Position numbers and translations under genes: made by a program | Notes under the pieces: model-generated | What the model was told of the DNA's origin: nothing | Databases searched by the model: none | Seen by the model: the letters and a program-made list of their open reading frames with translations, nothing else | Assembly (NCBI GenBank): GCA_027485675.1 | Contig: JAIXQP010000025.1 | Span: forward strand, 124,001-188,000 | DNA: 64,000 nucleotides | Direction: 5' to 3' | DNA from: Terriglobales bacterium | GTDB lineage: Bacteria > Acidobacteriota > Terriglobia > Bryobacterales > Bryobacteraceae | In this document: piece by piece, positions 1-64,000 of the stretch | How the letters are laid out: the number at the start of each line of letters is the position of its first letter | Position numbering within the stretch: position 1 is the stretch's first letter

Positions 1-1
1 A

Positions 2-304
2 CCGCTCGGCGATGATACGGAAGTCGCAGCCCTGCGCGAAGCCGGACTGACGCATGCCCGGATCAACGCCACCAAATCGATCATCGGGCATGGACTCAGC
101 GCGGCGGGCGCCGTCGAACTCGTAGCGGTGCTGCTGCAAATGACCGGCGGCTTTCTGCACCCGACACGAAACCTGGAGAACCCTATTGCCCCTGATCTGC
201 ACTGGGCAAACGGAGAGTCGTTTCAAGCGCGAACAGCGTTGAAACTCTCCTTCGGCTTCGGCGGCATCAATACGGCGTTGGTCGCGGGCGCGCTAGAGGC
301 GTAG
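2..304 (+). CDS. beta-ketoacyl synthase, C-terminal fragment (left edge)
   Basis: This is the last ~100 codons of a condensing enzyme whose 5' part lies outside the window; the frame is open from base 2 and stops at 302-304. The visible part has the ketoacyl-synthase C-terminal signature: the active-site Lys region NATKSIIGHG, followed by the SAAGAVE helix and the FGFGGINTA glycine loop near the end. The segment GGFLHPTRNLENPI resembles stand-alone FabF-like or decarboxylating KS proteins of beta-branching (HMG-CoA synthase) cassettes, but this assignment is from memory and uncertain. The end directly after the KS fold (no following domain) argues for a discrete KS rather than a modular PKS. 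The type II thioesterase and Sfp-type transferase next door support a polyketide/nonribosomal peptide locus continuing to the left. Confidence 0.8.
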   Translation, partial: PLGDDTEVAALREAGLTHARINATKSIIGHGLSAAGAVELVAVLLQMTGGFLHPTRNLENPIAPDLHWANGESFQARTALKLSFGFGGINTALVAGALEA

Positions 305-1081
305 GTCCAACAAACGACGGCGGAGCGCGGCGATTAACTGCGGCCGTTGTTCCTGGCCGAAGAAATGGCCGCCGGGGAAGACCTCCATTTCGAAGGTGCT
401 CCTTGTTTGCGCGCGCCAAGTCGCCAGATCGTCCAAGCTGACCATCGGATCATCCAAGCCGCCCATGGCAACGATCGGAACGTCGAGAGACGGTTCGTCA
501 CGATAGCGGTAGCTCTCATTTACCTGGATATCAGCTCGAAGCGGCGGCAGATAGAGGTTCAAAAGCTCTTTGTCCTCCAGGACCATCTTGGGAATGCCCT
601 GGTAGCGGCGCCCAATAGCGTCCAGGAATTCCTGATCCGACAGGTGATGCACTGGCGCCATTCGCAAAGGCAAGTGGGGCGCACCACGTGCGACAGTGAT
701 AAAGAGGGCCGGCTGGAACGGAACAGCGCGGCGCCGCAACTCGCGTAGTAGTTCGAAGCCGATCAAGGATCCGACGCTGTAGCCGAAGAACACGATCGGC
801 AAGTCGGTGAGGTAGGGTTCAATCTCCGTTGCCAATGCACTTGCAATGACGGCGACATCCGTCAGCGGCGTTTCCTTCCAACGCGACTCCCGCCCCGGAA
901 GACGGGCAGCCCAAACGTCGATACTCTCCGGCAGCAACTTAGCCCACGGCGCGAACACGCCGGCGCCACCGCCTGCATAGGGAAGACAAACCAACCGCAC
1001 ACGGCTATTTCGACCCGCATGGTTGGCCGTCCAAAACCACGGATTATCGGCAGCGTTTTTTCTATAATGGGCCGGATACAA
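293..1081 (-). CDS. type II thioesterase (GrsT/RifR family)
   Basis: Alpha/beta-hydrolase of 262 aa that would remove wrongly loaded acyl groups from carrier proteins of a PKS/NRPS. The family opening LVCLPYAGGGA follows NPWF at about residue 30. The nucleophile elbow is GYSVGS (GxSxG), and the catalytic His lies in FPGGHFF near the C-terminus; an Asp in the GGLDDP region completes the triad. Length is normal for the family (about 240-260 aa). The first codon of the frame is TTG at 1081, with AGAAG just upstream, so the start is not certain. The 3' end overlaps the KS stop by about 12 bases in convergent orientation, and the 5' end lies only 17 bp from the divergent PPTase start. Confidence 0.9.
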   Translation of the reverse strand: MYPAHYRKNAADNPWFWTANHAGRNSRVRLVCLPYAGGGAGVFAPWAKLLPESIDVWAARLPGRESRWKETPLTDVAVIASALATEIEPYLTDLPIVFFGYSVGSLIGFELLRELRRRAVPFQPALFITVARGAPHLPLRMAPVHHLSDQEFLDAIGRRYQGIPKMVLEDKELLNLYLPPLRADIQVNESYRYRDEPSLDVPIVAMGGLDDPMVSLDDLATWRAQTRSTFEMEVFPGGHFFGQEQRPQLIAALRRRLLDLRL

Positions 1082-1098
1082 GCTTCTAATTTCTCACA

Positions 1099-1800
1099 GT
1101 GATCCTTCTTCCACCGGACACCGTCCATCTCTACTGGCTTCGATGTCAGGCCGCGCCGCCGGACGAATGTCTGCGCTTGCTGTCCGAAGAAGAACGGGAA
1201 CGCTATCACCGTTTTCGGTTCGAGAAGGATCGCAACCTGTTCCTGTCGGCCCACGCGGCTAAGCGCCTATTGCTGGCGCGCTATACCGGCACTCCTCCTG
1301 AGCAGCTCCAGTTTGCCTGCAACGCCTATGGCAAGCCTCACTTGCCGGGGAACGACGCGCCTGTTTTCAACCTGTCGCATACGCGCGGGTTTGTCGTCGT
1401 CGCGATTGCCGGCCCATCGTTCGAACTCGGCGTTGATACGGAAGATAGTCAGCGCGGCGGAAACTGGCGGGATTTGATCACCCGCGTCTTCACACCGGGC
1501 GAGCAAGAGCAGATCCTGCATTGTCTGCAGGCGGACCCGCAAGCGAGGTTCTTCGAACTGTGGACGCTGAAAGAGGCTTACAGCAAAGCAAAAGGCTTGG
1601 GATTATCGCTGCCCTTGCAGAGCTTTTCGTTTCAACTCGACGGTGACCGCATAGAGTTGCAGACTAACGACGATGCGGCGGGATGGCAGTTCGAACTGCA
1701 TCCCAACGGCGTGTTCCGCATCGCGCTGGCCGCCCGGAATCAGAAGCGTACTCCCTGGAGGTCGAAACTGCGCGAAATGAGTCTACTGCTCGATCTGTAG
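1099..1800 (+). CDS. 4'-phosphopantetheinyl transferase, Sfp type
   Basis: This 233-aa enzyme would transfer phosphopantetheine from CoA to carrier-protein serines of the neighbouring synthase. The Mg-binding motif appears as GVDTED (usual GVDIE), and the second signature as WTLKEAYSKAKG with Lys-Glu-Ala. The substrate region FNLSHTRG precedes them. The length and lack of fusion match Sfp-type rather than AcpS-type enzymes. The frame opens with GTG at 1099 without a clear ribosome-binding site. The last 18 bases overlap the remnant gene on the other strand, which suggests that a once-convergent neighbour ended inside this gene. Confidence 0.92.
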   Translation: MILLPPDTVHLYWLRCQAAPPDECLRLLSEEERERYHRFRFEKDRNLFLSAHAAKRLLLARYTGTPPEQLQFACNAYGKPHLPGNDAPVFNLSHTRGFVVVAIAGPSFELGVDTEDSQRGGNWRDLITRVFTPGEQEQILHCLQADPQARFFELWTLKEAYSKAKGLGLSLPLQSFSFQLDGDRIELQTNDDAAGWQFELHPNGVFRIALAARNQKRTPWRSKLREMSLLLDL

Positions 1801-2005
1801 CCCGTAGCTGCTGATCTTGACCCGCTTCACCGAAGCGCCGGTCAAACGCTCGATGTTCGCCTTCGCCTGCTGCCGCGCCGCATTCAGCGCCGACTCATTC
1901 TCCTGGTTCACCGCTTCCAAGTATATGGTGAGGTTCGCACCCTGCATCACGGCGAGCACTTCCGCAGCCTGTAGTCCGCAAAAACTCCGTCCGAACCCTG
2001 CAGTG
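1783..2005 (-). pseudogene. 3' remnant of an unidentified gene, cut by an insertion
   Basis: On the minus strand an open frame runs from the edge of the transposase pseudogene to a stop at 1783, giving about 70 residues. The frame has protein-like composition: a short hydrophobic stretch (LAVMQGANLTIYLEA), a charged helix (NQENESALNAARQQAK) and an end KRVKISSYGLQIEQ. There is no start codon in a sensible position, because the frame runs straight into the transposase stop region near 2009. I read it as the C-terminal end of a gene whose upstream part was replaced by the insertion. I do not recognise the family. It overlaps the PPTase 3' end by 18 bp. Confidence 0.45.
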
Positions 2006-2009
2006 TCGT

Positions 2010-3066
2010 TTAAGCGGCCTCCTTCACGAGGCGATACTCGTGATGCCAGCCGCCGTGGACCGGTGTTTTCGTCAATCGGTATTCGGCTGGCAGCTTGTGC
2101 TGGTGGTCATTGGCCGTAATAGTCACTTCGCTGGGTTCCGGAATGCCAGGTCCTGAAAAACTGTAAGGCCGGCCTCGGTTATGGTGGAATCCCCATTCTT
2201 TGACGATCCTCCGCAGGCGGCCTTCGCTGAGCGGAATTAGGAAATCCAGACACTTCCGGCGAAGACTGCCACCAAGGCGTTCGCAGTAGCGACTCGCCTT
2301 CGGCGCCCGTACCGGCGTTCGGAGAACGCGCACGCCGAGCCGCGTGACCGCCCTGTCAAGTTCCTGGGAAAAGATGCTGTCCTGGTCGTGGAGCAAGAAT
2401 CGGTACGGACGGTTGCCGGGCAGAGTTTCCCGGACCTGCTGCAGGGTCCACTCCGCCGTCGGATGGGCGGACACATTGTAATGGAGAATGCGGCGGCTTC
2501 CCACTTCCATCAATACGAAGACGTAGCGGGTGCGAAACGTCGCCGTCATCACTATAAACAAGTCACATGCCACGATCCCTTTGGCGTGATTGTGGACGAA
2601 AGTTAGCCAGCGCTGCTTGGGGTCTGGCGTGCGCACCGGGCCGCCACGGCGCAGATACTTCGCGACCGTCCGAGAGGAAACCAGGATTCCCAGTTTGAAC
2701 TGCAACTCGTTGGCGATGCGTTCCTGTCCCCAGGTGGGATTGTCGGCCGCCACCTCGCGGATCGACGCCTGGAGGTTCTAGGGCAAGCGCGGGCGGCCTG
2801 CTCTCTTCGACTTCCAACGCCAGAAGAGTCGGAATCCCTGGCGGTGCCAAGGAAGTGTGTCGGCTTGTACCTTCACTAGCGCGTTGCGCCACGCGAACCA
2901 TGGAAGCAGGGCTGCCATCATCCAGCGGGTGGAATCGTCGGCCCGCCGCGGCCTGACCTTCTGCTCCTGGAACAGGGCCAACTGCTATCGCAGGAAAAGG
3001 TTCTCGGCCACCAACGCCGACCGAGGACGTGCGGCGAGATCGACCAGTCGGACTAGTTCTTTGACC
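2010..3066 (-). pseudogene. integrase-core (rve) transposase, inactivated
   Basis: A DDE transposase of the IS3/IS481-like integrase-core group that is common in Acidobacteria. The catalytic core is visible from 2753 to 2010: Asp in GIVACDLF, Asp in FLLHDQDS and Glu in YCERLGGSLRRKCLDF. The N-terminal half is in the same frame upstream (LVAENLFLR, then QLALFQEQKVRPRRADD, then KSKRAGRPRLP), but the frame is interrupted by two amber codons, at 2985-2987 and 2778-2780. No good start codon precedes the first block, and an in-frame TGA lies at 3084-3086. The element is therefore dead unless the ambers are read through. I could not find convincing terminal inverted repeats at either end. Confidence 0.8.
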
Positions 3067-3126
3067 GCGTGAAAACCTTCGTATCAAACATTTCCATCCC
3101 TAAATGTCTTGGGGCATACTTGACGT

Positions 3127-3615
3127 ATGGCTCGCCCTGCCCTCCGCATCAAGGTTCCCGTGAAGGACCAGCAAGACTTGCGCAATCTGCTGCGCGGAGG
3201 GATTCAGCAGGTTCGGGTGACGTTGCGCGCGCTGACCTTACTGCGGCTTGCAGACGGGATGGCCGCACCGCAAATCGCCAGCCTGCTTGAGCTTACACCC
3301 CAATCCGTTCGAAAGATTGCCCATCGCTACAGTGCTGGTGGCATCACCCTGGCCCTTTACGATCGGCAGAGGCCTGGTGCCGCCGGGTTGCTCGACGACC
3401 AAGAGAAGCAGCGCATTGTCGCGATGGTTTGCAGCCCACCGCCCGATGGCCAAGCCCGTTGGACCGTTCGTTTAGTAACGGAACAGGCGGTCAAGAGAAA
3501 ACTAGTGCCGCGGGTCGGCCGGGAAACAATTCGCATCCTCCTCCAAAGCCACGACTTGAAGCCGTGGCGGGAAAAAAATGTGGTGGTGCGCCGGGATGAA
3601 CCGGCATGGAGTTGA
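3127..3615 (+). pseudogene. IS630-type transposase, N-terminal half only
   Basis: The frame encodes the helix-turn-helix (homeodomain-like) N-terminus of an IS630/Tc1-type transposase: LADGMAAPQIASLLELTPQSVRKI, then the RWTVRL segment and LLQSHDLKPWREK. Full-length members have about 340 residues and continue into a DDE domain; here only about 150 residues remain. At 3572-3578 there is a run of seven A. With six A the frame would read REKMW as in relatives; with seven it shifts out of frame. Immediately downstream the similarity ends at the apparent group II intron 5' end (3586). The last ten or so codons up to 3615 are thus not transposase. The DDE half is not found downstream. Confidence 0.75.
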
Positions 3616-3720
3616 GGATGAAAGAGCCTTACGAGAAAGGATTAGCGATCCGCTCGGCCCCGAGTTTTGCACTGGGCGCTGTGAAGTTTCCAGTGAAGCG
3701 TAAACAGGGGGAAAGATGGG
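3586..3720 (+). mobile_element. 5' end of a group II intron (domain I fragment)
   Basis: The sequence starts with GTGCG, the consensus 5' boundary of bacterial group II introns, and continues with GGATGAACCGGCATGGAGTT and the reading MKEPYEKGLAIRSAP from 3618. A peptide of this kind (MKEPYxxGLA...) is the typical spurious translation of the 5' region of intron-encoded reverse-transcriptase introns in many bacteria, as I remember them. The stretch GTGAAGCGTAAACAGGGG (about 3691-3710) fits the same pattern. No reverse transcriptase or domain V/VI follows before the repA gene at 3954, so this is a truncated intron. It interrupts the IS630 transposase just after the codons for REKMW. Confidence 0.55.
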
Positions 3721-3953
3721 CTGGGTATCGACCGTGTCGTCGTCGACGGCAGACGGAGTCCACCGGGAGGAATTCTCCGAGATGCTTGACCGGGTTACTG
3801 CCGCCTCTGGCCTTTCACTGGGCGACCGCTACTGAGCCGGCATCGAAAGATCCGCGCATCTTCGATCCAAACGATCTGGCGGGCAGTCGGCAAAAGGTGC
3901 AGAATGCCCAAACTGGCCAGACCATGAGTCGCGCGCACGTAAAGTCCCGTGTC
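3721..3953. other. gene-poor gap; one tiny ORF of unknown meaning
   Basis: Between the intron fragment and repA there is no recognisable gene. A 39-codon frame with ATG at 3716 and stop at 3833-3835 is preceded by AGGGGGA at good spacing and reads MGWVSTVSSS... to ...SGLSLGDRY. It has no recognisable domain and could be chance or a remnant. The longer plus-strand frame over 3606-3962 is the translation of the intron 5' region plus this gap and I do not regard it as a gene. Confidence 0.3.
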
Positions 3954-4979
3954 TCACCCTGACCGTCGAACAATCGCTGTGGCAGGCGCCAGTCGAAGAT
4001 ACTCTCGGTCCTTACAGATTGTGGCGGGACACTCCGGCCAGAACGCCCGTACCTGGGCCAGCCATTGTTCCAGCATCGCCCGAAATCGTCGAGGTCGCGT
4101 GTACTCGACCGACCCCAACTGGGCCGTCAGTCCATATTCGCCAAAAAGCGGAATCCGCTCCTCCCCTTTCGCGACGAAGCAGCGATAAGCCAGCCACACA
4201 AACAAGTCCAAGGCTCCCGGCGCAGAACCGAAGATCTTGACCACTTCGATATCGACCGGGATCGGATGAGCCATCACCTCGGCAAAGAACTCGTCACTGA
4301 GCACGACTGTGTTCCCGAACTCCTCCCCCGGAACCGACTGCGTACGATCCCGGTTGTACCAGATATTGGCTTCCCGCAGGAAGTGAAACCGCGACCGCTG
4401 AACCACACGCGCTCGTGGTCCCGTTGTGTCCGTTCCGAAAAAGATCGTCGCGCCGAAGATGCGCTCAAAGGCGGCAACCAGCCGGCGGTACTCCTTGCCG
4501 CCCTTCGCCATGCCGAATGTATCCAGCATTTGAGCAGCTGACTTGAATCGGATGACCTGGCTCTGTTGGCGGACTGCAAGAGTGGCCAGGAAGATCGGAA
4601 CCAGCCGATCCTGTCCGTACGGCAAACCAAACTGCGGGTGCCCGGTGATCTGCAACGTGAACGATCCATTTCGCCGCTCATAGACGAGAGTCGAACTGGC
4701 TGGTCGGCGCACAGGTAGGCCGCAAAGGACGAAAGGCCTCGCCGCGAAGCCAAGCAACTGCTGCGCTTTGTCCCGCCGCTTGCGAACGAGCTCAATTGCC
4801 TCGACGTGGCGAACCTGGCGTTTCGAAGCGAGAAATTCGCCGAAAGTGCCTTCTATGATGGATTTGGCAGATTCAAGCTGATGCCTGTCCCGGTAGAACG
4901 CGCCGGCCGATCGGGACGAGTCCGTCACCTCAAGCTCCCAGCTATCGAGGCACGGAAAGTACAGGCCTCCGGTGGGCAT
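3954..4979 (-). CDS. repA: RepA-like plasmid replication initiator
   Basis: A 341-aa protein resembling plasmid RepA proteins (RepA_C family), which bind iterons and recruit host replication factors. The family core is seen at about residues 118-170: GLPYGQDRLVPIFLATLAVR, QVIRFKSAAQML and KGGKEYRRLVAAFERIF. The C-terminal part with WLAYRCFVAKGEERIPLFGEYG also fits. The frame is intact with ATG at 4979. There is no partition system or other plasmid gene nearby, but 115 bp upstream of the start lies the 3' half of a tRNA-Thr, and a second decayed repA plus the same tRNA sequence lies at 28461-28823. I infer that the gene belongs to a plasmid-like element integrated at a tRNA gene. Confidence 0.75.
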   Translation of the reverse strand: MPTGGLYFPCLDSWELEVTDSSRSAGAFYRDRHQLESAKSIIEGTFGEFLASKRQVRHVEAIELVRKRRDKAQQLLGFAARPFVLCGLPVRRPASSTLVYERRNGSFTLQITGHPQFGLPYGQDRLVPIFLATLAVRQQSQVIRFKSAAQMLDTFGMAKGGKEYRRLVAAFERIFGATIFFGTDTTGPRARVVQRSRFHFLREANIWYNRDRTQSVPGEEFGNTVVLSDEFFAEVMAHPIPVDIEVVKIFGSAPGALDLFVWLAYRCFVAKGEERIPLFGEYGLTAQLGSVEYTRPRRFRAMLEQWLAQVRAFWPECPATICKDREYLRLAPATAIVRRSG

Positions 4980-5094
4980 CGTTGACCATCGTCCTGTTCA
5001 ACAACCTGTTCAAGTACTGCCCAAACAGCATCGAATGGCCCTCGCAGTGGACGCGGAGCGTCCCTGTTTGCAGTGATTTCCGAAGCAAAAGTTG

Positions 5095-5140
5095 TTTCGT
5101 AATCAGCAGGTCGCCAGTTCGATCCTGGCGGGTGGCTCCA
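5095..5140 (+). repeat. tRNA-Thr(CGU) 3' half; putative attachment site, copy A
   Basis: The sequence can be read as the 3' half of a tRNA from the anticodon loop on: anticodon CGT at 5098-5100, 3' anticodon strand TCAGC, variable loop AGGTC, T stem GCCAG/CTGGC around loop TTCGATC, acceptor strand GGGTGGC, discriminator T and CCA ending at 5140. The 5' strand needed to pair is absent: the bases before the loop (AGTTG) do not match TCAGC, and no D arm precedes. Thus it is not a functional tRNA but the sort of 3' tRNA identity block left by site-specific integration. Positions 5106-5140 match 28789-28823 in 34 of 35 bases, in the same orientation. Confidence 0.7.
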
Positions 5141-5231
5141 GATTCCTTTGTCAGCGCCTATTGGCCCAGTCGGCTACACCCTCTCACGGAAGGGGCGTGC
5201 AGTCCACTCTTGTTGAAGTTGTGTTGGGACC

Positions 5232-5266
5232 TTCATACGCATGAAACCCAGAGATCCTACTATCTC
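5232..5266. promoter_or_regulatory. two inverted repeats before the TonB receptor gene
   Basis: The 137 bp between copy A of the tRNA repeat and the receptor start contain two short perfect inverted repeats: TTCAT-acgc-ATGAA at 5232-5245 and GAGAT-cctact-ATCTC at 5251-5266, the latter 11 bp before the ATG. They could be operator sites or small hairpins in the leader of the long phosphonate operon. I see no convincing direct heptamer repeat of the Pho-box type and no strong -35/-10 pair. Confidence 0.3.
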
Positions 5267-5277
5267 GGGTTAAGCCT

Positions 5278-8200
5278 ATGCAACTCCACCGACTTTTTCT
5301 TATTCCCGCCGCGCTCTGGCTCGCTGCCCTGCCGCTCGCTGCTCAATTCGAAACCGCCACGGTGCTGGGCTCAATTCGGGACACCACGCAGGGTGGTGTC
5401 TCCGGCGCGAAAGTCACTTTAAGAAACATCGGCACCGGGGTGACGACCGAGATCCTCGCCGACGAACAGGGCGCCTTCGAAATCTTCAACGTCCGGATCG
5501 GCCGCTACGTTCTCCGCGCTGAAAAGGCGGGATTCGCCACCACGAGTTCGGCTGAGTTCGGCGTCCTGGTTGGGGCGCGCCAACGCGTCGACCTCGAAAT
5601 GCGCGTGGGTTCCATCAACGAAACGGTTACCGTCACCGACGCCGTGCGGTCCCTCGAAACGGATTCGAGCGACCGGGGCCAAGTCATCAGCGCTGAGAAA
5701 ATCGTCAATCTGCCGCTGAACGGCCGCAGCTATGCCGACCTGGCACTGCTGGCTCCCGGAGTGCGGCCCAGCGTCCTGTCCTACACCGGCGAGGGCGGCC
5801 GGCCGCGCAACGCTTCCTTCAACGTCAACGGCCTGCGGTCCTCGTTGAACAACTTCATTATTGATGGCGTCGACAACAACTCTTACGGCACCTCGAACCA
5901 GGGCTTCTCGAATCAGGTGGTGCAGGTTTCGCCGGATGCCGTGGCGGAGTTTAAGGTGGTGACCAACAACTACTCCGCCGAATACGGCCGCGCGGGTGGC
6001 GCCATCATCAACGCCAGCGTGAAGAGCGGCACGAACGAACTGCACGGAGCGGCGTGGGAGTTTCTGCGCAACACCCAACTGAACGCCATCGGGTTTTTCC
6101 AACCGCGCGAGAACAAGAAGCCGACGCTCGTCCAAAATCAGTTCGGCGGAGCGCTCGGCGGGCCCATCCGCAAAGACAAGCTCTTCGCCTTCGGCAACTA
6201 TGAGGGCTTCCGGCGAGTGACGACGTCCTTCGCGCTCTCCTCCATCGCCACGCTCGAGCAGCGCCAAGGGATCTTCACCGATACCAACGGGCGCCCGCTG
6301 GCGCTGCAGAATCCCTTAACGGGCGCGATGTACCCGAATGGCACGATTCCGGCCAGCGAGATTCCGGCGTTCGGCCGCAAGGTTTTGAGCGAGCTTCCCG
6401 CCCCGAACCGGCCGGGGTTCGCCAACAACTATGAGTCCCTCCCGCGCGCCACGCAGAACGACGACAAGGGCGACCTGAAGATCGACTACTACGTGAACCG
6501 CAAGTTGAACGTGTTTGGCCGTTACAGCCACCGGGTGGCGAATGCGGTCGAAGAGGCGAGCCTGCCGACCCCGTCGGGTGGCTCCAGCAATGGCTTCGTT
6601 GCGGAGTCAAACCGGCAAATGGTGTTTGCTGGAACCTATACACTGGATCCGAGTTCATTGCTGGACGTGCGCTTCGGCGCCTCCCAGAGCAACGGAGGAC
6701 GGCGGCCGCTCGACATCGGCAGCGGCAACATGCTGTCTCTCTACGGCATTCGCGGCCTGACGGAGGATCCCGAGTACGCCGGAGGCTTGAACACGCAGAA
6801 CATCGGCGGATACACCAGTCTCGGACGGCAAGCGAGCAACCCGCAATTTCAGAATCCGGACGTGTACAACCCGAAGGTGAACTACTCCAAGTTTCTGGGG
6901 AAGCTGAGCTTGAAGGCCGGCTACGAATACCAGCGCATCCACACCGAGATTCAGGACTTTACTCCTCAATACGGGCGCGACTCCTACAGCGGCCAGTTCA
7001 CCCGCCCGGCCACGGCCGCGGCGAACAGCGTTTACAACATGGCCGATTTCCTGCTCGGCCTGCGCGGTAACTATGACGCGGCCAACGTGCTGGTGGCGCA
7101 GTACCGCCAGCAGATGCAGTTCTTCTACCTGCAGACCGACTGGAAGGTCAGCAAGGCCCTCACGCTCAACCTGGGAGTTCGCTACGAGTTCGCCACCCCG
7201 CAGTACGAGGCCGAAAACCGGCTCTCGAACTTCGATCCGCAGGCGCGCAGACTGGTGCCCGCGAGCGAGGGCTCCATCCGCAATCGCAGCGGGATTGACC
7301 CCGACCGGAACAACTGGGCGCCCCGAATGGGTTTTGCTTACTCGATGACTCCGAAGACCGTTCTGCGCGGGGGGTTCGGGACAAGCTTCATCCACTTCAA
7401 CCGCCTGGGCGGAGAAAACATCTTGAGCGGCAACATCCCGTGGGTCCTGCGGCCCAGCATCGCGCAACTACCCACCCAAGGACGTTGCCGGGACGGCCAA
7501 GCCATCCAGACCTGCTTCCGGCCGACCTATGACGGCTACCCGGCCGGTTTCCTCGATCCGGCGAACGTGAGCACGGCGACCACCCGTACGCTGCACATCC
7601 CCGTTGACCTGGACACGGCTTACACCATGAGCTACCACTTTTCGATTCAGCGCGAACTGTGGAACAACTTTGTTCTCGACGTGGGTTATGTGGGCAACCG
7701 CACGGAGAAGCTGATGATCCTCGGAGATCTGAACCAGGCGCGATTCAACGCCCCCGGGGAAAACGCAACCGTGGACGCCCGCCGGCCCATCACCGGCTAC
7801 ACGACGATTCAGACGGCGCCGCCGCTCGGCTTCGCCAACTACAACTCGCTCCAGGTCCGCCTGGAACGCCGCTATGCGAGCGGGCTGTATCTGCTCAATT
7901 CGTTCACCTACTCGAAAGCGCTGGACAACGCGGCGGGTCACCTGGAAACGTTCTTTGGCGACGACTCCCGGACCAACGTGTTTGACCTGTCGAAAGAGAA
8001 AGGTGTTTCGAGCTACGACCAGACCTTGACGAACACGACGTCGGTGGTTTGGGATCTGCCGATCGGTAAAGGGAAGAAGCTCGGCGCCTCCATGCCGGCC
8101 GCGCTTGACTATCTGGCCGGAGGCTGGCGGATTTCGCTCATCAATAACATGGCGAGCGGCCAGCCGGGCACGCTCCGCTATAACCCGGTGGGCCGGCAGG

Positions 8201-8580
8201 GGATCGGCAGCGTGGGCGTTTCTATCCGTCCGAATGTGACCGGCGCCAATCTGTATGTTCCCTCCGACCAGCGGGAGTGGTTCCGCTGGCTCGACCCGGC
8301 GGCCGTTTCGGTGGTCCCGGCCACCGAAGGAAATCCGTTCGGGAACTCCGGCCGGGGCACGGTCCGCGGAGAGCCTTTCTACCAGGCCGACCTGGGCCTC
8401 CATAAGTCGTTCCCCTTCACCGAACGCATGCGTCTTGAGTTCCGCGGCGAGGCGTTCAACCTGCTCAACACCACCAACTTCCTGGTGCCCGATACCAATC
8501 GATCCAACGTGACCTACGGAACGGTCACGAACACCCGCGCCGCCCGGCAGTTGCAGTTTGCGCTGAAGTTCATTTTCTAA
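5278..8580 (+). CDS. TonB-dependent receptor with carboxypeptidase-regulatory-like domain
   Basis: A 1100-aa outer-membrane receptor of the Oar/CarboxypepD_reg type that is strongly expanded in Acidobacteria. Residues 1-22 are a signal peptide ending in LPLAAQ. Residues ~25-110 form a CarboxypepD_reg-like beta-sandwich (GSIRDTTQGGVSGAKVTLRN), residues ~125-240 a plug (LPLNGRSYADLALLAPGV; FNVNGLRSSLNNFIIDGVDN) and the rest a beta-barrel ending in the aromatic LQFALKFIF, as needed for outer-membrane assembly. It is the first gene of the island; the next gene starts 26 bp after its stop and the phn core follows without a break, so I infer a role in uptake of phosphonates or phosphate esters. The ATG at 5278 has no strong ribosome-binding site. 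Confidence 0.9.
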   Translation: MQLHRLFLIPAALWLAALPLAAQFETATVLGSIRDTTQGGVSGAKVTLRNIGTGVTTEILADEQGAFEIFNVRIGRYVLRAEKAGFATTSSAEFGVLVGARQRVDLEMRVGSINETVTVTDAVRSLETDSSDRGQVISAEKIVNLPLNGRSYADLALLAPGVRPSVLSYTGEGGRPRNASFNVNGLRSSLNNFIIDGVDNNSYGTSNQGFSNQVVQVSPDAVAEFKVVTNNYSAEYGRAGGAIINASVKSGTNELHGAAWEFLRNTQLNAIGFFQPRENKKPTLVQNQFGGALGGPIRKDKLFAFGNYEGFRRVTTSFALSSIATLEQRQGIFTDTNGRPLALQNPLTGAMYPNGTIPASEIPAFGRKVLSELPAPNRPGFANNYESLPRATQNDDKGDLKIDYYVNRKLNVFGRYSHRVANAVEEASLPTPSGGSSNGFVAESNRQMVFAGTYTLDPSSLLDVRFGASQSNGGRRPLDIGSGNMLSLYGIRGLTEDPEYAGGLNTQNIGGYTSLGRQASNPQFQNPDVYNPKVNYSKFLGKLSLKAGYEYQRIHTEIQDFTPQYGRDSYSGQFTRPATAAANSVYNMADFLLGLRGNYDAANVLVAQYRQQMQFFYLQTDWKVSKALTLNLGVRYEFATPQYEAENRLSNFDPQARRLVPASEGSIRNRSGIDPDRNNWAPRMGFAYSMTPKTVLRGGFGTSFIHFNRLGGENILSGNIPWVLRPSIAQLPTQGRCRDGQAIQTCFRPTYDGYPAGFLDPANVSTATTRTLHIPVDLDTAYTMSYHFSIQRELWNNFVLDVGYVGNRTEKLMILGDLNQARFNAPGENATVDARRPITGYTTIQTAPPLGFANYNSLQVRLERRYASGLYLLNSFTYSKALDNAAGHLETFFGDDSRTNVFDLSKEKGVSSYDQTLTNTTSVVWDLPIGKGKKLGASMPAALDYLAGGWRISLINNMASGQPGTLRYNPVGRQGIGSVGVSIRPNVTGANLYVPSDQREWFRWLDPAAVSVVPATEGNPFGNSGRGTVRGEPFYQADLGLHKSFPFTERMRLEFRGEAFNLLNTTNFLVPDTNRSNVTYGTVTNTRAARQLQFALKFIF

Positions 8581-8606
8581 GAACGTGCTCTGAAATCGGA
8601 GATCGC

Positions 8607-11075
8607 ATGAAACGTACCCTCTTCTTTGTTGGCTTGGCCACGGTGCTCGGGACTGTCGCCTACACTGCGGTGCAACAGTACCGGATGAAGCACCCGGCGA
8701 CGGGCGAACAGATCACCGTTCCCGGCCGCAATGGCGCGAACGCCCTTCTCATCAGTGGGTGGAAAACGACCCCCGCCGGCCGGCACCTCGCCTCCGGCGA
8801 CATGATCCTGAGCGGCGCCGTGAGCCCGGACGGCAAGCAATTTGCCTTCACCAACACGGGCTACACCCGCCATCAGGTCCATATCGTGGATCTGGCCACC
8901 GAAAAAGAGATCGCCACGTTCCCCATTGAGCAGGGGTGGAGCGGGCTGGCTTGGGCGCCCAACAGCAAGCGCCTTTACGTCTCGAGTGGCGCGGGCTACG
9001 CCGGAAGCGACATTCTGGTCTTCGACCGGTGGGACAAAGAAGGCTGGCAGGAAGCACGCGGCGGCGCAAACTTGGTGGGCGCCAAGAAGGACAACTCGGC
9101 GGTCAGCTCGATCCTGGTCTCCGCCGACGGCAAGACCCTCTATGCCCTCAACAACTCGGACGGCTATGTCTACCTGATGGAAACGTATGGCGGCCGCGCC
9201 CTCAGCCGGCTCAAGGTTGGCGACCATCCCATTCAGGGCGCCCTCTCGAAGGACGGCAAGACGCTCTATGTCGCCAACCTGGGCGGCTCCGAGGTGGTGG
9301 CGGTGAATGTGGCCGATCCCGAGCGGCCGGCCATCGCGGCGACCATGGCCACCGATCCGCATCCGAATGACGTCGTGCTGCGCGAAGACGGTCTGCTGTT
9401 CGTTTCCTGCGGCCATACCAACTTCGTGCAAACCTTCGATGTGGCCACCGGCCGCAAGCTGGAGTCCATCAACATGGCGCTCGGCCCGAATGCTCCGGCC
9501 GGCAGCACGCCGAACTCCCTCACGCTCTCTCCCGACGGCAAGACGCTGTATGTCGCCAACGCCGACAACAACACGGTGGCGGTGGTGGACGTGGCGGAGC
9601 GCGGACGCAGCCAGGTGAGCGGCTTCATCCCGACCGGTTGGTACCCGACGCTGGTCCGCATGACGCCGGACGGCAAGCGCCTGCTGATCGCCAGCGGCAA
9701 AGGCACCGGCACGGGCCCGAACAAGGTGAAGCGGCCCATCGACCCCATCTCGCCCGCCGTCAGCTTCCAGCACCATGGCAATAACATGAACGGGTTGCTG
9801 AGCTTCGTCGATACCCCCACGGCCAAGACGCTCGCCGCCATGACGAAGCAGTCGATGGAGAACTCGCCCTACCGTGACAAGCTGCTCGAAAGCGCCGAAA
9901 TTGCGGGCGATACCGTCGTTCCGGCGAAGGTCGGCGAAAAGTCCCCGATCCAACATGTGCTGTTCATCATGAAGGAGAATCGCACCTACGACCAGGTGTA
10001 CGGCGATCTGAAGCAGGGCAACGGCGATCCGTCGCTGACGCTGTTTGGGCGAGAGGTCACTCCGAACCAGCATGCGCTGGCCGAGCAGTTCGTACTGCTG
10101 GACAATCTGTACTGCAGCGGCGAGGTGTCGCAGGACGGGCAACCGTGGACGACCTCGGCCTACGTCAACGAGTTCACGCAGCGGGCTTGGACCTTGAGCT
10201 ACTCCCGCCACGGCCGGCTGAACACGGCCAACGGAATCGGCAGCCAGTCGACGCCCTACATCTGGGAACTGGCCGCGCAGAAAGGGCTGCTCGTCAAGAC
10301 GTTCGGCATGGGCCAGCGCCGCGGCATCGAACCGTTGCGCAGCGTGAAGTTCGACCAGCGCACCCCGGGCAACCCCGGCGACCGGCCCCGCGACTACATC
10401 CGCGCCGACCGCTTCGTCGAGGAGTTCCAGCAGTGGGACCGGGAAGGCAAGGTGCCCAACTTCATGTTCATGTCGCTCGGCGAAAACCACACCAGCGGGA
10501 CCGCCCCCGGGGCCTTCACGCCGAAGGCGCAGGTGGCGTCGAACGACGTGGCCGTCGGCAAAATCGTGGAAGCGATCAGCAAGAGCAAGGCCTGGAGCAA
10601 GTTCGCCATCTTCATCATCGAAGACGACGCCCAGAACGGGCCGGACCATGTCGACAGCCATCGCACGGCTGGTCTGGTGATCAGCCCGTATGTGAAGCGC
10701 AAACATGTCGACAGCACGATGTACTCGACCGTGTCGATGCTGCGCACGGTCGAGTTGCTGCTGGGCCTCCCGCCCATGACGCAGCACGACGCCTCGGCTA
10801 CGCCTATGAACAACAGCTTCATGGCCAAGCCCGACCTGTCCGGCTTCACGGCGCTGCCGGCGCAGATCGATCTGATGACCCGGAATGCCCCGCATGCCTA
10901 CGGGGCGGACCTTTCCGCGCGGATGGACTTTAGCGACTACGACCGCACGGATGAGGACGCGCTGAACCGCATCCTGTGGCATAGCATCAAGGGTGAGAAT
11001 GTACCCATGCCGGCTCCGGTGCGGCGAGCGCTGCCGACCCGCTTGGGCCTGTTCCGCTTCCCGGACGCCGACTAA
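8607..11075 (+). CDS. beta-propeller/phosphoesterase (acid phosphatase or phospholipase C-like)
   Basis: An 822-aa two-part protein. Residues 5-22 are a membrane anchor or uncleaved signal. About 50-400 form a YVTN/YncE-like propeller with repeated SPDGK...YVAN units (for example LSKDGKTLYVANLGGSEVVA and LSPDGKTLYVANADNNTVAV). About 445-800 form a PF04185-type phosphoesterase with the opening LFIMKENRTYDQVYGD, the mid-domain MFMSLGENHT and the metal-site-like FAIFIIEDDAQNGPDHVDSH. Such fused proteins are annotated as bifunctional YncE/alkaline-phosphatase-family proteins. Sitting between the receptor and phnG with short gaps, it may release phosphate or phosphonate from esters outside the cytoplasm; this role is inferred from context. 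Confidence 0.85.
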   Translation: MKRTLFFVGLATVLGTVAYTAVQQYRMKHPATGEQITVPGRNGANALLISGWKTTPAGRHLASGDMILSGAVSPDGKQFAFTNTGYTRHQVHIVDLATEKEIATFPIEQGWSGLAWAPNSKRLYVSSGAGYAGSDILVFDRWDKEGWQEARGGANLVGAKKDNSAVSSILVSADGKTLYALNNSDGYVYLMETYGGRALSRLKVGDHPIQGALSKDGKTLYVANLGGSEVVAVNVADPERPAIAATMATDPHPNDVVLREDGLLFVSCGHTNFVQTFDVATGRKLESINMALGPNAPAGSTPNSLTLSPDGKTLYVANADNNTVAVVDVAERGRSQVSGFIPTGWYPTLVRMTPDGKRLLIASGKGTGTGPNKVKRPIDPISPAVSFQHHGNNMNGLLSFVDTPTAKTLAAMTKQSMENSPYRDKLLESAEIAGDTVVPAKVGEKSPIQHVLFIMKENRTYDQVYGDLKQGNGDPSLTLFGREVTPNQHALAEQFVLLDNLYCSGEVSQDGQPWTTSAYVNEFTQRAWTLSYSRHGRLNTANGIGSQSTPYIWELAAQKGLLVKTFGMGQRRGIEPLRSVKFDQRTPGNPGDRPRDYIRADRFVEEFQQWDREGKVPNFMFMSLGENHTSGTAPGAFTPKAQVASNDVAVGKIVEAISKSKAWSKFAIFIIEDDAQNGPDHVDSHRTAGLVISPYVKRKHVDSTMYSTVSMLRTVELLLGLPPMTQHDASATPMNNSFMAKPDLSGFTALPAQIDLMTRNAPHAYGADLSARMDFSDYDRTDEDALNRILWHSIKGENVPMPAPVRRALPTRLGLFRFPDAD

Positions 11076-11089
11076 CCGCGAAAGAAACG

Positions 11090-11509
11090 ATGCTCGAAAA
11101 CCTTGACCAAGTCCTGATTGAATCTCCCCTCGGGGAGGTTCAGGCCCTCGTGGAAGGAATCGAAAAACAGCACACCGTCCGGCTCGTCCGGGAGCCGGAG
11201 GTATGCCTGACCATGCTGCGGGCGGAAGATTCCCTCGATGCGCAGGAGTTCTTACTGGGCGAAGCGCTGACGACGTCTTGTGAGGTCAGCGTCGACGGAA
11301 CGGCCGGCTTCGGCATGTGTCTTGGGGAAGAGCCCGTCCGGGCCTACTGCGTTGCCGTGTTCGATGCGCTGCGCGAAAGGCAGGCCATTGACGAAGCCTT
11401 GTTCGATACCTTGGCCCAAATGAATCGCCGAAGGGAAGAGCGCGACCGCCGGGAGTTCGCGCAGACGCTGCGGACGCAGGTCGACTTTAAGTTGCTGGAG
11501 CAGGAATAG
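11090..11509 (+). CDS. phnG: C-P lyase subunit PhnG
   Basis: The smallest subunit of the PhnGHIJ core; with PhnI, H and L it makes 5-phosphoribosyl-phosphonate from ATP and a phosphonate. The 139-aa product has the family core VCLTMLRAEDSLDAQEFLLG, EALTTSCEVSVDG and GLG-type segment FGMCLGEEPVRAYCVAVFDAL, with the expected length. It starts with ATG 14 bp after the phosphoesterase stop and ends 3 bp before phnH, typical of a translationally coupled operon. Confidence 0.92.
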   Translation: MLENLDQVLIESPLGEVQALVEGIEKQHTVRLVREPEVCLTMLRAEDSLDAQEFLLGEALTTSCEVSVDGTAGFGMCLGEEPVRAYCVAVFDALRERQAIDEALFDTLAQMNRRREERDRREFAQTLRTQVDFKLLEQE

Positions 11510-11512
11510 AGG

Positions 11513-12112
11513 ATGACCAGGGAAGCGGAGTTTGCTGAAGCGCAGGACGGACAGGAAGCCTTCCGGGTGATCCTCGATAGCATGGCCCGGCCGGGGCAAC
11601 TCCGGCGGCTGGATACGGCTAAGCTCGCGCCGCCGGCCGGCCTCGAGGGAGCCAGCGCCCTGCTGGGCCTCTGTCTGATCGATTCCGAAGTGAGCTTTCA
11701 CTGTGCCGGCTTTGCGCCGGAGGTGACGGAGTATCTCCGTGTCAATACGAATAGCCGGGTGGCGCCGGCCGCGGAAGCCGACTTCGTCTTTCTTGGGGAT
11801 AGCTCGCGTCTCGATGAGGTGGCCGTGGCCAAGACGGGCGATCCGGAGTATCCGGAACTCTCGGCGACGCTGGTTCTGCAGGTTCGTGCGCTGAGTGAGG
11901 AGCCGATGGCGGATTCCTTGCGCGTGGCTACGTCGGGACCCGGCGTGGATGGGATGCGGAGCTTTTCGGTGGCGGGCTTGGAAACCGCGTTTCTCACGTT
12001 GTTGCGCCGGACGAACGAAGAGTTCCCGCTGGGCCTCGACCTCGTTCTGACTTGCGGGGACGCCGTGCTCAGCCTCCCGCGTTCGCAACGTCTCGAATGG
12101 GAAGGACTCTAG
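11513..12112 (+). CDS. phnH: C-P lyase subunit PhnH
   Basis: A 199-aa structural subunit of the C-P lyase core. Family features are the N-terminal QEAFRVILDSMARPGQLRRL, the mid-protein LCLIDSEVSFHC and the C-terminal EEFPLGLDLVLTCGDAVLSLPR. It lacks the PLP-site lysine pattern of its fold family, as PhnH proteins do. It starts 3 bp after phnG and phnI starts 4 bp after it. Confidence 0.92.
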   Translation: MTREAEFAEAQDGQEAFRVILDSMARPGQLRRLDTAKLAPPAGLEGASALLGLCLIDSEVSFHCAGFAPEVTEYLRVNTNSRVAPAAEADFVFLGDSSRLDEVAVAKTGDPEYPELSATLVLQVRALSEEPMADSLRVATSGPGVDGMRSFSVAGLETAFLTLLRRTNEEFPLGLDLVLTCGDAVLSLPRSQRLEWEGL

Positions 12113-12116
12113 AGCC

Positions 12117-13241
12117 ATGGGATATGTAGCTGTCAAAGGCGGGCAGGAAGCCATTGCCAACGCCGCGGAACTCGTCGAGTACTACCGGCTGCGGGCCGCC
12201 ACCCCGCCCATTGAAATCGAACAGATCCGCACGCAGATGCGGCTGCTGGTGGACAAGATCATGGGCGAGGGATCGCTGTACGCCCCGGATCATGCCGCCC
12301 TGGCGCTGAAACAGAATGAGGGCGACGTGTTTGAGGCCGCCTTCACGATGCGCGCCTACCGGGCTACGCTGAAGCGGGAGTACTATTCGGAAGTCCTGGT
12401 CACCCGCGACATGCTCATCCGGCGGCGCATCTCGGCCGCGTTCCGCGATATTCCGGGCGGCCAGATTCTCGGGCCCACGCGCGACTACACGCACCGCTTG
12501 TTCCAGCCGGAATTGACCACGGAATCGATGCCCTCGATTGAGGAGTTCCTGCAGCGGATCGACGCCCATATCGATCCCGCGAAACTCACGGCCATTCCCA
12601 AGTTCGGCAAGGTGATCGACGTACTGCGGGCCGAAGGGTTGCTGCTCGTGCGGGACGAAGGCGATCGCCGCGTGGTGGACGTCACGCGGGAGGCGATTAA
12701 ATTTCCTGCCCCGCGTTCGGCCGCTTTGCAGATGATGGCCCGGGCGGAAACTGGTGGTCTGATGTGCCTCGGCTACTCCACCATGCGCGGCTTCGCGGCG
12801 GGCGGGCACGGCACCGTGGGCGAGTTACGCGTGGGCGATGTCGCCGTTCAGGTCAAGGATCCGCGTGGGCGCGTCCGCTATCTCGGCCGCATCACGGTAA
12901 CGGAATGCGAGATGGTGAACTCCAGCAAGGGCAGTGGCAAAAAGGGCTCGCTGCCGCTGCTGTCGGTCGGCTACGGGCTCTGCTTCGGGCAAAACGAAAC
13001 GAAGGCGATCTGCATGGGGATGCTCGACAACTCCCTGCGGGAGCCCAACGAAGCCAACCCCGCCAATAGCCAGGAGTTCACGCTCTACCATACCGAGGGG
13101 GTGGAGTCCTACGGGTTCACGAACCACCTGAAGCTGCCGCACTACGTCACCTTCCAGAGCGGCCTCGATAACCTGCGCGAAGCGATGCAAAGGACGCTGG
13201 CCAGCTATGCCGGCCTCACCGTGGAGTCTCCGGCGAAATGA
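12117..13241 (+). CDS. phnI: C-P lyase subunit PhnI
   Basis: A 374-aa subunit with nucleosidase activity in the E. coli enzyme, where it releases adenine from ATP and, with PhnG, H and L, attaches the phosphonate to ribose triphosphate. The sequence is full length and starts MGYVAVKGGQEAIANA. The C-terminal TNHLKLPHYVTFQ keeps both histidines (337 and 342) which in the E. coli structure lie at the PhnI/PhnJ interface, next to the PhnJ cysteines. That half of the interface is therefore conserved, in contrast to the PhnJ half here. The 3' end overlaps phnJ by 4 bp (ATGA). Confidence 0.94.
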   Translation: MGYVAVKGGQEAIANAAELVEYYRLRAATPPIEIEQIRTQMRLLVDKIMGEGSLYAPDHAALALKQNEGDVFEAAFTMRAYRATLKREYYSEVLVTRDMLIRRRISAAFRDIPGGQILGPTRDYTHRLFQPELTTESMPSIEEFLQRIDAHIDPAKLTAIPKFGKVIDVLRAEGLLLVRDEGDRRVVDVTREAIKFPAPRSAALQMMARAETGGLMCLGYSTMRGFAAGGHGTVGELRVGDVAVQVKDPRGRVRYLGRITVTECEMVNSSKGSGKKGSLPLLSVGYGLCFGQNETKAICMGMLDNSLREPNEANPANSQEFTLYHTEGVESYGFTNHLKLPHYVTFQSGLDNLREAMQRTLASYAGLTVESPAK

Positions 13242-14122
13242 TCGAGAACAAGAAGTTCCAATCGGCATACAACTTCGCGTTTCTGGATGAACGCACGAAG
13301 CGCGAGATCCGCCGCAAGATTCTGAAGGCGATTGCCCTGCCCGGATATCAGGTGCCCTACTCTTCGCCGGAAATGCCGATCGCTCGCGGTTGGGGCACCG
13401 GCGGCCTGCACGTCAGCCTCGCAATCATAGGCCGCAAAGATGTATTCAAGGTGATTGACCAAGGCAGCGACGCCAGCGTCAACGCCTGCAGCCTGCGGCA
13501 GTTTATCGAACGGATGACCGGCTGCCGGACCACTGTCGATACCGCGGAGGCCACGCTGATTCAGACCCGGCACCGCATTCCCGAAGAGATCCTGACCGAG
13601 CAGCAGATCCTGGTTTTCCAGGTGCCGCAGCCGGAGATCCTGCGCGGCGTCGAGCGCCTCGAAACCCGCACGCGCTCCATGCACGCCGAAGCCGACTACT
13701 CGAAGCTCTGGGTGTCGCTCTATGAAGCCTATGTGCGCTACGGATCACTGATGCGCGGCGCCGGCTACCCGGTACGCGTGAACGGCCGTTATATGATGTC
13801 CCCCTCCCCCATCCCGCGCTGGGACGTGCCGAACCTCAGCGACGCGCGCTGCCTGTACCTGTTCGGCGCGGGCCGGGAAAAGCGGATCTACGCCATTCCG
13901 CCGCATACCGTCGTGGAGCCGCTCGAGTTCGAAGATGTGCGGTTTCGCGTGGAGGATTGGGGCGCGACCGCCTGCGCCTATAGCAACGCCCGGGACGCCT
14001 TCCTCGACGAGATTTACGAAGACGACTCCTCGCGCAAGTTCGTCGTCAACGACAGCAACTTTCTCGATAAGCTGCGCACCGGTCCGCGGCCGCCGCAGAG
14101 GCTGTTTCGGAATCCCCAATGA
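13238..14122 (+). CDS. phnJ: PhnJ-like C-P lyase subunit lacking three of four key cysteines
   Basis: In E. coli PhnJ is the radical-SAM enzyme that breaks the C-P bond; its C-terminal Cys241/244/266 hold the [4Fe-4S] cluster and Cys272 is the catalytic thiol. This 294-aa protein matches the family along its whole length: YNFAFLDERTKREIRRKILK, the radical-glycine region IALPGYQVP (Gly36), WGTGGLHVSL, TLIQTRHRIPE, YPVRVNGRYM and LFGAGREKRIYAIPP. In the C-terminal segment only Cys246 (E. coli 241) remains. Ser249, Val270 and Leu276 stand where Cys244, 266 and 272 are expected, while the flanking FLDEIYEDD and KFV blocks align. The frame is uninterrupted. The protein may be catalytically dead or use other chemistry. 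It overlaps phnI and phnK by 4 bp each. Confidence 0.93.
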   Translation: MIENKKFQSAYNFAFLDERTKREIRRKILKAIALPGYQVPYSSPEMPIARGWGTGGLHVSLAIIGRKDVFKVIDQGSDASVNACSLRQFIERMTGCRTTVDTAEATLIQTRHRIPEEILTEQQILVFQVPQPEILRGVERLETRTRSMHAEADYSKLWVSLYEAYVRYGSLMRGAGYPVRVNGRYMMSPSPIPRWDVPNLSDARCLYLFGAGREKRIYAIPPHTVVEPLEFEDVRFRVEDWGATACAYSNARDAFLDEIYEDDSSRKFVVNDSNFLDKLRTGPRPPQRLFRNPQ

Positions 14123-14973
14123 ACGACATGGCACTCAACTCCGGCTGGCTGCTGCGGGTGCGCGGCTTGACGAAGATCTACGGACAGCCGGATGGCGATT
14201 CCATCGCCCGCACCGGACCGCAGGCCTCCACCAACATCTGTCCCGTCACGGGGGCCATCGTCGCCTGCGCGGGCATTGACTTTGACCTCTATCCCGGCGA
14301 AGTGCTGGGGGTAGTGGGAGAGAGCGGCTCCGGGAAGAGCACGCTAGTCCAACTGCTCTATTTCGACCAGCCGCCGACGGCCGGCTCCGCGTTTTTCACC
14401 GCCTTGGACAATGGAACGACGGACCTGTTCACGCTGTCGAACCAACGGCGGCGGCATGTGCGGAATCATCTGCTCGGCATGGTGTACCAGAATCCGCGCG
14501 ACGGGCTGAACTTCAACTTTACGGCGGGTGGCAATATCGCCGAGAAGCTGATCATGGCGGGCAGCATGAATGTCGCGTCGATCCGCGAACGTTCAAGCAA
14601 TTTGCTGCGGCAGACCGAAGTCCCGGTGGCGCGCATGGACCAGACGCCGCGAACCTTCTCCGGCGGCATGCAGCAGCGCGTGCAGATTTCGAAGGCGATC
14701 GCCAATCATCCGCCGCTGCTGTTTCTCGATGAGGTCACCAGTGGGCTTGACGTCTCCGTGCAAGCCAAGGTGCTCGACATGATCCGGCAGATTCAGTCCG
14801 AGCTCGGCATCTCGATGATCGTCGTCTCGCATGACCTGGGGGTGATCCGCATGTTGACGGACCGGACCCTGGTCTTGAAAAACGGGCGCATCGTGGAATC
14901 CGGCTTGACCGACCAGATTCTGCAGGACCCGCAGCACGCCTATACCCAACTGCTCGTTAGCTCGCTCCTCTAA
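14119..14973 (+). CDS. phnK: C-P lyase ABC-type ATPase PhnK
   Basis: A 284-aa ABC-family ATPase that in E. coli docks on the PhnGHIJ core rather than on a transporter. Walker A is GESGSGKST, the signature FSGGMQQR, Walker B LLFLDEVTSGLD and the His switch VVSHD. Relative to E. coli PhnK there is an insertion of about 25 residues before the Walker A domain, ending in NICPVTGAIVACAGIDF. I recall related PhnK proteins with a four-Cys-like CPVCG..C knuckle here, with one Cys missing in this copy. It ends 3 bp before phnL. Confidence 0.92.
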   Translation: MNDMALNSGWLLRVRGLTKIYGQPDGDSIARTGPQASTNICPVTGAIVACAGIDFDLYPGEVLGVVGESGSGKSTLVQLLYFDQPPTAGSAFFTALDNGTTDLFTLSNQRRRHVRNHLLGMVYQNPRDGLNFNFTAGGNIAEKLIMAGSMNVASIRERSSNLLRQTEVPVARMDQTPRTFSGGMQQRVQISKAIANHPPLLFLDEVTSGLDVSVQAKVLDMIRQIQSELGISMIVVSHDLGVIRMLTDRTLVLKNGRIVESGLTDQILQDPQHAYTQLLVSSLL

Positions 14974-14976
14974 CGT

Positions 14977-15690
14977 ATGGCCAGACTACTCGAAATCCGC
15001 GGACTCGAAAAGCAGTTTCTGCTGCACATTCTCAACGGCAAACGGATTGCCGCGCTGCACTCGATTGACTGCGAGATCGAAGAGGGAGAGATCCTTGGCC
15101 TAACCGGTAAATCGGGCTCGGGCAAGTCCACCCTGATGAAGTGCCTGTACCGGACCTACCTGCCGACCGCGGGACAAATCTTGTATCATTCCGCCTCATT
15201 GGGGCCGGTCGATCTGGCGCGGGCCGACGAGCACACCATCATCCATCTGCGCCGCACCGAGATCACCTATTGCTCGCAGTTCCTGCAGGTCATCCCCCGC
15301 GTACCGGCGCTCGATGTGGTGGCCGAGCCGATGATTCGCCGCGGCGCCGATCGCGAGGCCGCGCTCGGCCGGGCCCGGGAAGCGTTCGAACGGTTGGGAC
15401 TGCCGACGGAACTCTGGGATGCGTTTCCGGCCACGTTCTCTGGCGGCGAACAGCAGCGGATCAACATTGCGCGCGCCGTGATCTCGGGCCCGCGGTTCCT
15501 GCTGCTCGATGAACCGACGGCTTCGCTGGACGCCAAGACCAAGGATGCGGTGATCGACATGATCCTCGAATTGCGCCAATCCGGTTGCTCCATTGCGTTG
15601 ATCAGTCACGATGCGCACACCATGCAGCGCCTGGCCTCGCGCCGGCTGCATTTGGCCGAAGGCCGCATGGAAGAGGAGGTCCATGCGTAG
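14977..15690 (+). CDS. phnL: C-P lyase ABC-type ATPase PhnL
   Basis: A 237-aa ABC ATPase, required with PhnGHI for the first step of phosphonate activation. Walker A is GKSGSGKST, the signature FSGGEQQRINIARA and Walker B LLLDEPTASLD, followed by ALISHD. The family start LEIRGLEKQFLLHILNGKRI is clear. The final 8 bp overlap the phnD lipoprotein start, so the transporter genes are coupled to the core. Confidence 0.92.
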   Translation: MARLLEIRGLEKQFLLHILNGKRIAALHSIDCEIEEGEILGLTGKSGSGKSTLMKCLYRTYLPTAGQILYHSASLGPVDLARADEHTIIHLRRTEITYCSQFLQVIPRVPALDVVAEPMIRRGADREAALGRAREAFERLGLPTELWDAFPATFSGGEQQRINIARAVISGPRFLLLDEPTASLDAKTKDAVIDMILELRQSGCSIALISHDAHTMQRLASRRLHLAEGRMEEEVHA

Positions 15691-16585
15691 GGTATTGCTG
15701 TTGGCGGCGGTCGCCACACTGGCTGGTTGTTCGAGCCCGGCCATCTCGCCCACCGACCGGCCGAAGGTCTTGCGCTACGCCTTCAACCCTACGGCCGATG
15801 ACATCCAAACCAGCAACAAACGCTACCAGCAATTGGTGGACTTCCTGGGCAAGAAGCTGAACCTGCCCGTCAATATGGTCCAGGCCACGGGCTATAGCAG
15901 CACGATTGAAGCGATGCGCGCCAACAAGATTGATGCCGGGACCATGGGTCCGCTCAGTTACCTGATCGGGGCGCAACGCGCTGGGCTTGAAGCCCTCGTG
16001 CTTCCCGGGCGGACGGATGGTCCGTCCACCTATCAGTCCTGCATCATCGTGCGGTCGGATTCGCCGATCCAGTCCCTCGCGGAGCTCGTTCGCGACAGCA
16101 AGAAGTACACGTTCGCCTTCGTCGACCCGGCGTCGACATCGGGTCACCTGGTGCCGCGCGTGTTTCTTGAAAGCCAGGGGATTGATCCCGAAAAAGACTT
16201 CCGGAAGATGTTCTTCTCGACGAATCATCCCACGACGCTCTACACGGTGACCGGTGGCAAAGTGGACGCCGGCGCCACGATGCCCGCGATGATCCGCACC
16301 ATGGAGGAGAACGGCAAACTGAAGCGTGGCGAGGTCCGGATTCTTTGGGAATCCGAGCCGATCCCGGGGAGCCCGGTGGTGGTGCGGAAAGAGTTGCCGG
16401 CCAGCTTTAAAGAGGAGCTGCGGCAAGCGTTCCTCTCGCTGCACGTGGAAGCGCCGGAACTCGCGGCAGCCCTGCAAGTGACTTCGAAGTATCCGGATTT
16501 CCGCTACCATCCCGCCAACGACCGGATGTACGACGGGCTGCGGGCCATCGCCAAGGACCTCAAAAACGTGAAGATCCTGGAGTAG
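15683..16585 (+). CDS. phnD: phosphonate ABC transporter, substrate-binding lipoprotein (system 1)
   Basis: A 300-aa binding protein of the PhnD family. I choose the ATG at 15683 because GAGGAGGT precedes it and it gives a lipoprotein signal MRRVLLLAAVATLAGC with the lipidated Cys at 14. The mature part has the PhnD features LRYAFNPTADD, the VDFLGKKLNLPV segment, FAFVDPASTSGHLVPRVFL and the hinge region WESEPIPGSPVVV. The first gene of a phnDCEE set, reading on from the C-P lyase core. Its substrate cannot be read from sequence; it differs clearly from the second PhnD (22924-23805), which suggests different preferences. Confidence 0.9.
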   Translation: MRRVLLLAAVATLAGCSSPAISPTDRPKVLRYAFNPTADDIQTSNKRYQQLVDFLGKKLNLPVNMVQATGYSSTIEAMRANKIDAGTMGPLSYLIGAQRAGLEALVLPGRTDGPSTYQSCIIVRSDSPIQSLAELVRDSKKYTFAFVDPASTSGHLVPRVFLESQGIDPEKDFRKMFFSTNHPTTLYTVTGGKVDAGATMPAMIRTMEENGKLKRGEVRILWESEPIPGSPVVVRKELPASFKEELRQAFLSLHVEAPELAAALQVTSKYPDFRYHPANDRMYDGLRAIAKDLKNVKILE

Positions 16586-16587
16586 CC

Positions 16588-17346
16588 GTGCTGGTAGTCG
16601 ATGCGCTGACCAAGACCGTTCCCGGGGGCCGCCGTGTTCTGGACGGCGTCTCGTTCTCCGTCGGGGCGGGAGAGTTCGTGGGCATCCTGGGTTCGAGCGG
16701 CGCCGGGAAGTCGCTGACGCTGCGGGCCATCTCCGGCCTCACGGAACTGGATTCGGGAGAGGTTCGCTTTGCCTGCGAGGACGGAACCATGTGCTGCGTC
16801 ACGCGGGCGCGGGGCAAAGCCTTGCGCGCGGCGCGGCGGCAGATGGGCGTGATCTTTCAAGGGCTGCATCTGGTGAAGCGCATGACGGTCATCGAAAACG
16901 TCATGATGGGCCGCCTGGGCTTTATTCATCCCTTGCGCAGTTGGCTGTACGGGTTTACTGACGCCGAGGCCCGCGAAGCGTTGGAGGCCCTGGACCAGGT
17001 CTCGATGAAACCGTTGGCCGGACGCATCACCGGTTCTTTGAGCGGGGGCGAGATGCAACGCGTGGCGATTGCCCGCGCCATCTTTCAACGGCCGCGGCTG
17101 TATTTGGCCGATGAACCGATCGCCGCGCTCGACCCGCGCAACGCCGAGGCGATTCTCAACCTGCTGCAGCCCCTGTCCCGGCACAACCCGGTGGTAAGCA
17201 CCTTTCACCAACCTGAGCTCACCCGCCGCTTCTGCACCCGCGTGGTGGGGATCCGCGAGGGAAGGGTAGTCTACGACGGCAGCCCGGAGCTGTCGCGCTC
17301 GGAGCTGGCCGGCATCTATGGCATTCGGGAGGCGCAGGCCGTTTGA
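16588..17346 (+). CDS. phnC: phosphonate ABC transporter ATPase (system 1)
   Basis: A 252-aa ATPase that powers the PhnE permeases. Walker A is GSSGAGKS, the signature SLSGGEMQRVAIARA and Walker B LYLADEPIAALD. The typical PhnC insertion MTVIENVMMGRLG followed by a hydrophobic stretch is present. It begins with GTG at 16588, 2 bp after phnD, and its TGA overlaps the next ATG (TGATG). Confidence 0.92.
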   Translation: MLVVDALTKTVPGGRRVLDGVSFSVGAGEFVGILGSSGAGKSLTLRAISGLTELDSGEVRFACEDGTMCCVTRARGKALRAARRQMGVIFQGLHLVKRMTVIENVMMGRLGFIHPLRSWLYGFTDAEAREALEALDQVSMKPLAGRITGSLSGGEMQRVAIARAIFQRPRLYLADEPIAALDPRNAEAILNLLQPLSRHNPVVSTFHQPELTRRFCTRVVGIREGRVVYDGSPELSRSELAGIYGIREAQAV

Positions 17347-18134
17347 TGGTTCCCTACTCCGCGCGCCGGCAGCTAGTTCGCAGAGCGGTTGGTTTCGGCC
17401 TGTGGCTGGGCCTATTCCTGGCGGCTGCGGCGCTTTGCGATTTGAGTCCGGAGATCCTCAAGCAGGGACTGGGCAAAGCCCCCCAGTTTGCCCGCGAGTT
17501 CTTTCCGCCGCTCTGGGCGGCGGCGGACGAAATGGTGGAGCCGTTGCTGTCCACGCTGGCGCTGGCGTCGGCCGCCTCGCTTTTGGGCATGCTCCTAGCG
17601 TTTCCGGTCGGGCTGGCCGCCGCCGCGAACATCGTTCCGGTGTGGCTGCGTCTGCCGGTGCGGATCCTGCTGGGGGCTGAGCGGGCTTTGCCGGAAATCC
17701 TGCAGCTCTTGTTCTTCGTCGTGGCCTTCGGCTTAGGTCCTTTTTCCGGCATGTGTGCGTTGGCGTTTTCGAGCATCGGCATGCTCGGCAAACTCGTCGG
17801 AGATGCCATCGAGGATGCCGATGACAAGGTGCTCGAATCGCTGAAAGCCACGGGCGCCTCATTCTGGCAAGTGATTCGCTATGGTCTGCTGCCGCAGGTG
17901 CTGCCGTCGCTTGCCGCCAATGCGCTCTTCCGGTTTGACGTCAACGTGCGCAGCTCGGTCGTGCTGGGGGCGATCGGCGCCGGCGGCATCGGCGCGGAGA
18001 TTGCCCGTTCGATGGGAATGCTGCAGTACAACCGCGCGACCATGGCCGTTCTTGGATCCCTGATCCTGATCTATGCCGCCGAGACCGTCTCCGGCCAGCT
18101 GCGGCGGCGGCTGTTGGAGGATGGCCGGTCATGA
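17346..18134 (+). CDS. phnE: phosphonate ABC transporter permease PhnE (system 1, first)
   Basis: A 262-aa inner-membrane permease with about six membrane segments. The PhnE EAA-type loop KATGASFWQVIRYGLLPQVLPS is present, followed by RFDVNVRSSVVLGAIGAGGI, the family hallmark. A TTG at 17343 just before the ATG could serve as alternative start. The 3' end overlaps the second permease by 4 bp, so the two probably form a heterodimer. Confidence 0.92.
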   Translation: MVPYSARRQLVRRAVGFGLWLGLFLAAAALCDLSPEILKQGLGKAPQFAREFFPPLWAAADEMVEPLLSTLALASAASLLGMLLAFPVGLAAAANIVPVWLRLPVRILLGAERALPEILQLLFFVVAFGLGPFSGMCALAFSSIGMLGKLVGDAIEDADDKVLESLKATGASFWQVIRYGLLPQVLPSLAANALFRFDVNVRSSVVLGAIGAGGIGAEIARSMGMLQYNRATMAVLGSLILIYAAETVSGQLRRRLLEDGRS

Positions 18135-18907
18135 TGTGGCCTTCGCAAAATGCCCGCCGGATGTGGGCCACTGTCGCTACGTTTGCCGCCTTTCTGGGCG
18201 GCTTCCTCGCGTACTTAAACGTCGAACCGGTCGCCGTGCTGTTTCAGGGTCAGCATCTGCAGAACCTGTTTCGGGATGTCTTCCCTCCGCGGCTCGCCGT
18301 GCTTTGGGAACGGTCCGGGCTGTGGTGGTCCGTCGTTGAAACCCTGGCGATGGCCTTTGCCGGCACCACCCTGGGTCTCGCCTTCGCGCTGCCCGCGGGG
18401 CTGGCCGGCGCCGCCAACACCACGCCCCACGGCGGCCTGCGGGCCGCGGTGCGCTTCCAGCTCAGCCTGGAGCGCGCCCTTTCGAGCTTCTTCATTTTGA
18501 TGGTGCTGCTGATCGCCTTCGGACTCGGCCCCTTCGCCGCCACCGTCACTCTGGCGCTCGGTACGCTGGGCGGGTTCGGCAAGCTGTTTGCCGAATCGCT
18601 CGAGCGCGTTGAAGCCGCTCCGGCGGAGGCGTTAGCGGCGCTGGGAGCCTCCCGGTCGCAGCAGATCTGCTTCGCCGTGTTGCCGCAGGCCGCCCCGGCG
18701 TTGATCACTGGTTCCCTCTACGCTTTCGACATCAATCTCCGCGCCGCCATCGCCCTCGGCATTTTCGGCGCCGGAGGGTTGGGCGCCGAACTGTTACTCG
18801 CCTACAACACCCTGCGCTACCACGATGTCCTTGCGCTCGCCCTGGTCTCCCTGGTCCTGGTGACGGCCGTCGAGCGGGTTTCTGATTTCCTCCGCCAACG
18901 CATATGA
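18131..18907 (+). CDS. phnE: phosphonate ABC transporter permease PhnE (system 1, second)
   Basis: A 258-aa permease paralogous to its upstream neighbour. The loop LGASRSQQICFAVLPQAAPAL and the hallmark FDINLRAAIALGIFGAGGLG are clear. It lies in the normal place after phnE in phnDCEE operons, and its stop overlaps phnM by 4 bp. Confidence 0.92.
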   Translation: MMWPSQNARRMWATVATFAAFLGGFLAYLNVEPVAVLFQGQHLQNLFRDVFPPRLAVLWERSGLWWSVVETLAMAFAGTTLGLAFALPAGLAGAANTTPHGGLRAAVRFQLSLERALSSFFILMVLLIAFGLGPFAATVTLALGTLGGFGKLFAESLERVEAAPAEALAALGASRSQQICFAVLPQAAPALITGSLYAFDINLRAAIALGIFGAGGLGAELLLAYNTLRYHDVLALALVSLVLVTAVERVSDFLRQRI

Positions 18908-20049
18908 ACCGACAAATTCTCTCCCACGCCACCCTCATTCTGCCCGGCGAAACGGTCGAAGGCAGCGTCGTCATCGAAGACGGCAAGATCGCCGAGGTGC
19001 TGCCCGGCCAAACGTTTGAGGCCGGCATGAACCTCCACGGCCGTTACCTCGCGCCCGGCGTCATCGATATCCATACGGATTACCTGGAACGCGAACTCAA
19101 CCCCCGGCCGGACACGCACTTTCCGCTGGAGCTCGCCTTCCACATGATGGACGTCCGCGCCATCAGTTGCGGCATCACCACCGTGCTGGGCGCCGTGCGG
19201 GTATCGGAGGAGAACGATGGGCCGTTGGGATCCTGGCGCGGCAACGGCCTTCTGCTGGCCGAGGCTTATCAAAACCTGCGTCAAAGCGCCCGCGCCCGCC
19301 ACTATCTGCACGTGCGCTGGGATCCGAACTTCGAGCCGTGCGATGAGTCGCTGGCCCGCCTGCTGGAGCTCCGGTCCTCCATCGGCAACCTGGTCTACAA
19401 CGATTCGACGCCCGGCGAACGGCAGTACAAGAACACCTACTCGGATCAAATCCGCCGCTATGCGTTGACCAAGCAGATCTCCGTTGTCGAGGCCGAGGCC
19501 GAGTTCGCCGAAAAGCGGGCCAAGGCCCTGCAGACCAATAACCGGGCAAAGGTAAACGCCGCCTTCGGTCGCCACTTGCCGCTGGGCAGTCATGACGACA
19601 CCACGGTGGAACATGTCATCGAAGCCTTCGAGCACGGGGCCACGTTGGCTGAAATGCCCGTGACGATCGAGGCTGCGCGCAAGGCCCGCGAACTGGGCAT
19701 GCAGATTTGCATGGGGGCGCCGAACTACTACCGGGGCGGATCCCACTGCGGCAATCTCTCCGCGCACCACGCGCTCGCCGAAGGGCTCGTCGATGTTCTC
19801 TGCAGCGATTACCACTTCCCCTGCCTGCTGGGCAGCGCCGTGAAGATGATGCACGCGGGCGCCGCGCCGCACACGGCGATGAACCTGATTACGCGGAATG
19901 CCGCGCGGCATCTGCAACTGGATGCGGAGCTGGGCAGCATCGAGACCGGCAAAGCCGCCGATCTCATCGCCTTCCGCGCCGAACCCAGCTTTGGCGATGT
20001 GACCCATGCCTGGGTGAATGGCCAACTGAAGTTCGCCGGGGTTGCGTGA
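18904..20049 (+). CDS. phnM: PhnM-family amidohydrolase, paralogue 1
   Basis: PhnM removes pyrophosphate from ribose-1-phosphonate-5-triphosphate. This 381-aa amidohydrolase has the metal motif as DIHTDYLERE (usual HTDNLE), the central RYLHVR-like HYLHVRWD, the HDD segment GSHDDTTVEHV and CSDYHFPCLL. It belongs to a subgroup unlike E. coli PhnM, with NDSTPGERQYKN in the middle. It starts 4 bp inside phnE and its TGA overlaps the GTG of the EEP gene. This is one of three PhnM-like genes in the island. Confidence 0.88.
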   Translation: MNRQILSHATLILPGETVEGSVVIEDGKIAEVLPGQTFEAGMNLHGRYLAPGVIDIHTDYLERELNPRPDTHFPLELAFHMMDVRAISCGITTVLGAVRVSEENDGPLGSWRGNGLLLAEAYQNLRQSARARHYLHVRWDPNFEPCDESLARLLELRSSIGNLVYNDSTPGERQYKNTYSDQIRRYALTKQISVVEAEAEFAEKRAKALQTNNRAKVNAAFGRHLPLGSHDDTTVEHVIEAFEHGATLAEMPVTIEAARKARELGMQICMGAPNYYRGGSHCGNLSAHHALAEGLVDVLCSDYHFPCLLGSAVKMMHAGAAPHTAMNLITRNAARHLQLDAELGSIETGKAADLIAFRAEPSFGDVTHAWVNGQLKFAGVA

Positions 20050-20783
20050 AGCTGCTGACTTTCAACATTCGCTATCCGGAGCCGGCCGACGGCCCCAACG
20101 CCTGGGAGCACCGTTGCGAGGCCGTCGCGGCCACGATCAGCGAAACCGGCGCCGCCGTCGCCGGGCTGCAGGAGCCGGTTCTCGATCAGCTTCGCTATCT
20201 CGATGACGCCCTGCCGGAGTACCGGCGCTTCGGCGTGAGCCGCTACGGCGACGACTTCGAGAAGTTCACGGCCATCCTATACCAGCCGGAACAGGTCAAT
20301 CTGCTGGACCACGGCGCCTTCTGGTTCTCCGAGACGCCCGAAGTTCCCGCGTCGATGTCGTGGCGGATCCACAAGCCCTACGCCGTGAATTGGGGGTACT
20401 TCGAACATCGGGCGAGCGGCCGCACCTTTCACGTCTACAACACCCACTTCCCCTACAAGCCGGAGCAGGCCGAGGCTCGCCTCCGATCGGCCCGCTTGCT
20501 GATGGAACGAGCCAGCGGGGAGCGGGTGTTTCTGCTGGGCGATTTCAACTCACCGGCCGGCGGCGAAGTCCACCAGATCTTCACCGCAACGTTTCACGAT
20601 AGCTGGACCGGCGGGCCGGAGGGAACCTTCCATGGATTCACGGGAATCCCCACGCGCCACCGGCTCGACTGGATCCTATGCCGGGGCCCGATCCACGTCG
20701 AATCGTGCGTGGCGATCACCGCTCCGGTGGCTGGCCGCTATCCGTCCGATCACTTTCCGGTATTGGGTTCGTTCCGTATTTGA
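20046..20783 (+). CDS. endonuclease/exonuclease/phosphatase-fold hydrolase
   Basis: A 245-aa enzyme of the EEP superfamily. Visible motifs are LLTFNIRYP, GLQEP, VYNTHFPY, FLLGDFNSP, RLDWIL and YPSDHFPVL, covering the metal and catalytic residues. Members cleave phosphodiester or phosphomonoester bonds. Its place as last gene of the C-P lyase operon suggests work on a ribose-phosphate intermediate, perhaps in place of PhnP, which is missing; this is inference. The GTG start at 20046 overlaps the phnM stop (GTGA). The 3' end overlaps the convergent hexapeptide transferase by 68 bp. Confidence 0.85.
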   Translation: MKLLTFNIRYPEPADGPNAWEHRCEAVAATISETGAAVAGLQEPVLDQLRYLDDALPEYRRFGVSRYGDDFEKFTAILYQPEQVNLLDHGAFWFSETPEVPASMSWRIHKPYAVNWGYFEHRASGRTFHVYNTHFPYKPEQAEARLRSARLLMERASGERVFLLGDFNSPAGGEVHQIFTATFHDSWTGGPEGTFHGFTGIPTRHRLDWILCRGPIHVESCVAITAPVAGRYPSDHFPVLGSFRI

Positions 20784-21402
20784 GCGCGTCGTACTTCTCG
20801 ACGAACGCCTCGGCCGAGAGCTTCCGGAAGTCCGCCATGGCAGCGCGCAGCTGCTCCCTCGGCCAGTTCCACCACGCAATCCGGAGCAAGCCTTCGCGAA
20901 CCTTCTCCTCGAATCGCCAATACAGCAGCCGGGCCGGAAAGCCGGAGACCACGGCAAACGGCGGCACGTCGCGAGACACCACCGCGCTTGCCCCCACCGC
21001 GGCGCCTGTGCCAATCGATACCCCCGGCAACACCACGGCTCCGTGCCCGATCCAGACGTCGTCGCCCAGCCGGACCTGTTTGGCGCGGCGCCAGGCGAAG
21101 AACTCCGCGTCATCCTCTTCGCCCAGGTCGTAGCTGACGGTCCGGTAGCTGAAGTGGTGCAACGCCGCCTTAGCCAGAGGGTGATTCCCGGGGTTAAGCC
21201 GGGTGTGGGCGGCTATCGAACAGAAGCGGCCGATCTGGCTATAGATAATGCTTGAGTCGTTGACGACGTAGGAGTAGTCGCCGAGCGAGGACTCGGCAAT
21301 CGTCGTGCGGGCTCCCACGGCTGTCCACGCCCCCAGCGTGGACTCGCGCACCATCGCCGTCGGATCGATCCAAGGCTCAATTCCCAACTTCCTTTTCGAC
21401 AT
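20716..21402 (-). CDS. hexapeptide-repeat acyltransferase of phosphonate operons
   Basis: A 228-aa left-handed beta-helix protein with hexapeptide repeats (VRLGDDVWIGHGAVVLPGVS; IGTGAAVGASAVVSRDVPPF), close to the transferase-hexapeptide family found in phn operons (TIGR03308-like). Such proteins may acetylate aminophosphonates, as PhnO does, but the substrate is not known. It is the last gene of the minus-strand operon; its ATG overlaps the phnE stop (TGATG). The C-terminal tail after KYDALKYG lies in the 68-bp antiparallel overlap with the EEP gene and may be non-conserved. Confidence 0.82.
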   Translation of the reverse strand: MSKRKLGIEPWIDPTAMVRESTLGAWTAVGARTTIAESSLGDYSYVVNDSSIIYSQIGRFCSIAAHTRLNPGNHPLAKAALHHFSYRTVSYDLGEEDDAEFFAWRRAKQVRLGDDVWIGHGAVVLPGVSIGTGAAVGASAVVSRDVPPFAVVSGFPARLLYWRFEEKVREGLLRIAWWNWPREQLRAAMADFRKLSAEAFVEKYDALKYGTNPIPESDRTDSGQPPER

Positions 21403-22157
21403 CAGCTTCCCCTCTCCAGTTCAGAACGCGCCCAGCGGGACAACCGGTCCACGGCGGTGACGGAGGCGAGGATCAGGAGGATGGTCATCGAAACCTGCTG
21501 CCACTCGTTCACCCGCAACTGATCCGTCAAGTGCATGCCAATCCCGCCCGCCCCGACGACGCCCAGGATCGTCGCGTGGCGCACGTTCGATTCCAGGTAG
21601 TACAGCGCCTGGGCCGCGAAGGCCGGCAGCACCTGCGGCAGGATGCCGAAACGCACCACCTCCCAACGGTTGCCGCCGGCGGCGAGAACGCCCTCCACCG
21701 GACCGGGCGAGCTGTGATCCACCGCCTCGCTGAACAGCTTGGCCAACGTGCTAAGGTCCACCATCATCAGCGCCATGACCCCTGCGAAAGGCCCCAGGCC
21801 CACGGCATTCACAAACAGTAGCGCCCACAGCAAAGCGTCGATCGAACGCGATAAATCCATCCCCCGGCGCAGCGGCCAACGCCAAAGCCAGTTCGGCAGC
21901 ACCTTCGCTGAGCCGAGCAGGCCCAGCGGAAACGCGAGCACCGCGGCCATCACCGTCGCCGCCAGAGCGATTCCCAAGGTCTCGAGGAGACTGAAGACCA
22001 GCGTCAGGAACTGGCCGCCCGCATCCGGCGGCACCAACTCCGCGCTGATCCGCGCCAGCTTTCCCAAGCCAGGCCAGATGCGGCCAGGCCACAGGTCCAC
22101 CGCCCAAAACGCATAGGCGCTGAATGCCGCGAACGCCAGCCACAGAAGGCGGTTCAC
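21402..22157 (-). CDS. phnE: phosphonate ABC transporter permease PhnE (system 2, second)
   Basis: A 251-aa permease with about six membrane segments. The loop LAAGGNRWEVVRFGILPQVLPA and the hallmark YLESNVRHATILGVVGAGGIG are characteristic. It starts with GTG at 22157, overlapping the upstream permease stop (GTGA). Less like the system 1 permeases than those are to each other, judging by eye. Confidence 0.9.
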   Translation of the reverse strand: MNRLLWLAFAAFSAYAFWAVDLWPGRIWPGLGKLARISAELVPPDAGGQFLTLVFSLLETLGIALAATVMAAVLAFPLGLLGSAKVLPNWLWRWPLRRGMDLSRSIDALLWALLFVNAVGLGPFAGVMALMMVDLSTLAKLFSEAVDHSSPGPVEGVLAAGGNRWEVVRFGILPQVLPAFAAQALYYLESNVRHATILGVVGAGGIGMHLTDQLRVNEWQQVSMTILLILASVTAVDRLSRWARSELERGS

Positions 22158-22927
22158 GCGGCCAGCCTCCGGCGCGCCACTTCACTCAACTGATCGAGAA
22201 TCGCCACGGCGGCCACCAGCAGGACGATGATGGCGCTGATGTCCTGATAGACGAACTGGCGCGTGGCGACGTAGAGCTCCTGGCCGATGCCGCCGACCCC
22301 GACGAAGCCGATCACCGCCGAAGAACGCACGTTGAGCTCGAAGCGGAACAGCGTGTAGCTCAGGAAGCCCGGCAGGATCTGGGGCGCCGCTCCGAAGCGC
22401 ATCGTCTCGAGCCAGTTGGCGCCGCTGGCGCGCATGCCTTCGAGCGGCCGCGGCTCCACGTGTTCGAGGAGTTCGAGCGACAGCTTGCCCAGCGCCCCCG
22501 CGGCATGCAGGCCAAGCGCCAGCACGCCCGCCAAGGGCCCCAGGCCAAACGCGATCACAAACAACAGGGCGTAGACCAGTTCGGGAACGGTCCGCGCCAG
22601 TTCGAGTAATCGCCGCGTGGCGGCTCCCAGCGCGGGATGGGGCGTCAGGTTGCGTGCCGCCAGGAAACTGAGCAACAGTCCGGCTACTGCGCCGAGTAAC
22701 GTACCCGCATACGCCATCAGGATGGTTTCCCACAGCATGGGCAGCCACCGCTTCCAACCCCACATCCACGCCGCGAGATCACTGCCGAGTGTCGCCAGGC
22801 GCACCTCCGGCAGCGTCCCCCAGATGTAGCCGGTCATGGCGGGCAGCCCATTCCAGAGCCTCACCGGCGATACTTCGCTGACATAGAAGGAGGCGCCAAT
22901 GGCCGCCAAAATCAACAGACGCCTCAT
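22154..22927 (-). CDS. phnE: phosphonate ABC transporter permease PhnE (system 2, first)
   Basis: A 257-aa permease. Visible are the loop RASGANWLETMRFGAAPQIL and the hallmark RFELNVRSSAVIGFVGVGGIG. The ATG at 22927 overlaps the stop of the binding-protein gene (ATGA). Together with the following permease it would form the membrane part of the second importer. Confidence 0.9.
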   Translation of the reverse strand: MRRLLILAAIGASFYVSEVSPVRLWNGLPAMTGYIWGTLPEVRLATLGSDLAAWMWGWKRWLPMLWETILMAYAGTLLGAVAGLLLSFLAARNLTPHPALGAATRRLLELARTVPELVYALLFVIAFGLGPLAGVLALGLHAAGALGKLSLELLEHVEPRPLEGMRASGANWLETMRFGAAPQILPGFLSYTLFRFELNVRSSAVIGFVGVGGIGQELYVATRQFVYQDISAIIVLLVAAVAILDQLSEVARRRLAA

Positions 22928-23805
22928 GGCTGCTTCCGCTGATCCAGATTGCTGCGCACCATGCGAATCACCGGCTCGTAGGCGCTGTGTTCCACCGGGC
23001 TATAGCCGCTCTCCCGCTGCGCGCTGAGGAACTGAAACGCCTCGGGCTCCTGCTTGGGGAACTCCATCACAGCGGCCGCGAAGATTCTGTTGAACTCCTC
23101 CGGCGAGTCTAACCGTACCGTCCACGGGCTCGAAGGAATGCGCGGGGATTTCCAGATGATCCGCGTGGAGCCCTTGGGGATGATCCCCTTGCCCTCCATG
23201 CGCAACGGGTTCGTGCGGGTCTCGCTGTAGAACCAGGTCGCCGCCGCGTCATAGGTGCCGTTCAGCATGGCCACCAGGCTCGTCTCGTGACTGCCCCCGA
23301 ACCCGGTCTTCGAGAAGAACGTCCGCGCTTCAAATCCTTCTTCTTTCAGAAAGAAGCTCGGCGCCAGATAGCCGGAGGTCGAATTCGGGTCGGCAAAGGC
23401 GATGCTCTTTCCCCGCAGGTCTTCGATGCGTCGGGCAGAACTCTTGGCCGGGACGACAACGATCGAGTGGTAGCCGTTTTCTCCATCTTCATTGAGAGTG
23501 GCCAGCAGCGGCTTCACCTGCCCCTGCGTCACCAGCCACGCCCGCGCGTAGGCAGCGGCGCCGAAGTAGGCCACCTCCACCTGCCGGGACTTGAGCGCTT
23601 CGATGACGGCGGCGTAGTCCGTGGCGGTGCGCAACACAACGGGCCGGGCCAGCCGCTTTTCGAGATACACGCGCAACGGCTCATAACGCTTCACCACATC
23701 GGCGTCGCTTTCGATCGCGGAGATGCCAATCCGCAGGACGTTGCTGGCCGGCTTGCCGCAAGCCAGACAAAAGATCAGGACGATCAACAACGGTAATAGC
23801 TTCAT
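22924..23805 (-). CDS. phnD: phosphonate ABC transporter, substrate-binding lipoprotein (system 2)
   Basis: A 293-aa PhnD-family binding protein. I choose the ATG at 23805 because it overlaps the phnC stop (ATGA) and gives the lipoprotein signal MKLLPLLIVLIFCLACGKP with Cys at 16. The open frame extends further upstream but that part is phnC in another frame. Family motifs are LRIGISAIESDADVV, IEALKSRQVEVAYFG, SIAFADPNSTSGYLAPSFFL and the ligand-site-like ETRTNPLRM. Its divergence from the first PhnD suggests another phosphonate or phosphite-like ligand. Confidence 0.9.
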   Translation of the reverse strand: MKLLPLLIVLIFCLACGKPASNVLRIGISAIESDADVVKRYEPLRVYLEKRLARPVVLRTATDYAAVIEALKSRQVEVAYFGAAAYARAWLVTQGQVKPLLATLNEDGENGYHSIVVVPAKSSARRIEDLRGKSIAFADPNSTSGYLAPSFFLKEEGFEARTFFSKTGFGGSHETSLVAMLNGTYDAAATWFYSETRTNPLRMEGKGIIPKGSTRIIWKSPRIPSSPWTVRLDSPEEFNRIFAAAVMEFPKQEPEAFQFLSAQRESGYSPVEHSAYEPVIRMVRSNLDQRKQP

Positions 23806-24551
23806 CGTGCACCCGCGTAAATGGACTCTTCCCGGCCCGCTGTCAGTTCCTGTGGGGAGCCGTCGAAGACCAGGCGGCCCTGGGACAACCCAAGGACTCG
23901 ATCGCAGTAGGAGCGCGCGACCTCGAGGTTGTGAAGATTGCAAAGCACGGTGACGCCGCCGGTTCGCTGCAAATGCCGCAACTGGTCCATCACGATCCGT
24001 GTGTTCTCGGGATCGAGTGAGGAAACGGGCTCGTCCGCCAGCAGCACCTCCACCCCCTGCATGAGCACCTTGGCGATGGCCACCCGTTGCTGCTGTCCGC
24101 CCGACAGGGTCTTGACGGTTTGCCCGGCCTGCGGCCCCAGATCGAGCTGCTGCAATAACTCGAGCGCCTTGGCGCGGTCCGCGGCGGGAAACACCCGAAA
24201 CAATAACGGCAAGGTGCGGCGGCGGCGAACCGACCCAAGCAACACATTCGTCAGCGCGTCCATGCGATCCACTAACTGAAACTGCTGGAAGATCATGCCG
24301 CAGCGGGCCCGCCAATCGAGCAAGGCGCCACCCTGCAAGGCACGCACATCCAGGCCGTCCCAGCCGATGGCGCCCGCATCGGCCTCCACCAGCCGGTTGA
24401 TGCAGCGAAGCAGCGTGGACTTCCCCGCGCCGGAGCGGCCAACGATCCCAACCATCTGCCCGGCGGGCACTTCGAAGCTGACGCCGTCGAGAACCGTCTT
24501 GCCTCCATACGCCTTCCGGAGACCGTCGATGGTAAGCGCGCGGTGGGCCAT
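23802..24551 (-). CDS. phnC: phosphonate ABC transporter ATPase (system 2)
   Basis: A 249-aa ATPase. Walker A is GRSGAGKSTLLRCINRL, the Q-loop FQQFQLVDRMDALTNVLLG, the signature TLSGGQQQRVAIAKVL and Walker B VLLADEPVSSLD. It is a more canonical PhnC than the system 1 copy. The ATG at 24551 lies 6 bp after the phnM stop. Confidence 0.92.
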   Translation of the reverse strand: MAHRALTIDGLRKAYGGKTVLDGVSFEVPAGQMVGIVGRSGAGKSTLLRCINRLVEADAGAIGWDGLDVRALQGGALLDWRARCGMIFQQFQLVDRMDALTNVLLGSVRRRRTLPLLFRVFPAADRAKALELLQQLDLGPQAGQTVKTLSGGQQQRVAIAKVLMQGVEVLLADEPVSSLDPENTRIVMDQLRHLQRTGGVTVLCNLHNLEVARSYCDRVLGLSQGRLVFDGSPQELTAGREESIYAGAR

Positions 24552-24557
24552 GAGGGA

Positions 24558-25703
24558 CTATCCGTTCCAGATGCCGGGATCGGCCAAATGCGCCAGCCGG
24601 CCTTCGACCACGGCCATGGACACCCGCGGCAGAGACTCCTGCGAATCGTCGACCACGATCAGATCCGCGCGCAGGCCCGCCTCGATCCTGCCGCGGTCCT
24701 CGAGCCCCGCCGCGCGAGCCGGCGCGCTACTGACGAGCGCCCAAGCCGCGCCAAACGGCAGCACCCCGTCCCGGACCAGCCGGAACGCGGCGTGGAGCAG
24801 GGCGGGGTAGTAGTAGTCCGAAGTCAGAACTGTGCCCAACCCCCGGCGCAGCGCCTCGGTCGCGCCCAGCCGCCGGATATGGCTCTTGCCCCGCACGATA
24901 TTGGGACCGCCCAGAATCACCTCCTGGCCGGCCTCCTGCGCCGCTTGTGCGGTCGCTTCGTCCAGGGGGAACTCGCAAATCGAGCTGCCGATCCGGCGGA
25001 ACCGTTCGCTCATGGCCGGAGATTCGTCGTCGTGTGAGGCCATCGGAATTCCGCCCTCCCGCGAAGCCTGCGCCACGGCTTCCACCGCCGGCCAGACTTC
25101 CGCCTGCCGCGCGCGGGTCGCCTCAAGCAACGCGCGGAAGGCTTCTATCGTCAGCCCGGAGCGCTCGGCGTACTGCGCCCCCTTGGCGCCCTTGTCGAGC
25201 TTCGCGGCGATCATGTCGAGATGATCGTTGAAGCCCACCAGGTGCACCTTGCCGCCGCGAATCCAGTCCAGGATCTCGGCCGTCTCATTCAGCGCATACA
25301 GTTCGTAACGCAGGTGCAGCCGCGTGTCGCACTGCAGCACGGGCCGGATCCGGTCGAGCGCCGTCACCATCAGCCGGCCATGCTCGATGCCGCGCAGCCC
25401 GGGCTCCCAGGAGACCGTCAAACCGTGATACGCCGTCGTGATGCCGTTCGCCAACAGCTGCCGGTCACTATCCACCAAGGCCAGATCGAGCGGAAAGAAA
25501 ACTCCGCTCCGCGGCATCCATTGGCGTTCAAAAGCGTCCCCGTGCAGATCCACCATACCGGGCAGGAGCAAGCGGTCTTGGAGGTCCAAGGCGCCGGGCG
25601 CATTGGCGCCCTGGAGTTCCAGAATCCGCCCACCCTCGATGGCGACGCACCCCGGCCGCAACTCCCCATCCGGCCACAAAACCCGGTTACTTTTTAACAG
25701 CAC
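24558..25703 (-). CDS. phnM: PhnM-family amidohydrolase, paralogue 2
   Basis: A 381-aa amidohydrolase heading the minus-strand operon. The metal motif is altered to VDLHGDAFERQW in place of HTDNLE, a variant I recall from some proteobacterial phn operons. Other signatures are LHLRYELYALN, the VGFNDH segment, ASHDDE and LTSDYYYPALLHAAFRL. It is probably a triphosphate diphosphohydrolase as PhnM is, but with a substrate that may differ. The frame starts with GTG at 25703, preceded by AAGG very close to it. Confidence 0.87.
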   Translation of the reverse strand: MLLKSNRVLWPDGELRPGCVAIEGGRILELQGANAPGALDLQDRLLLPGMVDLHGDAFERQWMPRSGVFFPLDLALVDSDRQLLANGITTAYHGLTVSWEPGLRGIEHGRLMVTALDRIRPVLQCDTRLHLRYELYALNETAEILDWIRGGKVHLVGFNDHLDMIAAKLDKGAKGAQYAERSGLTIEAFRALLEATRARQAEVWPAVEAVAQASREGGIPMASHDDESPAMSERFRRIGSSICEFPLDEATAQAAQEAGQEVILGGPNIVRGKSHIRRLGATEALRRGLGTVLTSDYYYPALLHAAFRLVRDGVLPFGAAWALVSSAPARAAGLEDRGRIEAGLRADLIVVDDSQESLPRVSMAVVEGRLAHLADPGIWNG

Positions 25704-25800
25704 CCTTCGAGAATAGTGCGCGTTTGTTTTTATGGTGTTGCATGTTGGTGAATTTCACTTTCACGTAATCTCTCTGTCCTAAGCTGCAGGGATCTTCTCC
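25704..25800. promoter_or_regulatory. divergent promoter region between two phnM genes
   Basis: The 97 bp separating the minus-strand phnM/phnCDEE operon from the plus-strand phnM/DUF1045 operon must hold promoters for both. It is AT-rich relative to the surroundings. A perfect inverted repeat GTGAA-t-TTCAC lies at 25748-25758, directly followed by a second TTTCAC. TAATCT at 25766-25771 could be a -10 for the plus direction, but no well-spaced -35 is seen. No clear Pho box was found. A regulator gene is not present in the island. Confidence 0.4.
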
Positions 25801-26931
25801 ATGATTCTGACGAACTGTCACGTCATCACTCCGGATCGCGCGTTCCACGGCAGCCTCGAAACCAACGGCGGCGCCATCGCGCAACTCAGCGAAGGCGCCT
25901 CGGGACTGAGCGCGGCCATCGATCTCGAAGGCCACTATCTGCTGCCGGGCTGTGTCGAGTTGCATACGGACAACCTCGAAAAGCACCTGCAGCCACGTGG
26001 CTCCCGCTGGCCCGCGCTGCCCGCCCTGCTTGCTCATGATGCGCAGGTGGCGGGCCTGGGGATCACGACTGTCTTCAACGCCCTCTGCATCGGAGTCGAT
26101 AGCGACCTGCATGGGTTGCCGCGCGACTTCAGCCAACCCGCCGTCGAAGCGTTGCGGCAGGCCGGTGAGGCGGGCAAGCTGCGGGCCGATCATTTCATCC
26201 ATGCCCGGTGCGAACTGCCCCACCCGGACACCCCCAGCTTGCTCGAGAACATCCTGCACCATCCCCGGCTGCGTCTCGCGTCCCTGATGGACCATACGCC
26301 AGGTCAGCGCCAGGTGGCGGATCTGGACCGCTTCCGCCGGGGTCTCGAGCGCATGGGGCCCGTGGCCGACGGCTGGTTCGAGAATCTGGTCGCCACCGAG
26401 CGAGCCAAGCAGGAGAGGTACGCCGGGCCCAACCGCCAGCAACTGGTGGAGATGCTGCGCCGCCAGGAAGTCCCGCTGGCCTCCCACGACGATGCTGACG
26501 AAGAGCACATCGCCGAAGCGATTCGCGACGGCGTCACGATCTCGGAGTTTCCGACTACGCTGACGGCGGCCAAGGCCGCGCAGGCCGCGGGCATGCGGAA
26601 CGTTATGGGCGCGCCGAATGTCGTCCTGGGTGGATCGCAGTCCGGAAATCTCGCCGCCATGGAGGCGGCGCGGCACCAAGTGGTCGACGCCTTATCGAGT
26701 GACTATGCACCGGTCAGTCTGATCCATGCCGCCTTCGCCATCGCCCGCGAGTTGGAACTGCCGCTTGAACAGACGGTACGCTGGATCAGTGCTAACCCGG
26801 CCTCCATGGCTCAACTCGAAGACCGCGGACGCATCGAGCCGGGGCTCCGGGCTGACCTCGTGGAAGTAGCGATCGTCCACGAGGTGCCCTGCGTGGTGCG
26901 GGTATGGCGCGAGGGGGTGCGAGTTGCCTGA
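25801..26931 (+). CDS. phnM: PhnM-family amidohydrolase, paralogue 3 (canonical type)
   Basis: A 376-aa protein with the classical PhnM features: CVELHTDNLEKHL with the HTDNLE metal motif, then THVFNALCIGV-like TTVFNALCIG, HARCELPHPD, SLMDHTPGQRQ, SHDDADEEH and SSDYAPVSLIHAAF. This is the copy most like E. coli PhnM and thus the best candidate for the pyrophosphohydrolase of the C-P lyase pathway. The ATG at 25801 opens a three-gene unit; its stop overlaps the DUF1045 start by 8 bp. Confidence 0.9.
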   Translation: MILTNCHVITPDRAFHGSLETNGGAIAQLSEGASGLSAAIDLEGHYLLPGCVELHTDNLEKHLQPRGSRWPALPALLAHDAQVAGLGITTVFNALCIGVDSDLHGLPRDFSQPAVEALRQAGEAGKLRADHFIHARCELPHPDTPSLLENILHHPRLRLASLMDHTPGQRQVADLDRFRRGLERMGPVADGWFENLVATERAKQERYAGPNRQQLVEMLRRQEVPLASHDDADEEHIAEAIRDGVTISEFPTTLTAAKAAQAAGMRNVMGAPNVVLGGSQSGNLAAMEAARHQVVDALSSDYAPVSLIHAAFAIARELELPLEQTVRWISANPASMAQLEDRGRIEPGLRADLVEVAIVHEVPCVVRVWREGVRVA

Positions 26932-27571
26932 GCCCAGGTATGCGATCTACTTTGCACCACAGCCGCAGACGCCCTTGGCCCGGCTCGCCGTCGCGTGGTT
27001 CAGCGACCCGGAAGCGCAAAGCGTAACCGAATCGCCGCGGCACTACGGCTTCCATGCCACGCTGAAGCCGCCGATGGCGCTGCGGCCGGGCTGCCGCCTA
27101 GAGGATCTGCGGGCGGAGCTGCAGGAGTTCGCCGGGTGCGAGCCGCGTCTCACCATCCCCAAGCTCCAGGTCTCCCTGCTCGGCAACTTCATCGCGTTAA
27201 CGCTCGCGCAACCACTTTCCGCCCTCGACGCCCTGGCCGCGCTTTGCGTGGAACACTTTGAGCCGTTCCGTCAGCCAGAGAGCAGCGAAGAAGCGGCAAA
27301 GCGCCGCCGCGCTTCGCTGACCACGCGCCAACTGGAGTTGCTCGACCGCTGGGGTTACCCCTACGTCCTGGACGAGTGGCGCTTTCATATGACGCTCACC
27401 TCCTCCCTCGCCGATCCCGCGCTGCGCACAACGCTCCTGAACCGGTTGGAGTCCCACTTCGCGCCTGCTCTCGAGCAGCCGGTGATGATCGAAGACCTGT
27501 GCCTGTTTATGCAGCCGGATCGCAGTTCGCCTTTTGCCCTAACGGAGCGCTTCGCATGCTGGGTGAAGTAA
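26924..27571 (+). CDS. DUF1045 phosphonate-metabolism 2H phosphodiesterase
   Basis: A 215-aa protein of the DUF1045 family, found in phosphonate operons. It has the two HxT motifs of the 2H cyclic phosphodiesterase fold: HYGFHATLKPP near residue 47 and WRFHMTLTSS near 152. In such operons it is proposed to open ribosyl 1,2-cyclic phosphate, the role filled by PhnP in E. coli, which is absent here. The start is TTG at 26924, overlapping the phnM stop by 8 bp; the end overlaps the next ATG by 16 bp. Confidence 0.85.
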   Translation: MPEPRYAIYFAPQPQTPLARLAVAWFSDPEAQSVTESPRHYGFHATLKPPMALRPGCRLEDLRAELQEFAGCEPRLTIPKLQVSLLGNFIALTLAQPLSALDALAALCVEHFEPFRQPESSEEAAKRRRASLTTRQLELLDRWGYPYVLDEWRFHMTLTSSLADPALRTTLLNRLESHFAPALEQPVMIEDLCLFMQPDRSSPFALTERFACWVK

Positions 27572-28323
27572 CCGCGATCCTGCACCAGGCTGGCGCTATC
27601 CTGCTCGACTGCTTCGCACGCCGCGTGCCGGCCCAGGACAAGGGATTTCTCGACATCGTCACGGAGGCCGACCTGCGCGCCTCACAACTCATCTCGGAGC
27701 AGTTGGAGGCAGCGTTTCCTGGGATCGAAGTGCATTGCGAAGAGCATCCTCGCGCCGGCTCCGCCTCCCGCTACTGGATCCTCGATCCCTTGGACGGCAC
27801 CAAGAACTTCTGCCACGGAAACCCCTACTTCTGCACCAGCCTGGCTTTGATCGAAGCGGGCCAGCCGGTGCTGGCGGCGACCTTCGACCCGGTGCGCAAC
27901 GAGCTCTTCACGGCCCTCCGCGGCGAAGGCGCGGCGCTGAACGGCAAGCCGATCCGGGTTTCGAGCGTCAGCGAGTTGCGGCAAGCGATGGTCGCCTCCG
28001 GCTTTCCCTCGGGCAAGCGCCATCAGTCGCTTGATCCCGGGCCGTTCCTGCGCATGGCCAGCGCTTGCCGGGCGCTGCGGCGGACCGGGTCCACGGCTCT
28101 CGACTTGGCCTATGTGGCCGCTGGGCGATTTGACGCCGTTTGGGACTGGGGCCTCGAAGATTGGGACGTCGCGGCCGGCTGGCTGCTGGTTACCGAAGCG
28201 GGCGGTTGGGCGGGTGGCTGGGACGGCCGTGCGTATACCCTGGGCCGAAAGGACGTGGTCCTGGCGAACGAGCGATTGCCTCGAGAGGTGATCTGCCTGC
28301 TGATGGATCCGGTGGTAGTGTGA
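27556..28323 (+). CDS. inositol-monophosphatase-family phosphatase
   Basis: A 255-aa Li-sensitive-type phosphatase. The metal and substrate signatures are DIVTEADLRAS, HCEEHP, WILDPLDGTKNF (the DPxDGT motif) and the C-terminal WDWGLEDWDVAAGWLLVTEAGG. The family hydrolyses sugar and inositol monophosphates. In this position, coupled to DUF1045, it could dephosphorylate ribose phosphate made by the pathway; this is inference. I choose the ATG at 27556 although the frame is open further upstream, because it fits the family N-terminus and translational coupling. It is the last island gene before the decayed repA. Confidence 0.87.
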   Translation: MLGEVTAILHQAGAILLDCFARRVPAQDKGFLDIVTEADLRASQLISEQLEAAFPGIEVHCEEHPRAGSASRYWILDPLDGTKNFCHGNPYFCTSLALIEAGQPVLAATFDPVRNELFTALRGEGAALNGKPIRVSSVSELRQAMVASGFPSGKRHQSLDPGPFLRMASACRALRRTGSTALDLAYVAAGRFDAVWDWGLEDWDVAAGWLLVTEAGGWAGGWDGRAYTLGRKDVVLANERLPREVICLLMDPVVV

Positions 28324-28460
28324 AACAGCGATAATCAACGCCTGCCGCGGCGAACTCCTCTTCGATGGCTCCTTTGCTATGGACACGCGGCGGGGCATCT
28401 GAAATTGCCTACGCCTCGTCGCAAGATTGCCATTCCGGGCGCGAGTCTCAGATGTATGCC

Positions 28461-28722
28461 GCCAGACCAAGGCTCCCGGCGCAGAACCGAAGAGGTTGTA
28501 CCAGATCTTGGCTTCCCGAAGGAATGTAAACCGCGACACCAGCCGGCGGTGCTCCGTGCCTCCCTTCGCTATGCCAAAGGCGGAGAGCATTTGGCCAGCT
28601 GACTGGAATCGAATAACCTGGCTCTGTTGGCGCACGGCCAGAGTTGCCAGGAAGATCGGCACCAGCCGATCCTGCCCGTAGGGCAAACCCGCCGCTCTCG
28701 AACGAGATCAATCGCCTCGACG
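28461..28722 (-). pseudogene. decayed RepA-like gene
   Basis: The minus strand contains shortened pieces of the same RepA family as at 3954-4979. They run in order VEAIDLVRERR, then after a deletion GLPYGQDRLVPIFLATLAVR and QVIRFQSAGQML, FGIAKGGTEHRRLV, then after another deletion FTFLREAKIWYN, and after a third FGSAPGALVW. The first piece is in a different frame from the rest. Compared with the intact copy about 100 residues inside the block are missing, as well as both ends. Like the intact copy it lies next to a tRNA-Thr 3' sequence, which points to a second, older integration of the same sort of element. Confidence 0.8.
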
Positions 28723-28788
28723 CAGCGGACTGGACGGGAAGTGTCCCTGTTTGCCATGGTTTGCGAAGTAGAATCTGTTTCTTCATCC

Positions 28789-28823
28789 GCAGGTCGCCAG
28801 TTCCATCCTGGCGGGTGGCTCCA
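28789..28823 (+). repeat. tRNA-Thr 3' sequence; putative attachment site, copy B
   Basis: Thirty-five bases from the variable loop to CCA repeat positions 5106-5140 with one change (G to C in the T loop). The surrounding bases (from TCCCTGTTTGC on, about 45 bp upstream of the repeat) are also similar between copies, but the anticodon loop is changed here. Orientation is the same as for copy A and the repA relic lies on the same side. The 5141-28823 segment is thus bounded by direct repeats as expected for integration at a tRNA gene. Confidence 0.68.
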
Positions 28824-29400
28824 GGATGTTGAGACGCGAGCGGTCCGCCCCTTTGGCTCCGCAAGACACGCCCAACTGGTCCGGCGCCGTTCGGCTACAA
28901 GATGGCGTGGACTGCCGGGCGCTGCGATCTTCAGGCAGAGGTGGGCCACTTACTGCTGTTCAGCCCGGGCCGCCAGCTCTCCGGGAGTGCAGGGATCGAG
29001 GCAGCCTACGACTAACGGAAGTAGAACGCCGCATACCCCTCTTCCGTCAGCCCAAGGGCGTCATGCGCGTCGCCGCCGGATGGAGCCTCGACCCCGCGGC
29101 GCTCACGCCAGAGTCGGGCCCCGCTGAACTTGCGCTCTTCGGAGTAATCTGGCTCAGCGGCTTACACCTGTAAGCAAACATCCCAGACCGTCAAACATAC
29201 GTAAGTCCAATCAATTCTTGCACATCGCCGGAAAATAACAGGGCACCTTTACGCCATTCTCGTGCTATCATCAGGCCAGTTACGCGGCTGTCAGTCCGGC
29301 GCAGAATCACCTGAGGGCCCTCGCGCCATCCCAGTACTTCCCTCCACGGCGGCCCCTTCCGCGTGGAGTCTGCCGCGCGCGCCCGTCAAGGAGAACCCAG
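28824..29400. other. gene-poor gap after the island, with leader of the precursor ORF
   Basis: No supported gene lies in these 577 bases. A plus-strand frame to 29173 has no recognisable domain or convincing start. The last 200 bases are AT-richer (CAATCAATTCTTGC, GGAAAATAACAGG) and may hold the promoter of the precursor ORF that starts at 29401. Just before it the segment 29342-29364 can fold (CCAC...GTGG arms), and AAGGAG at 29388-29393 is a strong ribosome-binding site. Confidence 0.4.
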
Positions 29401-29562
29401 ATGTTTGATCTCGAAGGACAACAGGAGCGCGTTGCCCCCGATTCCGCTCCGCAAGAAGCCATGCCGCTATGGCGCAAACCCGTCATCACCGTGCTCGACG
29501 TGGAACGGGGCACCCTCACCACTACCGGCTTCAGTGCAGATTTCGTTGGATCCAGCTCCTAG
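29401..29562 (+). CDS. candidate lasso-type RiPP precursor peptide
   Basis: A 53-aa ORF with an excellent ribosome-binding site (AAGGAG, 7 bp spacing). The segment LWRKPVITVLDVERGTL (residues 23-39) resembles the leader of lasso precursors of the W/YxxPxLxxLDV...T type. With Thr38 as the conserved -2 residue the core would be TTTGFSADFVGSSS (14 aa), placing Asp47 at core position 8, right for an eight-residue macrolactam ring. A core starting with Thr is unusual. A PqqD-like protein and an asparagine-synthetase-like enzyme follow, as needed for recognition and cyclisation, but no transglutaminase-like B2 protease is seen. The ORF is real-looking; the RiPP role is inference. Confidence 0.55.
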   Translation: MFDLEGQQERVAPDSAPQEAMPLWRKPVITVLDVERGTLTTTGFSADFVGSSS

Positions 29563-29718
29563 AGCCATCCACGTCGTCCTGAACTGGCTGCCCCCCGGCG
29601 CGGCCTCCAGCCTGCTCGCCTAAGCCCTCGCCCCCTATCGATACGTTCGCCGGTGCCTACCGGCAAACAAGCAGCCGCTTAGCCGTTCCCATCTCGGTCC
29701 ACCGCCACAACGACCCTC

Positions 29719-29913
29719 ATGACTAAAGCCATACCGCTCTGCCTCACCACCGTAGTGCAATGGCATCCGGAGCAGATTACGACGGAAATCGGCGGCGAGG
29801 TCCTGGCCATGTCCATCCGCCAAGGCGTGTCCGTCGGTCTCGATTCCCTTGCCTCCCCTATCTGGAAGCATCTCGACACCCCGCAGTCCATCGGCGCGAC
29901 CTTGGCGTGCTGA
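29719..29913 (+). CDS. PqqD-like RiPP recognition element, short
   Basis: A 64-aa protein that looks like the N-terminal two thirds of a PqqD/RRE domain: VVQWHPEQITTEIGGEVLAM, then a beta-strand-loop GVSVGLDSLASPIWKHLD and TPQSIGATL. PqqD-like B1 proteins of lasso clusters have about 80-95 residues and a C-terminal helix that is missing here; TGA follows LAC at 29911-29913. It may be truncated. It lies between the precursor ORF and the convergent cyclase gene, 17 bp from the latter. Confidence 0.55.
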   Translation: MTKAIPLCLTTVVQWHPEQITTEIGGEVLAMSIRQGVSVGLDSLASPIWKHLDTPQSIGATLAC

Positions 29914-29929
29914 GCGTCCAGGAAGCGGC

Positions 29930-31783
29930 CTAGTCCGCCCCGGCGGCCCGCCGCGCCCGCAGCCCGCTCTCGGCCCAGAAAACAAACGCCCCCACCGCCA
30001 AGCCTGCGGCCAGCACGCTCCCCAACTCGCCCCGCCGCCGTTCGGCCGCTACGGTGTCGGTCGGCCACGCGTCCAGAATGCGGTCCAGCCGCTCCGTATC
30101 GATCAACCGGTTCGCCAGCGGACTACTCCGCAGCCGCGCTACCTGCGCCCGCATCGCCGGACGCGACCCCGTCAGATGCGCGAACCACTCCGGGTGCTGA
30201 TAGCCGAACCGCCGGTTCGCCGCCACCGCCGCCGGCACCCCGGCGCCCAGCAGTACGCGCCGCGCCAACCACCGGCTGTTCCCGTCCCGCAGAAACTGGT
30301 CCTCCGGAATGGCCAGGCAGAACTCCGTCAACCGCCGGTCGAGCAACGGCGTAGAGTGCGTCAATCCGTATTGGGCCCGGTGCATGTTCGTCAACTCCGT
30401 GCGGCGCGCCCGGCTCTGGTGGATCACGTGCAACCGCAACAACCGGCTATCGAGCGAACGCACAAAGTTCAGATCATTGCCCGCCGCCTGCATCCGCCGC
30501 AGCAGGTCGAACTCCGCCACCGCCGACCGTCGCAGCCCGGCATACCGTTCAAGCGACCGATGGTTGTACCGCGATCCCAGCAGCGGCCGCACCAGCTCTC
30601 GCCACGTCAGTCCCGCGCAGCGCCGCGGATTCCCGCCGCAGCCCAGCAGCAGCTCCCGGCCCACCTCGCCGAAATGGCCGCTGCGGAACCGCGCCGGCAG
30701 CCGGCGCCAGCCATCCCAGGTCAGCGTCAGGTTGCCGCCCGCGCCGCCCAGATAGGTGGACGCCCCCAGCTGCGCCCCCATTTCAAAGGTGCTGTGAAAC
30801 CACGCCGAGCTCATGGCGGTCCGATGCGGCGCCAAATTCGCCTGGATGGGCTCGAGCCACGCCGGATCCCAGTTCTGATCCGCCGCCGGGGGCACAAACG
30901 TCGCCTGCACCGCCGGAAACGCTTGCGCAAGCACCTCCACCAGATGCTGTTCATTCTTCTCCGTCGGGTGGAGGGGGATCGTGGGCAGGGCCAAATCCGG
31001 AATCGCCGTCACAAAATGAAACGGTTTCCTCGAAACGGCGGCCGTAGCCGCGGCTACCGACGCGCTGTCCAGGCCGCTGCTGCCCAGGATGCAGACCTTG
31101 TCCACGCCGCGAAGGCGGTCGCGGACCGCCTGCTGCAGCAGCTCCCATGCGGCTTCGACGTACTCGTGATCGTTCGCCAGCGTCAGTCGGCGATCCGGGT
31201 CGTAGCGGTGATAGGCAACCGTCCGCTCGCGGCTAGCCGTGATGGTCACGTAACTCCCCGCCGGCACCTTGCGGATGGAACGGTAGGGCGTGGCGTCGTT
31301 ATCGGTCAGGTTCATTGCCAGGCAATCGACGAGGTACTGCTCGTTCAAATCGGCAGGAACCGCCGATTGCTCCAGCAGCTCCCGTAGGCACGTCGCCACA
31401 TGCACACGGTCTCCACTCCGCCAAAAGTACACCGTGTTCAGGCCGGCCACATCCGCCGCCAGCAGCAGCCGCTTTTCCCGCTCACTCCAGGCGGCGATCG
31501 CGTAATCGCCCAGCAGATGCAGCAGCGCATCGTCCTGCCACTTAGCCAGCGCCAGCCGCACCAACTCCGCGTCCGGAGTCGCCACCTGGTCCGCCACCCC
31601 TAACCGCCGCGCCAGGCCGGCCCGGTCGTCGAGGCGGCCTTGAAACGCCAGCCAACCTTCCGAACTCCGCAACAGCCCCGGCGCATCCGGCCCCTGGCCG
31701 CTCCCGCATAAGTCGACCCAACCGGCAAAGCCAGCGGTGCGGACACCCTTCCGAGCGGTAGCGCTCGCCATCGTCACATGCAT
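29930..31783 (-). CDS. asparagine-synthetase-like macrolactam (lasso) cyclase candidate
   Basis: A 617-aa protein with an N-terminal glutaminase-like domain and a C-terminal ATP-pyrophosphatase domain. The PP-loop is ILGSSGLDSASVAA, and GGAGGN and LTHSTPLLDRRLTEFCLAIP follow. The second residue is not Cys and no catalytic Cys stands at the N-terminus, so ammonia release from glutamine is not expected; this is the pattern of lasso cyclases and beta-lactam synthetase. I choose the ATG at 31783 (GAGGT upstream) since the longer frame would run into the ABC-F gene. Convergent to the precursor and RRE ORFs. It could also be an orphan asparagine-synthetase paralogue. Confidence 0.7.
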   Translation of the reverse strand: MHVTMASATARKGVRTAGFAGWVDLCGSGQGPDAPGLLRSSEGWLAFQGRLDDRAGLARRLGVADQVATPDAELVRLALAKWQDDALLHLLGDYAIAAWSEREKRLLLAADVAGLNTVYFWRSGDRVHVATCLRELLEQSAVPADLNEQYLVDCLAMNLTDNDATPYRSIRKVPAGSYVTITASRERTVAYHRYDPDRRLTLANDHEYVEAAWELLQQAVRDRLRGVDKVCILGSSGLDSASVAAATAAVSRKPFHFVTAIPDLALPTIPLHPTEKNEQHLVEVLAQAFPAVQATFVPPAADQNWDPAWLEPIQANLAPHRTAMSSAWFHSTFEMGAQLGASTYLGGAGGNLTLTWDGWRRLPARFRSGHFGEVGRELLLGCGGNPRRCAGLTWRELVRPLLGSRYNHRSLERYAGLRRSAVAEFDLLRRMQAAGNDLNFVRSLDSRLLRLHVIHQSRARRTELTNMHRAQYGLTHSTPLLDRRLTEFCLAIPEDQFLRDGNSRWLARRVLLGAGVPAAVAANRRFGYQHPEWFAHLTGSRPAMRAQVARLRSSPLANRLIDTERLDRILDAWPTDTVAAERRRGELGSVLAAGLAVGAFVFWAESGLRARRAAGAD

Positions 31784-31870
31784 CGGCAAACCTCGGCAAC
31801 CAATCTTGCAACATCGTGCCGTCAAGCCCCGGATATTCTCATGCGTAGCCGCGTCCCGGGTAATCCCCGA

Positions 31871-31900
31871 TTCAGGCCCCGGCAGGCAGGTTGCTATACT
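31871..31900 (+). promoter_or_regulatory. possible promoter of the ABC-F gene
   Basis: TTCAGG at 31871-31876 and TATACT at 31895-31900 are 18 bp apart and lie 20 bp upstream of the ATG at 31920. The -10 is good, the -35 weak. It lies between the divergent cyclase and ABC-F genes. Confidence 0.4.
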
Positions 31901-31919
31901 CGCAGGGGAATACCGCCGC

Positions 31920-33545
31920 ATGATCTCTGTAAGTTCTGTTTCAATGCGCTACGGCGCAAAAGTCCTCTTTGAAGACGTCACTGTCACGTTCGTGCAGGGA
32001 CGCCGCTACGGCCTGACCGGCCCCAATGGCGCGGGCAAATCCACGCTGATGAAGATCCTTTCCGGCGAACTCGACGCCCAGAAAGGCACCGTCACCCGCC
32101 CCAAACGCATGTCCGTCCTCAAACAGGACCAGTTCGCCTTCGACGCCTATCGGGTCATCGATACCGTCATCATGGGCAACCAACGCCTCTGGAGCGCCCT
32201 CGAAGAACGCGAAGTCCTCTATAGCAAAGCCGACATGACCGACGAAGACGGCATCCGCCTCGGCGAACTCGAAGGCATCGTCGGCGAAGAGGACGGCTAC
32301 TCGGCCGACTCGGACGCCTCCATCCTCCTCGGCGGCCTCGGCATCCCCGAAGAGCTCCACGAACGCAAAATGAGCGAGCTCCAGGGCGGCCAGAAAGTTC
32401 GCGTCCTCCTCGCCCAAGCCCTCTTCGGCAACCCCGAAGCCCTCCTGCTGGACGAACCGACCAACCACTTGGACTTGGACTCCATCCACTGGCTCCAGGA
32501 CTTTCTCAACAACTTCAAAGGCACCATGATCGTGATCTCCCACGATCGCCACTTCCTCAACTCCGTCTGCACCCACACCGCCGACATCGACTATCAGACG
32601 ATCATCGTCTACACCGGCGGCTACGACGACATGGTGATGGCCAAGACCCAGGTCCGCGCCCGCGTCGAAGCCGACAACGCCCAACGCGAAAAGAAGATCG
32701 CGCAGTTGAACGAGTTCATCTCCCGCTTCAGCGCCGGCACCCGCGCGAGCCAGGTCCGCAGCCGCGCCAAGGAAGTCGAGCGCCTCGAAGTCTCGGACCT
32801 CAAGCGCTCCAACATCGCCCGCCCCTTCATCAAGTTCGTCTCGAAGCGCCCCTCCGGCAAGCACCCGCTCGAAGTCAAAAACCTCACGCGCTCCTACGGC
32901 GACCAGCTCGTCTTCAAGCCCTTCTCGGCCCACATCAGCCGCGGCGAACGCATCGCTATTCTCGGCCGCAACGGCGCCGGCAAAACCACGCTCCTCCGCG
33001 CCCTGCTCGATAATGGACCCGTCACCTCCGCCAAGGAGAAAGATCTCTCCACCGGTTCCGGCGAAGTCACCTGGGGCCACGAAACCAGCATCGGCTATTT
33101 CGCGCAGGACCATAAAGAGTCCATCGAAAAGGGCACCACGGCCTTTGAATGGCTCCACACGTTTGACCCGCAAGCCAGCCGGGAAGAGATCCGCGGCACC
33201 CTGGGCCAAATGCTCTTTACCGGCGAAGAAGGCGCCAAACCCACCCACGCCCTCAGCGGCGGCGAGGCGGCCCGGCTCATCTTCTGCCGCCTGATGCTCG
33301 AAAAGCCCAATGTCCTCGTCTTCGACGAACCCACCAACCACTTGGACCTCGAAGCCATCAACGCCCTGAACTTCGCCTTCCAGAAGTTCGACGGCACCGT
33401 CTTCATCGTCACGCACGACCACGACCTGATCGACGCCGTGGCCACCCGCATCTGGGCGGTTGACCACAACGAAATCGAAGACTTCAAGGGCCCGTACGAA
33501 GAGTACCAGGCCGCGCACGCGACAACGTCTACTGGCCGCCGTTAG
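31920..33545 (+). CDS. ABC-F family ATPase (YbiT-like)
   Basis: A 541-aa soluble protein with two ABC domains, of the family that acts on ribosomes. Domain 1: Walker A GPNGAGKST, signature LQGGQKVRVLLAQ, Walker B LLLDEPTNHLD. The linker with charged helix (EADNAQREKKIAQLNEFISR) joins to domain 2: Walker A GRNGAGKTT, signature LSGGEAARLIFCR, Walker B LVFDEPTNHLD. The length and arm-less first domain fit the YbiT-type. The true start is the ATG at 31920 (MISVSSVSMRYG), not the longer upstream frame. It ends 17 bp inside the convergent SWIM gene. Confidence 0.93.
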   Translation: MISVSSVSMRYGAKVLFEDVTVTFVQGRRYGLTGPNGAGKSTLMKILSGELDAQKGTVTRPKRMSVLKQDQFAFDAYRVIDTVIMGNQRLWSALEEREVLYSKADMTDEDGIRLGELEGIVGEEDGYSADSDASILLGGLGIPEELHERKMSELQGGQKVRVLLAQALFGNPEALLLDEPTNHLDLDSIHWLQDFLNNFKGTMIVISHDRHFLNSVCTHTADIDYQTIIVYTGGYDDMVMAKTQVRARVEADNAQREKKIAQLNEFISRFSAGTRASQVRSRAKEVERLEVSDLKRSNIARPFIKFVSKRPSGKHPLEVKNLTRSYGDQLVFKPFSAHISRGERIAILGRNGAGKTTLLRALLDNGPVTSAKEKDLSTGSGEVTWGHETSIGYFAQDHKESIEKGTTAFEWLHTFDPQASREEIRGTLGQMLFTGEEGAKPTHALSGGEAARLIFCRLMLEKPNVLVFDEPTNHLDLEAINALNFAFQKFDGTVFIVTHDHDLIDAVATRIWAVDHNEIEDFKGPYEEYQAAHATTSTGRR

Positions 33546-34698
33546 CGCCGTTGCCGTTCGTGGTTCCGGGCAGCGGTTCACCCAGCAGAAACACGACGGC
33601 GTGTTGGGAAGCCCGTTTATACACGGGCTCCATCGCATCGAGCAGCGTCTTCTGCCCTTGCCAGAACGGGAACGGGCCTAACCGCCGGGGCAGCGCGGCG
33701 GAAATCGCCGGCGGCGCCACGTCGCCCATCGCGTCCTCCGGCATCCGCACCGCGCCTTTCCAATAGATATCCGGGTCGAGCTGCAGCGCCTGCTTCGGCT
33801 CCTCCACGGGCAGGACCTCTTCGTCCTCCCGCTGGGCTTCCGCGTCGAGCGCCTGCGGCAGGTTCTTCTCGATGATCGCCAGCAGCTTATCCCGCCGCAT
33901 GCCGCGCATCGTGAAGAGCAGAAACGGATCGCGGTCGAACTCCTCGCCGAGCAGCAGGTAGACGGCCGCCAGATGCTTACACGGGTTCGCCGTATCCGGG
34001 CACGTGCAACTGGTCACCAGGTCCTGCTCGTTCTTCGGATAAAGCGACAGGCCCAGCTCTTCGAAAATCTCTTCAATGTCGCCCGGCATCTCACCGGCCA
34101 GCAGGGTGGCCGAGAAGACCGCCTGCTCCGCCAGCCGCGCGCCGACGCGCGTCCAGTCCTCTTCCGAGATCGTGTTGATGTTAATGTCGACGTCGTACGG
34201 CTTCGGCCGCGAGCCGCGCACCCGCGCGTGCACATGCCCCTCGTCGATCGTGATCGCCAACACATGGCCGCTCTTGGCGTAGTCCCGGCCCCGGTTCAGC
34301 CGCGAGCCCATCTCGAAGCCTTCGAGCACCTCGATCCAGCGCCGCGCCCACCAGTTCTCCCCGAAGCGCGACCCCTTGGTCTGCGCCCGAATGCCGCCGC
34401 CGCCCGGCGCCCGAAAGCCTCCGGCCCGGCGCTGCGGACCCCGCCGCCGGTTTCGGTTTCCCTTCACGTCCCGGTCGTTCCGCCGGCCGTTGCCGTTCTG
34501 GCGGCCGTGACCGTTGGCCTCGCCGCTCCGCGCCTGCTGCTGCGGCGGCGGAGGAGGCGGTGGCGCCGCGGCCGTGGGCGGCGCCGCGCTTACCCCTTCG
34601 CCACCCGCCGGGGTACCGCGCCGCCGGTTATTGAACTTCCGCCGTCCCCACGAACCGCGATTCCCGCCTCCGCCTCCGCCGCCTGGCCGTTTACTCAT
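33529..34698 (-). CDS. SWIM zinc-finger protein partner of the SNF2 helicase
   Basis: A 389-aa protein. The first ~100 residues are low complexity, rich in Gly, Arg and Pro. The middle holds FGENWWARRWIEVLEGF, which is typical of SWIM proteins paired with SNF2 helicases, and the zinc motif SCTCPDTANPCKHLAAVYLL (CxC...CxH). The ATG at 34698 overlaps the stop of the upstream helicase gene, so the two are co-translated. A nucleic-acid-bound complex is likely; its biological role is not known. The C-terminus is an uncharacterised Pro/Asn-rich tail. Confidence 0.88.
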   Translation of the reverse strand: MSKRPGGGGGGGNRGSWGRRKFNNRRRGTPAGGEGVSAAPPTAAAPPPPPPPQQQARSGEANGHGRQNGNGRRNDRDVKGNRNRRRGPQRRAGGFRAPGGGGIRAQTKGSRFGENWWARRWIEVLEGFEMGSRLNRGRDYAKSGHVLAITIDEGHVHARVRGSRPKPYDVDININTISEEDWTRVGARLAEQAVFSATLLAGEMPGDIEEIFEELGLSLYPKNEQDLVTSCTCPDTANPCKHLAAVYLLLGEEFDRDPFLLFTMRGMRRDKLLAIIEKNLPQALDAEAQREDEEVLPVEEPKQALQLDPDIYWKGAVRMPEDAMGDVAPPAISAALPRRLGPFPFWQGQKTLLDAMEPVYKRASQHAVVFLLGEPLPGTTNGNGANGGQ

Positions 34699-37600
34699 CC
34701 AGCGCCTCCGCACTCAACGCGAACACATTCTTCAGCTCTTCGTTTGAAAGCTCGGTAATCCAGCCTTCGCCCGTGCCAATCACTTCGTTGACGATGCTCT
34801 TCTTGCTTTCGATCATCTCGTCAATGCGCTCTTCGAGGGTTCCCATGCACAGGAACTTATGCACCTGCACGTTCCGCAACTGTCCAATTCGGAAAGCCCG
34901 GTCCGTGGCCTGATCTTCCACCGCCGGGTTCCACCAGCGATCGTAATGGAATACATGATTGGCGCGCGTCAGGTTCAAACCCGTGCCGCCTGCCTTTAAC
35001 GATAGGATAAACACGCGCGGCCCGTTCGGCGAGTTCTGGAACCGCTCCACCATCATCTCGCGCTGCCGCATCGGCGTGCCGCCGTGCAGATAGAGTACCT
35101 CGTCGCCGAAGCTGTCCTGCAGATGCTTCTGCAGAATGCTGCCCATCTCGGTGAACTGCGTGAAGACGAGCGCGCGGTCGCCGGTCACAAGCACCTCGTC
35201 CACCATCTCCGTCAGCCGCGTCAGCTTGCCCGAACGGTCCACCACCGCCGACCCGTCGCCCAGGAAGTGCGCCGGATGGTTGCATACCTGTTTGAGCTTC
35301 GACAGCGTCGCCAGAATCGCTCCGCGCCGCGCCATGCCGTCGGCGAACTCGATCTTCGAGTGCGCGTCCTTCAGCACCTGCTGATACATCTCCACCTGCT
35401 CGCGGGTCAGCGTGCAGTAGACCTTGTTCTCGAACTTCTCCGGCAGGTCCGCGATGATCTTCGTATCGGTCTTCAAGCGGCGCAGCAGGAACGGCGAGGT
35501 CAACCGCTTCAGGTGATTGGCCACTTCGTTATCGCGGTTGGTCTGAATCGGCAGGAAGTAGTTGCGCCGGAACTGCTCCCGCGTGCCCAGGAAGCCGGGG
35601 TTCAGGAACTCCATCACACTCCACAACTCGCCGACGTTGTTCTCCACCGGCGTACCCGTCAGCGCAATGCGGTAGTCGCTCACCAGCGCCCGCACGGACT
35701 TCGCCTGCCGTGTATCGGGGTTCTTGATGTTCTGCGCTTCGTCAAGGATCGCCCCGCTCCAGGTCACCTGCTTGAAGTACTCGAGATCCCGCTGCAGAAT
35801 GCCGTAACTCGTAATGACGAGATGATACTTATGCATCTGCCGCGTGAACTCATCGCCCTTCAGCCGGTTGACCCCGTGATGCACCAGCACCTTCAACTGC
35901 GGCGTGAACCGCGTCGCTTCCTTGTGCCAGTTGCCGGCCACCGACGTCGGGCAGATCAACAAGGTCGGCATCGTCGTGCCCTCTTCCTTGTCCAACTGCA
36001 GCAGCGCCAGCGTCTGAATCGTCTTGCCGAGACCCATGTCGTCGGCCAGGCACGCGCCCAAGCCCCACTTCCGCAGGAACTTCAGCCAGGAGTAACCGCG
36101 AACCTGATACGGCCGCAGTGTCCCCTTGAAGCCCTTCGGCGTCTTCAACTCTTCGAACACCTTCCGGCCTTCCAACTGGTCGAGCAGATCCCGCACCCAC
36201 CCCGTCGCCACCACGCCTTCAATCGGCAGTTCGTGGTTCGAGTGGTAGTTGCCTAGCGACATCTGGATGATCTCGCGTACCGTGGCCGTGCCGCTCGCGT
36301 TGCGCCGCCAGAACTCGAGCGAATAGTCGATCTCGTCCGGCGTCACATGGGCCCACTGGCCGTGCACCTTCACGAGCGGCGAACGCAACCGCTGCAGTTC
36401 GAGCAGCTCATCGCGCGTGGCCAGCTCGCCGGCCACCGCAATCCGCCAGTCAAAATTCAAAATCCAGTTCAGGGACAGCCCGCCCTTCGGCGGCTTCTCC
36501 GGACTATCGACAATCGCCTTCACGCTCAGGCGTGCCCGCGTGCCGTCGCGGCTCCACCACTTCGGCAGCTCCACGGCGAAGCCGCCCTGTTCGAGCGCCA
36601 CGGCCTTCTGGTTCAGGAACTCATAGGCGCCGTTCGTATCGACTTCAAAACCCGTCGGCACGCTCGCCCGCAGGGAACTCTCAATGCGCGGCACAATCGA
36701 AGTCGCCTGCGTCAACGATGTCAGCAGGAACTCAAGCGTCGGCTGCCGCGTCACGCCCACCAGCCGCTCGCCGGTGCCGATCTGCTCGGCTCGCAGCACG
36801 TTGTCCGGATTGTCCACGCTCTGCACCAGGTACCGTACGGTCCAGGCCGAACCCAGCTCCGACGGCTCTTCCAACCGGAAGCAGAGCCGGAACGGCGCAT
36901 CGGCCGTCAGGGCTACCGGCCGGCGCCACTGTCGGACCTGCTTCGAAATCCGCTCAAGAATGTCCGGATAGCCTTCGACGAGCCCATCTTCAGAAGCCAG
37001 CGCGTACAGCCACCGCTCGTGCGGGCTCTTGCCGCGCGGCGGCTTGCCGCCGTTGTAGCTGCCCCGAATCAGATCGTCGAGCATCCAGGAGACAAACGCG
37101 TCCAGCACGATCCGCGCGGGCGTGGCCGGCGCAGCCTTATCCTCAAACGTAATCGCCCGCGCCGAAGCCGGCATCGCCGCGGCCAATGCCGCGAGCCTAT
37201 GCCCTTCGATACCGGGGTAAACCGGCGTCCAACTCGCGGCGAACTCGCCGTCCACCTCGTCGAGATCCGGCAAAAACTGCTGCCGGGCCACCAGTCCCCC
37301 GGCGAAGCGCAGCGCCGCCACCCAGAACTGCACATCCGGGGCCACCATCAGGCCGGGCCGGATAATCCGCTGCCCAAACGTCGCCGCCAGGAAGTCCACG
37401 GTCTCTTTCGGCCCCAATTGCATGGAAGCAATAGAGAACGGCGAGAGCGTTAAGCTCTCATAAACGGGGTGCTCGGCGATCAACGCGCTCGATGCCACCG
37501 GCCCTTCGGGTGCGGTTGGCGCCCAGAGAACCACTCGTTGCATCTGGGCCTTTGCCAGCTCCCCACAGTAGGGGAGGGAGGAAAGTATTTCGCGCAACAG

Positions 37601-37750
37601 TGCGGGCGGGGCTCCGTAAGGATAATCCGGCGGTCCGCTTCGCTGCGGACGCCCCGCGGTCGGGGCCGCCTTCGCCTGTTTGTGATCTGCCGATGCCTCC
37701 AGCCATATCGAAAAGAAGCCGTCGTGTACGCCGGCGTGCAGGATAAGCAT
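34691..37750 (-). CDS. SNF2-family DEAD/DEAH helicase
   Basis: A 1019-aa SNF2 ATPase. The N-terminal ~550 residues hold an SNF2-associated domain (with SLNWILNFDWRIAVAGELAT). The motor begins at GYSWLKFLRKWGLGACLADD; motifs are LADDMGLGKTIQTLALLQL (I), ILDEAQNIKNPDTRQAK (II), ALTGTPVENN (III) and in the C-terminal half GGTGLNLTRANHVFHYDRWW and DQATDRAFRIGQ (V and VI). It is the long bacterial form associated with a SWIM protein, here encoded directly downstream. No obvious link with the neighbours on the other side. Confidence 0.93.
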   Translation of the reverse strand: MLILHAGVHDGFFSIWLEASADHKQAKAAPTAGRPQRSGPPDYPYGAPPALLREILSSLPYCGELAKAQMQRVVLWAPTAPEGPVASSALIAEHPVYESLTLSPFSIASMQLGPKETVDFLAATFGQRIIRPGLMVAPDVQFWVAALRFAGGLVARQQFLPDLDEVDGEFAASWTPVYPGIEGHRLAALAAAMPASARAITFEDKAAPATPARIVLDAFVSWMLDDLIRGSYNGGKPPRGKSPHERWLYALASEDGLVEGYPDILERISKQVRQWRRPVALTADAPFRLCFRLEEPSELGSAWTVRYLVQSVDNPDNVLRAEQIGTGERLVGVTRQPTLEFLLTSLTQATSIVPRIESSLRASVPTGFEVDTNGAYEFLNQKAVALEQGGFAVELPKWWSRDGTRARLSVKAIVDSPEKPPKGGLSLNWILNFDWRIAVAGELATRDELLELQRLRSPLVKVHGQWAHVTPDEIDYSLEFWRRNASGTATVREIIQMSLGNYHSNHELPIEGVVATGWVRDLLDQLEGRKVFEELKTPKGFKGTLRPYQVRGYSWLKFLRKWGLGACLADDMGLGKTIQTLALLQLDKEEGTTMPTLLICPTSVAGNWHKEATRFTPQLKVLVHHGVNRLKGDEFTRQMHKYHLVITSYGILQRDLEYFKQVTWSGAILDEAQNIKNPDTRQAKSVRALVSDYRIALTGTPVENNVGELWSVMEFLNPGFLGTREQFRRNYFLPIQTNRDNEVANHLKRLTSPFLLRRLKTDTKIIADLPEKFENKVYCTLTREQVEMYQQVLKDAHSKIEFADGMARRGAILATLSKLKQVCNHPAHFLGDGSAVVDRSGKLTRLTEMVDEVLVTGDRALVFTQFTEMGSILQKHLQDSFGDEVLYLHGGTPMRQREMMVERFQNSPNGPRVFILSLKAGGTGLNLTRANHVFHYDRWWNPAVEDQATDRAFRIGQLRNVQVHKFLCMGTLEERIDEMIESKKSIVNEVIGTGEGWITELSNEELKNVFALSAEALDE

Positions 37751-37831
37751 CGAGTAAGACTACTCAATCAATACCACATCCCATGACCCTTCCGGGCGGG
37801 CCGCTTTCGCGTATAGTGGCAGAACCGCAAC

Positions 37832-38827
37832 ATGCAAACCCCCTCCTCCCAAGATCAGATCTTTGACATGGGCTTCGGCCTCATGCGCGCCCGGCTCCTG
37901 CAGGTCTTCGCCGAACTCAAGATCGCGGACTGCCTCGCCGCGGGCCAACCGGTGCCCGACACCCACGCCCCGTCCCTCGAGCGCTTCCTCCGCGCCTGCG
38001 CCACCATCGGCCTCGTCACCACGCAATCGGACGGCAGCTTCCAGTTAACGCCCCTCGGCGAAACGCTCCGCACGGACGTCCCGGGCTCGCTCCGCGGCAT
38101 GGTCACCTCCATCTTCGGCGGCGGCCATTTGAAAGCCTGGGGCAACCTGAAGGCCTCCCTCGCCACCGGCGCCACCGCCTTCGACGACGCCCACGGCGAA
38201 GACATCTGGGCGTACTTCACCAAAACCAACCCCGCCGAAGGCGAAGTCTTCAACCAGGCGATGAGCGATTTTAGCGGGGCCCTGATCCCGGCCATCCTAG
38301 CCAGTTATCAGTTCCCCGCCAGCGGCACCATTGTCGATGTGGCGGGAGGCAACGGAACGTTACTCTGCGCTGTGTTAAATCAGCAACCCGGCCTCTCCGG
38401 CATCGTCACGGACCTGCCCTTCACCATCCCTGCCGCCGAAGCCTACCTCGCCGCCCAGGGCATGGCCGACCGCGCCATCGCCGTCGCCGCCGACTTCTTC
38501 TCCACCGTTCCCGCCGGCGCCGACACCTACATGATGAAGTTCATCCTCCACGATTGGAACGACCACGACGCCGGCCGTATCCTCGATACCATCCGCGCCG
38601 CCGCCAAGCCGGAGAGCAAGCTCATCATCGTGGAAACCGTGGTCCCCGCTTCCGTCGAACACGCCGGCCCGGCCCGCATCATGGACATCAATATGATGGT
38701 CATGACCGGCGGCAAGGAGCGTACCGCCGCCGAGTGGCACACCCTCCTCAACGCCCACGGCTTCACCATCGACGAGATCGTCCCCACGCCCTCTCCGCTC
38801 TCCGTCATCGCCGCGAGGCTCAGCTGA
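37832..38827 (+). CDS. SAM-dependent O-methyltransferase (acetylserotonin/COMT-like), first
   Basis: A 331-aa methyltransferase of the methyltransferase_2 family: N-terminal winged helix for dimerisation (FGLMRARLLQVFAELKIADCL) and a Rossmann domain with VDVAGGNGTLL for SAM, the acidic VTDLPF and the catalytic-base region MMKFILHDWNDHDA (HDW). Members methylate hydroxyls on small molecules. A possible -10 (TATAGT at about 37814) lies in the 81-bp gap after the divergent helicase gene. A paralogous gene starts 3 bp after it. Confidence 0.88.
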   Translation: MQTPSSQDQIFDMGFGLMRARLLQVFAELKIADCLAAGQPVPDTHAPSLERFLRACATIGLVTTQSDGSFQLTPLGETLRTDVPGSLRGMVTSIFGGGHLKAWGNLKASLATGATAFDDAHGEDIWAYFTKTNPAEGEVFNQAMSDFSGALIPAILASYQFPASGTIVDVAGGNGTLLCAVLNQQPGLSGIVTDLPFTIPAAEAYLAAQGMADRAIAVAADFFSTVPAGADTYMMKFILHDWNDHDAGRILDTIRAAAKPESKLIIVETVVPASVEHAGPARIMDINMMVMTGGKERTAAEWHTLLNAHGFTIDEIVPTPSPLSVIAARLS

Positions 38828-38830
38828 ACC

Positions 38831-39823
38831 ATGGTCAGCCCCGAACGCATCTTCCACATGATGAACGCCCACGTGGCGACGCAAGCCCTTCGTGGCGGTC
38901 TCGAACTCGGTCTGTTCACGGCCATCGCGGAAGGCCACCAAACGGTTCCCGCGCTCGCCGCCCACACCGGCGCGAGCGAACGCGGCACCCGCATCCTGGC
39001 GGACTACCTCTGCGTCGCCGGTCTCCTCACGAAGGCCGATGACCAGTACAGCCTCGCCCCCGATGCCGCCCTCTTCCTCGACGCGAACTCCCCGGCGTAT
39101 ATGGGCCTCGCCTCCAAGTTCCTCCACCACCCCGTGCTGATGCACGCCTCGAGCGACATCGCCGCAGTGGTCCGCACCGGCAAAAGTATCCTCGGCGGCG
39201 CCGGCACGATCGAAGACGAAAGCCCCGTCTGGGAGGACTTCGCCCGCGGCATGGTCCCCATGATGACGCCGCCCGCCCAGTTCCTCGCCGAACTCGCCGG
39301 CCCGGGGCCCATCCGGGTCCTCGATATCGCCGCCGGCCACGGCATCTTCGGCATCCATATCGCCGCGAAGAATCCGGAGGCGCACATCACGGCCCTCGAT
39401 TGGCCCGCCGTCCTCCACGTCGCCGCCGAAAACGCCCAACGCCACGGCGTCGCCGAACGCTGGACCCCGCTCGCCGGCAGCGCGCTCTCGGTCGATTACG
39501 GCACCGGCTACGACCTCGTCCTGCTGACGAACTTCCTCCACCACTTCGACGAAGCGGGCTGCATCGATATCCTCCGCCGCGTCCACGCCGCGCTGAAGCC
39601 CGGCGGCCGCGTGATCACGCTCGAATTCGTCCCAAATCCCGACCGCGTCACCCCGCCCATCTCCGCGGCCTTCGCCATGACCATGCTGCTCAACACGCCC
39701 GCCGGCGATGCCTACACGTTCTCGCAGTTTGAAAGCATGTTCCGCGCCGCCGGCTTTGCCTCCACCGAGCAGGTGCCCAGCGGCCCGATGCCGGAGCAGG
39801 TACTGGTTAGCGTTCGGAGTTAA
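38831..39823 (+). CDS. SAM-dependent methyltransferase (COMT-like), second
   Basis: A 330-aa paralogue of the previous gene. SAM site RVLDIAAGHGIFGIH, the DWP segment ALDWPAVLHVAAEN and LVLLTNFLHHFDEAGC, in which the usual HDW is HHF, so the acceptor or chemistry may differ. The N-terminal winged helix is present (HVATQALRGGLELGLFTAIA). It starts 3 bp after the first copy and ends 20 bp before the next gene. Confidence 0.85.
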   Translation: MVSPERIFHMMNAHVATQALRGGLELGLFTAIAEGHQTVPALAAHTGASERGTRILADYLCVAGLLTKADDQYSLAPDAALFLDANSPAYMGLASKFLHHPVLMHASSDIAAVVRTGKSILGGAGTIEDESPVWEDFARGMVPMMTPPAQFLAELAGPGPIRVLDIAAGHGIFGIHIAAKNPEAHITALDWPAVLHVAAENAQRHGVAERWTPLAGSALSVDYGTGYDLVLLTNFLHHFDEAGCIDILRRVHAALKPGGRVITLEFVPNPDRVTPPISAAFAMTMLLNTPAGDAYTFSQFESMFRAAGFASTEQVPSGPMPEQVLVSVRS

Positions 39824-39843
39824 AAAGCAATAATATAAGGGCA

Positions 39844-41775
39844 GTGCTACGCCGCTGCCTCATCCTCTGCGCCGCTTTGCCCCTGCTCCTGAGCCAGAAG
39901 AACCTCAGTGCGCCCGGCGAAGCCTATTTCACCGCCAAGGTCATGCCGGCTCTCGAAAAGAGCGGCTGCCAAAACTGCCACGGTTCGAACGGGGTCGCCG
40001 GCGGCACGCGCTTCCGCCTGCCCGACGAAGGCGCCAGCGCCGAAGAGCTGCAACTGTTCGGCAAGTCGCTCCACGTCCTCATCAATCGCGAAGACCTATC
40101 GAAGTCGCTGCTGCTCAACAAACCCACCCGCCGCGTCGCCCACGCCGGCGGCGTGAAGATCACCCCCGGCTCCGCCGAAGAGGCCACGCTCCGCACCTGG
40201 ATTGAGTACCTCGCCAGCAACACCAAGCCGGACGACCGCTTCCTCCTCGGCCAACGCAAGTTTGAAGCCCGCCCCGTGCTCCGGCGCCTTACCCACGCCC
40301 AGTACAACAACACCGTCCGCGACCTCCTCGGCGACGATAGCCGCGTGGCCGACCAGTTCCCCGCCGAAGACTTCGTGGGCGGCTACCGCAACCAGTTCCA
40401 GTCCCAATCCATCTCGCCCCTCCTTGCCGAAGCCTACGGCGCCGCGGCCGAGAAACTGGCCCGCTCCGCCTTCCGCGGCGGCGATACCCATGGCCTGATC
40501 CCCTGCAAAACCCGCGACGCCGCCTGCCGCCAAAAGTTCCTCCGTACCTTCGGCGCCAAGGCCTTCCGCCGCCCGCTGCTCGACGCCGAAGTGGCCCGCT
40601 ACGAAAAGCTCTTCCTCTCGGAGAAGGACTTCCTCGCCGGAGCGCAACTGACGCTGGAAGCCATGCTGCAGTCGCCGGCCTTCCTGATGCGCACGGAAAA
40701 CGGCGCCGAGCCCTCCTGGCGGCAATATGAAACGGCCAGCCGCCTCTCCTACGCCCTCATCAACTCCATGCCCGACGCCGAGCTCTTCCGCGCCGCGGCC
40801 CAGGGCGAACTCAGCAGCCGCGACGCCGTCGAGAAACAGGCCCGCCGTCTCCTCGCCGACCCCCGCGCCAAAGCCACTCTCGATGAGTTCGTCGCCGAAT
40901 GGCTTCGTTTCGATCAGTTGCTCGATGCCGTGAAGGAACGCGCCCAGTTCCCCATGTACTCGCAGGAACTCACCGTCGCCATGACGGAAGAGACCCGCCG
41001 CATGGTGTCCGATCTCGTCTGGCGCGATCAGGACTTCATGCAGCTCTTCTCGGCCGAACACAGCTTCATGAACACGGGCTTGGCCCAGCTCTACAAGCTG
41101 CCGGCGCCGAAGAGCGAGTATGACCGCGTCCCCCTGCCGCCCGAAACCGGCCGGGCCGGCATCCTGGGCCAGGCGATGTTCCTGTCCGCTACCTCGAAGC
41201 CGGCCGATACCAGCGCCACCCAGCGCGGCCTCTTCGTCCGCGAGCACTTCCTCTGTCAGGAGGTCCCCCAGCCGCCCCCCGGCGTCAACGCCAACCTGCC
41301 CAACCTCGACAAGGGCAAGCCCATGACGAACCGCGAACGCCTCGCCATGCATCTCAATAATGAGAGCTGCGCGAGTTGCCACACCCTCGTCGATCCCATC
41401 GGCCTCGCCTTTGAAAAGTACGATGCCATCGGCCAGTTCCGCGACAAGCAGAAGCTGACCTTCCGCCCGGCCCGTAAGGAGGACGGCGACGTCGTCAACG
41501 TCGAACTCGATATCGATACGAAGGGGTATGTCGCGGGGATTCCGAACTCCAGCTTCACCTCCCCGCGGGAGCTTGGTAAAATTCTCTCGGCTGCTCCGCA
41601 GTGCCAGGAGTGCGTGGCCAAGCAGCTTTTCCGTTACTATACGGGCCGCCATGAAAATGCGCGCGACGCCGTGGTGATCAGTCGGTCCTTTGCCGATTTC
41701 CGCAGCTCCGGGTTCCACTTCCGGGAGTTGATGGTCAGCTTGTTGAAGTGGAGCGTCTTTCCCCCGGAGTCCTAA
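39844..41775 (+). CDS. DUF1592-family protein with cytochrome-like heme motifs
   Basis: A 643-aa secreted protein of the DUF1587/1595/1592/1588/1585 type, frequent in Planctomycetes and Acidobacteria. After a signal peptide ([16 protein letters not shown]) there is a PSCyt-like CQNCHG motif (residues 42-46). Further features are [17 protein letters not shown] (DUF1595), [18 protein letters not shown] (DUF1588, second CXXCH), and the C-terminal [15 protein letters not shown] (DUF1585). Function is not established; redox or polymer breakdown has been suggested. It starts with GTG at 39844 and is 4 bp before the DUF1552 gene, its regular partner. Confidence 0.88.
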
Positions 41776-41779
41776 ACCG

Positions 41780-43096
41780 ATGCCAGCCGTACACACCAAA
41801 GACCTTTCGCTCTCGCGCCGCGCCCTCCTGCGCAGCCTGTCCGGCGTCGCCATCGGCCTGCCGCCGCTGGCCGCCATGTTCAACTCGAACGGCACGGCTT
41901 ACGCCGCGCCCGGCAAGGCTACGCCGCCCAACCGCTTTGTCGTCTGGTTCAACGGCAACGGCATCCCCGAGAAGTATTGGATCCCCACGGAAACCGGCGC
42001 CAATTACATGATGACGCCGTGTCTTGCGCCCCTTGCTCCCTTCCGCAACGACATCCACATCGTCACCGGTCTCGACAATCCCTCCGCTCGCCTGCCCGGC
42101 CCCGGCAACGATCATCATCGTTCCATGGCCTCGCTGATGACCGGCACCCAGTTCACCGGCCGCGGCGCCGGCGGCCCGTCGATCGATCAGGTCATCGCCG
42201 CCAAGGTCGGCTCCGATACGCGCTTCCGCTCGCTGCAGATCGGCGTCTCGCAGGAGTCCTTCGGCGAAAGCATCCAGCGCAATATGAGCTGGGCCGGTTA
42301 TGACCGCGCCCTGCCGCCCGAAATGTTGCCGAACAAGCTGTTCGACCGGCTCTTCGGCGCCCGCGAACTCACCTGGATCAACCGCAAGAAGAGCGTGCTC
42401 GATACCGTGCAGGAAGACGCCGCCGCTCTGCGCAAGGCGCTTGGCAAAGAGGACGCGACGCGCGTCGACGAGCACCTGTCGTCCATCCGCGACGTCGAAC
42501 GCGCCATCGCCAGCCTGCCGCCGAACTACCGCCGCATCGATCCGCCGGAAGCCGAAGGCGACATGAAGGATTGGCCGCGCATCGCGAAGTTGCAGAGCGA
42601 ACTCCTCGTCCACGCCTTCGCCAGCGGCCAGACGAAGGTCGCCTCCTACATGCTCACCAAGTGCCAGGGCCTCTCCCGCTTCCCGTGGCTCGGCCACACC
42701 AACGGCCGGCATCATGACTACTCGCACAACGTCGGCAAATCAGCCGCCAACAACGGTCTCGAAGGCCTGCGCATCCAGCGCGACATCTGCCGCTGGCACG
42801 CCGAAGAGTTCGCCTGGCTGCTCGGCCGCCTGAAGTCGGTGAAGGAAGGCGACTCGACCCTGCTCGATCGCACGACGCTGCTCTACGTCCATGAGCACGC
42901 CGAAGCGAACGACCATAAGAATAACGGCCTGTCGGCCATCGTCGCCGGCCACGCCGGGGGCCTGCGCACCGGCCTCCACACCCGCACTACCGGTACCGTC
43001 GCCGATCTCTACATGGCCGCCGCCAATAAGGCGATGGGCATGAACCTCACCAAGTTCCCCAGCGGCTCCCGCGAACTGCCGGAGATCTACGGATGA
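41780..43096 (+). CDS. DUF1552-family secreted protein
   Basis: A 438-aa DUF1552 protein. The N-terminus [20 protein letters not shown] looks like a twin-arginine signal. Family motifs: [20 protein letters not shown], the [20 protein letters not shown] segment and [15 protein letters not shown] near the end, with conserved His and Asp. Such proteins always accompany DUF1592 proteins and probably form a complex with them. The 3' end overlaps the sulfatase start by 4 bp. Confidence 0.88.
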
Positions 43097-44403
43097 ATCG
43101 GCGCCAGTTCCTGGCCGGCATGTCCGCGGCCGCGCTGGGAGCCCAGCCGAAACGCCCGAATATCCTCCTCATCCTGGCCGACGACCTCGGCTTCGAATGC
43201 CTGAGCTGCTACGGCAGCCAGAGCTACAAAACGCCGAACCTCGACCGCATGGCCAGCGAAGGCATGCTCTTCCGCTACGCCTTCGCGCAGCCGCTGTGTT
43301 CGCCCACGCGGATGCAGCTCATGACCGGCAAGTACAACTTCCGCAACTGGCAGGCGTTCGGCATCATGGACCCCAAGGAGCGCACCTTCGGCCATCTGTT
43401 CCAGGAAGCCGGCTACCGCACGGCCATCGCCGGCAAGTGGCAGTTCTGGAGCTATAACCCGCCGAACTTTGAACCGGAATGGCGCGCCAAGGGCAAGCGC
43501 GTCGAAGACGCCGGCTTCGACGAACACTACGTCTGGCACGCGGGCCACACCGAAGAGAAAGGTTCCCGCTACGGCAACCCCACCGTCTACACCGATAGCA
43601 CCGTCAAGAAGAACCTCGAAGGCCAATACGGCGAAGATCTCTTCGCCGACTTCATCCTCAAGTTCGTCAAAAAGCCCGACCCCAAACCCTGGTTCGTCTA
43701 TTGGCCCCTCGCGCTCACGCACGATCCCTTTGTCCCGACCCCCGATAGCCCGGAGTTCGCCGGGCCGGACCGTTTAAAAGCCGACAAGCGCTTCTTCAAG
43801 GACATGGTGGAGTATATGGACAAGCTCGTCGGCCGTGTCGTCGACCAGTTGCCCCCCGATACCCTCGTCCTCTTCTTCAGCGACAACGGGACCCATCAAA
43901 GCATCACCACCCAGTTGAACGGCAAGCCCTTCCAGGGCGGTAAAGGCACGATGACCGAAGCCGGTATGCGCGTCCCCATGATCGTCCGCTGGAAGGGCGT
44001 CACCCCGGCCGGCAAAACCAGCAACGACCTCATCGATTCCTGCGACTTCCTGCCCACTATCTGCGCCGCCGCCAACGTCCCCACCAAGAGCATGGGCCGC
44101 ATGGACGGCGTCAGCTTCCTACCGCAGTTGCAGGGCAAAATCGGCATCCCCCGCCCGTGGATCTACTCCTGGTACGACCCGCGTCCCGGCTGGGACAAAG
44201 AAAAGTGGACCCGCACGCAGCGCTGCGTCTTCGACCAGCAGTGGAAGCTCTACGATACCGGCAAGCTCTACAACTGGGCCCAGGATCCGAAAGAGACCAA
44301 GCCGGTGGAGAACCCCGCCGTCCGCGCCCGCTTCCAGGCCGTGCTCGACCGTTACGCCGCCGCCGGCGGACGGCGAGAAATCACTGTATCATCCAAGGCG
44401 TGA
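43093..44403 (+). CDS. arylsulfatase-type secreted sulfatase
   Basis: A 436-aa sulfatase. A twin-arginine-like signal [15 protein letters not shown] is followed by [19 protein letters not shown], which supplies metal ligands. The CSPTR motif at residues ~72-76 is the C-X-P-X-R site whose Cys becomes formylglycine; [10 protein letters not shown] and [11 protein letters not shown] are further metal/substrate segments. The natural substrate is a sulfate ester of unknown kind. The stop overlaps the next GTG (GTGA). No formylglycine-generating enzyme is in this window. Confidence 0.92.
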
Positions 44404-45791
44404 ACCCGGCGCTTTTTCTCCTGCTCGTCCCTGGAATTCTCACCGCCGAATGGCTCCGCTTCCGCGGGCCGGATGGTGCCGGCGTCAACGACGCAAAGCC
44501 GCTCCCCCGCGAGATCGGCGTCGACAAGAACGTCGTCTGGAAGACGGCTATCCCCCGCGGCAAGTCGTCCCCCATCGTCACGGCATCGCGCATCTTTCTC
44601 ACCGGTCACGAAAACGGCAAACTGCTGACGTTCGCCCTCGACCGCCGCACCGGCCGGCTGCTGTGGCGCCGCGAGGCCCCGGCGAATCAGGACGAAAAGC
44701 GCCACACGTTGAACGACCCCGCCTCGCCCAGCCCCGTCTCCGATGGCGCCAACGTCTACGTCTTCTTCGCCGGCTACGGCCTGCTCTCCTATACGGCCGA
44801 TGGCGCAGAACGCTGGCGCCATCCCCTCGGCCCCTTCACGAACTTCCACGGCATGGGCGCCTCCCCCGTGCTCGCGGACGGCAAGCTCTACATGCTCTGC
44901 GACCAGGACCAGGGCTCCTTCCTCCTCGCCGTCGACCAGCGCACCGGCCGCACCGTCTGGAAGGTCGATCGCCCCGAGAATGTCCACAGCTTCTCGACGC
45001 CCTTAGCCCGCGGCCGCGAACTCATCGTCCCCGGCTCCTATCAGCTCGATAGCTACGAACTCTCGACCGGCAAGCCGCTCTGGAAGGTGCGCGGCCTCAC
45101 CTACCAGGTGAAGTCCGTCCCCGTCATCGACAACGGCGTGCTCTACTTCAACGGTTGGGCCCCGGGCGGCGAAGCCAGCGAACGTCTCGAACTCCCGGCC
45201 TTCCCCGCTATGCTCGAGCGCTTCGACGCCAATAAGGACGGCAAGCTATCGAAAGACGAGATCCCCAGGAACTGGCTGCCCGGCAACTGGGACATGCAGG
45301 ATCTCGACAAAGACGGCCTCCTCGACCGCCGCGACTGGCAATACTACTCCATGCGCCGCACCTCTTCGAACGCCACCATGGCCATCCGCCTCGGCGGCTC
45401 CGGCGATGTCACCGAAACCCACGTCCTCTGGCGCTACGACAAGTCGCTGCCCGATGTCCCCGCCGTGCTCCTTTACCGTGGCGCGCTCTATCTCGTCCGC
45501 AACGGCGGCATCCTGCAAACGCTCGACCCCGGCACCGGCAAGGTGCAGAAGCAGGGCCGTCTGCCCAACGCCCTCGACGAATACTACGCCTCGCCCGTCG
45601 CCGGCGATGGCAAGGTCTACTGCATCAGCCGCAACGGCAACGTCACCGTGCTCGAAGCCGGCAGCCATTGGGGCGTGGCCGCCTCCGGCGAACTCGGCGA
45701 AGAGGTCTTCGCCACCCCCGCGATCGTTGACGGCCACCTCTGGGTCCGCACCGCCACCCAGCTCTACGCTTTCGCCGCGCCCCGGCCCTAG
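44400..45791 (+). CDS. PQQ-like beta-propeller protein with EF-hand insert
   Basis: A 463-aa secreted protein. After the signal ([15 protein letters not shown]) PQQ-like repeats run through: NVVWKTAIPRGKSSPIV, RTGRLLWRREAP, RTGRTVWKVDRP and STGKPLWKVRGL. Near residues 270-310 a pair of EF-hand loops is inserted (FDANKDGKLSKDEI and LDKDGLLDRRDW), so calcium binding is likely. The GTG at 44400 overlaps the sulfatase stop. The last ~95 bases occur again, shortened, at 45930-46027 (see the repeat entry). Confidence 0.87.
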   Translation: MNPALFLLLVPGILTAEWLRFRGPDGAGVNDAKPLPREIGVDKNVVWKTAIPRGKSSPIVTASRIFLTGHENGKLLTFALDRRTGRLLWRREAPANQDEKRHTLNDPASPSPVSDGANVYVFFAGYGLLSYTADGAERWRHPLGPFTNFHGMGASPVLADGKLYMLCDQDQGSFLLAVDQRTGRTVWKVDRPENVHSFSTPLARGRELIVPGSYQLDSYELSTGKPLWKVRGLTYQVKSVPVIDNGVLYFNGWAPGGEASERLELPAFPAMLERFDANKDGKLSKDEIPRNWLPGNWDMQDLDKDGLLDRRDWQYYSMRRTSSNATMAIRLGGSGDVTETHVLWRYDKSLPDVPAVLLYRGALYLVRNGGILQTLDPGTGKVQKQGRLPNALDEYYASPVAGDGKVYCISRNGNVTVLEAGSHWGVAASGELGEEVFATPAIVDGHLWVRTATQLYAFAAPRP

Positions 45792-46023
45792 CGCCGGACC
45801 ATCTCGAACTGTCCGGCTTCAATCCGCGTGTTCGGCAGCGCCGCCTTCAACCTCTGCATGCCGAAAATCTTGTCGATACCCGCATCCGTGATCTTCGAGT
45901 TCCGCAGAACCAGCACCTCCAGATCCAGCTCGAAGCCGGCAGCCAGTGGGGCGTGGCCGCCTCAAGCGACTTAGGCGAAGAGGTCTTCGCCACCCAGCTC
46001 TACGCTTTCGCCGCGCCCCGGCT
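45792..46023. repeat. partly duplicated gene junction (PQQ 3' end / LRR 3' end)
   Basis: Between the PQQ gene and the LRR gene lies a second, damaged copy of their junction. The first part (45790-45915) is a minus-strand copy of the LRR gene 3' end: it encodes RNSKITDAGIDKIFGMQRLK and then jumps by a deletion to an end GQFEMVRR that matches the real end GQFDMVRR. The second part (45930-46027) is a shortened plus-strand copy of the PQQ gene end, from GSQWGVAASS to the stop, with internal loss. The junction was thus duplicated in tandem and then eroded. Confidence 0.75.
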
Positions 46024-46842
46024 CTAGCGCCGGACCATATCGAACTGTCCGGCTTCAACCCGCGTGTTCGGCAGCGCCGCCTTCAACTTCGCGATGCCGG
46101 CCTCGGTCAACAGCGTGTTCGTCACGTCCAGGTGCTTCAACTTCTGCAGGCCGAAAACCTTGTCAATGCCCGCATCGGTGATCTTCGAGTTCCGCAGAAC
46201 CAGCACCTCCAGCTCCTTCATCGTCCCCAGCAGGTCCAGGCCGCGGTCCGTAATCGTCACCTGCCACAGGCCGGAGTCCGTCCGTTGCAAGCCGCCCAGG
46301 TCCAGCTCTCGCAGCGTGGGAATCAGCTTCAGCGGGCTCAGCCCCACGTCGGTCATCTTGTTCCCGCCATAAGCGATATGCCGCAGCTTCGGCATGGTCG
46401 CGAAGTACTCGACACCGTTGTCCGTGAACAACGCGAAGCCCACGTCGATGGACTCGAGCGCCGGATGCCCCGCCAGATGCGCCACGCCCGTATCGGTCAC
46501 CTTCGTCCCGCGCATGTTCAGCGTCTGCAGCTTCGGCCACAGCTTCATCACCGCGCACGCGCCATCGCCCACCAGCTCGGCATAGTAAAGGTTCAGCGAC
46601 GTGATGTTCCGCAGCTTCTTCAAATGCACGAAGCCCAGGTCCGTCACCCGCGTATGCGAAAGGTCGAGCGACCGCAACTCCGTGAACGTGCCCACGCGCT
46701 GCAGGTCCGAATCGTTCACCCACGTCCGGCTCAGGTCCAGCGTCACAATGCGCCCCTGCGCGTCCGCCGTCGCCGTACCGCCCACTTCCTTCACCCAATC
46801 CATCGGCCCCAAAACGGCCAGCAGGAGCAACGTGGCGATCAT
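46024..46842 (-). CDS. secreted leucine-rich-repeat protein, short
   Basis: A 272-aa protein with signal peptide (IATLLLLAVLGP) and LRRs of ~24 residues of the type LxxLxxLxLxxTxVTDxGL (for example LRSLDLSHTRVTDLGFVHLK, LQTLNMRGTKVTDTGVAHLA). It begins with a module MDWVKEVGGTATADAQGRIV that recurs in the larger neighbour. Its ATG overlaps the stop of the upstream LRR gene, so both are in one unit. Role unknown; probably protein binding outside the cytoplasm. Confidence 0.85.
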   Translation of the reverse strand: MIATLLLLAVLGPMDWVKEVGGTATADAQGRIVTLDLSRTWVNDSDLQRVGTFTELRSLDLSHTRVTDLGFVHLKKLRNITSLNLYYAELVGDGACAVMKLWPKLQTLNMRGTKVTDTGVAHLAGHPALESIDVGFALFTDNGVEYFATMPKLRHIAYGGNKMTDVGLSPLKLIPTLRELDLGGLQRTDSGLWQVTITDRGLDLLGTMKELEVLVLRNSKITDAGIDKVFGLQKLKHLDVTNTLLTEAGIAKLKAALPNTRVEAGQFDMVRR

Positions 46843-48803
46843 TAGCTCTTCCTCCGGATCGGAATCGACGACTCGCGATCAAACAGAACATGCAGTCCCG
46901 GCTTGGCCGCCTTTAGCTTGTTGAAAGCCGGCTCCGTGATCAGCGTGTGGTAGATGCCCAGGCTCCGCAGCTTCGGCATCTTCGCGAGCGTCTCCACGGC
47001 CGCGTCCGTCAGGTTCGCCGTATCCAGCAGCAGCTCTTCGAGCTCCGGCAACTGCAGCGCGGCCAGGCCTTTGTCCGACAGGCCCGTGTAGTCCAAGTTC
47101 AACCGGCGCAACTTCGCGAAGTTGTTCAAGTGCGGCACCGCGTCATCGTCCAGCCGCGACCGGACCGATTCGAACACCCGCAGATTCCCGAGCGGCTTCA
47201 AATCCGCCAGCCCCTTATTGGTATGCCGGCAATAGCTCAGGTACAGCTCTTCGAGCGTCGTCATCTTGCCGATGTGGACCATCGCCTCATCGCCAATATC
47301 GTTCGACAGAATATCCAGCTTCCGCAGCGGCAGCGCGCTCAGCGCCTGCAAGCCTTCGGCCGTAATGTCGGTGTAGGCCAGCCGCAACCCGCGCAGCGTC
47401 GGGATCTTGGCCAGCGCCGCGGCGCTGCGGTCGTCAAAGGTCGTGTTCGAAATCTCCAGCTCTTCAATCGGGAGCGTCGCGGGCAACATGCCCTTGCTCA
47501 GCGTATGGTTCAGCGTCAGCCGCTGCAGCTTCCCCAGGCCCGCCAGATTCGCCAGGCCCGTATCGGAAACCATCGTATTCGCGAGGTCGAGATCCTCGAG
47601 CGTCTTCAGCTTCCCGATATGCGTCATCCCCGCGTCGCCAATCTCCGTCGTATCGAGGCGCAGCTTCGTCAACGCCGTCAACCCGGCCAGATACGCCAAC
47701 TGCGCGTCCGATACCGGCGTCCGCGACAGATCCACGGACCGGATCTTCCCGCCTTCAAGCGAACTGCGCCCGCCGAGCTTCTCGATCCATCCGGCAATGC
47801 CCGTGTCCGTCATCGCCGCCGGCTTGGCCGTGCGCAGCGCCGGGTCCGCCGCCTGCGGCGCGGCGTCCTGGAACTCCACGCGCACGCGCGGATTCGCGGC
47901 CAGCAGATCATCGACGCCGCCCCGCGTCACCCGCGTATAGCGCACGTCGAGCGACGTCAAATTCTTCAACCCGCGTAGCTTGCCGAGGCCCGCGTTCGTA
48001 ATCTGCGTCCGGTACAGATTCAGTTCCGTCAAATCCTGCAGCGGCGCCAACGCCTCCACCCCGGCGTCCGTCAACGACGAGCCGAGAATGTTCAGCCGCT
48101 TCAGCTTCTTCAAACCCCGCAGATAGCCGATGCCCCGGTCCGTCAGCCGCAGCCCGAACAGATCCAACGTCTCCAGCTCCTGCAACCCGGCGACATGCTG
48201 CAAGCCCTCATCGGTCACGAAGGTATCGCGCAGGCTCAGATAGCGCAGCTTCTTCATGCCCGCGATCTGCTTCATGCCTTCATCGTTCATCCGCGTATTG
48301 TTCAGGTCGAGCCGTTCGAGATTCACGAACGTCTCCAGCCCCGCCCCGCGAATGTTGCTCATCGCCACGCGCATCTCGCGGATCTGCGTCAGGTTGGCGA
48401 ACTCCTTCAGCCCCTTGTCCTGCACGTTGATGTGCTCGAGGAAGTGCAGCGAAAGCCCGAACTTCTCAAGCTTCGTCAGCGTCTTCAACGCTGCGAGCTC
48501 TTTGTTGGCATCAAGCGTGGAACCCGCGCCCGGATTGAAGATCGTGCCCGGCAGAATCAGCTCCCGCAGCTCCGTGCACGTCGTCAACAGCTTCAAGTCC
48601 CGATGGTCGACAATCGTCCCGGCCAGGTCGACGCCCTGCAGGCGAAACGCCCCCGCCGGCAGCTTCTGCGCATCCACAATCCAGGGCGACTCCGCCACGC
48701 GGACCCGTCCGCCGAAACGCAAAGCCCACTCCGCGGTCGCGCGGTCGTCCACCTGCGCGCCGACCGCACCGCAAGCCAAGAGGAGCAAGGTTAAAATTCG
48801 CAC
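46842..48803 (-). CDS. secreted leucine-rich-repeat protein, long
   Basis: A 653-aa protein with signal peptide (RILTLLLLACGAVGA). Two LRR arrays are separated near residues 310-360 by a spacer rich in Ala and Pro. Each array starts with a WxxxxGG module: AEWALRFGGRVRVAESPWIV at the N-terminus and GIAGWIEKLGGRSSLEGGKI in the middle. Repeats such as LEDLDLANTMVSDTGLANLA are regular. This looks like a fusion of two units, with the short LRR gene downstream as a third. Function unknown. The start ATG is at 48803. Confidence 0.87.
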   Translation of the reverse strand: MRILTLLLLACGAVGAQVDDRATAEWALRFGGRVRVAESPWIVDAQKLPAGAFRLQGVDLAGTIVDHRDLKLLTTCTELRELILPGTIFNPGAGSTLDANKELAALKTLTKLEKFGLSLHFLEHINVQDKGLKEFANLTQIREMRVAMSNIRGAGLETFVNLERLDLNNTRMNDEGMKQIAGMKKLRYLSLRDTFVTDEGLQHVAGLQELETLDLFGLRLTDRGIGYLRGLKKLKRLNILGSSLTDAGVEALAPLQDLTELNLYRTQITNAGLGKLRGLKNLTSLDVRYTRVTRGGVDDLLAANPRVRVEFQDAAPQAADPALRTAKPAAMTDTGIAGWIEKLGGRSSLEGGKIRSVDLSRTPVSDAQLAYLAGLTALTKLRLDTTEIGDAGMTHIGKLKTLEDLDLANTMVSDTGLANLAGLGKLQRLTLNHTLSKGMLPATLPIEELEISNTTFDDRSAAALAKIPTLRGLRLAYTDITAEGLQALSALPLRKLDILSNDIGDEAMVHIGKMTTLEELYLSYCRHTNKGLADLKPLGNLRVFESVRSRLDDDAVPHLNNFAKLRRLNLDYTGLSDKGLAALQLPELEELLLDTANLTDAAVETLAKMPKLRSLGIYHTLITEPAFNKLKAAKPGLHVLFDRESSIPIRRKS

Positions 48804-48855
48804 AGCTTTTCCCTGAGCATATTGTATGCCCTACTCGTCACGCCGGGCAGTCATC

Positions 48856-48869
48856 GCGGGGCTCCCCGC
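48856..48869 (-). terminator. GC-rich hairpin after the lipocalin gene
   Basis: GCGGGG-ct-CCCCGC lies 12 bp past the lipocalin stop (minus strand). The stem is strong; the loop is small and no T-run follows, so it is only a possible terminator. Confidence 0.25.
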
Positions 48870-48880
48870 CACCGGGATGC

Positions 48881-49360
48881 TTACCGGGGAGTCCGGACCA
48901 ACTTCGAAACGTCGTAGCCCTTCTTCGCCGCCAAATCCGTCAACCGCCCCAGTAACGCCTCCGGCGGATTCTGCTCCCGCGTCAGGATCCACAAATACTG
49001 CCGTCCCGGCTCGCCCACCACCGCCCACTGGTACTCCGGGTCCAACCCCAATACCCAGTAATCCCCATAAAACGGCCAGAAGAACGTCACCTTCAGCTTC
49101 GCCGTCGACCCGGCCACCTTCGCCCGCCCCTTCGCCGTCGACGTCTTGCCGTTCGCCTCCCGGCACTGGTTCACCACGCGAACCTTCTCGGGACCCTCCA
49201 GCGTATAGGTCGCCCGCACGTCCCCCACGCACTTCTTCTGAAACCAGTTCGGCGTCCGCGCCGCTTCAAACCACGTCCCCGCGTAACGTGCCAGGTCCAC
49301 GGCATCCACCGTCGTCAGCGGCTCGGCCGCGGCCAGCAGAAAGAATAGAGAAGCAAGCAC
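48881..49360 (-). CDS. lipocalin (Blc-like)
   Basis: A 159-aa lipocalin. Signal peptide MLASLFFLLAAAEP, then the first-strand signature YAGTWFEAARTPNWFQ (GxW), the middle WPFYGDYWVLGLDPEYQWAVVG and the end YLWILTREQ...YDVSKLV. Bacterial Blc-type lipocalins bind lipids in the outer envelope. There is no lipobox Cys in the signal region, so the protein is probably soluble in the periplasm, unlike E. coli Blc. It lies 3 bp downstream of the glycosyltransferase gene. Confidence 0.9.
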   Translation of the reverse strand: MLASLFFLLAAAEPLTTVDAVDLARYAGTWFEAARTPNWFQKKCVGDVRATYTLEGPEKVRVVNQCREANGKTSTAKGRAKVAGSTAKLKVTFFWPFYGDYWVLGLDPEYQWAVVGEPGRQYLWILTREQNPPEALLGRLTDLAAKKGYDVSKLVRTPR

Positions 49361-49363
49361 ACG

Positions 49364-50512
49364 TTAGCGATGCAGCAGCGCCCGCAACCGTTGCGCCGTT
49401 TCTGCAAACGGATGCGCCAAGGCAAACGCCTGCGCCGCCCGGCCCATCTCCCGCAGCCGCGCCCGGTCCCGCGTCAGCTCCTGCAGCGCCGTCAGAAAGC
49501 TATCGGCCGACGCCATTCGCCCGAACTCCGCCCGCATCAGGCTCCGCGCCCCCGCATGGTCCAGCGTCAACGCCGGCAGCCCGGCCGCAAACGCCTCCAT
49601 CAACGTCAACCCGTACGACTCGTGGCTCGACGGAAACACGTACAGATCGGCCTCGGCGAACTGATCCGCCTTCGCCTGTCCTGTTACGTGGCCGGGAAAA
49701 TCCACCTCCACCTGCCGCAACCGCCCCGCCAACTCCTGCAACTTCGCGAAGTACTCCCGGCCCTTCATAAACGCCGGCTGCCCGCACAGGCGCAGCCGCA
49801 TGGAAGGCAACTGCCCCTGTTGCTCCCAAGCGAGCAGCGCTTCGAGCAGGAGATGCTGGTTCTTCTCTGGCGAAATCCGGCTTAGCGTCAACAGCGTCAG
49901 CTTCTTCTCCGCCGGCCGCCGGGTGCTTGTATGCGTCGCCGGCGGAGTTCCCCACGGCAGAACCTCGACGCGCGCCCCCGGCCCGTAGCAACGGTGGATC
50001 ACCTCCCGCATCTCGGGCGAAGGCACAATGCAGGCCACCGAATGCCGCACGCAATCCCGCTGCTTCTGAAACACGAGCTGCAGCACATCCGGGCACAGCC
50101 GCTCCCACTGCTGGTGCCACCGCACGAGCACCTCCGGCGCCACCCAGCCGCGCCCATAGATCGCCGCCACGTACGCCACCACGTCCACATGGAAGATCGT
50201 GAACACGCGATACCCCGCCGCCGCCAGCCGCGCAAAGTCCGGCCCCTCGGAGATGTCGTTCACCAGCACGACGCACTCTTTGGGTTCGTATCGTAGAATT
50301 GCTTCGGTCGATTCCGCCTCAAACCGCCGGCAGAACGCCGCGTACTCCATTTCGGAGAACGTCACCAACTCCTTGCCCGTCACCGCCGCCGGCACAATCG
50401 GCACCACGTCCGGCCACTCCGCGCGCAGCATCTCGAAGACCGCCGCCCCGCCCCCCAGCGGCACCCGCTCCGCGGCAAACCCTCCGTGCGCGGCCGTATA
50501 GAGGATCGTCAC
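49364..50512 (-). CDS. glycosyltransferase, GT4 type
   Basis: A 382-aa GT-B glycosyltransferase. I choose the GTG at 50512, which overlaps the cupin stop (GGTGA) and gives the natural start VTILYTAAHGG. The C-terminal domain has LLTLSRISPEKNQHLLLEAL and the nucleotide-sugar motif FPSSHESYGLTLMEAFAAGLP (E-x7-E type). Substrates unknown. Confidence 0.87.
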   Translation of the reverse strand: MTILYTAAHGGFAAERVPLGGGAAVFEMLRAEWPDVVPIVPAAVTGKELVTFSEMEYAAFCRRFEAESTEAILRYEPKECVVLVNDISEGPDFARLAAAGYRVFTIFHVDVVAYVAAIYGRGWVAPEVLVRWHQQWERLCPDVLQLVFQKQRDCVRHSVACIVPSPEMREVIHRCYGPGARVEVLPWGTPPATHTSTRRPAEKKLTLLTLSRISPEKNQHLLLEALLAWEQQGQLPSMRLRLCGQPAFMKGREYFAKLQELAGRLRQVEVDFPGHVTGQAKADQFAEADLYVFPSSHESYGLTLMEAFAAGLPALTLDHAGARSLMRAEFGRMASADSFLTALQELTRDRARLREMGRAAQAFALAHPFAETAQRLRALLHR

Positions 50513-50985
50513 CGGATGAACTGGTCGACGAACTCCGCGCCCAAACCAACTGCAATGTAGTGCTTCCGGCACATATCGATCTTGGTGAACACGTCTTCAA
50601 ATCCCGTGTGGTTGCCGTCGGCGTCCACGTAGTACATACAGCCCGAGATGTTGAAGAACGTGATCATCTCGTCCGCCGATTCCACCGTCAACGTGTGCGT
50701 CTCGCCCGGCGGTTCGAACACGTAGTCGCCCGCCTTCGCCACCCAGTCATGCTCCAGATAGCGCCAGCTGCCCTTGATGACGTACCCGTGCACCGGACCC
50801 GGATGCCGGTGCCGGCTCAATACGCCCGCCTTCCGCACCCGAAGCAGATTGCACCAGCCGCCGTTCAGCGTATTCAACATCAGCGGCCGAAACCAGACGT
50901 CCTTCGCCTGCGGCACCCAGACGCGTTCATCGTCCGGCACCGCCGTCGCGACAATTTCAGGGGGAGAAAGCGGATGAGTCGACAT
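50509..50985 (-). CDS. cupin protein, dihydroxyacetophenone-dioxygenase-like
   Basis: A 158-aa cupin similar to 2,4'-dihydroxyacetophenone dioxygenase family proteins. Metal residues lie in LSRHRHPGPVHGYVIKGSW (His cluster) and in the second motif GETHTLTV. I choose the ATG at 50985 (MSTHPLSPPE). The actual substrate is unknown. Coupled to the glycosyltransferase gene downstream. Confidence 0.82.
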   Translation of the reverse strand: MSTHPLSPPEIVATAVPDDERVWVPQAKDVWFRPLMLNTLNGGWCNLLRVRKAGVLSRHRHPGPVHGYVIKGSWRYLEHDWVAKAGDYVFEPPGETHTLTVESADEMITFFNISGCMYYVDADGNHTGFEDVFTKIDMCRKHYIAVGLGAEFVDQFIR

Positions 50986-50989
50986 AGAG

Positions 50990-51670
50990 CTAAGCCGCCG
51001 AGTAGCCGCCGTCAATCGGGATCACCGCCCCCGTCATAAAGCTGGCCGACTCGGAACATAAGAATAATACCAGCGGAGCCAACTCCTCCGGCTTGCCCCA
51101 CCGCCCCATCGGCGTCCGCCCCAGCAGCGCCGCCGACCGCGCCGGATCCTCCTGCAGCGACTGCGTCAACGGCGTCGCAATCCATCCCGGCGCAATCGCG
51201 TTCACCCGAATCCCCTCCGCCGCCCAAGCCACCGCCAGCGACCGCGTCAACTGCGCAATCGCCCCCTTGCTCGCCGCATACGCCGGCACCCGCGGCCCGC
51301 CGAAGAACGTCAGCATCGAAGCAATGTTCACGATTGCCCCGCCCGCCGTCGCCAGCTTCGGCTTCGCCGCCACGCAGCAGCGCATCGCCCCGGTCAGGTT
51401 GATATCGAGCACCTGCTCAAACACCGGAATCTCGAACTCCGCATCCCGCCGGATCACCCCCGCGGCGTTCACGAGAAAGTCCACCCGGTCCAAGCCGACG
51501 AATAACTCTTCCACGGCCGCATCGTCCGTCACGTCGAAGTCCGGCAGCCCCACCGCCACGGTCTTCGCTCCCGCCTTTTCGAACGCCGCCGCAATGGCCG
51601 CGCCAATTCCGCTCGTCCCGCCCGTCACCACTGCAGTTTTTCCGCTGAAATCAAACATGGAAACATCCAT
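50990..51670 (-). CDS. short-chain dehydrogenase/reductase
   Basis: An SDR of about 226 aa. The Rossmann motif is TGGTSGIG, followed by NAAGV, the catalytic Ser in NIASM, YAASK (YxxxK) and PGWIATPL. The end IPIDGGYSAA is typical. The start could be at 51670 or 51658; neither has a good ribosome-binding site. It lies divergently 17 bp from pdxH and 4 bp from the cupin. Confidence 0.9.
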   Translation of the reverse strand: MDVSMFDFSGKTAVVTGGTSGIGAAIAAAFEKAGAKTVAVGLPDFDVTDDAAVEELFVGLDRVDFLVNAAGVIRRDAEFEIPVFEQVLDINLTGAMRCCVAAKPKLATAGGAIVNIASMLTFFGGPRVPAYAASKGAIAQLTRSLAVAWAAEGIRVNAIAPGWIATPLTQSLQEDPARSAALLGRTPMGRWGKPEELAPLVLFLCSESASFMTGAVIPIDGGYSAA

Positions 51671-51687
51671 TATGGAGGAAGACCCCC

Positions 51688-52332
51688 ATGCAGACATCGG
51701 ACCTGATTCAAGGCCTGCGCAAGAGCTACGAAACCGGCACGCTCGAAGTGGCCAACCTTCGCCCGGACCCCATCGACCTCTTCCGCGACTGGATGGATGC
51801 GGCCGTCGCCGCCCAACTCGAAGAGCCCAACGCCATGACGCTCTGCACGGCCTCGGCCGACGGCGCCCCGGACGGCCGCATCGTCCTCCTCCGCTCGTTC
51901 GATGAACGCGGCTTCGTCTTCTTCACCAACTACGAAAGCCGCAAGGGCAACGACCTGTTGGCCAACCCCCGCGCCGCGCTTGTCTTTCTCTGGCACGCCC
52001 TCGAACGGCAGATCCGCATCCAGGGTGTTGTCACCCGCGTCAGCGCCGCCGAAAGCGAAGCCTACTTCCGCACCCGCCCCCGCGGCCACCAGCTCGCCGC
52101 CTGGACCTCGCCCCAAAGCCAGCCCCTCGCAACCCGCGAAACCCTCAACGCCCGTCTCGCCGAACTCGAAACCCGCTTTCCGGAAGAGGTCCCGCTCCCC
52201 GAATTCTGGGGCGGCTACCGCCTCGTCCCCCAGCGCTTCGAGTTCTGGCAAGGCCGCAAGAACCGGCTCCACGACCGCTTCGCCTACACCTCCGAAGCCG
52301 GCGCCTGGACCGTCTCGCGGCTCGCCCCCTAG
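51688..52332 (+). CDS. pdxH: pyridoxamine 5'-phosphate oxidase
   Basis: A 214-aa FMN enzyme that makes pyridoxal phosphate from PNP or PMP. FMN/substrate motifs are GRIVLLRSFDERGFVFFTNY, ESRKGNDL, RPRGHQLAAWTSPQS and the C-terminal dimer segment PEFWGGYRLVPQRFEFWQG ending in RLAP. It has the length of the family and a ribosome-binding site GGAGGA before the ATG at 51688. The 3' end overlaps the DUF2959 gene by 4 bp in convergent direction. Confidence 0.95.
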   Translation: MQTSDLIQGLRKSYETGTLEVANLRPDPIDLFRDWMDAAVAAQLEEPNAMTLCTASADGAPDGRIVLLRSFDERGFVFFTNYESRKGNDLLANPRAALVFLWHALERQIRIQGVVTRVSAAESEAYFRTRPRGHQLAAWTSPQSQPLATRETLNARLAELETRFPEEVPLPEFWGGYRLVPQRFEFWQGRKNRLHDRFAYTSEAGAWTVSRLAP

Positions 52333-52967
52333 TTCGCCGGCAGCGTCGCCAAAAACGCGTCGGCCTCTTTGGTGGAGGCCTCAATATCCGCTACCAGCTT
52401 CGTTACCTCGGCGTCCATCTTGATCACCGTGGTCTTCAACGACGTTACCGCCTCGGCGTTCAGGTTGTGCTTGATGAAGAGCACCTGATCTTCGAACGCC
52501 TTCAGCACCGGCTTCGCCCGCCGCTCGACGTCCTTCATTTTCTTGATCAGCGGCGTGTACCGCGCGCGAGTGTCCCGCATCAAGATCCGGCTCTTCGCCT
52601 TCAAATCGCGGTTGCCCATCGCCTCAATCTCCGTCTCCCACTCGGCGAACATGTCCCCGCTCACCTGCTCAATCGAGTCGATCCGGTCACTCACCTTCTT
52701 CGTCCGCTCGGCCGCCTCGTCGTACTCTTTCTTGAGCTTCTTGTAGATCTCTTCCGTCTTGCCGCCGGTGAACCCGGTCACCGCCTGGAAAGCCTCGAGC
52801 GTCGTCTTGTACTGCTCCTTGGCCTTCTCCTGGTCCTGCCGGCCCTTCTTCACCCGGTCTATCAGAATGTCTCGCTTCTCGTTGCCGAGCTTCTCCTGGG
52901 CCTTGTAGTAGAGGCTCTGGCAGCCGGAGAGGAGTAGGGCCGCCAGCAGGAGCGGGAGCGTACGCAT
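52329..52967 (-). CDS. DUF2959-family lipoprotein
   Basis: A 212-aa coiled-coil lipoprotein. The signal MRTLPLLLAALLLSGC ends in the lipobox LSGC; the remainder is charged and helical (RVKKGRQDQEKAKEQYKTTL; KLKKEYDEAAERTKKV). It matches the DUF2959 group of envelope proteins. The frame is open further upstream but the ATG at 52967 gives the lipobox. Function unknown. Confidence 0.82.
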   Translation of the reverse strand: MRTLPLLLAALLLSGCQSLYYKAQEKLGNEKRDILIDRVKKGRQDQEKAKEQYKTTLEAFQAVTGFTGGKTEEIYKKLKKEYDEAAERTKKVSDRIDSIEQVSGDMFAEWETEIEAMGNRDLKAKSRILMRDTRARYTPLIKKMKDVERRAKPVLKAFEDQVLFIKHNLNAEAVTSLKTTVIKMDAEVTKLVADIEASTKEADAFLATLPAN

Positions 52968-52972
52968 ACCCC

Positions 52973-53323
52973 TCAGGATAGCGCCGCCAGCAGCCGGCGC
53001 CGGGTCAACGGCTTCGTCAGGTAGCCAGTAAATCCGGCCGCCAGCCCCCGTTCTTCGTCGCCTTCCATCGCGTAGGCCGTAATCGCGTAGATCGGCGTAG
53101 CGGCCAACGCGGGCCGCGCCCGCATCTGCCGCAGCGCCTCGTAGCCGTCCGCGCCGGGCATCTGGATGTCCAGCAGAATCACGTCCGGCGGCTCCTCGAC
53201 GGCCATCGCCACCGCCTCCAGGCCGTCGCCCGCCTCCTCGACCGTCCACCCTTCGTGCTCCAGGATCGTCCGCAGATACTCCCGGTTGCTCGTGCTGTCG
53301 TCCGCAATCAGGACGCGTCGCAG
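52973..53323 (-). CDS. response regulator receiver domain, no canonical start
   Basis: A REC domain of 116 aa: RRVLIADDSTSNREYL (acidic pocket), the phospho-acceptor Asp52 in VILLDIQMPGADG, the Thr in YAITAY and Lys in YLTKPL. The complete domain can only be read from a CTG at 53323, because no ATG, GTG or TTG precedes residue 39. It overlaps the histidine-kinase stop in another frame. The residues RGAL are shared in both frames, so a one-base change could make it a second REC domain of the kinase (see findings). As it stands it is either a CTG-started protein or a frameshifted part. Confidence 0.75.
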   Translation of the reverse strand: MRRVLIADDSTSNREYLRTILEHEGWTVEEAGDGLEAVAMAVEEPPDVILLDIQMPGADGYEALRQMRARPALAATPIYAITAYAMEGDEERGLAAGFTGYLTKPLTRRRLLAALS

Positions 53324-55053
53324 AGCGCCCCGCGCAGCGTCCGCAGCAGCAGATCTCGCGCCACGGGCTTCGTCATCGCCGCAAACGCGCCCCGCTGCTT
53401 CGCCGACTCATCCGCTGCCACGGACGTCACCAGCACCGGAATCTCCCGCGTCTCCGGCAGGTTCTTGAGCGAAGCCAGCGCGTCCCAGCCGCTGCCCTGC
53501 CGCAGGAACAGGTCCAGCACAATCGCGTCCGGCCGAAGCTCCAGCGCCTTCACGAGCCCTTCCCGCACCGTCGCCGCCGTCACCAGCGTCATGCCCTCCG
53601 GCTCCAGATACTCTCGCAGCAGCGCCAACGCCGAAGGGTCGTCCTCGAGAGCCAGAATCAGCGGCTGGCTGCGCGGCGTCTTGCCGGCCCCCAGGGGCAA
53701 TGTGAACGTGAACCGGCTCCCTCCTCCCGGTTCGTCCTCCATCCCAATGCTGCCTCCCTGCCGCTCCACCAGCCGCCGTGCAATCGCCAACCCCAGTCCG
53801 GTCCCCGCCGAGCCCGGCCGCTGATAGAACACCTCGAAGATCCGCTCCCGCAGCTCCACCGGCACCCCCATCCCGTTATCGACCACGGCAATGGCCCCAA
53901 AGCTGCCCGCCGCTTCCGCCTCCACGCTCACCCTGCCGCCGGCCGGCGTGAACTTCACGGCATTGGTCAACAGGTTCAACAGCACCTGCTTCGAACGCGT
54001 CCGGTCCGCCTCCAGCCGCAGCTCCGGATCCGCCCGGTTGTCCAGGGTCAACTCCTTGGCCTCGGCCTGCGGCCGCACCATCGCCAGCGCGTCGTCAATC
54101 AACTCCCGCGCCCCCAAGGTCTCAATCCGCAGCTCAATCCGCCCCGCCTCAATCTTGCTCAAGTCCAGAATGTCGTTGATCAACGTCAGCAGATACTGCG
54201 AATCCCGCTGAATATGCGCCGCAAAGCGCTTCTGCTTCTCGTTCAACGGGCCTTCGATCTCATCCGCCAACAGCTCCGTAAAGCCGATGATCGTATGCAG
54301 CGGCGACCGCAGCTCATGGCTCATGCTCGCAAGAAAGTCGCTCTTGGCCTGGCTCGCCTGCTCCGCCCGCAGCCGCGCCTCTTCAATCGCCTTCTGGAAT
54401 CGCCTCTGCTCCGCCACGTCCTGCGCCACCAGCAGCCGCGCCGGCCGGCCCAGATACGGCAACACATGCGAACGGACTTCGAAATCCTCCGCCAACCGCG
54501 GCTCCAGGCTCTCCGCCGCCAGGGCGAGAAACTCCTCCTGGCTCAACCCCAGCAACCGCTGCGCCTCCCGGTTAACGGCCAGAATCCTCCCCGTGGCCGG
54601 ATCCTCCACCCACGCCGCCAGCGGGCTCTCCTCAAACAGCAGCCGCGCCTGCGCCTCGCTCTCCCGCATCGCCGCCAGCAGGTTCATGCGCTCTGAGACG
54701 TCCCGCACCACCGCCGCCGTATGCATCGCCTCGCCCACCCGCAACGGGCTCAGCATAATCTCCACCGGAAACTCCGTGCCATCCTTCCGCAGCGCCTGGA
54801 AGAAGTGCCCCGAACCCATCGGCCGGGTCGCCGGATTGGCTGCATATCCCAACCGCTTCCGCTCATGCACCCCCCGCGACCCCGGCGGCGTCAGCAACTC
54901 AATCGGCTGCCCGATCAACTCCTGCCGCGTGTAGCCGAACATCCGCTCGCCGCTCGCGTTCACCAACACGATCAAGCCGCGATCGTCCACCTCGATCACC
55001 GCGTCGGGAGCGGCCTCCAGTAGCGCGGCCTCTTTGCTGGTCGAATTAGGCAT
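53308..55053 (-). CDS. hybrid sensor histidine kinase (PAS-PAS-HisKA-HATPase-REC)
   Basis: A 581-aa cytoplasmic kinase without membrane segments. PAS domains are at ~5-120 (with FGYTRQELIGQPIELLTPPG) and ~130-215; HisKA with His246 in SMSHELRSPLH; N box NLLTNAVKFTP, G1 VVDNGMGV and G2 TGLGLAIARRL; the C-terminal receiver (465-577) has EDD, Asp514 in IVLDLFLRQG and Lys in MTKPV. I choose the ATG at 55053 (MPNSTSKEAALL); the earlier frame is upstream noise. Its start is 58 bp from the divergent NtrC-like regulator, the probable partner. The signal sensed is unknown. Confidence 0.9.
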   Translation of the reverse strand: MPNSTSKEAALLEAAPDAVIEVDDRGLIVLVNASGERMFGYTRQELIGQPIELLTPPGSRGVHERKRLGYAANPATRPMGSGHFFQALRKDGTEFPVEIMLSPLRVGEAMHTAAVVRDVSERMNLLAAMRESEAQARLLFEESPLAAWVEDPATGRILAVNREAQRLLGLSQEEFLALAAESLEPRLAEDFEVRSHVLPYLGRPARLLVAQDVAEQRRFQKAIEEARLRAEQASQAKSDFLASMSHELRSPLHTIIGFTELLADEIEGPLNEKQKRFAAHIQRDSQYLLTLINDILDLSKIEAGRIELRIETLGARELIDDALAMVRPQAEAKELTLDNRADPELRLEADRTRSKQVLLNLLTNAVKFTPAGGRVSVEAEAAGSFGAIAVVDNGMGVPVELRERIFEVFYQRPGSAGTGLGLAIARRLVERQGGSIGMEDEPGGGSRFTFTLPLGAGKTPRSQPLILALEDDPSALALLREYLEPEGMTLVTAATVREGLVKALELRPDAIVLDLFLRQGSGWDALASLKNLPETREIPVLVTSVAADESAKQRGAFAAMTKPVARDLLLRTLRGALCDAS

Positions 55054-55111
55054 GGACGTTGGTCTCCGGGCGGAACTGTCTGCAAACGAAGGGCCAGCGT
55101 ACAATGGCAAA

Positions 55112-56479
55112 GTGTCTGGGGTGCGGCCAATCTCAATTGCGATTATCGACGATCGTCCGTCCAGCGTGGAGATGATGGAGGCGGCGCTGCAAATGCTCGA
55201 CGTCGAAACCCACTGCTTCACCGACCCGGAGGAAGGCCTCGAGTTCATCTTCGAACACCCGCCGCAGATCGTCCTCACCGATCTCGTCATGCCCGGCCTC
55301 TCCGGCATGGAGCTCCTCGAACGCGTCGTCGAGTTCGATCCCGCCATCGACGTCGTCCTCACCACCGCCTACTACTCCACCGAATCCGCCGTCGAAGCCA
55401 TCCGCAAAGGCGCCGCCGACTATCTCGATAAGCCCTTCCCGCCCCACGTCCTCCGCACCCGTCTGGAGCCGCTGCTCGCTCGCCACCGCGCCCGTCTCAA
55501 CGCTCTCGACCTCGAACGCTCCCTCGCCGATCACGCCAGTTTCGCCGGCCTGATCGGCAACAGCCCGCCCATGTGGCACCTCTACGCGCACATCCAGCGC
55601 ATCGCCCCGCACTACCGTACCCTGCTCATCACCGGCGCCACCGGCACCGGCAAGGAGCTCATCGCCAAAGCGCTGCACCAGCTCGGCCCGGTCTCAAGCG
55701 GCCCCTTCGTCCCGCTCAACTGCTCGGCGATTGTCGAAACCCTGTTTGAAAGTGAACTGTTCGGTCATGTCAAGGGCGCCTTCACGGGCGCCTTCCAGGA
55801 CAAGGCCGGCATGTTCGAACACGCCCACAACGGCACCCTGCTCCTCGACGAGATCGGCGACATGCCCATCTCCACCCAAGCTAAGCTCCTCCGCGCCCTG
55901 CAGAATCAGGAGATCCAACGCCTCGGCTCCCTCCAGTCCCGCAAGGTCAACGTCCGCGTCATCGCCGCCACCCACCACGACCTGCGCGCCATGATCGCCG
56001 AGAAGACCTTTCGCCAGGATCTGTTCTACCGCCTCTCCATGATCGAGCTCAAAGCGCCCCCGCTCGTCGACCGTGACGCCGATCTCCAGCTCCTCACCCG
56101 CCACTTCATCGCCCGGTTTGCCACCCAATTCAACAAAACCATCCACGGCCTCACCTATCGCGCCCAACTGCTCCTCCGCCAGCACGACTGGCCCGGCAAC
56201 GTGCGCGAACTCGAAAACGTCATCGGCCACGCCTGCATCATGGTCATGGGCACCATGATCGACGTCACCGACCTGCCGGACTACCTCCGCCACAGTGACC
56301 CGGTCCCAGCCGCCCCCCTGGCTTCTCCCGAAGCCAGCACCCTCGATGAACAGGAGCGCCGTCTGCTCAACGACGCCCTCGCCCAGACCGGCGGCAACCA
56401 GTCCGGCGCCGCCCGCCTCCTCCGCATCAGCCGCGATACCCTGCGCTACCGCATGAAGAAGCACAAGCTCACGGTCTAA
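55112..56479 (+). CDS. NtrC-family sigma-54-dependent response regulator
   Basis: A 455-aa regulator. Receiver: IAIIDDRPSS and Asp in IVLTDLVMPGLSG. AAA+ domain: Walker A TGATGTGKE, the sigma-54 contact loop KGAFTGAFQDK (GAFTGA complete) and Walker B LLLDEIGDMP; C-terminal Fis-type HTH: NQSGAARLLRISRDTLRYRM. It would activate sigma-54 promoters when phosphorylated, probably by the divergent kinase. I prefer GTG 55112 (VSGVRPIS) as start; GTG 55121 is possible. The 3' end overlaps the outer-membrane barrel gene convergently by 4 bp. Confidence 0.9.
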   Translation: MSGVRPISIAIIDDRPSSVEMMEAALQMLDVETHCFTDPEEGLEFIFEHPPQIVLTDLVMPGLSGMELLERVVEFDPAIDVVLTTAYYSTESAVEAIRKGAADYLDKPFPPHVLRTRLEPLLARHRARLNALDLERSLADHASFAGLIGNSPPMWHLYAHIQRIAPHYRTLLITGATGTGKELIAKALHQLGPVSSGPFVPLNCSAIVETLFESELFGHVKGAFTGAFQDKAGMFEHAHNGTLLLDEIGDMPISTQAKLLRALQNQEIQRLGSLQSRKVNVRVIAATHHDLRAMIAEKTFRQDLFYRLSMIELKAPPLVDRDADLQLLTRHFIARFATQFNKTIHGLTYRAQLLLRQHDWPGNVRELENVIGHACIMVMGTMIDVTDLPDYLRHSDPVPAAPLASPEASTLDEQERRLLNDALAQTGGNQSGAARLLRISRDTLRYRMKKHKLTV

Positions 56480-58338
56480 CGGCTCATCCGCAAGCCCAAC
56501 GTCAGCTGCTGCACCCCAAACGCCTCGTTCGTATAGAACGCCTGGCCCATCGAAACCTGCCGCCACTCGCCGAGCAGTTGCACATGCTTCCGCACGGGCA
56601 CGAGCAGCCGCACGAGCGGCTGGTAGTACCGCGTGGGTCGCGAACCAGCCGACCGGAATAGGCTCCCGCCCAGCGTCAACGATGCCCGGTTCTTCGGCAG
56701 GCTCCACGTCGCCGCCAGCGCCGCCGTATGGGCATTGTCCCGATACAGGCTGCGCAGCGAGCCATAGGTCTCCGGATCGAAAAACAGCAGATCATTCCAA
56801 ATGGTGGACCGCGTATAGTCCGCCGATACCGACACCGTCTGCCGTGTCCACTGCAGTGAAGCGCCCGTCTGCTGCGCCGAGAAGTTCAGGTTCACCCCCG
56901 GCGTCGGGTTTCCGTTATCCGTCCGGCCATACCGCAGGCTCGCCTGCCACGCATCGGAGATCCGGTAGCGGGCCCGCAGCCGGATCTGCTCATAGTTCTG
57001 CAGGCTGGTCCGGAAGTAGGTCCGGTCGCCCCGGCCCACCTCCGCGTTCGCGTTCACGGTCAACCGCGACGTCGGCCGCAGCACAAACCCCGCCAATCCC
57101 ACATGCCGCCGCAGCAAGCCCGTCTCCTGCGCCGGACCGGTCGACAGAGTCCCCCGCCGCACCTGCGCATCGCCCCACAGGTAGCGGTGGCCGCCCTGCA
57201 GCGTTAGAACCTTTGTGACATCGACAATGGCCTGCACCTGCTGCTCGCTCTGGTTCCATACCAGCCGGTCGGCTTCGTTCCGCCCCGGCAGCGCCCGCCG
57301 GTCGAGCGTCGTCAACCCCAGCACAGACCCCGCGTTGTGCGTCCGCACCGTCTGCCACGATTCGAGAATCCGCACCCGGCTCCACGGCCGCAGCTCCACG
57401 TTGAAGGCGCCCGAGGTCCGCGGCTGGTTCGCATAGCCCGTCACGATCGACTGCTGCCCGTTGACGAACCGCAGCGTCTCCAGCCAAATCAGCGTCCCCT
57501 GCGCGTTCTCCGTGAACCGCACATCGCTCTTCGGCTGCGAGTAGAAGAACTGCCCGGTCAGGTCGACCCACTTCCAGGGGGAAACGGTCACCTCGCCGGA
57601 CGAGTAGACGTTCTCGCCGGTCACCGCATAGGCTTGCGTAGCCCGGTCCAGCGTCAGCCTCCGGCCGAGATACGGCACAAACCGGTTCCCCGGGTCCCGC
57701 CCATCCAGGCTTAGCGCCGTATCGTCGTGGAACCGTCCGCCGCCCTGCTCGAGCGTGAACCGCCAGCGCTCGCTGTCAAAGTGGACGCCGCCCCGGAACT
57801 GCAAGTAGCCGTAGTCAATCACCGACGCCGCCGGGTAGCTGTTCTCGTCCACCACAATCGGGCTCACCCCGAACCCGTTGCCGGATTGCCGCCCTACGCT
57901 GAAGAAGGGCTGCAGCCGCTTGCCCGGCCGCAGGTCCAGGTCCGCGTTCCAGAGCCGCTGCCGCGTATCGAACGACCGCTGGCTGAACGTGTTCAGCGGA
58001 TTGGCGAACGAGGGCAGGGCATTGAAGTACGCCATGTTCCGGTAGGAGAACGTGAACCGGTAGAGCGAAGCCTTATCCATCGTCAGATGCAGCGCGTTCA
58101 TCGGGTCGCCCCAGCCGGAACCGGTCAGCCGCATCGCGTCGAGCCAGCGGTTCCCCCCGGGGGTCAACGCGCCCGTGAAGTTCAGCAGCCGTGGTCCTTC
58201 TGCCAGATTGTCCACGCTGCGGTAGCTCTGCCAGTCTCCGCGCGTCGAAGGCAGCACGCGGTAGCCGAGGTCGGTCGACACCTCCGGCGCCTGGCCGAAC
58301 ACCACCATCGGAATTGCCAACCAGAGTGCCCGTTTCAT
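56476..58338 (-). CDS. MtrB/PioB-like outer-membrane beta-barrel
   Basis: A 620-aa barrel protein. After the signal (KRALWLAIPMVVFGQ) come many amphipathic strands of alternating residues (RFTFSYRNMAYF; QLLGEWRQVSMGQAFYTN) and the end QLTLGLRMSR. No CXXCK motif as in Shewanella MtrB is found in the N-terminus. Coupled by 4 bp to a decaheme cytochrome and followed upstream by an OmcA/MtrC-type cytochrome, it is the sheath of a porin-cytochrome conduit for moving electrons across the outer membrane. Family assignment rests on context and barrel pattern. Confidence 0.72.
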   Translation of the reverse strand: MKRALWLAIPMVVFGQAPEVSTDLGYRVLPSTRGDWQSYRSVDNLAEGPRLLNFTGALTPGGNRWLDAMRLTGSGWGDPMNALHLTMDKASLYRFTFSYRNMAYFNALPSFANPLNTFSQRSFDTRQRLWNADLDLRPGKRLQPFFSVGRQSGNGFGVSPIVVDENSYPAASVIDYGYLQFRGGVHFDSERWRFTLEQGGGRFHDDTALSLDGRDPGNRFVPYLGRRLTLDRATQAYAVTGENVYSSGEVTVSPWKWVDLTGQFFYSQPKSDVRFTENAQGTLIWLETLRFVNGQQSIVTGYANQPRTSGAFNVELRPWSRVRILESWQTVRTHNAGSVLGLTTLDRRALPGRNEADRLVWNQSEQQVQAIVDVTKVLTLQGGHRYLWGDAQVRRGTLSTGPAQETGLLRRHVGLAGFVLRPTSRLTVNANAEVGRGDRTYFRTSLQNYEQIRLRARYRISDAWQASLRYGRTDNGNPTPGVNLNFSAQQTGASLQWTRQTVSVSADYTRSTIWNDLLFFDPETYGSLRSLYRDNAHTAALAATWSLPKNRASLTLGGSLFRSAGSRPTRYYQPLVRLLVPVRKHVQLLGEWRQVSMGQAFYTNEAFGVQQLTLGLRMSR

Positions 58339-59231
58339 CGCAGGAAGTCCCGGTTCACGTGCGAGCCGTGAATCTTCACGTGGCAGGAGGTGCAGTTCCG
58401 ATAGATCGGCAGCCGCAGATCATGCATGCCGGTGGCGACGGAACCCAGCGTGCCCGTCCGGTTCGATGGCGCCGGCAGATTCGAATGGCATTCGAGGCAA
58501 AGGTTCATCACCTCCGCCCGGTTCAGCATCCGCGGATTCGCCGACCCGTGCGGCTCATGGCAGCTCCCGCAGCCCTCAAGACGCATCGGCGCATGTTCAA
58601 ACGCAAACGGCCCTCGCTTGTCCGCGTGGCAGTTCAAGCAGCCCGGCTCGTTGTTCCGCGTCCGCGCCGTGCCGCGCAGCCCGGCGTTCTGCAGCGATCC
58701 GTGCGGATTGTGGCAGTCCACGCAGCTTACCGTCCCGGGGCCCATCCGGTGCGCGTGGGGACGCAGAAACTGCGCCACCACGTCCGTGTGGCAGGAAGCG
58801 CAGGTGGAGGCCGGCTTCGGCTTCTCATGATGCACCGAGTGGCAGTTCACGCACGCCACCTGCCCCGCGCTATGCGATCCGTGCACCCGCCCCGCGTGCG
58901 TCGCCTGATTCTTGTGGCAGGTCAGACACGAAGCGTCCGCCTCCTTGGGCGCCGCCTTGGCATGGTTCAGAATGAACTTCGCCTCGGCCGCCTCGCCGTG
59001 CTTCAGCCCCGGCCCGTGGCACGACTCGCAGGAGTAGTCCTTCCAGCCGCGCCCCGTGTCTTTCTCCATCGCGCCGTGCCGCGTCTTCAAAAACGCCTTG
59101 CCCATGTCTTCGTGACATGCCAGACACGCCTCCGTGCCCACGTAGCCGCCGGCCTCCCAGTCTTTCTTCTTGGGGGCCGCGGCGGCCAGCGCAGCGAAGA
59201 GCGCAAATACGAGCAAAAAGCGCATCGGCAT
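58335..59231 (-). CDS. DmsE/MtrA-like decaheme cytochrome c
   Basis: A 298-aa periplasmic cytochrome with ten CXXCH motifs (CLACH, CESCH, CLTCH, CVNCH, CASCH, CVDCH, CLNCH, CGSCH, CLECH and CTSCH) spread evenly over the length, as in MtrA/DmsE, which fit into the MtrB barrel. Signal peptide MPMRFLLVFALFAALAAAAP. Typical sequence features are YVGTEACLACHEDM and GCGSCHEPHGSANPRML. The ATG at 59231 is used; a TTG 3 bp earlier is also in frame. It lies 4 bp into mtrB and 6 bp after the OmcA/MtrC gene. Confidence 0.92.
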   Translation of the reverse strand: MPMRFLLVFALFAALAAAAPKKKDWEAGGYVGTEACLACHEDMGKAFLKTRHGAMEKDTGRGWKDYSCESCHGPGLKHGEAAEAKFILNHAKAAPKEADASCLTCHKNQATHAGRVHGSHSAGQVACVNCHSVHHEKPKPASTCASCHTDVVAQFLRPHAHRMGPGTVSCVDCHNPHGSLQNAGLRGTARTRNNEPGCLNCHADKRGPFAFEHAPMRLEGCGSCHEPHGSANPRMLNRAEVMNLCLECHSNLPAPSNRTGTLGSVATGMHDLRLPIYRNCTSCHVKIHGSHVNRDFLR

Positions 59232-59237
59232 CAACCT

Positions 59238-61259
59238 CTACTGCGCATGGGCCTTCGCCACGGAGAACGCCGCATTCGGCCCATGGCACACGTTGCAGCT
59301 CTCGCCCAGCGGGGCCGTCGTCAACTGCACATGCGCCGCCGCGTCCTTCGACGAATGGCACGACAGGCAAGCCGCTCCGGCCGGTCCCGGATTCGTCAGC
59401 CAGCCCCGCGGGTCCACCACGTTCAGCAGGTTGTCGGCAATCGGCAACCGCTCGGTGTTGTTGACGTGGCAAGCCGAGCAATTCCGCGCGTCCGTTGGCA
59501 GCGCCGCCTTGCTGAAGTCGTAGGCCGTCCCGCCAAAGCCGTAGATCACATACGGTCTCCCCTGCGTTGCGCCCGTATGAATCCGGTGGATCATCGTCGA
59601 GAAGTTCACGCTCTCGGCCGGCAGCTGCGCCGCGGGCCGCCGCGCCGCATCCGTCAGGTTGGGGTTGTGGCACTCGACACAATGTTCAATCTGGTTGCGG
59701 TTCCGGCCATGCGCTTCCAGGTCGCTGTGGCAGGCGTTGCATTTAGCCAGGCTGACAATCGTCCGCCGCGGCTCGGCCGCCTTCCCCTCCACGCTGAAGT
59801 ACGTCGTGACGTTCTTCAAGGTGTCCCGCACGGTGACCGGCTGCCGGCCCGGACCATCAAACGTCACATTCCGGTAGCCCTCTGCCGTGATCGAGTACGA
59901 ACCCGTTGCTCCGGCCGGAATCGCCCGGGCAAAGCGGTGCGTGGCCGTTCCCCCTGGGCTTGAAGGATCGGTGCGGCCCGCTTCCGACCAGTACGCCGCG
60001 TAGTCCGCCGTCGGCCCGGCCAGGACGAACGACAGCGAAGTCAGCTCCAGCGGCGTCAGCAGATTCCCGTCGCCATCCTTCAGCCGGTAGCTGATCGACG
60101 GCTGCTGCCCGGCATATGTATCCCGCACCTCGAGAATCTCAATCGAGACGCCCTTCAAGTTGCGCGACTTCTCCGGCCGCGTGTGCGCTCCGTCAATCGA
60201 AAGGTCCCATTCCCGCTGCCCAGACGGCCGGTGGCACTGCGCGCAGCGCGAATCGTCCAACTGCACCGGATGTCCTTTCCCCGCCGCAAAGTCGATGTCC
60301 TCATGGCACGATCCGCAGGCCGCTCTCGTCGGCTGATACATCGCCGTCGCCTGCGTGGCCGCGTTCGGCCCCTGCTGCACATGGCACGCCGCGCAGTTGC
60401 GATTCCCCGCCGGGAAGGCAATGTGCGAATAATCGGTCTCCCGCTGCCCATTGCCAATGATCGAGTACTTCCCGCCCGCTTGCACGCTCGGCAACTCCCG
60501 GCCCATGTGGATCTTATGCGTCATCACGGTCATGTCCACCGTGTTGCCCGTATCCGGGTCCACCGTCTGCGGCGAATGGCACAGCACGCACATCTCCACG
60601 CCCCGCCGCGACCCGCCGTGCGCGGCCACCTGCGTATGGCAGCCGTTGCAGCTGGCGGTCTTGATCACATCGCGCACCTTCGTCACCTCGCCGCCGGCCG
60701 GCACGAAGTGGAAGGTCGCGCTCGCGTAACTCACGCCCAGTTCGAACTCGTTCAGGTTCCGGCTCGAGTACACGCCAATCGTATGCGTGGCCGTGCGGTC
60801 GAACCCGGCCGGCGCCCGCGTCCGAAAGGTATAGCGGTAGTCGCCGTCGGCCAACTTCGTAAACGTCCCGCCCGTATCCGCCGCCGCCTGCGTGGCCGAA
60901 ACTCGCGTAATCGGGCTCGTTTGCACCCGCGTCGTATAGGAGGTATAGTGCGTGGCGTCCTGCGGAATCGTCGCCGCCACAAAGCTCAAACTCACCGCGC
61001 CGGGCGTCACCCGCCCTTCCCGGTCCAACGGAACGCCCATCGGATCCGTAATCCGCACCGTCGCCGCCATCGTCCCGTCCGCCGCAATCTCCGCTCCCAG
61101 AATTCGCAGCGCCAGCCCCGGCCGCACGAAGTTCAGCGTCCGTTCATTGGCGTAGAACGCCTTCTGCTCCGGCGTAAACCCGAACTTACGAATCCCCTCG
61201 GCTAAGCCGGCCGCTGCTACCACGGTCCCCAGCATCCACACTGCTGCTCGACGGTTCAT
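59238..61259 (-). CDS. OmcA/MtrC-family decaheme cytochrome c
   Basis: A 673-aa multiheme cytochrome with ten CXXCH sites in two pentaheme groups (five from CNGCH to CAQCH, then a beta domain, five from CNACH to CNVCH), the split-barrel/pentaheme layout of OmcA/MtrC. It would be the terminal, outward-facing electron donor. The start MNRRAAVWMLGTVVAAAGLAE is a signal-like segment without a lipobox, whereas Shewanella MtrC and OmcA are lipoproteins; anchoring may differ. I choose the ATG at 61259, 3 bp after the NapC stop. Confidence 0.9.
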   Translation of the reverse strand: MNRRAAVWMLGTVVAAAGLAEGIRKFGFTPEQKAFYANERTLNFVRPGLALRILGAEIAADGTMAATVRITDPMGVPLDREGRVTPGAVSLSFVAATIPQDATHYTSYTTRVQTSPITRVSATQAAADTGGTFTKLADGDYRYTFRTRAPAGFDRTATHTIGVYSSRNLNEFELGVSYASATFHFVPAGGEVTKVRDVIKTASCNGCHTQVAAHGGSRRGVEMCVLCHSPQTVDPDTGNTVDMTVMTHKIHMGRELPSVQAGGKYSIIGNGQRETDYSHIAFPAGNRNCAACHVQQGPNAATQATAMYQPTRAACGSCHEDIDFAAGKGHPVQLDDSRCAQCHRPSGQREWDLSIDGAHTRPEKSRNLKGVSIEILEVRDTYAGQQPSISYRLKDGDGNLLTPLELTSLSFVLAGPTADYAAYWSEAGRTDPSSPGGTATHRFARAIPAGATGSYSITAEGYRNVTFDGPGRQPVTVRDTLKNVTTYFSVEGKAAEPRRTIVSLAKCNACHSDLEAHGRNRNQIEHCVECHNPNLTDAARRPAAQLPAESVNFSTMIHRIHTGATQGRPYVIYGFGGTAYDFSKAALPTDARNCSACHVNNTERLPIADNLLNVVDPRGWLTNPGPAGAACLSCHSSKDAAAHVQLTTAPLGESCNVCHGPNAAFSVAKAHAQ

Positions 61260-61261
61260 CC

Positions 61262-62626
61262 TCAACCTCCCAACTCTTTCAACGCCGCCAGATTCTTCTC
61301 TTCGACGCCCAACACCTTGTGGCAGCTCTCGCAATCCTGCGTGATCGTCTTACCGGCCTTGGTCTTCAACTCTTCGTTATGGCAGCGGAAACAGCCCGGC
61401 GAATCCGTGTGCCCTTTATGCAGCGGGTAGTTGCCCCACGTCAGCTTCATCTCGGGATAGACGTTCTGCTGATAGAGCGCCAGCAACTGTGCCCCGGCGC
61501 GCTCGAGCTCTGCCTTGTGCAGCACCATCGCGTCCGGCACGTTCTTCTTGTAGTAGCCCATCAACTCTCCCGGAATCTGCTGCGCCGCTACCTCCCGGCT
61601 CGGATAAGCTTTCCCCAAGGCCGCCAGCGCCGCCTTCCGGAACTGCGGAACCTTCTGCGGCAGCACCCCCGCGTTCATCTGCCGGTCCACGGCGCGCTCG
61701 GCCGTTTCAAAGGCATGCGCCGGGCGGTTGTGGCAATCGAGGCAGTCCATCTCGCGTTCAAAAACGCTTATCCCCGGCCCGGCGTACTCTTCCGCCTGCC
61801 CGTTCCGCTCCACCCGCACGCCCACCATCGTCTTCCGCTGCTGATCCGCGGCCTGATAGACGATTCGCGTACCCCCGCCCATATGCGCCCCGTGAATCCG
61901 GCCCACCTTCATCATCAGCGCCGTGTCCAGCCGCTCCCCGGCGTCGTCGAACTTGCTCTGCCGCCACAGCTTTTCGCCGAAGTCATGACTCCGGTTGTGG
62001 CAGTTCTCGCAGGTCTCGGCCGAGGTCTTCAGCGCGTGCGGCGGCGAAGGGATCGGCCGGTTGTACTGATTGGTCAGCAGCAGATACAACTGCCGCGTTC
62101 CGTTCAGCTTGGCCTGAATCATCGCGCCTGCGCCTTCGCCCACGTGGCAATCCACACATCGCACCTGCGCATGCGCCCCGCCGATATGCGCCGCGTACTC
62201 CGGACCCATCACGCCATGGCACGCCGTCCCGCAGAAGTTGGTCGTCTCCATGTACTTCACCGTCCGGTAGGTCAGCGCTCCACCCACCACCAGGTTGAAG
62301 CCCGTCGCAATGGCCAGAAAAATCAGCAGACGCTGAATCTTCGGATTCGACAGCTCGATCTTCTCCGGCAAATGCAGCTGATGGTCCGGCGACTCGCGCT
62401 TCCTCTGCATGCTGATGCCGATCGGCACCAGCGCCAGTCCCGCGAAAAACAGGATCGGCAGCGCGACAAACTGCAAAATGCCCAAATAACCCGACGCCTC
62501 GCTCGCTCCCGTCAGGAAGATCCACAAGACAATCGACGACATCACCAGCCACAAACCAATCCGGCTGATCCAATTGTCAGTCAGATACAGGACCGGCAGG
62601 ACCCAACGGCGCGTGAACTGTGCCAT
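61262..62626 (-). CDS. NapC/NirT-like membrane multiheme cytochrome
   Basis: A 454-aa inner-membrane cytochrome. Three hydrophobic segments at about 22-42, 48-70 and 96-118 precede heme sites: an unusual CX3CH (FCGTACHGVM) then CVDCH, CENCH, CLDCH, CFRCH and CESCH, six in all. It would oxidise menaquinol and pass electrons to the periplasmic decaheme cytochrome, as CymA does. Bigger than CymA (about 190 aa), with extra membrane segments and a C-terminal domain. Coupled to the OmcA/MtrC gene. Confidence 0.9.
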   Translation of the reverse strand: MAQFTRRWVLPVLYLTDNWISRIGLWLVMSSIVLWIFLTGASEASGYLGILQFVALPILFFAGLALVPIGISMQRKRESPDHQLHLPEKIELSNPKIQRLLIFLAIATGFNLVVGGALTYRTVKYMETTNFCGTACHGVMGPEYAAHIGGAHAQVRCVDCHVGEGAGAMIQAKLNGTRQLYLLLTNQYNRPIPSPPHALKTSAETCENCHNRSHDFGEKLWRQSKFDDAGERLDTALMMKVGRIHGAHMGGGTRIVYQAADQQRKTMVGVRVERNGQAEEYAGPGISVFEREMDCLDCHNRPAHAFETAERAVDRQMNAGVLPQKVPQFRKAALAALGKAYPSREVAAQQIPGELMGYYKKNVPDAMVLHKAELERAGAQLLALYQQNVYPEMKLTWGNYPLHKGHTDSPGCFRCHNEELKTKAGKTITQDCESCHKVLGVEEKNLAALKELGG

Positions 62627-62635
62627 GCGTCTGGC

Positions 62636-62950
62636 CTATTGTTTTAAAGTGCGCAGGAACGCTACCAGGTTCGTAGCCTCCGCCTCGGGAAGCGCGACCC
62701 CTTTCATTTTGCCCACACCCTCCACCGACTCTTTCTTCAATTGGGCATCGGTTTTGGCCTGCACCTCTTTTGAGCCAAGGTGCCGCATCTCAACTTTCAT
62801 CATCTTGCTGATGGCGGCGTTCGGCGCCCCATCGCCCCCATGACAACGCTTGCACGACTTGTCATAGCTTGCTTTTCCGGCCGCAACATCCGCGGCAAAT
62901 GCGCCGCAGGCAAAGACGAGAACGGTCAAAAAGGTAAAAATGATTCTCAT
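62636..62950 (-). CDS. small periplasmic cytochrome c
   Basis: A 104-aa monoheme cytochrome, first gene of the electron-transfer operon. Signal peptide MRIIFTFLTVLVFACGAFA; heme site SCKRCHGGDGAPN; the axial Met is probably in GKMKGVALPE; end NLVAFLRTLKQ is a class I helix. It ends 9 bp before the NapC-like gene. It may shuttle electrons in the periplasm. Confidence 0.92.
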   Translation of the reverse strand: MRIIFTFLTVLVFACGAFAADVAAGKASYDKSCKRCHGGDGAPNAAISKMMKVEMRHLGSKEVQAKTDAQLKKESVEGVGKMKGVALPEAEATNLVAFLRTLKQ

Positions 62951-63125
62951 GGCAAAAAAGTAAGTGCAATCGGATGCCCACGAACATCTAAAGGCAATTC
63001 AGGTGCTCATCTGTCCGCATTGGGAAATATGCCCCAGGGGTACTGCGGGATATCCCCCTATCGCTCCGGAGTTTCTTGCCACAGACGGGATTTTGCAGTA
63101 GCCTTATCGGTTCCCGCCTTACTCC
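62951..63125. other. divergent intergenic region before the EET operon
   Basis: A 175-bp region between the cytochrome operon (minus) and a glycosyltransferase gene (plus). It must hold both promoters. I see no clear sigma-54 GG-N10-GC element for the NtrC-type regulator and no strong sigma-70 pair. Confidence 0.35.
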
Positions 63126-64000
63126 ATGTCCGCTACGCAGGTTGAGACCCCTTCGGCAAGCACGCGTTCCCGTGTGCTTCACCGCCTCCCGATCGTTGGC
63201 CTGTTGGCCGTCTTCGCGGCGCTATTGCTCTACGGCCTCTGGCAGACCGGCATCACCGCCGACGAGCCGAATCATATCCTCGGAGCGCACTTCTATTGGC
63301 ACGGCAGCAAAGCGTTCCCTCTGGCGGACCTGCCGCCCCTGCTGAAGATCGTCTCGGGTTGGTCCCCGGCGGCGGTTGGACTGGAAATGCCATCCGCCAG
63401 TGATCCGAAATGGCAGCCCGGCGCCGAGTGGAACCTGGCCGTCCAGTGGAGCAGCGCCCTCCAAGACCCGTTCTACCAGAACGTCACTCTCGCCGCGCGG
63501 CTGCCGGTTCTGCTCTTTCCCCTCGCATTAGCCGCCATCGTCTGGTTCTGGGGCCGGTCGGAGTGGGGCCCTTCCGCCGGGCTGCTCGCCGCGGCGATTG
63601 TGGCGATGGATCCCACCCTGCTCGGGCACGCCGTGCTCGTCAAGAACGACGTCGCCAGTGCCTTCGCCTACACCGCCTTCTGGTATGCTGCCTGGCGATT
63701 CTGGCAGGCGCCCACCTGGCCGGCGTTGGCTTGGCTGGCCGCCGCGACGGTGCTGGGGATGACGGCCAAACTGTCTCTCCTGATCTTGGTGGGAATCGCG
63801 CCGGTGTTGATTCTGGCCCGCATTCCCCGGCGGGCGTGGGCCTACTTGCCGGTCTTCGGGAGCTTGGTCTACGCGGGATTGTTCCTCGCCTATCAAGGGG
63901 ACGCCCGCGTGCTCCACCCCGACGAGATCGAAGCCGTCTACGTTCATCGCAACTCCCCACGCCTGTTGATGTGGGCCGCCTCGGTCTTCCGGTGGATTCC
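63126..64000 (+). CDS. membrane glycosyltransferase (GT39/ArnT-like), right edge
   Basis: The frame is open from the ATG at 63126 to the end of the window (about 291 residues visible). After a cytoplasmic start there is a hydrophobic segment (VGLLAVFAALLLYGLW) and the loop TGITADEPNHILGAHFYWHG, where the acidic DE pair is typical of polyprenyl-phosphate-sugar dependent transferases. Further TM segments follow (LPVLLFPLALAAIVWFWG) and LLGHAVLVKNDVASAFAYTA resembles the second conserved loop. It probably glycosylates lipids or proteins at the periplasmic face; the acceptor is not known. Confidence 0.75.
   Translation, partial: MSATQVETPSASTRSRVLHRLPIVGLLAVFAALLLYGLWQTGITADEPNHILGAHFYWHGSKAFPLADLPPLLKIVSGWSPAAVGLEMPSASDPKWQPGAEWNLAVQWSSALQDPFYQNVTLAARLPVLLFPLALAAIVWFWGRSEWGPSAGLLAAAIVAMDPTLLGHAVLVKNDVASAFAYTAFWYAAWRFWQAPTWPALAWLAAATVLGMTAKLSLLILVGIAPVLILARIPRRAWAYLPVFGSLVYAGLFLAYQGDARVLHPDEIEAVYVHRNSPRLLMWAASVFRWI

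Follow-up and report, generated by a model that had tools for sequence, protein, structure and literature searches.

A PhnJ protein encoded within a complete C-P lyase operon of an acidobacterium lacks three of the four C-terminal cysteines known from E. coli PhnJ, and on balance it appears from sequence to be a member of a working C-P lyase branch that does without a [4Fe-4S] cluster held by the known ligands. The gene lies in a stretch of 64,000 nt (positions 124,001 to 188,000 of contig JAIXQP010000025.1, assembly GCA_027485675.1, Terriglobales bacterium), which as a whole is called the window below. The same three cysteines are missing from relatives in three phyla and from PhnJ proteins of Thermus and rhizobial-type plasmids, and the residues of the PhnI/PhnJ zinc pocket are retained.

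C-P lyase is one of the major routes by which phosphonates are used and methane is formed from methylphosphonate. The accepted scheme for PhnJ, comprising the cluster, SAM, Gly32 and Cys272, reportedly goes back to Kamat 2013. As set out in passages of PMC9947105 and PMC11978286, the four cysteines of E. coli PhnJ bind the cluster, SAM gives rise to a radical on Gly32, and a radical is formed on Cys272. Passages of PMC9947105 also place the cluster site 30 Å from Gly32, describe PRcP as modelled at the zinc site and surrounded by Arg107, Gln124 and His108, and call the C-P lyase mechanism unresolved. The four cysteines are treated as a feature of PhnJ in passages of PMC9947105, PMC11978286 and PMC12413358, and no description of a PhnJ without them was found in an open-licence library, outside which most subscription papers lie.

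A complete C-P lyase operon with a cysteine-poor PhnJ

The operon of the window comprises phnGHIJKL and phnM (Table 1) and is thus complete, as the original prediction stated. phnJ is a single unbroken ORF that overlaps by 4 bp with the end of phnI (at 13241) and with the start of phnK (at 14119). Its product matches PF06007 with 419.7 bits (curated cut-off 25), aligns over residues 9-276 with residues 5-272 of E. coli PhnJ (E 1.7e-94, phmmer against PDB chains), and gave no match to NCBIfam at E 0.01. Alignment to E. coli PhnJ revealed that Cys246, the equivalent of Cys241, is the only C-terminal cysteine left, with Ser249, Val270 and Leu276 replacing Cys244, Cys266 and Cys272. One of the four cluster cysteines of the E. 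coli-type lyase is therefore present (among four cysteines in the whole protein), and the known cluster cannot be held by its known ligands, exactly as had been claimed.

Other key residues are kept. The radical-glycine region and the RHRIPE block are present as predicted, Gly36 corresponding to E. coli Gly32, and Arg111, His112 and Gln128 correspond to Arg107, His108 and Gln124. PhnI keeps the equivalents of the interface histidines His219, His328 and His333 (the latter two being His337 and His342 of the window protein), and the operon thus has the radical glycine, the PhnI zinc-site histidines and the PhnJ pocket residues of an E. coli-type lyase. The AlphaFold model of the window PhnJ has a pLDDT of 88.1, with 84-95 in the blocks from residue 231 onward, and its six best Foldseek matches were all E. 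coli PhnJ (TM 0.88-0.94, rmsd 1.7-1.9).

Table 1. Phosphonate-related features of the window (positions in the 64,000-nt stretch).
Feature	Coordinates	Strand	Remarks
phnG	11090..11509	+	PF06754
phnH	11513..12112	+	PF05845
phnI	12117..13241	+	PF05861; zinc-site histidines kept
phnJ, Cys-poor variant	13238..14122	+	294 aa; PF06007
phnK	14119..14973	+	best NCBIfam match TIGR02323, 238.9 bits, below cut-off 302.85
phnL	14977..15690	+	TIGR02324 over cut-off
phnD-like phosphonate-binding lipoprotein	15683..16585	+	start inferred; ORF 15611-16585
phnC-like ATPase	16588..17346	+	
phnE-like permease 1	17343..18134	+	named from place and likeness
phnE-like permease 2	18131..18907	+	named from place and likeness
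phnM-like amidohydrolase	18904..20049	+	NF011984 over cut-off
endonuclease/exonuclease/phosphatase-family gene	20046..20783	+	PF03372; inferred GTG start overlapping phnM
hexapeptide acyltransferase of phn operons	20716..21402	-	TIGR03308 over cut-off
second phosphonate-type transporter (phnE, phnE, phnD, phnC-like)	21402..24551	-	PF12974 for binding protein
second phnM-like gene	24558..25703	-	NF011987 over cut-off
third phnM-like gene	25801..26931	+	NF011984 and TIGR02318 over cut-off
DUF1045 phn-operon protein	26924..27571	+	PF06299 over cut-off; TIGR03223 below its cut-off
inositol monophosphatase-family ORF	27376..28323	+	PF00459; true start probably further in

Positions 20716-28323 make up a second phosphonate block (the acyltransferase, a transporter, two phnM, DUF1045 and the inositol-monophosphatase-family ORF), which brings the phnM-like genes of the window to three. 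The product of the endonuclease/exonuclease/phosphatase-family gene is possibly a phosphodiesterase, and the DUF1045 protein we take, by its 2H kinship, to be a candidate cyclic phosphodiesterase. Directly upstream of phnG, 8607-11075 encodes a large protein with matches to PF04185 phosphoesterase and to beta-propellers; a look-alike occupies the same place in locus L008 (9105-11651).

Distribution of the cysteine-poor branch

A scan of a genome contig collection with four variant C-terminal tails as queries (patterns VEPLEFED and AF[LM]DEI[YF][END]) yielded 74 loci, a sample that is no census because the patterns steer towards one half of the PhnJ family. Thirty-three loci (L018-L050) lack Cys266 and Cys272, and 41 (L051-L091) have all four cysteines. 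Relatives and the collection scan together gave a variant set of 34 loci, the window included, after removal of the duplicates L018, L027 and L028. It was compared with 44 loci (L010, L011, E. coli K-12 and L051-L091). Some of these are near copies of one another (four from Clostridioides difficile, three of Roseiflexaceae type, and the pair L063 and L065), and the gene of L072 is split.

Cys241 is present in all variant (34/34) and all comparison loci (44/44). Cys266 and Cys272 occur in 0/34 variant loci each and Cys244 in 1/34, whereas each is present in 44/44 comparison loci, a pattern that is not due to chance, particularly as the same three cysteines are gone again in 5 of the 19 plasmid PhnJ examined. 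The substitutes in the clade are Thr or Ser for Cys244, Ile, Val or Met for Cys266, and Leu or Met for Cys272. Two of the four cysteines are found in L009 (genome G625), the sole variant locus with Cys244.

The variant is not confined to the window's lineage: by record titles the 34 loci extend over Acidobacteriota, Verrucomicrobiota (Opitutaceae and kin) and Bacteroidota (Mucilaginibacter, Puia, Muricauda, Aquimarina and others). Many carriers are MAGs; named isolates include Mucilaginibacter oryzae DSM 19975 and Puia dinghuensis CGMCC 1.15448. Sequencing error is an unlikely source of the cysteine loss, since these isolates and the finished plasmid pVV8 of T. thermophilus HB8 are among the carriers. 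One locus, L035, is titled Beijerinckiaceae, an assignment that we rejected: its PhnJ, its neighboring genes (groups u9 and u12, common with Bacteroidota loci) and its order draw (which has G685 in common with the Bacteroidota draw) all point to Bacteroidota, and the record is probably a mislabelled MAG.

The window's order draw contained PhnJ in 6 of 257 genomes, as the variant in G000, G614, G162 and G625 and with four cysteines in G114 and G637; G614 is of the same genus as the window, and its PhnJ is 89% identical. The window's phylum draw had PhnJ in 1/396 genomes, the window's own, and the Bacteroidota phylum draw in 1/345, the draw centre alone. All three PhnJ of the Mucilaginibacter oryzae family draw (3/201 genomes) are Cys-less, as are two of three in the order draw of an Opitutaceae MAG (3/177). 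The third of these (G1216, locus L103) is interrupted by an in-frame TAG, reflecting either gene loss in the clade or an assembly error. A tail query of a viral contig collection returned 78 pattern matches and no confirmed virus-borne PhnJ.

The operon around the variant gene is widely kept. Of the 34 variant loci, several of which are truncated at a contig end, all contain phnI, 33 phnK, 32 phnL, 30 phnH, and 29 each phnG and phnM, mostly with the phn genes in a single run together with a phosphonate transporter. Of the 22 Bacteroidota-type loci L029-L050, 9 have phnN alongside (TIGR02322 over cut-off in L042); E. coli-seeded profiles found no phnP in the window or the variant loci, and no phnN in the window. 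A 2H-like gene following phnM (group u2; of three members scanned, two gave Pfam matches, both weak) occurs in 17 variant loci and no comparison locus, and an endonuclease/phosphatase-family gene (group u6) in 8 variant loci and again no comparison locus. Two operons, L007 (G162) and L009, are rearranged, with phnI and phnM upstream of phnG and phnH before phnJ. In 14 Bacteroidota-type variant loci among L029-L050 the gene immediately preceding phnG belongs to group u0, whose sole scanned member (L034, 6090-6800) is a response regulator.

Copy number and selection

The original prediction had considered a lyase in the first stages of decay, with the genuine PhnJ encoded at another site, which we could dismiss on the single PhnJ per searched carrier genome together with the signs of purifying selection. 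The window genome (6.59 Mb, 97.4% complete) has one PF06007 match and hence no second phnJ. One PhnJ each was also found in G614 (75% complete), G162 (98%) and G625 (82%), and 29 of 29 further carrier genomes, for which completeness is not given, contain a single PhnJ.

That PhnJ is under selection, as had been supposed, was borne out by Nei-Gojobori estimates for 12 variant pairs. Whole-gene dN/dS was 0.006-0.079 in the nine unsaturated pairs (three saturated pairs being printed as zero) and 0.048-0.140 for the C-terminal domain, where again nine pairs were unsaturated and three saturated, values that are rough because synonymous differences are high (pS 0.44-0.82). Four comparison pairs gave 0.025-0.095 for the whole gene and 0.037-0.250 for the C-terminal domain, and YN00 gave 0.058 for window versus L008 PhnJ. 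The tail motif NDSNFLDK is well conserved in the variants. Variant PhnJ is under purifying selection.

Conserved pocket and clade-specific residues

Gly36, Arg111, His112, Gln128 and Cys246 of PhnJ are invariant in 60/60 alignment rows (33 variant and 27 comparison). The zinc-site histidines of PhnI, in E. coli numbering, are likewise kept among the variant loci (His328 34/34, His333 34/34, and His219 32/34 with two gaps).

The clade has also gained residues. His58 of PhnJ, near the 5'-phosphate loop (E. coli Gln54), is found in 34/34 variant versus 0/44 comparison loci, Cys84 in 34/34 versus 4/44, and Cys96 in 28/34 versus 1/44; Cys77 of PhnG (column 72 of the trimmed alignment) is found in 29/29 versus 1/41. 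PhnL Cys99 (32/32) and PhnI Cys299 (29/34) are further common cysteines of the variant loci. Cysteine occupies 5 of the 59 clade signature positions versus a background of 1.3%, which we take as a hint only, since related sequences are not independent. His58 and Cys84 were considered as a shared replacement ligand and rejected: neither occurs in Thermus HB8, Sinorhizobium B11 or Rhizobium 11515TR, so that no shared replacement residue was seen.

A second cysteine site in PhnK

Of 43 comparison PhnK, 39 bear four cysteines (GCPxC...CPxC) in an N-terminal insertion, 30 of them recognized by pattern and nine by eye; L053 has three of the cysteines, and the PhnK of E. coli, L010 and L011 have no insertion. 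In L051-L091 the insertion, mostly with four cysteines, has zinc-ribbon-like spacing, without counterpart in E. coli PhnK. The window PhnK keeps the insertion with three of the four cysteines replaced, one being left in NICPVTGAIVAC. Across the clade the insertion is present in 33/33 variant PhnK, with cysteines 2 and 4 lost in 33/33, cysteine 3 kept in 33/33 and cysteine 1 lost in 31/33 (the exceptions being L007 and L020). The insertion is absent from the Cys-less operons of Thermus and rhizobial type and from several plasmid operons with a four-Cys PhnJ. The PhnJ and PhnK sites are not tied together in general, because operons of the E. coli type have the PhnJ cysteines but no PhnK insertion.

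Cys-less PhnJ of Thermus and rhizobial-type plasmids

Of 215 plasmid records with PhnJ, 19 were examined; the protein has all four cysteines in 14 and is Cys-less in five: Thermus thermophilus SNM1-1, T. thermophilus HB8 pVV8, and the rhizobial-type Rhizobium sp. 11515TR, Sinorhizobium sp. B11 and Nitratireductor sp. OM-1. A passage of PMC5529391, which cites Ohtani 2012, describes pVV8 as rich in phosphonate genes. Like the window, these five lack the same three cysteines and keep Cys241 and the operon; unlike it, their PhnK has no insertion, and the PhnJ of Thermus HB8, Sinorhizobium B11 and Rhizobium 11515TR lack the His58 and Cys84 of the window clade. Both Thermus proteins and those of Sinorhizobium B11 and Rhizobium 11515TR have one cysteine in all (Nitratireductor OM-1 has two), which rules out a three-cysteine cluster site within PhnJ itself in the single-Cys proteins. 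On another plasmid, from Nostoc, a fosfomycin transferase and a phosphonate HD-domain oxygenase are annotated in the record between phnI and phnJ (L115, 1186-3405).

In a 97-row PhnJ tree built with the cysteine columns omitted, 40 rows lack the cysteine set, all 40 keeping Cys241. The Cys-less rows fall in three places and call for three changes, at least two of them forced by starred branches. A 69-row tree, from which 28 rows (long branches and near copies) had been dropped beforehand, did not reject a single origin (p-AU 0.55). As the larger tree asks for three changes and the smaller one is compatible with a single origin, the cysteine set was lost between one and three times.

A proposed cluster-free lyase and its alternatives

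Since the zinc pocket, Gly32 and Cys241 are all retained, we place the chemistry of the variant in the PhnI/PhnJ pocket. A phosphonate would be ribosylated by PhnGHIL and trimmed by PhnM, and the C-P bond would then be cleaved around the zinc ion without a PhnJ cluster, with Cys241 and Gly32 as candidates for a retained radical or acid/base role and with PhnK/PhnL opening the complex. The four-Cys site of E. coli might in that case be a dispensable metal site, structural or accessory, or another activation route may replace it. The nearby PhnN, 2H-like, DUF1045 and phosphatase-family genes count in favor of such a cluster-free lyase; the published E. coli cluster and Cys272 radical, the stop in L103, the lack of a replacement residue common to all Cys-less PhnJ examined for it, and the failure to find phnP count against it. 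We know of no chemistry that would release methane without a Cys272-type radical. A broader generalization, that C-P lyase as such needs neither a PhnJ-bound [4Fe-4S] cluster nor Cys272, that cleavage occurs in the zinc pocket, and that the four-Cys site, along with the insertion site of many PhnK, is an accessory metal site given up by several aerobic lineages, is conceivable and offered tentatively. Mucilaginibacter and Thermus are aerobes, and loss of the cluster would suit life in oxygen.

Invariance of Gly32 would also suit a lyase that has stayed with radical chemistry, by way of an Fe-S cluster or thiyl radical that relies on other ligands (Cys84, Cys96 or neighboring subunits) or on a separate Gly32-activating enzyme. 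The new cysteines of the clade in PhnJ, PhnG, PhnL and PhnI, and the excess of cysteine among its signature positions, speak for this possibility, but the four single-Cys PhnJ outside the clade are without these gains and none of ten accessory proteins scanned with Pfam is a radical SAM enzyme, leaving it unlikely though of some weight. Loss of the catalytic Cys272, and the docking of PhnK on PhnJ described in a passage of PMC9947105, would be explained if PhnJ were a scaffold only, with PhnGHIKL ribosylating phosphonates or running another ATP-driven reaction and the C-P bond broken elsewhere or never; this we consider unlikely, as the PhnJ pocket residues and Gly32 are invariant and phnM (29/34 loci) and phnN (9/22) lead one to expect the usual product line.

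Cleavage without any radical, by zinc-site chemistry on a narrower class of substrates, could draw on the kept zinc ligands (34/34 for His328 and His333) and on the new invariant histidine at E. coli position 54, but the PhnJ of Thermus HB8, Sinorhizobium B11 and Rhizobium 11515TR lack that histidine, and the reading is quite improbable. Hardly credible is a relaxed or decaying gene or an assembly error, to which the cysteine loss itself and the in-frame stop of one relative (L103) might point: the variant spans three phyla plus Thermus and rhizobial-type plasmids, occurs in isolate genomes, keeps NDSNFLDK, and has a whole-gene dN/dS below 0.08 in the nine unsaturated pairs, which refutes decay or assembly error for the clade, just as the single PhnJ per genome and dN/dS rule out a decaying phnJ beside a second intact copy.

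Surveys that require the four PhnJ cysteines, or that place primers there, could miss the branch (compare passages of PMC11978286 and PMC12413358), and because naturally Cys-less PhnJ occur in culturable bacteria, the textbook mechanism becomes directly testable.

Comparison with known PhnJ

E. coli PhnJ (PDB 4xb6 and 7z15-7z19) resembles the window protein in PF06007 membership, fold and operon position, with 53-54% identity in the Foldseek alignment, and shares Gly32, Arg107, His108 and Gln124. The window PhnJ differs from it in lacking Cys244, Cys266 and Cys272, and its clade adds the invariant His58 and Cys84. The four-Cys group L051-L091 (Desulfobacterota, Clostridioides, ANME-type archaea and others) has in common with the window the VEPLEFED block, itself used as a scan pattern, the PhnK insertion and the same large tree group. 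Unlike the window, this group has all four PhnJ cysteines, mostly carries its transporter genes upstream, and shows the four-Cys PhnK insertion in 39 of the 40 loci with PhnK in view.
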